The notes under the pieces: generated by a model
Seen by the model: only the letters and a program-made list of their open reading frames with translations
Told to the model about the DNA's origin: nothing
Database searches by the model: none
Translations under genes and position numbers: made by a program
Virus record (IMG/VR): IMGVR_UViG_3300003873_000055
Coordinates: 1-35,395 of that record
DNA: 35,395 nucleotides
Origin: a virus
Reading direction: 5' to 3' (one strand)
Shown: piece after piece, positions 1 to 35,395 of the stretch
Layout of the letters: every line of letters starts with the position of its first letter
Numbering within the stretch: position 1 is the first letter of the stretch

Positions 1-41
1 CCACTATATTTAGTCAAGTTAACAGATGGAAGGAAAACTAA
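1..41 (+). CDS. C-terminal end of an upstream gene (partial)
   Basis: An open frame enters from the left edge and stops at TAA 39-41, giving a C-terminus ending RWKEN. The stop overlaps the next start as TAATG, the same junction used between the following genes, and the next gene also ends in KEN. Only 12 codons are visible, so nothing can be said about function. Confidence 0.35.
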   Translation, partial: TIFSQVNRWKEN

Positions 42-241
42 TGAGACAACTATTTTTAACTATAGGAGTACTCTTAGGGGTACTAGCAAATGTAACCAGT
101 ATCGGCTATGGCCTATACTTATGGGGCGGAGAAGGTGTAGCGTTCGGCTTAGCCTTATGGACAGCTTTCAAACTATGGATAAGCATTGTACTAACTGCTT
201 TACTAGCCATCATTTTTGGCTTATTTTTTAAGGAAAACTAA
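41..241 (+). CDS. Small membrane protein (66 aa)
   Basis: The protein is strongly hydrophobic, with two likely membrane segments at about residues 3-26 and 44-63 and a short charged tail (KEN). I start it at ATG 41 and not the in-frame ATG at 26, because AGGAAA lies directly upstream of 41 and the base at 41 is shared with the previous stop (TAATG). It begins MRQLFL while the next gene begins MKQLFL, and the DNA around the two starts is nearly the same, suggesting a partial tandem duplication. No family is recognised. Its place in the early region would suit an envelope-acting protein such as an exclusion factor, but nothing in the sequence proves that. Confidence 0.65.
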   Translation: MRQLFLTIGVLLGVLANVTSIGYGLYLWGGEGVAFGLALWTAFKLWISIVLTALLAIIFGLFFKEN

Positions 242-402
242 TGAAACAATTATTCCTGCTATTTCTCATGGTATCTATATACAGCTTTGCAGCTTTAGCT
301 GGCTACCTAGTAGAACAAGGTAACTATACACTAGCAGCCGTTAACACAGTAACCGTAGTGCTACAAACTTATTTACTACTAAACACAGTAAAGGACACGT
401 AA
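241..402 (+). CDS. Small membrane protein (53 aa)
   Basis: The frame is open from ATG 241, which overlaps the previous stop, to TAA 400-402, which overlaps the next start. It begins MKQLFL, has a hydrophobic N-terminal half that could be a signal anchor (about residues 3-24) and a second weaker hydrophobic stretch at about 31-49. The upstream ribosome site AAGGAAAACTAATG is nearly the same as that of the preceding gene. No family is recognised. Confidence 0.6.
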   Translation: MKQLFLLFLMVSIYSFAALAGYLVEQGNYTLAAVNTVTVVLQTYLLLNTVKDT

Positions 403-623
403 TGACTAATGAAGAATACGAACTACTAAACAACTACCCACGCTTAATGGAAGCCAAACGTACACTACTGTCACTTAGCCACTTGCTAACAGACGAGGAC
501 CTAAGCGACACAGTAAACACCCTAATTACCTTCCAGAACAGCCACATAGTAGCTAACTCGTTCAAGGACGATCAAGTAGCCTACGCATTGGCAGACGAAC
601 TGGAAGCAGCACTAATCAGATAA
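402..623 (+). CDS. Small acidic protein of unknown function
   Basis: This 73-residue soluble protein is predicted to be largely helical and acidic, with repeated Asp/Glu and Leu. ATG 402 overlaps the preceding stop as TAATG, and the preceding AAAGGACACG supplies the ribosome site. It closes the first small operon: the next 225 bases hold no gene but fold into hairpins. I do not recognise a family and see no cysteine or catalytic motif. Confidence 0.6.
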   Translation: MTNEEYELLNNYPRLMEAKRTLLSLSHLLTDEDLSDTVNTLITFQNSHIVANSFKDDQVAYALADELEAALIR

Positions 624-712
624 CCTCATAGGTGGCGAAATGTAAGCTGTAAACAACCGTATCGGACCTACATTTGTAACCTTGTGTAGAGTAACCGGGG
701 CACCTATCTGAT
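615..712 (+). other. Structured non-coding region with nested stems
   Basis: ATAGGTG (628-634) pairs with CACCTAT (701-707), enclosing an 80-nt unit. The outer stem extends by ATCAG (615-619) with CTGAT (708-712) across an 8-nt bulge. Inside it AAATGTA (638-644) pairs with TACATTT (669-675). A T-rich run follows. The size is tRNA-like, but no T-arm or anticodon arm is present. It may be an untranslated structured RNA or a processing site. The rest of the gap (713-848) holds a weak CTCC/GGAG stem and the hairpin at 803-824. Confidence 0.45.
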
Positions 713-802
713 TATTTTTCCTACAATTCTCCTCATTAAAACCATCGGAGTTCGTTCAGGACGTTGGGCAAAGGCGTATGCACTAGCTAACACCCGTAAC
801 AC

Positions 803-824
803 GCAGTAGTTTTTGGTCTACTGC
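803..824 (+). other. Perfect 7-bp hairpin before the 849 gene
   Basis: GCAGTAG (803-809) and CTACTGC (818-824) form a perfect 7-bp stem around an 8-nt T-rich loop. The hairpin ends about 12 bases before the AAAGGA ribosome site of the TTG-start gene at 849. It could mark an RNA processing site or stabilise the transcript; it has no trailing T-run, so it is not a typical terminator. Confidence 0.45.
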
Positions 825-848
825 ACCACACTAATTAAAGGACACAAA

Positions 849-1013
849 TTGATAACTGTAACACTGACTATAGAAGAACTAGAATTAATCGTAGAATCCC
901 TAAACGGTAACGTATACGCTTGTAACGGGTTAGCCCCAAAAAGCTTATTAGCGCTAGAAACAAAGTTTGAGTGTTTGCTATCGGAAAAGGAGACTAATGG
1001 ACTGGATATATAA
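849..1013 (+). CDS. Small protein of unknown function, TTG start
   Basis: This 54-residue protein starts at TTG 849 (MITVTLTIEELE...). That start is chosen because AAAGGA (837-842) lies at good distance; an upstream TTG at 813 would run through the 803-824 hairpin and lacks a ribosome site. The C-terminus overlaps the start of the SegE-like nuclease gene at 997. No family is recognised. The rare start codon and the hairpin just upstream suggest low or controlled translation. Confidence 0.55.
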   Translation: MITVTLTIEELELIVESLNGNVYACNGLAPKSLLALETKFECLLSEKETNGLDI

Positions 1014-1443
1014 AGACAAACCAATCACATCAATAGACCAATTACCACCCAACGCTTATGGTTTCACATACCTGCTAACATATAGCACAGGGAAGGCCTA
1101 TATAGGGCAGAAGCAGCTACACTCATACCAAACACTACCTGCACTAAAGAACGGCTCTCAACGGCCTAACTCTGAACGTATAGGTCGCAACAAAAACGGT
1201 AAGCGTGTATACTTCGACAAGGTATTCAAGGAGTCCAACTGGAAAACATACACATCCAGCTCTAAGGACATACCTACTGAAGCAACAATCACAGAGAAAC
1301 ACATCTTAGCCATAGCTTACGACAAACGACATTTAACCTACCTCGAAGCTAAACACCTATTCTGTTACGAAGTACTCGAGTCATCTGACTACTACAACCG
1401 TAATATACTAGGCTCATTTTACAAACCAAAGGAACTATACTAA
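997..1443 (+). CDS. SegE-like GIY-YIG homing-type endonuclease
   Basis: A 148-residue protein. An N-terminal GIY-YIG-type core is visible: YGFTYLL (21-27) and AYIGQK (34-39), then the phage-type NWKTYTSSSK block (81-90) and a likely catalytic Glu in YLEAKH (Glu117). This matches phage Seg-type GIY-YIG nucleases, which cut DNA and spread their own gene. The start is ATG 997, preceded by AAAAGGAG; an in-frame upstream codon at 967 has no such site. The gene overlaps its neighbours at both ends, so it is embedded in the operon. Its exact target site is unknown. Confidence 0.75.
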   Translation: MDWIYKDKPITSIDQLPPNAYGFTYLLTYSTGKAYIGQKQLHSYQTLPALKNGSQRPNSERIGRNKNGKRVYFDKVFKESNWKTYTSSSKDIPTEATITEKHILAIAYDKRHLTYLEAKHLFCYEVLESSDYYNRNILGSFYKPKELY

Positions 1444-1862
1444 TGAACGAATTAACTATCACCCTAACTGGCTCCAGAGCGCAAGCATACCTGGACTCAC
1501 TAACTACACAACCAATACTTACTACAGAGGACGTCGCTAAAGCTGAAGCACTAGACGCTAACTACGGTCAATCAATAGCACTCACACCAGAAGACGACAC
1601 TAGCGAGGAACTTACTGACACTACACCGGAAGTCATTCAGCCTAACCCGGCTACATTTCCAGCATCTACTGACAGACCTCAAGCTAAGCCTGGCTCAAAC
1701 TGGTCAGACAAGGAACTAGCTGCTATATCTTCTGCACTAGACTCTAACTACACACTAGCCTTCTTAGGCATGCACCTAAAAGGACGCAGTGAAGCATCCA
1801 TCCGTTCTATGTTACTCAACTACGGTATAGGTGTAAAGAAAAACAAACTATACAAACGCTAA
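1443..1862 (+). CDS. Protein with C-terminal Myb/SANT-like helix-turn-helix
   Basis: The 139-residue protein has a low-complexity acidic and Pro/Thr-rich middle (about 45-80) and a compact basic C-terminal domain (about 85-139) that starts NWSDKELAAI and continues with a pattern of helices typical of SANT/Myb-like phage DNA-binding domains. ATG 1443 shares its A with the TAA of the nuclease gene. A DNA-binding or regulatory role is inferred from the C-terminal pattern; the rest is unrecognised. Confidence 0.55.
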   Translation: MNELTITLTGSRAQAYLDSLTTQPILTTEDVAKAEALDANYGQSIALTPEDDTSEELTDTTPEVIQPNPATFPASTDRPQAKPGSNWSDKELAAISSALDSNYTLAFLGMHLKGRSEASIRSMLLNYGIGVKKNKLYKR

Positions 1863-1871
1863 AGGACACCT

Positions 1872-2444
1872 ATGCAAGCATGCCGATCTGACTACAGCTA
1901 CACAACACTAGTGTCTAATTACATCGAGTACAACACTAGTGGCAATACTGAACCCTTACACCAAAGGTACACGTCTACGGCAAACGGACGTCTTAGTTTC
2001 GAGGGCCCTTACCTATCTAGCTATAGTACTCGTGTAGCTAAGGTTATTCACACTAAGCGTAACACGTACCTCCTAGTTAACACAGCGAGCTACACCAATA
2101 CTACTGCAGGGCACCTAAGCACGCTAAGTAATTGTACATCTGCAAGCATAGTACGCTTATCTACTGTGAGCCTAACAGCCACCTTCAAAGAGGTAGTGGA
2201 CGAACACCTTACTCACATATCCTCAGCTTACCTACGTTGCAGGAAAGCACGTAACGGCGATATTATACAAGCAGGCATCAACAGCCATGTATCCGTTATT
2301 CGTTCCGTACTGCCTGAACTACACCACCAAACACGTGCAGCAATCGAACGTAAACTAACTATTCTTCCTGTTGTACCAGACAAGCTAAACAAGTTCACAC
2401 GCCCTGCACTGTTATTCGTACTCAAAGAAAGGAATCTCATATGA
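1872..2444 (+). CDS. Phage protein of unknown function (possibly DUF8033-like)
   Basis: The 190-residue protein has a central block NGRLSFEGPYLSSYSTRVAK followed by LLVNTASYTNTT. This resembles a widespread phage family in which a short 'YGT-IA' strand is followed by a 'YS-TT-KH' motif; I recall it as DUF8033 but cannot confirm that here. The C-terminal half is helical and basic. It starts at ATG 1872 after AAAGGACACC, and its end overlaps the next ATG as ATGA. Function is unknown. Confidence 0.5.
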   Translation: MQACRSDYSYTTLVSNYIEYNTSGNTEPLHQRYTSTANGRLSFEGPYLSSYSTRVAKVIHTKRNTYLLVNTASYTNTTAGHLSTLSNCTSASIVRLSTVSLTATFKEVVDEHLTHISSAYLRCRKARNGDIIQAGINSHVSVIRSVLPELHHQTRAAIERKLTILPVVPDKLNKFTRPALLFVLKERNLI

Positions 2445-2911
2445 ACCCGTACGAACTAACCGACGAGGAAGCAACTGAAATATACGAACATTGGTTCACA
2501 ACCAAAGAGCAATTCGCTAATGCAGCAAACCCTGACAACCCCATACACTTGGAGTACGCAACAGGTATACTAGACAGCGAAGTGTCTATGCGTTACACTC
2601 TTATCCTGTACAGGAACGAATCTTTTATGTCTTTTTCTATGGCTTTCGACCATTTAGACGATTACCGTTTATTCGATGACGAAACAGCACGTACTGAGCT
2701 ATTCTATGAACTTATACACGATAGTGTGGACAACGTACTAGAGGAAGGCCTAACAGACGGTGCAAATGGTTGGTTATCGTACTACGTAGACACCGATGCA
2801 ATCGAAGAGGACCGAGCTACTAACTCATCTTACGCAGAGATATTATCCTCATACGACGAGGAAATCGAGTATGTTCTTAACGGAGAAACCTACTACTTGT
2901 ACAAATACTAG
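2441..2911 (+). CDS. Acidic protein of unknown function (156 aa)
   Basis: A very acidic protein rich in Asp, Glu and Tyr with no visible catalytic motif or membrane segment. It is translationally coupled to the previous gene through an ATGA overlap at 2441. It stops with TAG and is the last rightward gene before the leftward nuclease gene. The acidity would fit a protein-binding or DNA-mimic role, but that is only a possibility from composition. No family is recognised. Confidence 0.55.
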   Translation: MNPYELTDEEATEIYEHWFTTKEQFANAANPDNPIHLEYATGILDSEVSMRYTLILYRNESFMSFSMAFDHLDDYRLFDDETARTELFYELIHDSVDNVLEEGLTDGANGWLSYYVDTDAIEEDRATNSSYAEILSSYDEEIEYVLNGETYYLYKY

Positions 2912-2982
2912 TGTTCCCCGGCTTTTAAACTATGGGTACTAATGCCTCACACTACAGAAAGCCTCTCCACCTTGCCGAGGTA

Positions 2983-3579
2983 CTACGCCTCTAAAATGAA
3001 GTTATCCAACCACTCATCGTAGTAGAACAGCTCAGAGTATCCGTCTATCTCGCCTTCGGTAGTGTAGTATCTATCTAAGTTTCTAAGTACAGCATGGATA
3101 CTTTGTTCAGTATCTATCATAGTTTCTTTAGCATCTTTTGAGACTAGGTACTTTTTAAAGTGCACATCGTAACTGCTGCTGCTCCAAGCCTTATTTAGGC
3201 TTTTTACCCTGCTATCCGGGTCTCTAGACACTCCTATTTTTACTATGCCCGTAAACTCGTTGGTACTAGTGTCGTACACTTTTAGCATATAAAGGTACTG
3301 AGGAGCAGCCTTATCGCTATACTCATAGGATATAATTTTACGATTCACAGACTTACCTCTTGAGTTGATAGCCTGTTCTACTGTTACTACCCTTTTAATG
3401 GGGAGTTTGCAACTAAGGTTTAAGGGTATAGCTACTTTATCTAGGTCTTTAAAGGTGTAGCTGATTTTAGGTTCGACATCCAACTCAAGCTCTAAGGCTT
3501 TTTCCTTAATACCTTTTATATTACTTTTAGGTATCTTATTGCTCTTACAGTACGAGTTTATACTAACATATTCTGACAT
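2983..3579 (-). CDS. GIY-YIG nuclease (T5orf172/MUG113-like), antisense to early operon
   Basis: A 198-residue protein on the minus strand. The C-terminal half carries YLYMLKVY (95-102), VKIGVSRDPDSR (113-124, likely catalytic Arg124) and a downstream Glu (about 158), the pattern of the T5orf172/MUG113 branch of GIY-YIG nucleases. Residues 1-60 are basic and may bind DNA. It is the only leftward gene among the early genes and lies convergent to the 2441 gene, so it looks like an independent mobile gene. No clear ribosome site precedes ATG 3579; a TATACT -10-like box lies about 20 bases upstream on the same strand. Confidence 0.7.
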   Translation of the reverse strand: MSEYVSINSYCKSNKIPKSNIKGIKEKALELELDVEPKISYTFKDLDKVAIPLNLSCKLPIKRVVTVEQAINSRGKSVNRKIISYEYSDKAAPQYLYMLKVYDTSTNEFTGIVKIGVSRDPDSRVKSLNKAWSSSSYDVHFKKYLVSKDAKETMIDTEQSIHAVLRNLDRYYTTEGEIDGYSELFYYDEWLDNFILEA

Positions 3580-3637
3580 TACGTTCGGTTTATTGGAGTA
3601 TACAGTTTAAACTTGATTAAGTAGATGAAGGAAAACG

Positions 3638-3727
3638 TACCAAGGTTTCATTATCACACTTACATTAAAAAGTATCTAACCAAGCTTTCGTATGAAAGCT
3701 AAGGTTGTAATAATGAGGCCCTTGGTA
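3638..3727 (+). other. Nested stem structure in the control region
   Basis: Four paired segments nest: TACCAAGG (3638-3645) with CCTTGGTA (3720-3727); TCATTAT (3648-3654) with ATAATGA (3710-3716); AACC (3678-3681) with GGTT (3703-3706); and AGCTTTC (3683-3689) with GAAAGCT (3694-3700) around a GTAT loop. A short ACTT/AAGT arm may make it a three-way junction. In total about 26 bp pair in 90 nt. It could be a structured RNA, a replication-origin element or a regulator-binding cruciform. Confidence 0.5.
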
Positions 3728-3910
3728 AGCCTGGTTACATACTTTATAGTCGTAATTATAGCTAATCCGGTGAGAATAGTCAATAGAGGCCAGGCACATA
3801 AGCAAATGTATTCAGTAGCACTTTGTGTTACGTCAGCCTAGCGCAGCTTTTAGTTATTTCTTTATCACACTATATAGGTAAACATTTAGCTAAACGCTGG
3901 AAGGTTGTAA
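3651..3910 (+). repeat. Two pairs of 10-base direct repeats
   Basis: TTATCACACT occurs at 3651-3660 and 3862-3871, and AAGGTTGTAA at 3701-3710 and 3901-3910. The order is the same and the offsets are 211 and 200 bases, so the two segments look like decayed copies of one element. They flank or overlap predicted stems. Confidence 0.6.
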
Positions 3911-3953
3911 ATAAGGGGCTTAAGGGTAGTTTTATATGTCCTAGGGTATACTG

Positions 3954-3982
3954 TTGACTGTCCTCTGATACAGGACAATACA
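3954..3982 (+). promoter_or_regulatory. Promoter with operator-like dyad before the RepL-like gene
   Basis: TTGACT (3954-3959) is followed after 17 bases by a weak -10 (AATACA, 3977-3982). The spacer is filled by the inverted repeat TGTCCT (3959-3964) and AGGACA (3972-3977) with a 7-base gap. A dyad between -35 and -10 is a classic place for a repressor to bind, and the downstream gene encodes a winged-helix protein that might autoregulate. The -10 is poor, so activity may need help. Confidence 0.5.
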
Positions 3983-3998
3983 ACTACAAAGGATAACT

Positions 3999-4469
3999 GT
4001 GAAAGAGTTTACCAATACAACCACAGTCGAAGTAGACATAATCAATCCTAGTACAGGAGAGATGTTTACTGCAACGGGGTCTAATACCGAATCGTCGAAG
4101 TATTATAGCATAAAAAATATAACATCAAGGATAAACGCAATGGACTTATTTAACGTAATGGAACAGGTGTGCAAGTCTAGTAAGGACATCACCATAACTA
4201 ATCAACTCACTGAAATGGTATCTAAGGAAAACGAAATCCGTATCGATAATATATCACAGTTAGCTGCAAAATTTGGTATTGCCCGGTCTAAGCTGAACAG
4301 TATACTAAAGAACTATGTTGATGCAGGCTTTATGCACAAGTTGGACAGAGGTGTATACATGGTAAATCCCACCATCTTTGTAGGTAGACGGGTACGCTCA
4401 AACCTGCTAAGAGAAGCAGCACAGCTTAAGTGGGATCAGCTAATCAAAGGAAACTCCAGTGCAACCTAA
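3999..4469 (+). CDS. RepL-like winged-helix protein
   Basis: This 156-residue protein has a C-terminal winged-helix domain (about 80-124: ISQLAAKFGIARSKLNSIL, then GVYMVNP) followed by NPTIFVGRRVR (123-133), the pattern of the RepL family of plasmid replication proteins, also found in phages. RepL proteins act in replication initiation or its control. The N-terminal 60 residues are unrecognised. I use GTG 3999 because AAAGGA precedes it and no ATG fits. It stands alone downstream of a structured control region and a dyad-bearing promoter, so it may be both an initiator and its own repressor. Which DNA it binds cannot be told from sequence. Confidence 0.6.
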   Translation: MKEFTNTTTVEVDIINPSTGEMFTATGSNTESSKYYSIKNITSRINAMDLFNVMEQVCKSSKDITITNQLTEMVSKENEIRIDNISQLAAKFGIARSKLNSILKNYVDAGFMHKLDRGVYMVNPTIFVGRRVRSNLLREAAQLKWDQLIKGNSSAT

Positions 4470-4638
4470 GTACGTACTATCTTACAAAGCTTACAGTACT
4501 GAATTGTTCTATTGTGTAGGCAAGTTTAATTTCACGGCAAACCTACCAAGTGCAGCTAAGCTCAACATATTCGAAGCTAAGACAATCATGCACAACAACC
4601 CAGATAGGGATTACAAACTAATCGAACTAAAGGAGTAA
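4459..4638 (+). CDS. Small protein of unknown function, GTG start
   Basis: The 59-residue frame starts at GTG 4459 inside the end of the RepL-like gene, preceded by AAAGGA, and ends at TAA 4638 just before the next ATG. The sequence contains FNFTANLPSAAKLNIFEAK, a soluble alpha/beta pattern without cysteine or catalytic signature. Tight overlap with neighbours and phage-like codon choice support it as real. No family is recognised. Confidence 0.5.
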   Translation: MQPKYVLSYKAYSTELFYCVGKFNFTANLPSAAKLNIFEAKTIMHNNPDRDYKLIELKE

Positions 4639-4640
4639 CA

Positions 4641-4775
4641 ATGAGTATCCTACTAAAAGATGGAATAGCTAAACGTATGAACGGTAGGTATGTAGCCCTA
4701 TACAAGTTATATACCATTAAGGTAGACTATAAAGCAATACACTGGAAACAGTTACAAATAACCTGGGGGAACTAA
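4641..4775 (+). CDS. Small basic protein of unknown function (44 aa)
   Basis: ATG 4641 follows AAAGGAGTAACA, a strong ribosome site placed at the end of the previous gene. The protein is short and basic (MSILLKDGIAKRMNGRY...). Its TAA overlaps the ATG of the HNH gene as TAATG. No family is recognised. Confidence 0.5.
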   Translation: MSILLKDGIAKRMNGRYVALYKLYTIKVDYKAIHWKQLQITWGN

Positions 4776-5056
4776 TGAAATTACCAATTAATTATAAAGA
4801 AGCTCATTGGACAGTACGCAAACAAGCACGTGAACAGTACGTATTAGAGCAAAATGGGCTATGTGCGCATTGTGGTACCAAATTAACTGAAAAACCGTCT
4901 AAAAAAGTACAAACATTATCAGTTAATAAAAACCTATTTCCTGCTAGTATGTTTGATTACCCTGTTCATTTACATCATAACCACAATACCCACATGACCA
5001 TAGGAGCTGTACATGCTAAATGTAATGCTGTTTTATGGCAATATTATAAGGAGTAA
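4775..5056 (+). CDS. HNH endonuclease (homing-type)
   Basis: A 93-residue protein with the compact phage HNH layout: CAHC (Cys30, Cys33), then HLHHNH (65-70) and TIGAVHAKCNAVL (75-87; His80 and Cys83). The histidines and asparagine form the metal-dependent nicking site and the cysteines probably bind zinc. Its DNA is visibly more A/T-rich (many AAT, TTT, CAT) than the exonuclease gene after it. It sits directly upstream of the replication exonuclease, a common place for homing genes. It has no separate DNA-binding domain, typical of these small members. Confidence 0.8.
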   Translation: MKLPINYKEAHWTVRKQAREQYVLEQNGLCAHCGTKLTEKPSKKVQTLSVNKNLFPASMFDYPVHLHHNHNTHMTIGAVHAKCNAVLWQYYKE

Positions 5057-5058
5057 CA

Positions 5059-5742
5059 ATGGGCATCATCCAAGTCAACTACGAAGTAGCAGCAACTAGC
5101 TTCAACATCACCAAAGTACTAGCTAAGCTAACCGACGTACCTCTTATGTCATTTGACACGGAAGTACAGTCATTATACACTAAAGAAGAACGCTCTAAAG
5201 CTGCAAAACTAGTAGAGCAGTGGAAGAAAGATAAGGTAGCTGAAGCTGAGTATTCACGTACAGAGCAAAAGCTTATTCGACAAGTAGCTAAGTCCTCTGG
5301 GCTGTCATACCCAGCTTTAACTAAAGTAACACATTTCATATTCGGAGTATCAGAAGACTTTAGCTACATCATAATCAGTTACAATCTAGAAACTGAACTA
5401 CGTGTGTGGAACTGGTTAGCAAAGTATCAAGGACATGTAGTAGTACATAATGCACTATTTGATTTCAAAATCATGCATCACAGGGTAAATCAACTACCAC
5501 AGTCATATGATGACACACAAATTATGGCACGTGTACAAACTAACGATGCTGATGAGTTCGAAGGCAAAGTAGGCCTCAAAGAGTTAATGGGTAGCTACTA
5601 TAACCCTAAGTGGACATTGTTAGACGAAGACGGTTACGATGTAGTTGACTACAAAAACGAAGCTTTCTTACGCTATTGTGCAATCGATGGCGCAGCTACG
5701 TTCAAGTTATATCAACTATTAACAGGAGCAGACGATGAGTAA
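5059..5742 (+). CDS. DNA polymerase 3'-5' proofreading exonuclease, separate gene
   Basis: The 227-residue protein is a DEDDy exonuclease. Exo I is SFDTE (Asp33, Glu35), Exo II is VVHNALFDFKIM (Asn131, Asp135) and Exo III is YCAID (Tyr206, Asp210). It corresponds to the N-terminal proofreading half of family A phage DNA polymerases, here ending at its own stop at 5742. The polymerase domain is a separate gene at 6875, so the two halves presumably associate. AGGAGTAACA precedes ATG 5059. The polymerase originally began at 5735, overlapping this gene by 8 bases, as shown by the remnant there. Confidence 0.85.
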   Translation: MGIIQVNYEVAATSFNITKVLAKLTDVPLMSFDTEVQSLYTKEERSKAAKLVEQWKKDKVAEAEYSRTEQKLIRQVAKSSGLSYPALTKVTHFIFGVSEDFSYIIISYNLETELRVWNWLAKYQGHVVVHNALFDFKIMHHRVNQLPQSYDDTQIMARVQTNDADEFEGKVGLKELMGSYYNPKWTLLDEDGYDVVDYKNEAFLRYCAIDGAATFKLYQLLTGADDE

Positions 5743-5809
5743 ACGACCATGGCAGCATTTACCGATAAAACCACCCAACCAAGATAAAGTATTTGACATT
5801 GTAACTTAA
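5735..5809 (+). pseudogene. Broken 5' end of the DNA polymerase gene
   Basis: Frame 5735-5809 encodes MSKRPWQHLPIKPPNQDKVF and a few more residues before TAA. It matches the start of the working polymerase at 6875 (KKRVWQYLPMPPPSKFD): K-R-x-W-Q-x-L-P-x-x-P-P and K-(V)-F-D are shared. AGGAG at 5724-5728 gives it a good ribosome site, and it overlaps the exonuclease gene. The match ends at TTTGAC (5792-5797), after which the endonuclease cassette begins. This is the original polymerase start, cut off by the insertion and left untranslatable beyond 24 codons. Confidence 0.8.
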
Positions 5810-5821
5810 TTGCAGTATACT
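5793..5821 (+). promoter_or_regulatory. Sigma70-type promoter of the first homing gene
   Basis: TTGACA (5793-5798), a 17-base spacer and TATACT (5816-5821) match the host housekeeping consensus almost perfectly. The first five bases of the -35 belong to the broken polymerase copy (TTTGAC also occurs in the working gene), so the insertion created the promoter at its junction. It would drive the endonuclease gene starting 27 bases further on. Confidence 0.7.
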
Positions 5822-5847
5822 AAACTATATATAAAAAGGTTTAATAC

Positions 5848-6933
5848 ATGGAAAAGTTACACAAATTGACAAAAAACTTAACAGGAAGTACATACAATAA
5901 ACTAACAGTACTAAAATTTGTAAAGTACAGAATAAAGCCAAACGGGAAACGAGAAAGTCGCTGGTTATGTCTATGCAAATGCGGAGTAGAAAAAGAAGTA
6001 TCTGGTAGTAATTTAACTACAGGAGCAGTAACATCATGTGGATGTTCTCGTAAAATACGAAGAAAGCAAAATAATGTTAGAAAATCCGGGGGAATAATAA
6101 TACAGTGTAAAATACATGGTATGGTTAAAAGAGATAGAAAACCGCAAAAAGGTACTTACAGTGACTGTCCGTTATGTAATAGTAGACATGCTAAATTAAA
6201 GCCTTTTAAGCATTTCGTGACTGAAGCTGAAAAAGTACAACCAGCACATTTTATGTATAATGAAAACTCATATAATAATAGTAATACAATAGTAGTACTG
6301 TGTAAAAAACACGGAGAATTTAAACAACTTAAAGATAAAATTTTATTAGGACAGGTAGGCTGCGATAAATGTAGACGACCTGTACATAATAAACTAACAT
6401 TTATACAAGCAGCTAAAAATATACACGGAAACAAGTATAGTTATACAACTATTGAAGATATTAGAATAACTAAAGCTACAGTAGTATCAATTATCTGTAG
6501 AATACACGGCAGCTTTAAACAACAAGTAGGAACACATTTAAAAGGTTCAGGATGTCAAAAATGTTCTAAAACAGGATTTGTATATGAATATCCAGGATAT
6601 TTGTATATATTAAAAATAATAACAGATAGTGAGATAGTGTATAAAGTAGGCATAACAAACCATTCAGTAGAAGAAAGATTTACACCTAAAGAACTGTTAA
6701 ATGTCAGTGTACTACATTATGAATACTTTAATGTAGGCAAAAATGCATATATAAAAGAACAAGAAATATTAAAAAGAATGAAACAATATAAATATTTTGG
6801 CGTACCTCTATTCAAAAAAGGTAATACAGAGCTATTAACAAAAAACCCATTGGCAGAATTAAAGGATTATATACATGAAAACAACACAAAAAAAGAGAGT
6901 ATGGCAATATTTACCAATGCCACCACCCAGTAA
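5848..6933 (+). CDS. Zinc-finger/GIY-YIG homing endonuclease inserted in the polymerase 5' end
   Basis: A 361-residue protein. Residues 11-66 form an N-terminal zinc-binding module (LTGSTYNKLTVL, CLCKCG, SCGC). Three further treble-clef/Zn-ribbon repeats follow at about 87-110, 152-175 and 217-239 (C-x-x-HG...C-x-x-C). A GIY-YIG nuclease core lies at 250-280 (GYLYILK, YKVGIT, Arg277). The repeats resemble those of DUF723-type homing proteins and would read the target DNA. The gene has its own promoter and ribosome site (AAAAGG). DNA is about 28% G+C in 6301-6360 (17 of 60), far below RNR-gene DNA. Its last 18 codons are polymerase 5' sequence read in another frame. Confidence 0.8.
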   Translation: MEKLHKLTKNLTGSTYNKLTVLKFVKYRIKPNGKRESRWLCLCKCGVEKEVSGSNLTTGAVTSCGCSRKIRRKQNNVRKSGGIIIQCKIHGMVKRDRKPQKGTYSDCPLCNSRHAKLKPFKHFVTEAEKVQPAHFMYNENSYNNSNTIVVLCKKHGEFKQLKDKILLGQVGCDKCRRPVHNKLTFIQAAKNIHGNKYSYTTIEDIRITKATVVSIICRIHGSFKQQVGTHLKGSGCQKCSKTGFVYEYPGYLYILKIITDSEIVYKVGITNHSVEERFTPKELLNVSVLHYEYFNVGKNAYIKEQEILKRMKQYKYFGVPLFKKGNTELLTKNPLAELKDYIHENNTKKESMAIFTNATTQ

Positions 6934-8707
6934 ATTTGACCCAGGTCCTGAGTTTTTCTACGAACAGATAGCTAAACCACTTATAGCGGATTTTGTACGC
7001 ATGATGTGCAATGGCCTGCTAGTAGATGACGACAAAGTAGAGGAGCTACGTACGGTATTAGACAAAAACTTAGCTAAAGTGGCAGAAACACTTAGTAACA
7101 ACTCAATTATATCCGAGTTCCGGGGACAGCAGTACAAAGTAGCTTACATAGCCTTAGAGGCAGAGCAACGATCTAAGTTTCGCACCATAGATTACTACCT
7201 CAAACCATACAAACAAGGGGACATGACCCATCGTACATACCTAGTCAACTACCTACTGGAGCAAGCTAACCTGTCTCACGACAAACGTTCTAAGTGGGCT
7301 GTTAGCGACTTAAAGAAATACAATAGAGTCAACCCTTTACCACTGTTCAATCCTATCATAGACAAAACAGTACTTACTACCGACCCAGTAGTCTTAGCTG
7401 CTATGAAATGTTTAGCACAACAAAAACTTAGCATATACAACAAATCTAAGCTGACTAAACTAGACGAAGCTACACCGGAAACTTTAGCTCCACCATTCAA
7501 CCCTGGCTCATCAGTGCAGAAATTTCAGTTATTATCAGACATGCTAGGCTACGAGTCCGGCAAAGAAAGTAAAGCATATATCAAGTACCACAAAGAACTG
7601 TCTTATGGTAAAACACCGACTGATAAGAATGGCGTACCAAAGAAAGAACCAAACCAGTGGAGCTGGGGACGTGATCAACTAGAAGCCCTGCTGTATATGG
7701 TGCCCGATACTAACCCAGAGCTACAGGAACTACTGCAGTCTTTAGTTGACTATAGCTTTAACTCTATCATCCGTACCAACTTTATAGAAGCATTCGACAC
7801 TTTCACAATAGACAACTTCTTACACGGTAACATACGTTTACTAGGCGCGGTATCAGGTAGAAACACCAGCAATAGCCCAAATATGCTAAATATGCCTTCT
7901 ACTAAATCTATCTTTGCTGGACCTGTAAAGAAGTGTTTTAAAGCCCCTGAGGGTTATTTAGTGTTTCAAGCAGACTTTAGCGCCCTAGAAGAAGTATGTT
8001 TAGCAAACCTATCTAAAGATGAGAACAAACTAGATGAAATAGAATCAGCGCTGCCACGTAATGTAGGTGAATCAGACAACGATTACATAAAACGTTATAA
8101 ACAAGAAGTAGATAACAATTCTACACTTAAAACAATACGCCAACGGTCTAAACCAGTATCCTTCAAGCTAAACTATCTAGGTATGGCAGATGCAGATAAA
8201 GGTGGGGTAATAACAGATGAAATATACAATAAATTCCATAATGAGTTATATACAGGAGTAGCTTCATTTTTAGATGATATGATAACCAATCACAAGCGCA
8301 ATGGATATACTCATTTAGGCTTAGGATTCCGTATATACAGTTCAAATATAGATAAACATTTCCGTACCATATGGAATGCATACGCAGGGCAATTCTGGAG
8401 TATGTTGTCTCTCATAACTGTAAATGAAATGCACTATAGAATAGACAAAAAGAACTTATCAAAAGATATAGTGTTCAACTCAACAATTTATGATGCAGTT
8501 TATTGTTACGTTAAAAAGGATGCTAAAATTATTAAATGGTTAAACGATAATTTAGTGGAAGTAATGACTAAAAATTGGTTAGAAGGACAAGTAGTAAAAA
8601 ATCAAGTAGAAGGTGAAATAGGCTCATCGTGGAAAGCTGAAGCTGTTATACCAAATGGTGCATCTGAAGATAAAATACAAGAAATACTAGATAAAATGGG
8701 TAGTTGA
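6875..8707 (+). CDS. Family A DNA polymerase, polymerase domain
   Basis: This 610-residue protein replicates the phage genome. Motif A is QADFSALEE (Asp367, Glu372), motif B is R-Q-R-S-K-P-V-S-F-K-L-N-Y (Arg422, Lys426, Phe430, Tyr434) and motif C is IYDAVY (Asp540). Motif C has Ala where the usual HDE has Glu. The proofreading domain is encoded separately at 5059. ATG 6875 is used, with AAAGGA at 6861-6866 inside the homing gene, so the inserted gene supplies the translation signal. From about 8170 to the stop the DNA becomes clearly A/T-rich (16 of 60 G+C at 8461-8520 against 23 of 60 at 7021-7080), up to the second homing gene. Confidence 0.9.
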   Translation: MKTTQKKRVWQYLPMPPPSKFDPGPEFFYEQIAKPLIADFVRMMCNGLLVDDDKVEELRTVLDKNLAKVAETLSNNSIISEFRGQQYKVAYIALEAEQRSKFRTIDYYLKPYKQGDMTHRTYLVNYLLEQANLSHDKRSKWAVSDLKKYNRVNPLPLFNPIIDKTVLTTDPVVLAAMKCLAQQKLSIYNKSKLTKLDEATPETLAPPFNPGSSVQKFQLLSDMLGYESGKESKAYIKYHKELSYGKTPTDKNGVPKKEPNQWSWGRDQLEALLYMVPDTNPELQELLQSLVDYSFNSIIRTNFIEAFDTFTIDNFLHGNIRLLGAVSGRNTSNSPNMLNMPSTKSIFAGPVKKCFKAPEGYLVFQADFSALEEVCLANLSKDENKLDEIESALPRNVGESDNDYIKRYKQEVDNNSTLKTIRQRSKPVSFKLNYLGMADADKGGVITDEIYNKFHNELYTGVASFLDDMITNHKRNGYTHLGLGFRIYSSNIDKHFRTIWNAYAGQFWSMLSLITVNEMHYRIDKKNLSKDIVFNSTIYDAVYCYVKKDAKIIKWLNDNLVEVMTKNWLEGQVVKNQVEGEIGSSWKAEAVIPNGASEDKIQEILDKMGS

Positions 8708-8732
8708 CATAATACCATATTTAGTGTATAAT
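8704..8732 (+). promoter_or_regulatory. Consensus sigma70 promoter of the second homing gene
   Basis: TTGACA (8704-8709), a 17-base spacer and TATAAT (8727-8732) are a perfect host consensus promoter. The -35 overlaps the polymerase stop codon TGA at 8705-8707. It lies 31 bases before ATG 8763 and gives the endonuclease gene its own transcription. Confidence 0.75.
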
Positions 8733-8762
8733 TACAATATACGTAATGCATAAGGGGTTATT

Positions 8763-9524
8763 ATGAGAATGACTAATACTAAGACATTTATAGAAATGTC
8801 AAAACAACGAATAGGTGATATATATGATTACTCAAAAGTGGTATATACACGAGGAACAGACAAAGTAGTAATAGGCTGTAAAAAACATGGAGATTTTTTA
8901 GTATCGCCTGATAACCATGTACACAAAAAAAGTGGATGTCCTAAGTGCAAACATGAAGCAACTGCCAATAGATGTAGAAAAAATGTTAATACATTTAAAT
9001 TAGAAGCTACTATTGTACATTCAGGTTTATACACTTATGATAAAGTAATGTATAATACTGCTAGAAAACCTGTAATTATTACATGTCCTACTCATGGAGA
9101 TTTTGAGCAAACACCAGATAACCACTTAAAAGGTGTAGGATGCCCAAGCTGTAATGGTGGAATATATAACGCTAATAAAGAAACTGTATTATATTATTTA
9201 TCTATAAACAATGGACAAGCATATAAAATAGGAATAACGTGTAAAACTTTAAAAACTAGATTTAATATAAATGACTTTAAAAAGTTAGAAAAAATAAAAA
9301 CTTGGGTATTTACTAATGGCAGATTAGCTTATGAAGTAGAACAAGCATTATTAAAACATTTTAAAAAATACAAATATACCGGAGACGATTTACTATTAAC
9401 AGGAAATACAGAATTATTAATACGTAATGTATTAGATACATATGCTAATGTATTTTCTAGTATAAAAGACTATATGACAAAAAAAGAAATAAATACATTT
9501 ATTTCATCACTAAAGGACCTATAA
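8763..9524 (+). CDS. Zinc-finger/GIY-YIG homing endonuclease after the polymerase gene
   Basis: The 253-residue protein has two zinc-binding repeats at about 8-62 and 76-130, each with a YDY/YTYDKV strand, a C-x-x-HG-x-F block and a C-P-x-C pair, followed by a GIY-YIG core at 140-167 (TVLYYLSI, YKIGIT, Arg167). This is the same architecture as the 5848 protein with fewer repeats. AAGGGG precedes ATG 8763. The DNA is A/T-rich and continuous in composition with the 3' third of the polymerase. The stop overlaps the next ATG as TAATG, and AAAGGACC at its end is the next gene's ribosome site. Confidence 0.8.
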   Translation: MRMTNTKTFIEMSKQRIGDIYDYSKVVYTRGTDKVVIGCKKHGDFLVSPDNHVHKKSGCPKCKHEATANRCRKNVNTFKLEATIVHSGLYTYDKVMYNTARKPVIITCPTHGDFEQTPDNHLKGVGCPSCNGGIYNANKETVLYYLSINNGQAYKIGITCKTLKTRFNINDFKKLEKIKTWVFTNGRLAYEVEQALLKHFKKYKYTGDDLLLTGNTELLIRNVLDTYANVFSSIKDYMTKKEINTFISSLKDL

Positions 9525-9856
9525 TGGGATTCAGATCACAAATACACATTAAGTGCAAAGTCTCTAAGGCATTCGAGTTCAAGCACTTCTTATCAACTTA
9601 CAAAACAGACCATGGCAATGACCTAGTAGTCGAAGAGAACTTCTACACAGACAAAGAGCACCTATACCTAACACTAAACGACTGGAAGTTCTACGAAGGT
9701 TACCCAGTAGTAGACGACATCATAGCGTTTGTAGGTAGCCCCTCAATGGTGGACCAGATAGGTATGATAGCTATACACGAAGACGAGACTACATCCGAGT
9801 GGGGTGCTCCATGGGAAGTAGGCCTATACGCCTCAATGATAATCGAAGGAATGTAA
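9524..9856 (+). CDS. Conserved-type phage protein of unknown function (110 aa)
   Basis: It begins MGFRSQIHIK, the same kind of start as a family of small phage and bacterial proteins beginning 'MGYRS', and contains many Tyr, Trp and acidic residues with a beta-rich pattern. The start overlaps the homing gene's stop. Codon use returns to the phage's usual NNC/NNA pattern, unlike the homing gene before it. Function is unknown; position places it in the replication operon. Confidence 0.6.
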   Translation: MGFRSQIHIKCKVSKAFEFKHFLSTYKTDHGNDLVVEENFYTDKEHLYLTLNDWKFYEGYPVVDDIIAFVGSPSMVDQIGMIAIHEDETTSEWGAPWEVGLYASMIIEGM

Positions 9857-9857
9857 C

Positions 9858-10049
9858 ATGGTAATACAAGTAAAGAACACACAGTATTTCGAATGGGAAG
9901 TACCGACAAAACTAATCAAGCAACTAGACACTACCGAACCTACTAAGGTACAACAACTAATAGACGAACACTTTAACCCTGACAACGACGTAACTGTCGA
10001 ACAGATTAGTGACGACTACTACGAATTAGAGGACATCATAAATGACTAA
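9858..10049 (+). CDS. Small acidic protein of unknown function (63 aa)
   Basis: ATG 9858 follows the previous stop at once, with AAGGAATG as ribosome site. The protein is short, acidic in its C-terminal half (DDYYELEDIIND) and has no recognised motif. Its last 8 bases overlap the next gene's ATGACTAA. Confidence 0.55.
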   Translation: MVIQVKNTQYFEWEVPTKLIKQLDTTEPTKVQQLIDEHFNPDNDVTVEQISDDYYELEDIIND

Positions 10050-10245
10050 AGCAAAACGCATCGACCAATGTAATAAAGGTCACTCTTTCTGGGTGTGTGC
10101 GGACTGTGCAGACAAGCATTCCACTAACCCACCATACGAGTACCCACTAACTGTACACAACAACACGTGCTACATATGCGAGCAACACACAGTAGTAGGC
10201 CCATCTCGCAAGTTATTTGGCCACTACAAATCAGACATACACTAA
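10042..10245 (+). CDS. Small double zinc-finger protein
   Basis: In this 67-residue protein two metal-binding clusters can be seen: Cys10-KG-His14 with Cys19-x-x-Cys22 and His26, and Cys43-x-x-Cys46-x-x-His49. Such spacing suggests two bound zinc ions and a nucleic-acid or protein-binding role. It overlaps the preceding gene by 8 bases and is followed 10 bases later by the next start. The exact family is not recognised. Confidence 0.55.
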   Translation: MTKAKRIDQCNKGHSFWVCADCADKHSTNPPYEYPLTVHNNTCYICEQHTVVGPSRKLFGHYKSDIH

Positions 10246-10255
10246 AGGAACAACA

Positions 10256-10426
10256 ATGAAAACAATAGAAATCACACTTAAACAAGGTAAGGAAGTAGAA
10301 ACACTAACACGTACCAACGTAAAGTTCTACTCCTTTGCAAAGCAGTATCTAGCAGTTACTCGCACAGACGGCAAGCAGTCTTACTATCGTCTATCAACAG
10401 TACTAGCTATAGAGGAAGTAGCATGA
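10256..10426 (+). CDS. Small protein of unknown function (56 aa)
   Basis: I start at ATG 10256 (MKTIEITLKQGKE) because AAAGGAACAAC lies directly upstream; an in-frame codon at 10217 lies inside the previous gene and lacks a site. The protein looks like a small beta-rich fold. Its stop overlaps the ATG of the RecB-like nuclease as ATGA, so the two are translationally coupled. Confidence 0.55.
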   Translation: MKTIEITLKQGKEVETLTRTNVKFYSFAKQYLAVTRTDGKQSYYRLSTVLAIEEVA

Positions 10427-11226
10427 AACCCACAGCCCTCGATTACAACAACGGCAAACATATCCTACCTGAAGGTGCATTCCGTATAGGGGCCTCTTCA
10501 TTCAGCACATTCGTATCCCGCCCATGGCAATGGTACAAAGAACAAGTACTCGGTCAAGGCGGTTTCGAAGGTAACACAGCTAGTGTCATAGGCACTATCG
10601 TACACTACTGTGCTGAGTCCAAGGCTCAAGGTAACGAACCTGACATCAACGAAATCAACCAGTACATAGAGAACCAATCTGGCAACATCGAAGTAGACAA
10701 GTACATCGTAGCTGAGTCATGGAAACCTATGGCAATGGAGCTAGTCAACTCTTACGTTACGCCAACCCTAAGCCAGTACACCTCAGTAGAGGAGTTCGTT
10801 AGTCAAACGTTAGGCAGCGACATCTTTGCAGGTGGCTCAATAGACGCTATACAAGGCGACACCATAGTAGACTACAAAACATACAACTCAGCTACCAAAC
10901 CCTCCAGTATCCCACCATACTACAAGCAACAGCTCCTAGAGTATGCATGGGTGCTACAGCAACTAGGTAGACCAATGTCACGTATCCGCCTAGTCTACGT
11001 AAACCGTCCAATAGACACTCGCCGTACATCAGAGAAGACAGGCAAACCGATAGGCAAGTACACACCACCTGAAGTAACCGTCCTAACTGAACTAATCACA
11101 GCGGAGGACATAGCGTGGATCGAGTCTATGCTTACACTAGCTAAAGACAAGCTCCTAGCTACCGAACAACATCCCGAGTTACGCAATCTAATCTGGCACT
11201 TCCCAGACGCATACCTAGAGAACTAA
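10423..11226 (+). CDS. RecB/Cas4-like PD-(D/E)XK exonuclease
   Basis: A 267-residue nuclease of the PD-(D/E)XK superfamily. Visible motifs are IGTIVH (56-61, His61), GGSID (137-141, Asp141), DYK (150-152, Asp150 and Lys152) and QQLLEYAW (169-176, with Gln and Tyr174), in the order found in RecB- and Cas4-type exonucleases used by phages. It would resect DNA ends for recombination or replication repair. The Sak4-like ATPase and ssDNA-binding gene just downstream make a typical phage recombination set. There is no cysteine cluster like that of iron-sulphur Cas4 proteins. Confidence 0.8.
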   Translation: MKPTALDYNNGKHILPEGAFRIGASSFSTFVSRPWQWYKEQVLGQGGFEGNTASVIGTIVHYCAESKAQGNEPDINEINQYIENQSGNIEVDKYIVAESWKPMAMELVNSYVTPTLSQYTSVEEFVSQTLGSDIFAGGSIDAIQGDTIVDYKTYNSATKPSSIPPYYKQQLLEYAWVLQQLGRPMSRIRLVYVNRPIDTRRTSEKTGKPIGKYTPPEVTVLTELITAEDIAWIESMLTLAKDKLLATEQHPELRNLIWHFPDAYLEN

Positions 11227-11399
11227 CCCACAACCACGACTACATGCCATAGTCTATATGAAGGTGGCGGTACCCAGTCCGAAGGCACATTCTAACTAAG
11301 TTAGTTACTTAGCGTCCACTACGAGGCGGTTTCGTAGAGTCTCTGGTTAAGGTACCCATGACAAAAATGAACAACCTAGAGGGAACTAACTAACCCCTC
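11227..11399 (+). other. Non-coding hairpin array upstream of 11478 gene
   Basis: No gene is seen here. Successive stems can be drawn: GACTA/TAGTC (11238-11254), CTAAG/CTTAG (11296-11312) and CTACGA/TCGTAG (11319-11337), each with a 7-nt loop; CTCTGG with CCTAGAG across a bulge (11341-11381); and GAGGG/CCCTC (11379-11399). CTAAC-TAA-GTTAG (11292-11304) is an alternative 5-bp stem with a 3-nt loop. GGTACC occurs twice (11269, 11351) and the copies could pair. It may be a structured leader or ncRNA. Confidence 0.45.
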
Positions 11400-11472
11400 G
11401 CCTTTATACTGCTAGGCAGCCACACAAACGGACCTCCTATATGCCACAGTGGCTGTCTACTAGTATAAAGGC
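11400..11472 (+). promoter_or_regulatory. Long hairpin burying the ribosome site of the 11478 gene
   Basis: Eleven bases (11400-11410) pair perfectly with 11462-11472. After a 2x2 internal loop, TAG/CTA, a G-U pair and CAGCCAC/GTGGCTG (11417-11423 with 11449-11455) continue the stem to about 22 pairs around a 25-nt loop. The 3' strand contains AAAGG (11467-11471), the only good ribosome site for ATG 11478, so the fold would block translation unless opened or cut. The size and internal loop also resemble RNase III processing sites in phage transcripts. Confidence 0.65.
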
Positions 11473-11477
11473 CGCCA

Positions 11478-11681
11478 ATGAGATGGTTAACACAACAATA
11501 CCTAAGGCTATGGAACTACTTTGTCCAACTCGACAGAGCCCGTATCTTAGAACAAACAGCAAAGCACACTAGAGACCAGGCAAAACCTGCAATCTCTAAA
11601 CCGTCTATCGGGTTGACGATAGTAACTGACTTACCCACACGAAAGGGTTTAAGAATCAAACACAAAAAGGATAGCCAATGA
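11478..11681 (+). CDS. Small basic protein of unknown function (67 aa)
   Basis: It begins MRWLTQQYLRLWNYF, an aromatic amphipathic N-terminus, and ends in a basic tail (RKGLRIKHKKDSQ). Its ribosome site AAAGG is inside the long hairpin at 11400-11472, so its translation is probably controlled. It overlaps the next gene by 4 bases (ATGA). No family is recognised. Membrane association through the N-terminal helix is possible. Confidence 0.55.
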   Translation: MRWLTQQYLRLWNYFVQLDRARILEQTAKHTRDQAKPAISKPSIGLTIVTDLPTRKGLRIKHKKDSQ

Positions 11682-11908
11682 ACATATGGGAAAACATATA
11701 CACTCATCTGGAAACACCTATTGGAGCAGGCTTCTACGCACTTAGAGAGAACACTAGTGCATCAGGTAGTAAGTACACTAAACTAGTTACACGCTTCAGA
11801 GGACCAGGCAACCACATCGACCACACTAAGGTCACACAACCAAGCATCGGGCATAACGCTAGACGCCAAATCATCCTAGATAAACGTAAGGAAAAACAAC
11901 ATGGCTGA
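11678..11908 (+). CDS. Small basic protein of unknown function (76 aa)
   Basis: ATG 11678 overlaps the previous stop; AGGATAGCC lies upstream. The protein is basic, rich in Arg, Lys and His in its C-terminal half (RRQIILDKRKEKQ), and could bind nucleic acid. It overlaps the Sak4-like gene by 8 bases, linking it to the recombination module. No family is recognised. Confidence 0.55.
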   Translation: MNIWENIYTHLETPIGAGFYALRENTSASGSKYTKLVTRFRGPGNHIDHTKVTQPSIGHNARRQIILDKRKEKQHG

Positions 11909-12563
11909 AAAACTACTAATATCCGCGTTATCAAACAGCGGAAAGACAACACTACTCAAGGACCTTGAGGACGTACTAGTTATCGCAATAGACGGGAAAG
12001 TATACCCTTTTCCACAACCACACGTAAACGTAAGCTCGTTTAACACTATCGAGGAGTTCACTAATCTAATCAGTGAGAAAGTTGAGGCGTACCAAGAGAA
12101 GTTCGATAAGCTACCTAAAACAATAGCTATCGACTCAGTAAGTCGGGTATTCGAACTAATAGCTAACAACTGTAATGTGAAGTACCAAGGGTTCAATATC
12201 TACACAGAACTAAACAAAGAAGTAGCCGCATTCACTCAATACATAGAGGACGTACTTATAGCTAACGACATGAACGTAGTTATCGTATCTCACGCTGTAT
12301 GGGACGCAGACACAAACCGTTATGTACTAGTAGCTCAAGGGAGTTTTGCTAAGTCAGGTGGATTCCTATCCGTAGTTGACAACAGTATATTCCTAGAAGT
12401 GAAAGGGTCAAAACGTATAGTTCACCACAGAACCGCTAAGTATGCCTCTCGTACTACACTAGAGGATATACCAGACACGGAACCGGCTGACGAGTACAAC
12501 CTTCAAGACCACATAGATAAACTAGCTACCCTAAAAGGTGAAGTAACTAACTGGTCTATCTAG
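11901..12563 (+). CDS. Sak4-like RecA-fold ATPase
   Basis: A 220-residue P-loop ATPase. A Walker A-like loop SNSGKTTL lies at 11-18 (Lys15, Thr16), Walker B-like TIAIDS at 74-79 (Asp78) and a sensor strand VVIVSH at about 134-139. This matches the short phage Sak4 group (RecA core, AAA_24-type), which anneals single strands during phage recombination and works with an ssDNA-binding protein. The neighbours fit: RecB-like exonuclease upstream and the ssDNA-binding gene downstream, now separated by a homing gene. AAGGAAAAACA precedes ATG 11901. Confidence 0.75.
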   Translation: MAEKLLISALSNSGKTTLLKDLEDVLVIAIDGKVYPFPQPHVNVSSFNTIEEFTNLISEKVEAYQEKFDKLPKTIAIDSVSRVFELIANNCNVKYQGFNIYTELNKEVAAFTQYIEDVLIANDMNVVIVSHAVWDADTNRYVLVAQGSFAKSGGFLSVVDNSIFLEVKGSKRIVHHRTAKYASRTTLEDIPDTEPADEYNLQDHIDKLATLKGEVTNWSI

Positions 12564-12577
12564 TCACAGCTTAGTTT

Positions 12578-12598
12578 AAGTATACGTCAGCTATACTT
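12578..12598 (+). other. Hairpin before the original ssDNA-binding gene start
   Basis: AAGTATA (12578-12584) and TATACTT (12592-12598) form a 7-bp stem with a 7-base loop, 15 bases after the Sak4 stop. It has no T-run, so an attenuator, operator or processing site is more likely than a terminator. Confidence 0.4.
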
Positions 12599-12648
12599 TC
12601 CACCCCAATTGGATATTTACCTAACCAGAACACACAAGGAACTAACAC

Positions 12649-12681
12649 ATGGCTTTATTTACAGCTAAAAAAGACAGCTAA
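12649..12681 (+). pseudogene. Broken 5' end of the ssDNA-binding gene
   Basis: ATG 12649 reads MALFTAKKDS then TAA. It matches the start of the working gene at 13678, MSLFTARKDAES, at 7 of the first 9 residues, and the DNA matches closely over ATG-(GCT/AGC)-TTATTTACAGC. AAGGA (12636-12640) is a good ribosome site at normal distance. The homing gene lies between the two copies. This is the original start of the gene, truncated after ten codons by the insertion. Confidence 0.8.
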
Positions 12682-12722
12682 GTCTAAGGTTGCTATAAGC
12701 TGCTAAGGGGTATAGTACTGTT

Positions 12723-13673
12723 ATGAAAACATTTAACGGTAATAAAAAGATATTTATAGCAGACGTTGGGATGCACTGGGATAAGAGGCACACTCGTAGG
12801 CGTAGAATGTATGAAGTACAGTGCCCTACATGCCACGGTATTAGAACAATACCAAAGTACAGTTATGATACTTACACTTCAACTAGGTGTGAGTCCTGTA
12901 AACTTAAAAAGAACCCTCTAGATAAAGATGTAAGAGAGTACTGGAATTACGTAAAAAGTTATTTTACGTTAGACCCGGCGTTTCTAGACTACGAAATCTT
13001 TAAAAAATGGTTGTTGACAACGAACTGGAAAAAAGGGTATAAGGCACATACAGTGAAAAGGGTGTTTTCGACGAGTACCGTGTTTACTGAAAATCGAGGC
13101 CTTCCTTACAAGGATTTTGTAACTAAGTCTATGATTAACCATAAAGGTGTTTACAGCTACCCAGAAAGTTATACGGATATAGTACCTAAAACTACTGGGG
13201 TACTATGCGGAATCCACGGGATTTTTAACGCCAAATTAGTAGAACACGCTCAAGGAAAGCAAGTTTGTCCCCTTTGTTATAAGGATAAAATGAGACAACA
13301 GGTAGGAAACTACTCTTATTCAGAGTGGGAAAAACAAGGTAAAGCGTCAAAAAACTTTGAGAGCTTTAAAGTATACGTACTAAAACTGCTCACAGAAAAC
13401 GGGGTTACGTTTAAAGTAGGTAAAACTTTCCTTGCCATAGATAGCAGGTTTAACAGAAGTACACTACCATACCCATACGAGGCGGTAGAGTACTACGAAG
13501 GCCCAGCTAACCTTGTAAGTGCATTAGAACAAGAGTTGCACAGTATAAACAAACACTATAAAAGTACACCAGAGAAGTTTTTTCATGGGTACAACGAATG
13601 TTTTGTTACTTATACCATGCCAATAGACACCCTAACTAAGGGTTTAACATATATAAAACACAAAGGAAAATAA
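12723..13673 (+). CDS. Zinc-finger/GIY-YIG homing endonuclease inserted in the ssDNA-binding gene 5' end
   Basis: A 316-residue protein with zinc-binding pairs C34-x-x-C37 with C56-x-x-C59, and C162-x-x-H165 with C182-x-x-C185. A GIY-YIG core follows at about 215-243 (FKVYVLKL, FKVGKT, Arg242) and a Glu further on. The middle (about 65-130) is basic and probably binds DNA. It starts at ATG 12723; TATAGT at 12711 and a poor -35 might be its promoter, weaker than those of the other two homing genes. AAAGGA at its 3' end (13662-13667) is the ribosome site of the downstream gene. Confidence 0.75.
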   Translation: MKTFNGNKKIFIADVGMHWDKRHTRRRRMYEVQCPTCHGIRTIPKYSYDTYTSTRCESCKLKKNPLDKDVREYWNYVKSYFTLDPAFLDYEIFKKWLLTTNWKKGYKAHTVKRVFSTSTVFTENRGLPYKDFVTKSMINHKGVYSYPESYTDIVPKTTGVLCGIHGIFNAKLVEHAQGKQVCPLCYKDKMRQQVGNYSYSEWEKQGKASKNFESFKVYVLKLLTENGVTFKVGKTFLAIDSRFNRSTLPYPYEAVEYYEGPANLVSALEQELHSINKHYKSTPEKFFHGYNECFVTYTMPIDTLTKGLTYIKHKGK

Positions 13674-13677
13674 CAAT

Positions 13678-14376
13678 ATGAGCTTATTTACAGCAAGAAA
13701 AGACGCAGAAAGCGTTAAAGAATCAACAGGCGGAAACTCTGCATACATCAACAAACCAGGCATTTTCGACGTAAACGTAATCGCAGCATTTGCAAGCGAA
13801 GGTAAAGGCGGAGCAATATCAGTAGACCTCTTCCTAGAGAAAGACGGACAACCACAACCACTTTACGGTAACCTCCGTATCACTAACAACGACGGCTCTG
13901 AGAACAAAATCGGTGCATCAACGTTCAACAAACTCCTAGTAGTCCTAGACGAAGACGAAGCAGCTGACCCAGAAGAAGCAGTACTCCCAATGGGCAAAGA
14001 CGGAGCAGACAAAGATGCAGCAGTCATCCCTAACCTAACTGACTTCGACATCAAAGTATGGGTAGCTATCGAGTACTCAGTCTATAACGGTTCAATCGGT
14101 GAGAAGAAAATCATCCGTAACTTCTATCGTGCAGCAGACGGTGCATCAGCGGAGGAAATCGTTAACGAAGCAACACCAGGCGAGCAATACGCTAAGGACC
14201 TCGAGTACCTAGAAACGTCAGACAACAAAGGTGTAATCTACAAAGACGACCTAACTAAAGAACAAGTCGAAGAGTGGATCAAGGCTAAGCGTCCTAAAGG
14301 CACTGCAGGTAGCACAGGCTCAAGCACAGCGACTAAGAAGCCGTCTTTCGCTAAGAAGCGTTTCGGTTCTAAGTAA
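13678..14376 (+). CDS. Probable ssDNA-binding protein
   Basis: This 232-residue protein starts MSLFTARKDAES and has GGNSAYINKPGIFDVNV (about 18-34), then beta-rich segments, like phage proteins found beside Sak4 recombinases and annotated as ssDNA-binding proteins. The C-terminus is Ser/Thr/Gly-rich and basic (KKPSFAKKRFGSK), unlike the acidic tip of bacterial SSB. Context (after exonuclease and Sak4) supports the call, but no catalytic signature exists to confirm it. The start codons used now are a second copy brought by or restored with the homing gene upstream. In N4 the SSB also activates late transcription; that role is untested here. Confidence 0.6.
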   Translation: MSLFTARKDAESVKESTGGNSAYINKPGIFDVNVIAAFASEGKGGAISVDLFLEKDGQPQPLYGNLRITNNDGSENKIGASTFNKLLVVLDEDEAADPEEAVLPMGKDGADKDAAVIPNLTDFDIKVWVAIEYSVYNGSIGEKKIIRNFYRAADGASAEEIVNEATPGEQYAKDLEYLETSDNKGVIYKDDLTKEQVEEWIKAKRPKGTAGSTGSSTATKKPSFAKKRFGSK

Positions 14377-14626
14377 CCTCGTGCCGAGAGTTCACATAGG
14401 CACTAAACTTTGAACCCGAAGTTAACTAGCCCTTAGGTCAATACAAATGCTAGTAGTCCTGCTCATGGGACGTTAAAGAACATCCGGTGGAGCTTGTAAC
14501 GAGGAGAGATGTAACTCCCAAGCTGCGTAGCAAACTAAAATAAACAGTGTAGTGAGCAAGTATAACGGTACTACACATATTGTTACCTATTTAACGTAGG
14601 CAACCAAAACAAACAAAGGAAACAAC
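14377..14626 (+). other. Non-coding hairpin array after the ssDNA-binding gene
   Basis: I see no gene in these 250 bases. Stems: GTGCC/GGCAC (14381-14403), AACTT/AAGTT (14406-14423), ACTAGC/GCTAGT (14425-14454), GTCC/GGAC (14456-14471), AGCTTG/CAAGCT (14491-14524, enclosing GGAG/CTCC), GTGTAGT/ACTACAC (14547-14576) and GTT-CCTA/TAGG-AAC (14582-14604). TTGTAAC-N10-GTAAC occurs here (14494-14515) and also in the first gap (674-695). It looks like a structured RNA or a chain of processing sites rather than random spacer. Confidence 0.45.
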
Positions 14627-14752
14627 ATGAAGAAACAACTCGAAGAAATTTATAAGTTAGCTATGAAAAAAGGCGATTTATCTATAGCGTTATCTGTAGT
14701 GTCTATTAAGGCACAGTTAGAACAAGTAAAAATGCAAACTAAGGGCAAGTAA
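14627..14752 (+). CDS. Small helical protein of unknown function (41 aa)
   Basis: ATG 14627 follows AAAGGAAACAAC. The protein MKKQLEEIYKLAMKKGDLSI... is predicted to be two amphipathic helices. It ends at TAA 14752 and the next ATG follows immediately. No family is recognised. Confidence 0.55.
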   Translation: MKKQLEEIYKLAMKKGDLSIALSVVSIKAQLEQVKMQTKGK

Positions 14753-14935
14753 ATGGATATTAATAAACAACTTGAAGAATACAAAATAGTACTATTACAC
14801 GCTATCGAGGAAATCGACAGCTATACAACTAAGCCTATGAAGTCTAAGTCACTACGTATTAGAAAGCTATCTAACCAACTAGGTAAAGACGGTGTACACT
14901 TACGCAAAGACCTATTAGCAGCTGACAAGGCCTAG
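14753..14935 (+). CDS. Small basic helical protein (60 aa)
   Basis: It begins directly after the previous stop. The C-terminal half, SLRIRKLSNQLGKDGVHLRK then ADKA, is a basic amphipathic pattern like that of small phage proteins often seen near nucleotide-metabolism genes. DNA or RNA binding is possible. The exact family is unknown. Confidence 0.55.
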   Translation: MDINKQLEEYKIVLLHAIEEIDSYTTKPMKSKSLRIRKLSNQLGKDGVHLRKDLLAADKA

Positions 14936-14936
14936 C

Positions 14937-15062
14937 ATGTGTTACTTAAAGCGCTTAGTGGCAACACTATCCACACCAGTAACATGCACTAGAGGCTTTG
15001 TTATGTTCACATACATATCATTCGCACTAGTGTGGTTCAACTTCTTTCTAACAGGCAACTAA
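14937..15062 (+). CDS. Small single-pass membrane peptide
   Basis: A 41-residue frame from ATG 14937 to TAA 15062. The C-terminal half (about 22-38, FVMFTYISFALVWFNFF) is one clear membrane span, preceded by a basic stretch. It sits one base after the preceding stop and two bases before nrdB. No obvious ribosome site is seen apart from GACAAGG, so expression may depend on coupling. Confidence 0.45.
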   Translation: MCYLKRLVATLSTPVTCTRGFVMFTYISFALVWFNFFLTGN

Positions 15063-15064
15063 CA

Positions 15065-16075
15065 ATGTCCTGTCAGATGGAAACTCCAAACCCTCTTTTC
15101 GGTAAGTACTTGTACCCAATCGCCAAGGAGCTAATGGAGGAACAACAAAACAAGTTCTGGACTGCACAAGAAATCGACGTAGAAGGCGACATACACGACT
15201 ACCGCCATAACATGTCCTCCGAGCAGTTCGCACTAGTATCAACCACACTACAGTTATTCGTGGAAACCGAACAAGTAGTAGGCGACATATGGGGCATTAT
15301 AGCTTCTTGGTTCCCTCACTCCGAAATCGAAGGTGCTTGTACACAGGTCCAATCTATGGAGAAGTCCATCCACGCATTCTTCTACCAGAAGATGTCCGAC
15401 GAACTCAACATAGACCCGGAAACTGTAGCACGCAACCAGAAGGTAGTACACGAACTCAACTCAAAGCTAGTCATGCTAACTAACATCATGGCAACCGCTA
15501 AACAGGCAACTACACCAACCGAACGTGCAATGGTACTATTCACCGTATCACTAATCGAACAGGTAGTCCTATTCAGCAACTTTGCCATGCTCAAGTCTTT
15601 CCGTGCAAACGGTAACAGCCTAATCCCTAACACAATTACAGGGGTAAACTTCGTAGTCCAAGACGAGTCTATGCACGGGGTACTAGCTTCTTACTTATTC
15701 AACGAATACACTAAAGAGAACAACCTAGAACTACAGCTACCAGCAATCACAGAGGTAGTGCAGGAAGTGCTAATACGCGAAGACGCAGTAGTAGACTACT
15801 TATTCTTATCTGACGATATGCGTATCAACGGTATCGACCGACAGGACCTAAAAACCTTTATACGAGAACGTGTAAACTTTGTGTGCGACGAGATGAACAT
15901 ACCTAAATTCATAGTACCAGACAACGCGTCTAAGATCAGCGAGTGGTTCTTCCAAGGCATCAAAGCTATAACAATACACGACTTTTTCGTATCAGGCACA
16001 CACCAATACAACCGTAACTGGAGCCTAACGAAACTTAGTGCACTACCACACCTAGAGGAGCAACCTAATGAATAA
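15065..16075 (+). CDS. nrdB: Class I ribonucleotide reductase, small subunit
   Basis: The 336-residue R2 protein carries the metal site and radical that start reduction of ribonucleotides to deoxyribonucleotides. Aligned by eye, the ligands are Glu69 (LFVETE), Glu99 and His103 (MEKSIH), Glu165 (SLIEQVVLF), Glu201 and His204 (QDESMH); Tyr107, four residues after His103, fits the radical tyrosine. The Glu99-His103 spacing is one residue longer than the usual ExxH. I choose ATG 15065 over the GTG at 15032, which lies inside the membrane-peptide gene. The stop overlaps nrdA by 8 bases, so the two are coupled for equal synthesis. Confidence 0.9.
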   Translation: MSCQMETPNPLFGKYLYPIAKELMEEQQNKFWTAQEIDVEGDIHDYRHNMSSEQFALVSTTLQLFVETEQVVGDIWGIIASWFPHSEIEGACTQVQSMEKSIHAFFYQKMSDELNIDPETVARNQKVVHELNSKLVMLTNIMATAKQATTPTERAMVLFTVSLIEQVVLFSNFAMLKSFRANGNSLIPNTITGVNFVVQDESMHGVLASYLFNEYTKENNLELQLPAITEVVQEVLIREDAVVDYLFLSDDMRINGIDRQDLKTFIRERVNFVCDEMNIPKFIVPDNASKISEWFFQGIKAITIHDFFVSGTHQYNRNWSLTKLSALPHLEEQPNE

Positions 16076-17804
16076 GTACGAAACATACTCATTTGAACGC
16101 AAACAACTACAACTAGCAGGCAAAGCACCTGACTGGCTAACGACAGCAGGGTACCAACTCTTAGTCGAGCGTAACTACCTAATGGACGGCGAAACACCGC
16201 ACGATATGTACACACGTATAGCTAGTCGTGCAGACCAGCTACTAAACAACGAGGTACCTATACCAACTCCTTACACTAGTTGGTCTGACGCTTTCTTCTC
16301 AGTTATGTGGAAAGGTTGGCTATCACCAGCCACACCTGTCCTAACCAACATGGGAACTAATCGTGGCCACCCCGTCTCTTGTTCAGGTACTCACATACCC
16401 GACTCCATACGTGGGTTCTACGAAGCACGCCTAGAGATCGCCCAACTAACTCAACGTGGTTACGGCACCTCAGCAGGCTTAGACGAAATCAGACACCGTG
16501 GAGCACCTATCTCTAAGGGCGGTTCAGCAAACGGTATCATGCAACCTGCACACGGCATAGTCGACGACATGAAGGAAGTATCCCAAGGCTCATCTCGTAG
16601 AGGTAGCTGTGGTTTATACCTAGATATCATGCACCCCGACTTCGACGAACTAGCTGACCAACTAATAGCTGACGACCAGGGATGGAATGTAGGGTGGAAC
16701 CTAACTGAATCCTACAAGTCACTCTTCTTTAAGGACGCAACTGAAGCAGACCGTAGATGGACCAAAGTACTCAAAACAAAGCTAGTCAAAGGTAAGGGTT
16801 ACTTACACTTCCTAGACAAGGTTAACGCAGTACGCCCACAGATGTACGTAGACCGAGGTTACTTCGTAAAGCATTCTAACCTATGCTCCGAAATATCCCT
16901 ATTCAACGACGACGAGCACTCATTCACTTGTGTACTCTCCTCACTGAACATATCTAAGTACAACGAATGGAAGGACACTAACTTAATCCTAGTAGCCTCA
17001 GTATTCCTCGATACCGTCATAGACGATATGTTAGAGAAAGCTAAGGACGAACCAGGGTTTGACAAAGTCATCAAGTTCACAGAGAACACTAGAGCAGTCG
17101 GTCTAGGTGTACTAGGTTTATCCACGTACTACCAACAGCAAATGTGGGCATACGGTTCACTCGACTCTATCATGTTCAACCAGCAGCTCTTCAAGGAAAT
17201 GGACACCAAAACACTAGAAGCTTCTAAGTTACTAGCTAACTACCGTGGATGTCCTGACTACATGAAGCCTTACGGAGAACGTTTTTCACACCGAATAGCC
17301 TTACCTCCAACTATGTCCACAGCGGAACTACTAGGTGGTATCTCCCAAGGCATCGAACCAGTCTATGCTAACGTCTACGAAGCCCAAACAGCAGGCGGAA
17401 TAGTTTATCGTATTAACCCTACTCTCCTCTCATTAATGAAGGAACGAGGTGTATACACAAAGCAAACTATGCAGCGTATAGCAGAGAATCAAGGTTCGGT
17501 GTTCGCAGAGAACTGGCTACTAGACAGCGAGAAGGAAGTATTCCGTACAGCTTTCGAGCTAAACCAGGAAACTATACTCCTAATGGCATCACACCGTCAG
17601 AAGGCTATAGACGCAACTAGAGGTGGGCAAGGTCAATCACTAAACCTGTACTTCAAAGAAGAGACACCTGAGTCAGACATATCACGTCTTCACCTAAAGG
17701 CCTTCTTTGACCCGCATATCAAATCTCTATACTATGTACGTACACTGAACGAGAAGTCTAAACTAGACGTCCCTACTCCAGTTTGCCAATCATGTGAAGG
17801 GTAA
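16068..17804 (+). CDS. nrdA: Class I ribonucleotide reductase, large subunit
   Basis: This is the catalytic R1 subunit, 578 residues. The active-site NLCSE motif gives Asn271, thiyl Cys273 and Glu275. The redox pair is Cys105 (SCSGTH) and Cys288 (FTCVLSS), the radical-relay tyrosines are Tyr555-Tyr556 (LYYVRT), and a C-terminal CQSC (573-576) re-reduces the pair. It is much shorter than E. coli NrdA (about 760) and begins without the N-terminal ATP-cone, so it should escape normal dATP shut-off, a common phage trait. It overlaps nrdB by 8 bases. Confidence 0.92.
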   Translation: MNKYETYSFERKQLQLAGKAPDWLTTAGYQLLVERNYLMDGETPHDMYTRIASRADQLLNNEVPIPTPYTSWSDAFFSVMWKGWLSPATPVLTNMGTNRGHPVSCSGTHIPDSIRGFYEARLEIAQLTQRGYGTSAGLDEIRHRGAPISKGGSANGIMQPAHGIVDDMKEVSQGSSRRGSCGLYLDIMHPDFDELADQLIADDQGWNVGWNLTESYKSLFFKDATEADRRWTKVLKTKLVKGKGYLHFLDKVNAVRPQMYVDRGYFVKHSNLCSEISLFNDDEHSFTCVLSSLNISKYNEWKDTNLILVASVFLDTVIDDMLEKAKDEPGFDKVIKFTENTRAVGLGVLGLSTYYQQQMWAYGSLDSIMFNQQLFKEMDTKTLEASKLLANYRGCPDYMKPYGERFSHRIALPPTMSTAELLGGISQGIEPVYANVYEAQTAGGIVYRINPTLLSLMKERGVYTKQTMQRIAENQGSVFAENWLLDSEKEVFRTAFELNQETILLMASHRQKAIDATRGGQGQSLNLYFKEETPESDISRLHLKAFFDPHIKSLYYVRTLNEKSKLDVPTPVCQSCEG

Positions 17805-17813
17805 GGGCACGAA

Positions 17814-18017
17814 ATGGAAATAATGAAAAGATCCCATGAAAAGTCTATCTTCACCCGGTTCCATAGCAACTCCAGCGACGCTCGCGAGGTGTTTAATAAC
17901 GCATACCCTAAGCTGAATAAGCGGAGTATTGAGGTACTCCAAGTGCAGTTCTTACCTGACAATAGACCATTTGACGTGGTAGTCGAGTTTGTCTACAAGG
18001 ACGCTATTGATGACTGA
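17814..18017 (+). CDS. Small protein of unknown function (67 aa)
   Basis: ATG 17814 follows the nrdA stop by 9 bases with AAGGG upstream. The protein is mixed in charge (EIMKRSHEKSIFTRF, then VVVEFVYKDAIDD). Its 3' end overlaps the next gene as ATGACTGA. No family is recognised. Confidence 0.55.
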   Translation: MEIMKRSHEKSIFTRFHSNSSDAREVFNNAYPKLNKRSIEVLQVQFLPDNRPFDVVVEFVYKDAIDD

Positions 18018-18186
18018 GTACCAAATACGTAAAAAGATAGAGGAGTACCGTGTATCTGATGCACCGGTACACATCAAAGAGGCAGCTATCAAGGCGCTAG
18101 AGGCTAAGTTAGTCCCTAGTAACCACGAAGCAAAACAACAGTATTTTGAGGGTCTAGCAGATACCTCAGACATACAACAAGACTAA
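18010..18186 (+). CDS. Small helical protein of unknown function (58 aa)
   Basis: I use ATG 18010 (MTEYQIRKKIEEYR), which overlaps the previous stop by 8 bases; an in-frame GTG at 17989 would overlap further without a ribosome site. The protein is predicted to be helical with no catalytic motif. Confidence 0.55.
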   Translation: MTEYQIRKKIEEYRVSDAPVHIKEAAIKALEAKLVPSNHEAKQQYFEGLADTSDIQQD

Positions 18187-18195
18187 AGGGATACA

Positions 18196-18729
18196 ATGAA
18201 ATTCAAGAAATTTATGTCACATATAAAGGACATCCACAGCGAACTACCAGAGGACACAAAGCTACCATCAGAAGACTGGTTCAAGGAAAACATACCTAAA
18301 GCAGACCGCGAATCGTACCTAGAGGTAGCTGTACAAGAAGTAGTTCGATCACACATTGCAGATCATTTTACAGTTGAACCTGAGGGTAAACCGGACGAAA
18401 CAGCCGACGTAGAGCCGGACGAAGTACCGCAGGAAGCATCAGAGCAACCAACAGGTATCGACGCAACTCTAGCGGAACGTGGTAACAACTACGGTAAGTT
18501 CACAGGCCATTCAGACCTATCACAAACCCTAAAGATCGAATTTGACGACCATGTACGTAACGTAGGCAACCCGGAGCTATTCACTAACTCTATGAACGAG
18601 GCAATCGAAATGATTATGCACAAACTAGCTCGTATAGCTAACGGTGACCCTACATACGACGATTCATGGAGAGACATCAGTGGCTATGCTACTCTCATCG
18701 TCAAGGAACTCAACGGAGAGGAAATCTAG
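18196..18729 (+). CDS. DUF6378-like protein with acidic linker
   Basis: A 177-residue protein with three parts: a helical N-terminus (1-60), an acidic, Pro-rich linker (about 60-90) and a C-terminal domain that starts LAERGNNYGKF and ends KLARIANGDPTYDDSWRDIS-GYATL. This matches the pattern I know as DUF6378, a phage family often placed among nucleotide-metabolism genes. The Asp/Trp-rich end looks like an active or binding site, but the reaction is unknown. AAAGGGATACA precedes ATG 18196. Confidence 0.65.
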   Translation: MKFKKFMSHIKDIHSELPEDTKLPSEDWFKENIPKADRESYLEVAVQEVVRSHIADHFTVEPEGKPDETADVEPDEVPQEASEQPTGIDATLAERGNNYGKFTGHSDLSQTLKIEFDDHVRNVGNPELFTNSMNEAIEMIMHKLARIANGDPTYDDSWRDISGYATLIVKELNGEEI

Positions 18730-18731
18730 CC

Positions 18732-18947
18732 ATGCGATGGAAGCCAGGCACTCATGTCCAGGCATTCGGCAAGTCACTTCATGCCGGTCAAACAGGTATA
18801 GTAGCGGCTGATCACGGTGAGTACATTATGATACTCGCTGACGACCCAACCTACCAACATGCAGCACGTAACTCAATAGCACCTAAGGACTCTCCTAATA
18901 GGTACTTCTTTGTGGATACTCTGCTACTAAAGGAACTAACACAGTGA
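18732..18947 (+). CDS. Small beta-rich, KOW/SH3-like protein
   Basis: The start at ATG 18732 (MRWKPGTHVQAFG) has GGAGAGGAA upstream; an in-frame ATG at 18666 lies inside the previous gene. LHAGQTGIVAADHGEYIMIL resembles the small barrels that begin with 'G-x-x-G-x-V'. 71 residues. A binding role is possible. The stop overlaps the MazG-like start. Confidence 0.5.
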   Translation: MRWKPGTHVQAFGKSLHAGQTGIVAADHGEYIMILADDPTYQHAARNSIAPKDSPNRYFFVDTLLLKELTQ

Positions 18948-19321
18948 AATGGAAAGACAGTTTAAAGCACTGGAGGGCACAACGCTCTCTAACCAAACCC
19001 CAAGTAGTCATCAACGAGAACACAGGTAATCCTGCAATCGTTGACATGCTCCTGGAGGAAGTCGAGGAACTACGCTTAGCTTTACTCGCTAACAACGAAC
19101 ACGAGATCATCGATGCGTGTGACGACATAGTAGTACTATCCTCTAACCATGTAGCACAGTCCGGCTACGACATCGACCTAACCATGAAGGAAACTCTCAA
19201 AGAAATCTCCTCACGTAAAGGTGCAATTAACCCAACTACAGGCAAGTGGACTAAGGACCCTAACCAGGACCCGTCTACCCTGTACAAAGCTAATTACACT
19301 ACATGTCGAGTCAAGTCGTGA
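18944..19321 (+). CDS. MazG-like nucleotide pyrophosphohydrolase
   Basis: The 125-residue protein has the helical metal-binding signature of the MazG/dUTPase-like all-alpha fold: LLEEVEELRLAL (about 36-47, EExxE) and EIIDACDDIVVL (ExxD-type, about 54-65). Such enzymes hydrolyse NTPs or dNTPs to monophosphates, cleaning the pool or lowering alarmones. It follows RNR genes, which fits dNTP handling. GTG 18944 is the start, with AAAGGAACTAAC before it; it overlaps the preceding stop. Confidence 0.7.
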   Translation: MKWKDSLKHWRAQRSLTKPQVVINENTGNPAIVDMLLEEVEELRLALLANNEHEIIDACDDIVVLSSNHVAQSGYDIDLTMKETLKEISSRKGAINPTTGKWTKDPNQDPSTLYKANYTTCRVKS

Positions 19322-19482
19322 CTATAGCTAACTTATACACCACCATAACTAAGCTGAACAAGCTCAAGCTAAGCGGCGGCAAACGTTACACAACCATAGC
19401 AACCCTACTACAGAAAGAAGCTACCACACACAACTGTGCGGAAGTATTCTCTCTACTAGCTAAGCTAGAGGCCTCTGTGTAA
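19318..19482 (+). CDS. Small protein of unknown function at the convergent junction
   Basis: A 54-residue frame from GTG 19318, overlapping the MazG-like stop as GTGA, to TAA 19482. The sequence is Thr/Leu/Lys-rich and uses the phage's usual codons. Its last 18 bases overlap the 3' end of the leftward 1,405-residue gene. No strong ribosome site is present, so coupling to the previous gene would be needed. It is the last rightward frame I can support. Confidence 0.45.
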   Translation: MTIANLYTTITKLNKLKLSGGKRYTTIATLLQKEATTHNCAEVFSLLAKLEASV

Positions 19483-22400
19483 CGCCTCCGCCAACGGAAC
19501 TTTAGTACCACCTTCAAGCAGACTACCAATCCCATGGAACGGATTAAGTCTATTGAAGAACACACTAAATATATTACTATCGAAGATGTCTGACTGGTCA
19601 CCAAACGCTACCTGCTCTAGTTTACTAGCTGCAACCCTAGCAGGGGATTCTTTCAGCATCTTCACATTTACTCTCTGTATGTTAGCGAAGTACGTCCAAA
19701 ACGCTTCTGGACCCATTCTCTCTAACCATCTGACAGTTTTACTATTTATAACTTTGCTATAGTTAATAAAACTGTCCGTAACTAGTCTAAACACATCTTC
19801 CTTATCTTCACCCTTCTCGACCTTAGCCCAGTACAAAGCAGCTCTAAAGTGAAAGTCACTCTCTCTAGTGGCTCTTAGTAAGAACTGCCCAGCTTTACTT
19901 CGCTGTGTCAAGAACACTGTCTCAACTGCATCCTTAGCTAACCCACTCTCACCAGTTACCTTCTCAGTCATACCCCTTAGTTTCTTACTAATCCTATTCG
20001 TATCATCATATATAGCTACATCATCTACTACCGACTGATACAGTCCCTTGTCCATCAACGGCTTGAGCGGGTTGTTATCTAGTCTGTACATCATGTCTGA
20101 TATATCTCTCTCTAGCTTACTCTTCTTAGCCCCTTTAGCCCCTTTTACAAGTCGTTGCAGTCTATGCAACTCCTCTTCGTCTTTTTTCCAAGTATTCAAC
20201 GATCTAATACTCTTAATCATATACGTAACTGACTGTCTAACAGGCACACCACTATAGAACAGTATCCTCATGTTTGACAGTATATTATTCCATATAGTGC
20301 TAGGCAATCTAACAACTACGTTTCCTTTAAGCAACCCGACAAAGTCCTTCCAGTAGCTCTCTACTACTTGCACCTTATACTTAGTTCCTACGCTAACCTT
20401 ATCAAACACCTTCATATCCGTCACACTAGGTTCATTGTACCCAAACAACTGTGCAACTAAGTCTTTACGCACATACAGCTCTCTCCTAGGGTTCTCATCC
20501 ACCTGCTTCAACTGTTCCTCTAACGAAGCTCTAAACTTAGGGTCTGCATCATGTATCCTATTGTACACCTCAGTCCCTTTCTTCTTGGCATCCTCACGTA
20601 TCTTAGCCTTATCTATTTCGTTATTACGTCTAATCACGCTCTCTCTACCTGCAGGTGGCAATAACCCCCACAGCTCTTCACCTTTAGTCTTTATCCCGTA
20701 CTTACCCATATCAAGCAACTCTTTATGGCCACTCTCATACAGCTCACGTCTATCTTCTTCACTCATGTCAAAGTCTTTAGCCTTAACATGTATAAACAGT
20801 CTAGATGTATCATACGACGGATTACCTGAATCATTATATGTAGCCGCATAGTCCTTATACAGCACATCCAGTACTTTCTCATTCTCTTTATCAGTCATAG
20901 GCTGCGTACCTATATGCCCTTCACTCTTAGCAAGCACTTCAGCACCTCTAGTATCTAACTCTAAGTACTTAACCTTATCTTTCTTGCTAACCCCAAATCT
21001 AAAGTCAGTAATGTACCCTTGGTCATTGAACACAGGATGCATATCGCCCATGTCCTCACCTTCCATGTACTTTTGTATACTCATATTCCTACTAGTATTA
21101 TATAGTTTCCACACAGCATCTTCAGTCAACCCTGGGTTCGACATTCGTATCTTGTCTATTAACAGCAGCCCTTGTACCTTCTCTCTCTGCAATCCTACAG
21201 CACCATCCACACGCCCAGCTATCTTCATATTGCTGTTCACATACTTACCGTACTGCACAGGGTCACCATCTTTCAGGTCTCTATCTAGCACCTCCACTAG
21301 TGTGTATCCTAGCGAGTTCATCTTTTTCTTCTCAAACAGTGGCACTACTTGCAGTTCTCTATCTCTGTTATACGTATCTCTTACTTGTCCTTTTACGTAC
21401 TCATGTGCTTCATACTTTTGGTACTCCTCCCGTATAGCTGTCTGCAGTCCTCTAGCGTACTCAGTAAACGCCATCACACCTTCTGGGTCTTTCTTAGCTA
21501 ACTCTACTAGCGTATCTTTAGCCTCTTTACTAACTTTACCTAGTGCGTACAGAGTTATCAGCTTATCCACATCTTTAACTAACGCTTCATCTACTTCTCC
21601 CTCACTGTACCCTATAGGTTCTTGTGTACCAAACCCTCTAACTACGTTTTCAGCGTTAGTTCTTAGTCCTTTACCAGTCACGCTATACTCTGCTGCTTTA
21701 CGTGCACCTTCTATCACAGTACCGTACTTATACACACTAAGTGCACCACTAATGCGCTTCTCTAGCTCTTTTATCTTCTTGTTAGGGTTCTTTACATACC
21801 CAACTAGTTCATCCACACTATCAGCATCTAACGCTTGCAGGTCACTGGTCATTACTACAGCTTCTAATGCTTGGTCGTACTTTCTATTGCCTTTACCTAG
21901 CAAGTTCACCTTACTAAACATATCCTTGTACACATCCACTAGTGTACCTTCGTAGTTTTGGTGCCTTAGTCTATCAATATGTGATCTGAACTCCATAGTC
22001 AAATCAGTTACCATTTCTAGTGTTTTTCTACCTGCAGTGAAGTCTGCGAACAGTTTCCTAAGGAAGCTATCCTCTGCTATCTTCATCTCTGCAAGGAAGT
22101 TACCCCATAGTATCGCTACGTGTGCTCTATTGTTCTCTTCCGCACCTTGTATAGCTGCTTTAAACTTAGGTAGTATTCTAGCTAACTTAATAAACCTAAC
22201 TAGTATGTTGTCACTAGACTTTGGCCAGTTATGCTTTATAGGGTTATACAGGTCATCGAACTCTTGCTGTGTCATACCATCTTTAGTTATACCTAATGTA
22301 TTCTGTAGTAGGTCATCCACTCTACCAGACACAGCCTTATCCACACTATCTAGTACCTTATCTAGTCTCTCCGATATGTGCTCATCAGCATGCTTACCAC

Positions 22401-23682
22401 GTCTTAATGCAGCTTCACTACCGTACTTATCTTTTATTGCCATTAGTTTATACACAGTCTTTATCGACTCTTCTTCTAGTGTCTTACCTTTCGCACCCTT
22501 AAACTTATGTACAATACTAGCAAGGAAGTCAGCTATCATGTGCACTACTTTATCGTACATGCTTTTGTGTTCTACTTTCTTAGTTTCTGTACTCTTACTA
22601 GCTAGTGCGTTCTTCATCTGTTTATTAGTCATAGCATACGCCATAAACTCCTGCAGTCTCACACCTGCTGATCTAGTGTCTTCTTTACCTTTCTTACCAA
22701 ATATATAGTCATACCTAGCTTTAGCAGCTTCCTGTTCAGCTTCCGTGTATAGTCCATCCTTCACTAAGTCTTCCCACGTAACTGTTTCCTTGGCCTTCTT
22801 ATACAGGTCTTGTATCTGTAGCTTCAGTGCATCTGCTTCAGTCCCTGCATGCTTATTGTCAAACACCCAGTCTAACGCTGCATGCACTACCTCATGTACT
22901 AGTGTCTCCTCATTAGTCATAGTCAACCTATTTCTAGCTTCTTCACTCAACGTACCTGTCTTCACTTTTATAGGTGCTAATGGGTCATTCTTGTCAAACT
23001 GCCCATACGGTTCTACTACTTTCTCTATTTGTTCTTTATTTAGTTTTACCGTCACTCCACCTAAGTCTTTACTTAGTTTCATCACATTACTAAGCACACC
23101 GTCTAGGTACTCACCATGCGCACTATCATACTCTGCACCCATCAACCCTTTATCTAGTCGTCTAAGCTCATCTCTCACGTTAAGTATAGTATCCTCAGTG
23201 CTCTCATCTCCAAGGAACAGTCTATCTATGTCCTCGTCAGTTAGCTCATCTTTATTGTACAGCACATCCTCTACATACGCTCTTTTAGCTATTTCAGTCA
23301 CTGCAGGTATCTCTACCACTGTCCCATTAGCTTTGGTAGGGTTACTTTTCTCACTACCTTTAGCAAACGTATACTGAGTCTTATCCCCAAGTACAACCGT
23401 AGTAGTCTCATTCTTAGCACTAAACGTCACACTAACCACTCGATGCTTTACGCTCTTACCCTCTTTCGTAGGGTTCCCACTCTGGTAATGTACCCAAGAT
23501 TCCTCTGGCATCTTAGTTTTCACGCTCTCTGCCATACGCTCATTTCTACTCTTGTAGTAAGCTCGTTCTGCATGTAGCTGTGTAAGCAACTCCTCAGTTC
23601 TTAGCTCTAGCTCGTCACCACTGTACGTACCACTTAGCTCGTCTGTTACTTGTTGTCTCACCTCTTCTAAACTACATCCCAT
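19465..23682 (-). CDS. Giant virion-region protein with HExxH metallopeptidase motif (1,405 aa)
   Basis: A zinc metallopeptidase signature HEVVHAALD lies at residues 263-271 (His263, Glu264, His267) and Glu345 in LQEFMAY may be the third ligand, as in gluzincins. The rest is long, charged and helical with no fold I recognise. It lies directly after the RNA polymerase gene, in the same frame, with only TAG between (23,683-23,685), and AAGGA seven bases before ATG 23,682. It may be an ejected virion protein or the split-off C-terminal part of a polymerase of N4 size (about 3,500 residues; here 2,586 plus 1,405). The peptidase might process virion or host proteins; no substrate can be named. Confidence 0.65.
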   Translation of the reverse strand: MGCSLEEVRQQVTDELSGTYSGDELELRTEELLTQLHAERAYYKSRNERMAESVKTKMPEESWVHYQSGNPTKEGKSVKHRVVSVTFSAKNETTTVVLGDKTQYTFAKGSEKSNPTKANGTVVEIPAVTEIAKRAYVEDVLYNKDELTDEDIDRLFLGDESTEDTILNVRDELRRLDKGLMGAEYDSAHGEYLDGVLSNVMKLSKDLGGVTVKLNKEQIEKVVEPYGQFDKNDPLAPIKVKTGTLSEEARNRLTMTNEETLVHEVVHAALDWVFDNKHAGTEADALKLQIQDLYKKAKETVTWEDLVKDGLYTEAEQEAAKARYDYIFGKKGKEDTRSAGVRLQEFMAYAMTNKQMKNALASKSTETKKVEHKSMYDKVVHMIADFLASIVHKFKGAKGKTLEEESIKTVYKLMAIKDKYGSEAALRRGKHADEHISERLDKVLDSVDKAVSGRVDDLLQNTLGITKDGMTQQEFDDLYNPIKHNWPKSSDNILVRFIKLARILPKFKAAIQGAEENNRAHVAILWGNFLAEMKIAEDSFLRKLFADFTAGRKTLEMVTDLTMEFRSHIDRLRHQNYEGTLVDVYKDMFSKVNLLGKGNRKYDQALEAVVMTSDLQALDADSVDELVGYVKNPNKKIKELEKRISGALSVYKYGTVIEGARKAAEYSVTGKGLRTNAENVVRGFGTQEPIGYSEGEVDEALVKDVDKLITLYALGKVSKEAKDTLVELAKKDPEGVMAFTEYARGLQTAIREEYQKYEAHEYVKGQVRDTYNRDRELQVVPLFEKKKMNSLGYTLVEVLDRDLKDGDPVQYGKYVNSNMKIAGRVDGAVGLQREKVQGLLLIDKIRMSNPGLTEDAVWKLYNTSRNMSIQKYMEGEDMGDMHPVFNDQGYITDFRFGVSKKDKVKYLELDTRGAEVLAKSEGHIGTQPMTDKENEKVLDVLYKDYAATYNDSGNPSYDTSRLFIHVKAKDFDMSEEDRRELYESGHKELLDMGKYGIKTKGEELWGLLPPAGRESVIRRNNEIDKAKIREDAKKKGTEVYNRIHDADPKFRASLEEQLKQVDENPRRELYVRKDLVAQLFGYNEPSVTDMKVFDKVSVGTKYKVQVVESYWKDFVGLLKGNVVVRLPSTIWNNILSNMRILFYSGVPVRQSVTYMIKSIRSLNTWKKDEEELHRLQRLVKGAKGAKKSKLERDISDMMYRLDNNPLKPLMDKGLYQSVVDDVAIYDDTNRISKKLRGMTEKVTGESGLAKDAVETVFLTQRSKAGQFLLRATRESDFHFRAALYWAKVEKGEDKEDVFRLVTDSFINYSKVINSKTVRWLERMGPEAFWTYFANIQRVNVKMLKESPARVAASKLEQVAFGDQSDIFDSNIFSVFFNRLNPFHGIGSLLEGGTKVPLAEALHRGL

Positions 23683-26600
23683 CTACACATCCTTACACTT
23701 ATCTAGTATCTTATCCGCTATTTTATCCAATTCCGGATTAGTACTTGCTTTAGCCACTTTCACTGCTCTGTTGCCTAATGGAGTGTCCACCCCTGGCTCA
23801 TACGTCATTTCGCTAGGTAACTTACTCCTGTCTAGCTTAGTATTAGGCACTTTAGGCACATACTCTTCTTTACCATCAAATCGTACACCTGCACCGTCTA
23901 AGGCACTGTGTTCTACTTGTAGGTCAGCTTCAAACACTACCTTACGCCCTTTCTCAGCCACTTTCTGCAAGTCTTCCATATCTTTTACTACCGTATTCAT
24001 TGTAGGTAACGTATCTATACCGTCCATTCTACCTAATGTTATAGCAGCTATCGTAGTGTCGTCTGTCATACCTATCTCACTAATAGTATTTATGTACCCA
24101 TTATACGCATCAGCCAAGTCACCGCCTAGGGCACTAACATACGCTCTAGCCGCATTAGCTATCTCACTCTTATGTTCTGCTAGTTCTACGCTTATTGCCT
24201 TCTTCTCTGCGTATGGCAATCCCTCTAGTGCTACTGGCGCATCTCCAGTCACCTTATACAGGTCAGCATTAGTAGGGTCTTCTAATAGCTTCTTAGTCAT
24301 ACTGTCTAGGTAGTCCATCACCATATCCGTTTCTACCTCTTGTATTGCGTCACTACTCACACCATTTAACGTAACGTACATACTTTCTAGTATCTCAGTG
24401 GTCATACTCCAGTCTCTACTTAAGGTATACGCACTAGTATTATACCCTTTAGTTATGTCCACTATTTCGTTCACTTTACCGAAGTTGGCATCATGTACAC
24501 CTAGTGCTTTCCACTTAGCGAGTATCTGCGACTGTATAGAAGCATCTAGTGCGTGTATAGGCATTACAGCACCACTTGTATACGCAACCACCATTTTGTA
24601 CATAGCACTAGTAGCATTAAGCGTGTCACCATTCACTCTCTCTACACTAGCCTGCAACTTCATAGCAGTATCCATAGCACCTTCAGTCCAGTCACCTTTA
24701 GCTGTCTTAAACAACACCATCTGGTCACCGTTACCGTCATCTAGTGCCATATTGATCACAGGCATTAGTGTCTTATTGGCCTTAAGTATTTTGTCTACCT
24801 CTTTAGTAGTTAACGGTACCCACTTATTTCTATCTCTACCACTATTCTTTTCAGCTGTAGCTTCAGCTATCTTCTTATCCACATCTTTTAGTGCTAGTCT
24901 ACCCATCAACGCAACTGAGCTATTCACTGTTCTAGTTGCCTTAATCAGCTCACCGTACTGCTCTTCAAAGGCATCTCTTATTGGTTTGCCTATTACTTTA
25001 GCTACATGGTCTTTCACCGCACTGTAGAACTCTGCTGGCATCTCTATGTCTAGTGTAGCAGGGTCACCCTTCACTTCTTCTACTTTAGCTAACCATGCAT
25101 CTATCTTAGCTTCAGCTTCATAGTCACGTTTACCCGTAGCTGTATCCTTCATCATGTATGCTGACGCTTTTAGTGCTCTACTAAGTAGGTCAAACGCCTC
25201 ACCAACCTCTATGTTAGTGTTACCGCCATCAGCGTTTATTCCAGCTATAGTAGTCATTAACGCATTCAAGTTGGTCTTAGACGGATACGGAGTACCACTA
25301 GTAGACAACGCTCTCTTAGCTATACTATTAATTATACCTTTCATACCCGACCCGTAGTTAAGTACCATAAACGGTTGCTTCATAAACGCTCTCGACACTT
25401 CTTCTAGTATGTAGTCTAGGCCATCTCTGCTACCCTCACCAAGTAACTCCATAGCGGCTTCCATTCCTTGTAGTAGTCCTTTCGCCCTACCTTCTATGTC
25501 TTTACCTTTAGCCAATGCCGGGTGCACATACGCTTTACCGTTAAACAGTACTGGGTCTACAAGCTGTATTCCTGTTTCACCTTTTTTAGCCTTTAGCTTT
25601 GTAGACTCGCCTGTTCGTTTACTAGTTATTTTACCATCCTTAGACCTATTCCACTCCAAGTCTATGTCATCTTTCTCGGTAACTACATCGTGCTCTACAG
25701 GTTTTAGTATTACTCCACGTATTTCGTTACCATCCATTATATTTACTATTTTACTTTCGTCTATCTTACCTTTCAATATGTGTGCAGGTTGTTGGTACGC
25801 ATCTCTCTTAGTCGTGTCACTTGCTAAGTCTGAGTAGTTTATAGGCTCCTCACCTTCTAGCACTCTCATCACACCACCACGTTCTAGTTCTCCAAACGTC
25901 TTCTCTATGTCTAGTTCTCCACCTTTCATAAATATAGGCATCTGTAGCATCTTCAGTATGTACCCACTAGTTACCGCATCTGTCTCTAGTGTTATCGTAG
26001 ACACGTATGCCTCATCCGAGTTGCTGTCCTTATAGCTCATATACTTAAGTATCTCAGCCATACTACGTAGTCCATGTTCATCATGCACATTCAACGCATC
26101 AGCGACTACGCCTAGTTGTTCTGCACTAGCTTCCTGTACAGTTAGTACCTTATCACCAAATACACCTCTAACAGCACTCTCTAGCTTGTCATACTCTTCA
26201 ACCGACTTGTCCATAGGCAACTTGTCTACATCCACTCCTAGGCCTTGTCCTATGGCTAGCTTTAGTATAGTCTCTTCTTTACTACCACTTCTAACCTCTG
26301 CACTACCTCTATCTGTAGCAAACCTATGTAGCTTAATCGCTTGGTGGTCGAACTTACCGCCAATTACACCGAATCTAAAGTTAGTCAGTACTCTCCACTT
26401 CTGCCAGAACGGTTTCTTACCCTTCTCTGTAGCTTCATTCACCTCACTAAGTAGCTTCTTCTGTCTATCAACAGCGTTGTTCTTACCCTTAGTACTAGTA
26501 CGTTCGTTTACATACACCCTATCCGGGTTAATCTTACCAAGTATGCCATCTAGCTTCGAGTACGACTCATCTTTACCAGCTCCTAGTTTTACCCCTACAG

Positions 26601-29600
26601 TATCTAACTTGTACATCAACTCAATCACATCTTGGTTAATGTGTAGTTCAGTGCTATCTTGGTTCTCTACTGCTTCCACTCTAGTCTTTGCAGGTGTACC
26701 AGCTAACTTACTAACTCCTTGGTGTTCAGTTCTCACAGCCTCCATTTCATTTCTAGTCTCTTTAGTATATATACCTAGCGCATCACTGTCTTCTTCCAGC
26801 ACTATTGCTAAGTCCACTGCCATACCTTTACCGGTTCTAAGCACTTCCTTGCCTTTAGCAGTTACACTATATGTTACTACGTCAGCTCCAGCTTTACTCT
26901 CATCATCGTATATTATTACAGCAGGTGTTCTTTTACCCTCGATAAACTCTAGTCTAGTTTTCTCACTAGCATCTCTAGCTTTATCGTTTAGTTTTATTAA
27001 TCCTCTATTTTCTAGTGCTAACACACCTATCATACCTAACTCAGCTTTTACCTTCTGCTCTATACGCTTAGGGTCTATACCTTCTGGTCCTTCCTTCACA
27101 GCTGTCAATCCTAGTGCACTCCATGCCTTCTCCCCTATGTTACTAGCTACAAAGTCCATTATACCATCAAACCCAGCTACAGACGCTCTATCCTCTGGCC
27201 CTACTGCTGCATTACTGTCCATACCCTTTAGCGAACGTACAGCGTTATCGTCTCTAGTTCCAGCTTCAAATGTAGCTACTGTGTCCATCAGTGCTTCTAG
27301 TGTGCTAGCTGCTAGTGCTTCTTCTACCTTGTCATTTAGTTCTCTAGCAGTCCCGTTATGTGTCATCAACATTCGACTCACACCTTGGAACCCTTCTTCA
27401 CCGTTACTACCGAACCACACCATGTTTGTAGTCGTACCTTTTAGGTCTTTGTTGACTACACTAGCTATTGCCCCTCTTAGCGTTTTTATACGTTTTTGTG
27501 CAACTTCTAGGTTGTCCTTCGCTTTACTGCCTAATGTAGTATCTCCACTCAACGCCTCAGCGATCACCTCAGTAGCTATTGCATTGTTGTTCCTAGGTTG
27601 TGTAGCCGCCTTAAAGAACTCATGTAGGAAACCCTTATCGTTCTTAGCTATTGTCAGCTTACCGCTCTGACCTTCAATCTTAGTTCTAGCTTTGTACTTC
27701 TCAGTCCATGCAAGCACTTCTCTAGCTACGTGGTTATCTCGTAGGTTACGCTCATCTACTAGCGCTTCTTTACGCACCCTCTTCTCCGATAGCGCTATTT
27801 TACTTTTACGTACATTTTGTACAGCAGTTTGTACCCCTTCAGCTTTGGCTAGTAGTTCATCTTTTTGCTTTCTAACTTTATCTTTATGCTGTTCTAACTT
27901 ATCTTGAGTAGCAACTAATCGCGTAACACCGTCTACTAGACTTTTAGTATCAGAGGCAGGTAAGGCTTTAAGTGTTTCGTCTATTTTGCTTATTCTAGCC
28001 GCCAACTTTTTTGACCTATCTTTGGCCCATTCTTTAGTAGCCTTTAGCCCTTTAGCTATGTAGTTCATAGTACCTTTTGCACTATAACCCTCTGTTAGCA
28101 CCTTAAGGTTCTCTACTTTAGCCTGTACATCTTTCTCTAACGCCCCTATCTCCACTTCTAAGTCAGCTATCTCTTTATCTAGTGGTGTTAGTTCTTCTTG
28201 CTGTGTAGGTTCTCCGCTCTGTGTATCGCTTTGTCCAGCATCTTGCTTTGTTCCTGTAGTAGTTGTTTTTTCTTCTGTAGTAACTTTAGCTTCTTCATTT
28301 TGTTTTCCATTGTCTTGTCCTTTTTCTTTTTGTGCTAACTCAGCTGCAACACTCGCAACTAGCTTAGGGTTGTTTGTCTTAAACTCTTCTCGCATAGTAT
28401 CAGTTATCTCTTTCTTAGGCTTAACCCCAGTCAGTAACCCCTTAGCTATTTTTCTACCTATCTTATCGTTTACGCCATAACTAATCGAGTGCCACGGTGT
28501 ACTACTAGGTTTCTCACTAGGTTTCACTTTCACACCGTTAGTAGCTATCTCTGCTAACTTCTGCAGTAGCTCATGTTCTTTCACCAGCTTATTGGTAAAC
28601 CCTTCTGATACACCGCCTCTATACTCATAGTTGCTACCTGCGTATTTAACCGGTTTCTTTAGTTTAGCTATCTCTGCTTGTACATTCTTGTACCCTTCAG
28701 TGTTCTTATCCATACTACTAAGCTTAGCGTCTAGTGCTTCTCGGTCCTTAGTGTAGGCTTCCTTAGCACTCTTAAACGCATCTATCTTCTGGCTTTGTGT
28801 GCTCATAAACGCATTCATACCGTCTAGCGCATACTGTCTAGCGTCCTCAGTCTTAGCGTGCAGTGCCATGTCTACGTACTCTAGCATACCTAGCTTCTTC
28901 TTACCCTTAAATGTACCACCCACTAGTTTCAGTTTCAGCGAGTCAGTACCACTAGCTTTATCGTTAATGTCCACCTTGTCGAAGTCTTTACTAAACACAT
29001 GCTCACTAACTAGCTTCTCTGCTGCCAACTTAGCTAACTCTATCTGTTTACCTGATGTATCTACACCCTTACCTACAGTAGCGATCTCATTCTCTACCTT
29101 AGCCATTAGTGCTGCTACTTCTTTGGGGTCTCTATTACCTAGTGCCTCTGATTCACCACTAGCTTTACGTCTCAAGCTTATAGCTTCCTGTAGGTGCTTA
29201 ACTACCTTCTCTTTCTCTGCTTCCACCTCTGGTGTACTGTCCATTGCGTCTAGCGACTTCAAGTGCCCAGTTAACCCATCTATTGCAGTGTTTAGTCCTG
29301 GCTTCCCACTCTTCGAGTCATCCAGTACAGCCTTAGTGTCTTGTCCGTTAGTAGCTAGTTTCTCGTACACATCCTTGTATACGGCCATGTTTGTCATAGC
29401 CCTACCTGCTTCAGCTCTACTAGTGTTAACCTGCTCCTCGCTAACTACTGGTACATTCTCAGTGTTCTCACTGCGCTTAGGCATCTTTACATTACCTAGC
29501 TCATGTAGTACTTGTGCAGCACCACCTATGTGTCCACCACCGACACCTTCTATACCAGCCACTTTAGCGTCTAGTTGGTTTTTACTGTTACTTAGTATAC

Positions 29601-31443
29601 TGCCTACATCGTCACCTTTCTTACCAGTACTCCATTGTTTACCTAGTATGTCTGCCCATTGTTGTACGTACTCCTCCGTACCTTCTACTACTGCACCCTT
29701 ACCGAATGCTCCACCAACTCTACCAGCTGTCTTAAGTACTTTCTTCCATAGCTGATCTGTTGCTTTCTTACCTAGCAAACTAGCTGACTCTTTCAGTGCA
29801 TTTACTATTGGTTTAGTTAGTATCTTAGCACTCTCTAACCCTACGTACGTTTGTAGTGCTGCTGATGGTATAGCTATAGCTATGTCTTTTAGCCCAGCGT
29901 GTTGTTGTCCTTCGGCTTTATTTCTAGCTCCTAGTGTATCGTTAACCATACCGGTAAACATAGCCGTAGCACCTGCTTTCTCTATACCCTTAGCAAGTAT
30001 CTTCTGTGCTACGTTCATACGCTTGTTAGCCACTTCCATCAACTTAGCTGCTTCTACTGTCTTTCCTGCAGTTAGCATCTCGTTAGCCTTAGCGTATGCT
30101 TTAGCTATTTTACCGCTATTACTAGCTACCATAGTACCCGCTTTTATCTCTCCAACACCTAGCCAGAACGTAGCTACACTACCTACTATGTTACCACTAA
30201 TATTACCACTACTCATCGCATGCCATGCAGCTGTACCGTAGTTGCCTTTCTTCACGTCTTCTTCTACTTGTAGTTGTTCTCTCTGTGCTTGTGCAGTGTT
30301 CACTCCAAACGCAGAATCGGTCATCTTGCCTATGTCTTCGCTCTTGTAGTACTCTTTAGTGTCATCATAGCCATTACCGCCTAACCAGCTAGCTACTCCA
30401 TTCATCTTGTAGCTATGCCCTAGTGCGTCTTTCTTATCTGCTTCTAGCTTAGCTTTCTCTTCTTCAGTATCAGCGTTAGCTATTTGGTGGTCATAGTACG
30501 CCTCTTCCGTCTTAGCTATTGCCCAGTCTGGCAGGTCATTTACTATCGCATCTTCTGCTTGCCCTATAGTACTAACTACAGTACTAGCTGCACCTTTAGC
30601 TAACCCAGTCAACCAACTATCGTCAGTGTTCCCTACTCTGTCCATCGCCTCTAGGTCTGCATCCGTTATTAACCGAATACCCTTACTACTAGTTGCGTTA
30701 CCAAACGGATCCTGGTACTGGAACCTTCCACCAGTATTTGCTTGCTTGTCATTGTGTATCACCTTATTTAGGTCTACCCCATCATCCGTAGCTAGGTAGC
30801 CAAGTGTTCTACTCATGCTAGGTTTCTTTACACCCTTTACCTTAACATGTATGCCCATACCTTCGCCATCACCGTATAGTTCTTTACCTAGTTGTACTCT
30901 ACCGCCTTTCACATACGGTGCTCTCCACTCACTGTTACCGTTCATTATGTCCGATAGCTGCTGTACTTTATTCATACTAGCTATATCTAGCATATCACTC
31001 TCAGTCACATTGTCTGCCGTCTTGTTAGCACTAGGGTCATACTGGTTAATTATATCAGCTACTCCCTGTCGTTGTGCATCCATTGATAGAGCACTCTTTC
31101 TGTACTTATACTTAGGGTCTCCACTTCTCTTTAGCGAAGGGTCAACACCGTACATGTCGTATGGGTGGTTCCCATGTTTTGTCTCTATTGCATCTGTACC
31201 TGCTGTTCTATACGTACTCTCTAACCCAGTCTCAGGGTCTACCGTAGTGAACCCATCTCCGTCATCCCCAGTATACTTTAGTATCGCATCACTGTACGTA
31301 CTTAGCCCTGTTGAGGATAGTCCATTTACTTTTTCTTGTTTTTTGTTTTGTAGGTTGTTTATTTTATCTGTAGTAGTTGAACCACCAAACGCCGCTATGT
31401 TAGCAGCTACGGCTTGTTCTGGGTCTTCGAGGAATTGTGGCAT
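23683..31443 (-). CDS. Giant virion RNA polymerase-like protein (2,586 aa)
   Basis: Single-subunit RNA polymerase motifs occur in the right order: a (D/T)xxGR-like loop TNFRFGVIGG (Arg1690), motif A ETDAVTSG (Asp1822), motif B KQPFMVLNYGSG (Lys2022, Tyr2030) and motif C IHALDAS (His2297, Asp2300). Motif C is H-x-x-D, not the HD of T7. N4 virion RNA polymerase has the same kind of core inside a giant structural protein and is injected to transcribe early genes. The N-terminal 700 residues contain hydrophobic Gly/Ala-rich stretches (about 420-445, 520-545) and GTEEYVQQ (near 595); a low-complexity linker (about 1040-1065) precedes a coiled-coil region (about 1070-1210). A late promoter lies just upstream. 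Confidence 0.75.
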   Translation of the reverse strand: MPQFLEDPEQAVAANIAAFGGSTTTDKINNLQNKKQEKVNGLSSTGLSTYSDAILKYTGDDGDGFTTVDPETGLESTYRTAGTDAIETKHGNHPYDMYGVDPSLKRSGDPKYKYRKSALSMDAQRQGVADIINQYDPSANKTADNVTESDMLDIASMNKVQQLSDIMNGNSEWRAPYVKGGRVQLGKELYGDGEGMGIHVKVKGVKKPSMSRTLGYLATDDGVDLNKVIHNDKQANTGGRFQYQDPFGNATSSKGIRLITDADLEAMDRVGNTDDSWLTGLAKGAASTVVSTIGQAEDAIVNDLPDWAIAKTEEAYYDHQIANADTEEEKAKLEADKKDALGHSYKMNGVASWLGGNGYDDTKEYYKSEDIGKMTDSAFGVNTAQAQREQLQVEEDVKKGNYGTAAWHAMSSGNISGNIVGSVATFWLGVGEIKAGTMVASNSGKIAKAYAKANEMLTAGKTVEAAKLMEVANKRMNVAQKILAKGIEKAGATAMFTGMVNDTLGARNKAEGQQHAGLKDIAIAIPSAALQTYVGLESAKILTKPIVNALKESASLLGKKATDQLWKKVLKTAGRVGGAFGKGAVVEGTEEYVQQWADILGKQWSTGKKGDDVGSILSNSKNQLDAKVAGIEGVGGGHIGGAAQVLHELGNVKMPKRSENTENVPVVSEEQVNTSRAEAGRAMTNMAVYKDVYEKLATNGQDTKAVLDDSKSGKPGLNTAIDGLTGHLKSLDAMDSTPEVEAEKEKVVKHLQEAISLRRKASGESEALGNRDPKEVAALMAKVENEIATVGKGVDTSGKQIELAKLAAEKLVSEHVFSKDFDKVDINDKASGTDSLKLKLVGGTFKGKKKLGMLEYVDMALHAKTEDARQYALDGMNAFMSTQSQKIDAFKSAKEAYTKDREALDAKLSSMDKNTEGYKNVQAEIAKLKKPVKYAGSNYEYRGGVSEGFTNKLVKEHELLQKLAEIATNGVKVKPSEKPSSTPWHSISYGVNDKIGRKIAKGLLTGVKPKKEITDTMREEFKTNNPKLVASVAAELAQKEKGQDNGKQNEEAKVTTEEKTTTTGTKQDAGQSDTQSGEPTQQEELTPLDKEIADLEVEIGALEKDVQAKVENLKVLTEGYSAKGTMNYIAKGLKATKEWAKDRSKKLAARISKIDETLKALPASDTKSLVDGVTRLVATQDKLEQHKDKVRKQKDELLAKAEGVQTAVQNVRKSKIALSEKRVRKEALVDERNLRDNHVAREVLAWTEKYKARTKIEGQSGKLTIAKNDKGFLHEFFKAATQPRNNNAIATEVIAEALSGDTTLGSKAKDNLEVAQKRIKTLRGAIASVVNKDLKGTTTNMVWFGSNGEEGFQGVSRMLMTHNGTARELNDKVEEALAASTLEALMDTVATFEAGTRDDNAVRSLKGMDSNAAVGPEDRASVAGFDGIMDFVASNIGEKAWSALGLTAVKEGPEGIDPKRIEQKVKAELGMIGVLALENRGLIKLNDKARDASEKTRLEFIEGKRTPAVIIYDDESKAGADVVTYSVTAKGKEVLRTGKGMAVDLAIVLEEDSDALGIYTKETRNEMEAVRTEHQGVSKLAGTPAKTRVEAVENQDSTELHINQDVIELMYKLDTVGVKLGAGKDESYSKLDGILGKINPDRVYVNERTSTKGKNNAVDRQKKLLSEVNEATEKGKKPFWQKWRVLTNFRFGVIGGKFDHQAIKLHRFATDRGSAEVRSGSKEETILKLAIGQGLGVDVDKLPMDKSVEEYDKLESAVRGVFGDKVLTVQEASAEQLGVVADALNVHDEHGLRSMAEILKYMSYKDSNSDEAYVSTITLETDAVTSGYILKMLQMPIFMKGGELDIEKTFGELERGGVMRVLEGEEPINYSDLASDTTKRDAYQQPAHILKGKIDESKIVNIMDGNEIRGVILKPVEHDVVTEKDDIDLEWNRSKDGKITSKRTGESTKLKAKKGETGIQLVDPVLFNGKAYVHPALAKGKDIEGRAKGLLQGMEAAMELLGEGSRDGLDYILEEVSRAFMKQPFMVLNYGSGMKGIINSIAKRALSTSGTPYPSKTNLNALMTTIAGINADGGNTNIEVGEAFDLLSRALKASAYMMKDTATGKRDYEAEAKIDAWLAKVEEVKGDPATLDIEMPAEFYSAVKDHVAKVIGKPIRDAFEEQYGELIKATRTVNSSVALMGRLALKDVDKKIAEATAEKNSGRDRNKWVPLTTKEVDKILKANKTLMPVINMALDDGNGDQMVLFKTAKGDWTEGAMDTAMKLQASVERVNGDTLNATSAMYKMVVAYTSGAVMPIHALDASIQSQILAKWKALGVHDANFGKVNEIVDITKGYNTSAYTLSRDWSMTTEILESMYVTLNGVSSDAIQEVETDMVMDYLDSMTKKLLEDPTNADLYKVTGDAPVALEGLPYAEKKAISVELAEHKSEIANAARAYVSALGGDLADAYNGYINTISEIGMTDDTTIAAITLGRMDGIDTLPTMNTVVKDMEDLQKVAEKGRKVVFEADLQVEHSALDGAGVRFDGKEEYVPKVPNTKLDRSKLPSEMTYEPGVDTPLGNRAVKVAKASTNPELDKIADKILDKCKDV

Positions 31444-31450
31444 TTGTAGT

Positions 31451-31462
31451 CCTTAGCTAAGG
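31451..31462 (-). promoter_or_regulatory. Palindrome covering the giant gene's ribosome site
   Basis: CCTTAGCTAAGG is a perfect 12-base palindrome. On the minus strand its last bases form the AAGGA ribosome site of the giant polymerase gene. In RNA a CCTT/AAGG stem with a 4-base loop could mask the site; it is short, so the effect may be small, or it may bind a protein. Confidence 0.4.
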
Positions 31463-31476
31463 TATATTTTATTGTT

Positions 31477-31487
31477 GTATTATACCA
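31477..31487 (-). promoter_or_regulatory. Late promoter for the giant polymerase gene
   Basis: The minus strand reads TGGTATAATAC, an extended -10 (TG-x-TATAAT) with no good -35. The same 11 bases occur before the 152-residue gene at 33,716-33,726, and an A/T-rich AATAAAATA run follows both. The distance to ATG 31,443 is about 35 bases. Lack of a -35 suggests activation by another factor. Confidence 0.65.
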
Positions 31488-31503
31488 TAACTAAGCTTAG
31501 TTA
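31488..31503 (-). promoter_or_regulatory. 16-base palindrome just upstream of the late -10
   Basis: TAACTAAGCTTAGTTA is a perfect palindrome that ends beside the TGG of the extended -10 and covers the stop codon of the 569-residue gene. It lies where the spacer and -35 would be, so it is a candidate operator or activator site. The 33,716 promoter lacks it. Confidence 0.5.
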
Positions 31504-33206
31504 GCTTTCAATGACTCCATTATCGCTTTACGTAGTTTGTACGGTAGCGACGGGTTCGATTGCATAGCCTCTATTTGTGGTGTAGAGTAGCGGTCTTTTA
31601 GCACCTCTGCTAGTGTTTTATCGCTATACTGAGACGAGCCAGGGATATTACCACTCTTACTTTTACGGAAGTCTCCCTTATCATAGTTGCCTATAAGTTG
31701 TTTTATATCTTTACTATGTTTAGTGACAAACCTAGACGACTCAACTTTTTCGTTTATTACGGAGGGGCTATTAGTAACAGTCAATCCTTTACCTATGTTA
31801 CGTATAAAGCTACGTACTGCATCACCGTTAGTAGTGTGTTTCGTAGGCTTCACGACAGTCGCATCCGTCACAGTCTTTACTCCATCGCTGTTACCGTCAA
31901 CTATAGTCTTCACTACATCCCCATTACCGCCTACAGTAGTCTTAGTTGTATCACCTGTTCCCGGTACTTCCACTATTTGCTTAGTGTGTTTACCGCCACC
32001 AGTGCCCCCACCTGTGCCACCAGTCTTAGTCGGCGCTACTACCTTCTTTTTACTTTGTGCGCCTATACCGTCTAGTATACTTTGGTAGTTGTTCCTCTTC
32101 GCTAGTAACTGACTTAGCGACTCACCTGTTACGTAGTGTGGTGTTACTCTAGCTATTTGTTCATCTGTTAATTTAGCTACTGTTTTACGTCCAGTACCAC
32201 CGAAGTGTCCACTGTTCTTGCGTAGGTTGTTAATAAACCCTTGTGCATCTTTACGTATCGCTTTATTATCTAGTGTGAATATACCACTAGCAAAGTCATA
32301 GTTATCTCCCATAACTCCTGGGTCAAGCTTAGACGCAATGTATGCTTCTACTTCTTTAGGCTGCATTACACCCGTGCTAGTAAGGTCTTTTAGCACTTTC
32401 CTAGCCTTAGTGTCATCCCACTTTATACCGTATCCAGATGCTATACCCTCTAGGTTTTTACGTATCTTAGTTATGTCACCGCCGCTATAGGCGTATCCAC
32501 CACCTTTACCACTAGTGCCCTTACCGTTAGCTATGTCTATCTTCTTATCTAGCCCTAGTTGGTATCTAGCGTTTTCTACTCTTAGTTTCTCTGCATCGTT
32601 ATACGACTTAACTCTAGCTGATTCGTTAGCAAGTATTTCTTTCTTAGTGTCGTATCCTTCACTTAGTCGGTTAGCTGCGTTAGTTGCTTCAGTCAGAGTA
32701 CCACCGTGTGCAAGCACGTAGTCGGAAACGTATTGCGATACTTTACTCTTCACTGGGTTAAACCCTGAGTCGTATATACCATCGAACTGTGCTTGTTGGT
32801 CACCTGTTAGTGGCACAGTACCGTTCTTAGTCAACTCATTGTATCTACGTTCTTTAGCTGCTGTTATAGTGCTACGTAGGGCATCTCCCATTACAGTGTG
32901 GTGACCAAACCCTGTAGCTAGTTCTGCAGTAGTTTTTCTTACTCCTAGCATCCTAGCCAGTTCGTGTTGTTGGTCATCAAACGTAGTCTGTTGTCTATCA
33001 GCACTTGCTGTAGCTAGCCCATTAGCAAACTCTCTCTGCTTACGTGCTTCTTCGTCCTGTGTAGCTTGTTGTGCAAGGGCGTCCTTCTTAGCTCGTATGT
33101 CACTAGCATCCTTCATTATAGTACCGATATTAGTTAGCGCTCTCTGAGCACCTGCTGTAGGGTCAACTACGGTACCTATAGTGGTGTTTAGTTTCATCAT
33201 TGCCAT
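31497..33206 (-). CDS. Virion internal-type protein (569 aa)
   Basis: The N-terminal 300 residues are helical and rich in Ala, Lys and Gln, typical of ejected internal proteins. A Gly-rich linker (GGTGGGTGGG) and a Thr/Val/Asp-rich segment with repeated KT-VDGN-type units follow (about 395-455), then a basic C-terminal domain. No catalytic motif is seen. It lies between the 152-residue gene and the polymerase gene; N4 encodes internal virion proteins gp51 and gp52 next to its polymerase gp50, so the position suggests a similar role. AAGGA precedes ATG 33,206. Confidence 0.6.
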   Translation of the reverse strand: MAMMKLNTTIGTVVDPTAGAQRALTNIGTIMKDASDIRAKKDALAQQATQDEEARKQREFANGLATASADRQQTTFDDQQHELARMLGVRKTTAELATGFGHHTVMGDALRSTITAAKERRYNELTKNGTVPLTGDQQAQFDGIYDSGFNPVKSKVSQYVSDYVLAHGGTLTEATNAANRLSEGYDTKKEILANESARVKSYNDAEKLRVENARYQLGLDKKIDIANGKGTSGKGGGYAYSGGDITKIRKNLEGIASGYGIKWDDTKARKVLKDLTSTGVMQPKEVEAYIASKLDPGVMGDNYDFASGIFTLDNKAIRKDAQGFINNLRKNSGHFGGTGRKTVAKLTDEQIARVTPHYVTGESLSQLLAKRNNYQSILDGIGAQSKKKVVAPTKTGGTGGGTGGGKHTKQIVEVPGTGDTTKTTVGGNGDVVKTIVDGNSDGVKTVTDATVVKPTKHTTNGDAVRSFIRNIGKGLTVTNSPSVINEKVESSRFVTKHSKDIKQLIGNYDKGDFRKSKSGNIPGSSQYSDKTLAEVLKDRYSTPQIEAMQSNPSLPYKLRKAIMESLKAN

Positions 33207-33215
33207 AGTCAGTCC

Positions 33216-33674
33216 TTACTTATTACCGGGGTTAAATATCTGTTGTATGTGGTTGTTATCCGCTACCGTCTTATTGTAGTTGTAACTATTCTGTTTAGCT
33301 TGCTGATCCATCAAGTGTCTTTGCTTATTAGCTGTTTTCTGCTGTTCGAAGTAACTAGCTACACCTAGTGCAAGTTGTCCAGCACCTAGTAGTGTACCGC
33401 CTAACCCATCTTTACCCCATGTACTTGTACCGTTATCATGTTTCTTGTAGAAAGCGTCACCCTGTTTCTTATAGAAAGCGAACGCATCAGCATTAGCTGG
33501 GTCGTTTTTCCACGTGTTAAACTGACTTTGGTCATAAACGCCAGTACTCGTATCTGTGGAGCCTGTATTCACACTTGTACCTGGAGTATTAGTGTTTACC
33601 CCATTAGCTGCTAACCCCTCATCGTTTACAAGTGTCTGCTTACCATCTGCCCCTAGCTTAAAAACGTATCCCAT
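33216..33674 (-). CDS. Small virion protein with Gly/Ala-rich hydrophobic segment (152 aa)
   Basis: The N-terminal half is Thr/Asn/Ser-rich and disordered-looking. A hydrophobic stretch GLGGTLLGAGQLALGVASYF (about 91-110) is followed by a Gln/Asn/Lys-rich helix. This layout resembles short phage ejection proteins that cross the host membrane, for example N4 gp52 and T7 gp14, but I cannot show homology. AGGAG precedes the ATG. A late promoter (33,716-33,726) drives it, and a hairpin sits directly before the ribosome site. Confidence 0.55.
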   Translation of the reverse strand: MGYVFKLGADGKQTLVNDEGLAANGVNTNTPGTSVNTGSTDTSTGVYDQSQFNTWKNDPANADAFAFYKKQGDAFYKKHDNGTSTWGKDGLGGTLLGAGQLALGVASYFEQQKTANKQRHLMDQQAKQNSYNYNKTVADNNHIQQIFNPGNK

Positions 33675-33685
33675 ATTATTCTCCT

Positions 33686-33702
33686 ACTAGTCTGTCACTA
33701 GT
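33686..33702 (-). promoter_or_regulatory. Leader hairpin before the 152-residue gene
   Basis: ACTAGT (33,686-33,691) and ACTAGT (33,697-33,702) are mutually complementary and form a 6-bp stem with a 5-base loop ending just before AGGAG. Like the palindrome in the other late leader, it may stabilise the transcript or tune translation. Confidence 0.45.
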
Positions 33703-33715
33703 TTTATTTTATTAC

Positions 33716-33726
33716 GTATTATACCA
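33716..33726 (-). promoter_or_regulatory. Late promoter for the 152-residue and following genes
   Basis: The minus strand reads TGGTATAATAC, identical to the promoter at 31,477-31,487, followed by AATAAAATA. A second TATAAT lies about 16 bases upstream. No consensus -35 is seen. The start codon is about 44 bases downstream. It is likely a host-polymerase late promoter needing a phage factor. Confidence 0.65.
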
Positions 33727-33742
33727 CAATTACCATTATACT

Positions 33743-35395
33743 TTACAACGCATTGTAGTATTTACTAAGTGTATTCCTCATTAACCCTCTAGTAGTCATG
33801 TCACTAGGTAGGTTATCCATCCTTGCATTCATGTCAAGGAACACGTAGTCATCGAACTCTTTCTGTTTCATAGCTATGTCATTTACACTAGTCGGTACAG
33901 CTTGGTTGCCTGCAGGTGCACCTCCAGCTGGCTGCTGTACTGGGTTTATCCACTTAGTGTATATACCAAATCCCTTGTTCAGCCATCCCATTACTTTGTT
34001 CATAGCTGCCATAGGGCTACTACCGAAGCTACTAGCAGTACTAACTAAGTCAGCTCTTACCATCTCATACGCAGCTTTCACGTAGTCTACCAACGTAGGC
34101 TTAACTGCATTCACAGCAGCCTTCTTCAGCATCTCCTTGGCTAACGCATCTTCTACCTGTTTAGCTGTTAGCTTTTTACCGGCCTTGGCTGCTTTATCTT
34201 TTATCCCCCTCTTTAGTGCCTCTTCTGTACCCTTTTTCCCTAGCGTCGTAACCATGGCGTATAGCCCAGTTACCATAGCTATGTACCCAGTTATCTCAGC
34301 CAGCTTATTCAGTATTACTATACTCCTACCGAAGCTTATCGCCATACCGTACTCCCCGTTCTCTGCTAGGTATTTAGCAGCTAAGCTCATTAGCAAAGCT
34401 CCTATCGTCAGGTACAGGGACAGTAACCCGAAGAACAGTGACGCTGCAACAGCGGTAGCAGTTATGCCTTCAGCTGCCCCTACAGCAGCCCAGGAACCAC
34501 CACCCGTCTCAGGTGTAAGTAGTATTGCAACGATTATTATTATTATCATTAGTATAATACCTATGAAGCACTTCCATCCGTGGCATGTCTCCTGTTCATA
34601 GTTGGTGTCTAACGCAGCAGCCAGCATCTGAACGAAGTTGCCAGGTGCCATACTCTTAGCTACTGCTTTACGGGTGAACATCTGAGTTACTTTAACCCAG
34701 TCACTCCCGTAGCTAGTTACTTCTTTATTCAGCGTATTCGGCAACACAGGGTTAAACGCTGTTAGCAGCCCTTTTACCTGGGTGTAGAAGCTGTACGGGT
34801 CAGGTGTAGCTGACAACTCTATAGCCTTAGTGTTAACAAACGTAACAAACGCTGCTACACTTGGGTCGGTAGCGTCTATCACTCTCTTGTACTTATAGCT
34901 AATCGTAGCTTCTATGGTGTATCCAGTAACCGACGTTTTACCCTCTGTTTTATGTCCTCTACCATCATACACGGCTGAGGTAGTTAGTGTAACGGGTACT
35001 ATACTCTTACTAACCACTTTAGTCACACTAGTAAACATCACATTATTAGTATCCATCAACGATACAAATGTACACGGGTTTATGCTCTCGTTAAACGTTA
35101 TCATACTATTTCTATACACAGGTGCAGGCTTCACGTTAGCATTCAACTCTGTATTCGTAGGCGCTACCACAGCCGGGTCATACAAGCTATTGTATCCACC
35201 TTCTACCATATCTATTATGTGTTTGTCCGTCAGCTTGTTCACACCACCTACATAGCTACCAGCAAACTCTTGCGTATACTTCATGCGTACTTCATATTCT
35301 TTATTCAGTACACTGTTATTATTTATATACGTATACACATCTACATCAGTCAACGTAGGGGCTTTAGTGTTATACGGCTTAAAGTACACCCAAGC
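33743..35395 (-). CDS. Large membrane-interacting virion protein (5' end outside window)
   Basis: The frame is open to the right edge (reading AWVYFKPYN...), so the GTG at 35,389 is probably not the start. The visible 550 residues have a beta-rich N-terminal half, then very hydrophobic segments: one just after GWKCFIG (about 275-290), a long Ala/Leu-rich pair (about 305-345) and one near 370-385, followed by basic helical regions and a Pro/Gly/Ala linker (about 490-505). Multiple membrane spans inside a virion gene suggest an ejection or channel-forming protein. No family is recognised. The stop is followed by the late promoter of the next gene. Confidence 0.6.
   Translation of the reverse strand, partial: AWVYFKPYNTKAPTLTDVDVYTYINNNSVLNKEYEVRMKYTQEFAGSYVGGVNKLTDKHIIDMVEGGYNSLYDPAVVAPTNTELNANVKPAPVYRNSMITFNESINPCTFVSLMDTNNVMFTSVTKVVSKSIVPVTLTTSAVYDGRGHKTEGKTSVTGYTIEATISYKYKRVIDATDPSVAAFVTFVNTKAIELSATPDPYSFYTQVKGLLTAFNPVLPNTLNKEVTSYGSDWVKVTQMFTRKAVAKSMAPGNFVQMLAAALDTNYEQETCHGWKCFIGIILMIIIIIVAILLTPETGGGSWAAVGAAEGITATAVAASLFFGLLSLYLTIGALLMSLAAKYLAENGEYGMAISFGRSIVILNKLAEITGYIAMVTGLYAMVTTLGKKGTEEALKRGIKDKAAKAGKKLTAKQVEDALAKEMLKKAAVNAVKPTLVDYVKAAYEMVRADLVSTASSFGSSPMAAMNKVMGWLNKGFGIYTKWINPVQQPAGGAPAGNQAVPTSVNDIAMKQKEFDDYVFLDMNARMDNLPSDMTTRGLMRNTLSKYYNAL

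Follow-up and report, generated by a model that had tools for sequence, protein, structure and literature searches.

Predicted N4-type virion RNA polymerase encoded in two genes, with single cysteines at the facing ends of its subunits

The window, i.e., the whole stretch of 35,395 nucleotides of viral DNA analyzed here, contains a leftward block of virion genes in which two long open reading frames lie end to end (Table 1). The longer frame, designated subunit A, was found as described in the original prediction, which had proposed that this 2586-residue protein includes a single-subunit RNA polymerase of the kind carried in the virion of phage N4. This claim is supported because three lines of evidence point to it: a phage protein profile, the alignment of catalytic motifs with N4, and matches of the predicted fold with N4 mini-vRNAP. 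The profile PHROG_2206 “virion RNA polymerase” matched residues 842-1896 with an E value of 1.7e-58, which is well above chance. It had also been expected that ordinary searches could miss the polymerase; this held for Pfam and PDB sequence searches, which gave no polymerase match with the 2586-residue protein, but not for the phage HMMs of PHROG, which find it. A match of the protein to cohesin (7rpy, E 0.019) was judged to be chance. An AlphaFold model was obtained for residues 1580-2586 (pLDDT 83.1, pTM 0.83), and its best PDB matches were all N4 mini-vRNAP/gp50 entries (Foldseek E 2.8e-23; VIA Z 26.0 over 709 residues with an rmsd of 3.7 against N4 mini-vRNAP), followed by T7 and mitochondrial RNA polymerases. 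A fold without a polymerase palm, named beforehand as the outcome that would speak against the proposal, was thus not obtained. From profile, motifs and model, subunit A is predicted to be the polymerase part of an N4-type virion RNA polymerase.

Arg1690, Asp1822, Lys2022, and Tyr2030 are present as had been listed, and correspond in the alignment to R424, D559, K670, and Y678 of N4 gp50 mini-vRNAP, respectively. The first three are strictly invariant in 47 relatives (columns R111, D243, and K443 of alignment A5). Motif C had been assigned to Asp2300 in PIHALD, and this assignment was wrong. Asp2300 is conserved, yet it lies 18 residues ahead of Asp2318 (LGVHDAN), with which N4 D951 aligns and which is strictly invariant in the 47 relatives; the adjacent His2317 is kept in 90% or more of them. 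The N4 gp50 alignment therefore rules out Asp2300 as motif C, and because motif C is Asp2318, the distance from motif A to motif C becomes 496 residues instead of 478, compared with 392 in N4. T7 RNA polymerase belongs to the same superfamily by fold (VIA Z about 16-19.5), but it is one compact subunit made in the host after infection and is not carried in the virion.

Table 1. Features of the predicted split virion RNA polymerase and its neighbors in the window.
Feature	Position	Strand	Basis
Subunit A, 2586 aa, N-terminal and polymerase regions of predicted N4-type vRNAP	23683..31443	-	PHROG_2206, structure match
Predicted polymerase core, residues 1601-2368	24340..26643	-	Profile match; model of 1580-2586
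Arg1690 (N4 R424)	26374..26376	-	Alignment
Asp1822, motif A (N4 D559)	25978..25980	-	Alignment, invariant in 47
Lys2022, motif B (N4 K670)	25378..25380	-	Alignment, invariant in 47
Tyr2030, motif B (N4 Y678)	25354..25356	-	Alignment
Asp2318 in VHDAN, true motif C (N4 D951)	24490..24492	-	Alignment, invariant in 47
Cys2583, sole cysteine of subunit A, 4 residues from C-terminus	23695..23697	-	
Subunit B, 1405 aa, predicted C-terminal part of same vRNAP	19465..23682	-	PHROG_2206, E 3.6e-124
Cys3, sole cysteine of subunit B	23674..23676	-	Invariant in alignments A1 and A4
HEVVH (HExxH), zincin-like, C1 subdomain of subunit B	22882..22896	-	Motif in almost all relatives including N4
Cysteine-free 569-aa protein at position of N4 gp51 (ejection protein)	31497..33206	-	N4 synteny; no family match
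152-aa protein at position of N4 gp52	33216..33674	-	N4 synteny; weak PHROG “virion structural protein”, E 6e-4

The second frame, subunit B, matched positions 2228-3010 of PHROG_2206, a later part of the profile than that matched by subunit A, and its start codon follows the stop of subunit A directly (TAG and then an in-frame ATG, with no gap). The two subunits together span the architecture of N4 gp50, and the proteins at the gp51 and gp52 positions adjoin them. Read from the sequence, the vRNAP of the window is two separately encoded proteins, the 1405-residue product being its C-terminal part. A model of subunit B residues 1-620 was too weak to judge the fold from (pLDDT 69.5), with N4 gp50 as the best match (E 0.06). 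Polymerase fold, catalytic residues, three-domain order, the HExxH motif in the C-terminal region, the gene order beside gp51/gp52 and the location in a virion gene block are all shared with the N4 vRNAP (gp50; PHROG_2206; PDB 2PO4, 3C2P, and 9PNQ). This HExxH motif has already been reported for N4 (PMC12633501), and one AD45-like subclade has EExxH instead. The gene lies in the leftward block with the gp51- and gp52-position genes. As an N4-type enzyme, the predicted vRNAP would be packaged in the virion, ejected, and active on early genes with hairpin promoters, and early transcription may, by analogy with N4, be independent of the host RNA polymerase.

Two properties usual in the N4-type family are changed in the window. 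A single chain of about 3500 residues, which is dispensable for activity, is replaced by chains of 2586 and 1405 residues from abutting genes, and the absence of cysteine is replaced by one cysteine per subunit at the facing ends, the interior being cysteine-free as in N4. We have filed this two-gene vRNAP as a structural variant of the N4-type family. The same split is found in the locus L002 and also in four Alteromonas phages, AD45-P1 to P4. These Alteromonas phages share with the window the cut at the same linker, the tail and head cysteines, and adjacent ribonucleotide reductase and DNA polymerase genes; they differ in having been deposited as a “potential frameshift”, and their proteins are about 21-22% identical to those of the window.

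N4-like vRNAPs are known to be cysteine-free, which has been explained by passage through the tail and the oxidizing periplasm (PMC3715699, PMC3915230, PMC2784036), and we found no cysteine in the vRNAPs of N4, PT15-A5, and PEV2. Terminal cysteines as in the window occur in L002, in Alteromonas phage AD45-P2, and in the three-part L003 (1361, 1152, and 1397 residues), whose middle part is nearly as long as mini-vRNAP. Relatives were gathered from viral contigs and grouped (126 loci), and 36 clusters were cut into two to four pieces. A cysteine pair, one among the last residues of the upstream piece and one among the first residues of the downstream piece, was present at 52 of 52 junctions in these clusters. 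Of 109 cysteines in 138,693 residues, 104 are no more than 7 residues away from an internal end, a zone comprising 0.5% of residues, and none lies at an outer end (binomial log10 P of -229 for this placement, which is not a true probability since the rows are related). Exactly 2(n-1) cysteines, for n pieces, were counted in 31 of the 36 clusters. The uncut relatives have two cysteines in about 114,000 residues (34 proteins), and ejection proteins at the gp51 position have none (15 of 15). Among 108 unrelated neighboring ORFs, a cysteine was found in the first 7 residues of 3 and in the last 7 residues of 10, and no ORF had terminal cysteines only.

The N-terminal subunits of L016, L017, L028, and L084 were recognized partly by their terminal cysteine, which is circular; this does not affect the junctions between polymerase and C-terminal subunits, which were found by homology alone in 32 clusters and have the pair in all of them. 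Some starts of downstream subunits were picked by the analyst among in-frame ATGs (e.g., L041, L043, and L051), and that of L039 is GTG. Subunit genes can be apart, with gaps of up to 2.5 kb and other genes between them, while a 675-nt “gap” in L032 is in fact another cysteine-ended subunit (224 aa). The pattern of paired junction cysteines in the sequences is certain.

The cysteine rule is coupled to gene fission and fusion. On a tree built on the C-terminal part (SH-aLRT support, a quick method), the split between polymerase and C-terminal parts arose once and was reversed once, and all 32 such junctions come from one fission event. For the N-terminal and polymerase parts, the tree shows 6 changes of split state, and 5 changes bring in an additional cysteine-ended subunit. 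Split rows have the cysteines and unsplit rows lack them in 59 of 60 and 69 of 70 cases; the supported independent pairs all go in the same direction, and are too few for significance alone. In L073, which is sister to the split L051, the parts were fused again by a deletion that removed tail and head together with both cysteines. The linkers of N4 at 907-1007 and 2102-2123 are disordered (PMC12633501), and they lie about 330-430 residues before and 107-128 residues after the polymerase profile, respectively. Many N-terminal cuts lie 345-443 residues before the profile, and most cuts between polymerase and C-terminal parts lie 84-250 residues after it. Since the cuts are mostly near the two flexible linkers of N4, the pieces are natural versions of its folded units.

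The same arrangement was found in crAss-like phages, whose polymerases we take to belong to a different RNA polymerase family from the N4-type. In phi14:2, gp78 (1797 aa; C1797), gp77 (2180 aa; C3 and C2179), and gp76 (1421 aa; C3) have no other cysteine. The pieces of crAss001 are gp47 (C2339 of 2341 residues), gp50 (C5, C2404, and one interior cysteine), and gp49 (C5), gp47 being encoded on the opposite strand from the others. The pair was present at 14 of 14 junctions in eight crAss-like phages chosen to sample the hit list broadly, with the chain order gp47-gp50-gp49 deduced from the very cysteines in question; crAss002 conforms once an internal MSC start is taken. Both systems have several giant virion proteins (for the window, genes only) with cysteines at the internal ends and none at the outer ends, whereas polymerase family, gene order, and strand differ, and in several crAss-like phages the middle subunit contains additional cysteines in its interior. 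In L135 (cr116, 6043-16908), a 215-aa gene seemingly interrupts the middle subunit, of which the first part has at least 10 cysteines, unlike the others. The polymerase pieces of crAss001 were detected in virions by mass spectrometry, with both reduced and unreduced samples analyzed, and must partly unfold to cross the tail (PMC10172136).

The recurrence of cysteines at facing ends, across dozens of phages and again in a polymerase family that is unrelated, suggests end-to-end joining by disulfides. We give a probability of roughly 0.7 to the reading that, in the virion, separately made segments are linked by interchain disulfides into one chain, and formation of the bond at the junction cysteines is about equally probable. 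As we infer the course of events, a giant N4-type chain was cut in a flexible inter-domain linker, and subunits A and B would be translated separately. C2583 at the tail of A and C3 at the head of B would then form a disulfide in the mature virion, presumably after assembly, giving a continuous chain A-S-S-B. This chain, otherwise free of cysteine as in N4, could be ejected through the tail and the oxidizing periplasm without scrambling; that it passes as a single thread is an evenly balanced proposition. The reducing host cytoplasm would break the bond, and the polymerase module thus freed would transcribe early genes. Where a chain has several junctions, correct pairing of cysteines must come from domain contacts.

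An alternative is that the terminal cysteines link like subunits or stabilize an internal core, rather than rebuilding one linear chain to be ejected. A virion does contain such cargo in several copies; for crAss001, the estimate is about six copies of each RNAP-associated protein (PMC10172136). However, the cysteines are always matched between upstream tail and downstream head, never occur at outer chain ends, and both vanish upon gene fusion, and we regard this alternative as unlikely. Still less probable is a role of the pair in metal binding, as a redox switch, or as a thioredoxin contact between subunits, with no lasting disulfide. Each junction does supply two cysteines, but zinc or FeS sites usually require four ligands, and each end has one lone cysteine with neither CxxC nor a conserved histidine adjacent. 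A thioredoxin-domain protein is encoded by AD45-P1 (72326-72571 of the record) and by cr111 (47978-48247 of the record); it may simply serve ribonucleotide reductase, and in AD45-P1 the class Ia enzyme accounts for it. A search for thioredoxin in the window gave only a sub-threshold Thioredoxin_3 match inside a zinc-finger/nuclease-like protein.

The split vRNAPs of AD45-P1 and pSb-1 were noticed in a 2023 survey, which put them down tentatively to gene calling or readthrough and excluded proteins shorter than 2500 residues (PMC10654107). Because an in-frame ATG directly follows the TAG in the window, readthrough would yield an A-B fusion, and a sequencing frameshift could likewise hide one full-length chain. 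The splits in Shigella pSb-1, Salmonella As2, and L086 do resemble frameshift errors; as judged from assembled sequence, they are likely artefacts, as they lack cysteines and show either overlapping reading frames or a break within a folded domain. On the other hand, an in-frame arrangement holds for only 14 of the 47 close junctions, 14 junctions have a one-base overlap, and some pairs of halves have other genes between them or are encoded on opposite strands. These data rule out readthrough or sequencing error as a general cause, and dozens of phages, assembled independently, have the split together with a cysteine on either side of it, in contrast to the frameshift cases, so that a single hidden chain is very improbable. 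That the Cys codons act at the nucleic-acid level, as a gene-boundary signal for translation coupling or reinitiation, is hardly credible despite the TAATG overlap at many junctions, since both codons occur (TGT/TGC 46/7 upstream and 44/8 downstream), positions shift by several codons, and the pattern holds over gaps of 187-2462 nt and between genes on opposite strands.

Under the reading by disulfide joining, at least two unrelated vRNAP families may use disulfide-joined segments that form one oxidized thread, pass the tail in order, and are released in the cytoplasm, with cargo swappable as cysteine-ended segments; we consider this generalization about an even bet. The return of cysteines only at cuts, on both sides, and in two polymerase families points to very large proteins made and delivered piecewise. 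The pattern would explain split loci so far filed as frameshifts or gene-calling errors, and provides a sequence rule for recognizing and ordering ejected cargo, including that of crAss-like phages of the human gut. Searches of the openly licensed literature gave no description of terminal cysteines in split virion polymerases.

Cargo may be gained or lost by insertion or deletion of a cysteine-ended segment, candidates being the inserts of 224-776 residues and a segment with NADAR and a Pif1/UvrD-type helicase. L036, L038, L047, L065, and L068 have segments of 360-776 residues inserted between the polymerase and C-terminal subunits; each end of a segment bears a cysteine, and most of the segments contain an HExxH motif of their own. 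A Pfam search on six inserted segments gave nothing convincing. The 2821-residue polymerase subunit of L122 (1011-9476) has NADAR (Pfam E 9.6e-11) and AAA/Pif1-UvrD-type helicase (E 2.1e-18) domains between the polymerase core and the tail cysteine, apparently as extra injected cargo. In L044 (1-1629), a stop interrupts the polymerase frame near motif C, after PIHFIDGA, with no cysteine. L003 shares sequence with the contig of L126 (JALWON010000323.1), which was assigned to a Sulfurimonas MAG by binning; this gives a weak hint of a Campylobacterota host. Homing-endonuclease-like genes (GIY-YIG, T5orf172, and treble-clef) are present among the replication genes of the window at 967-1443, 2983-3579, 5848-6933, and 8763-9524.
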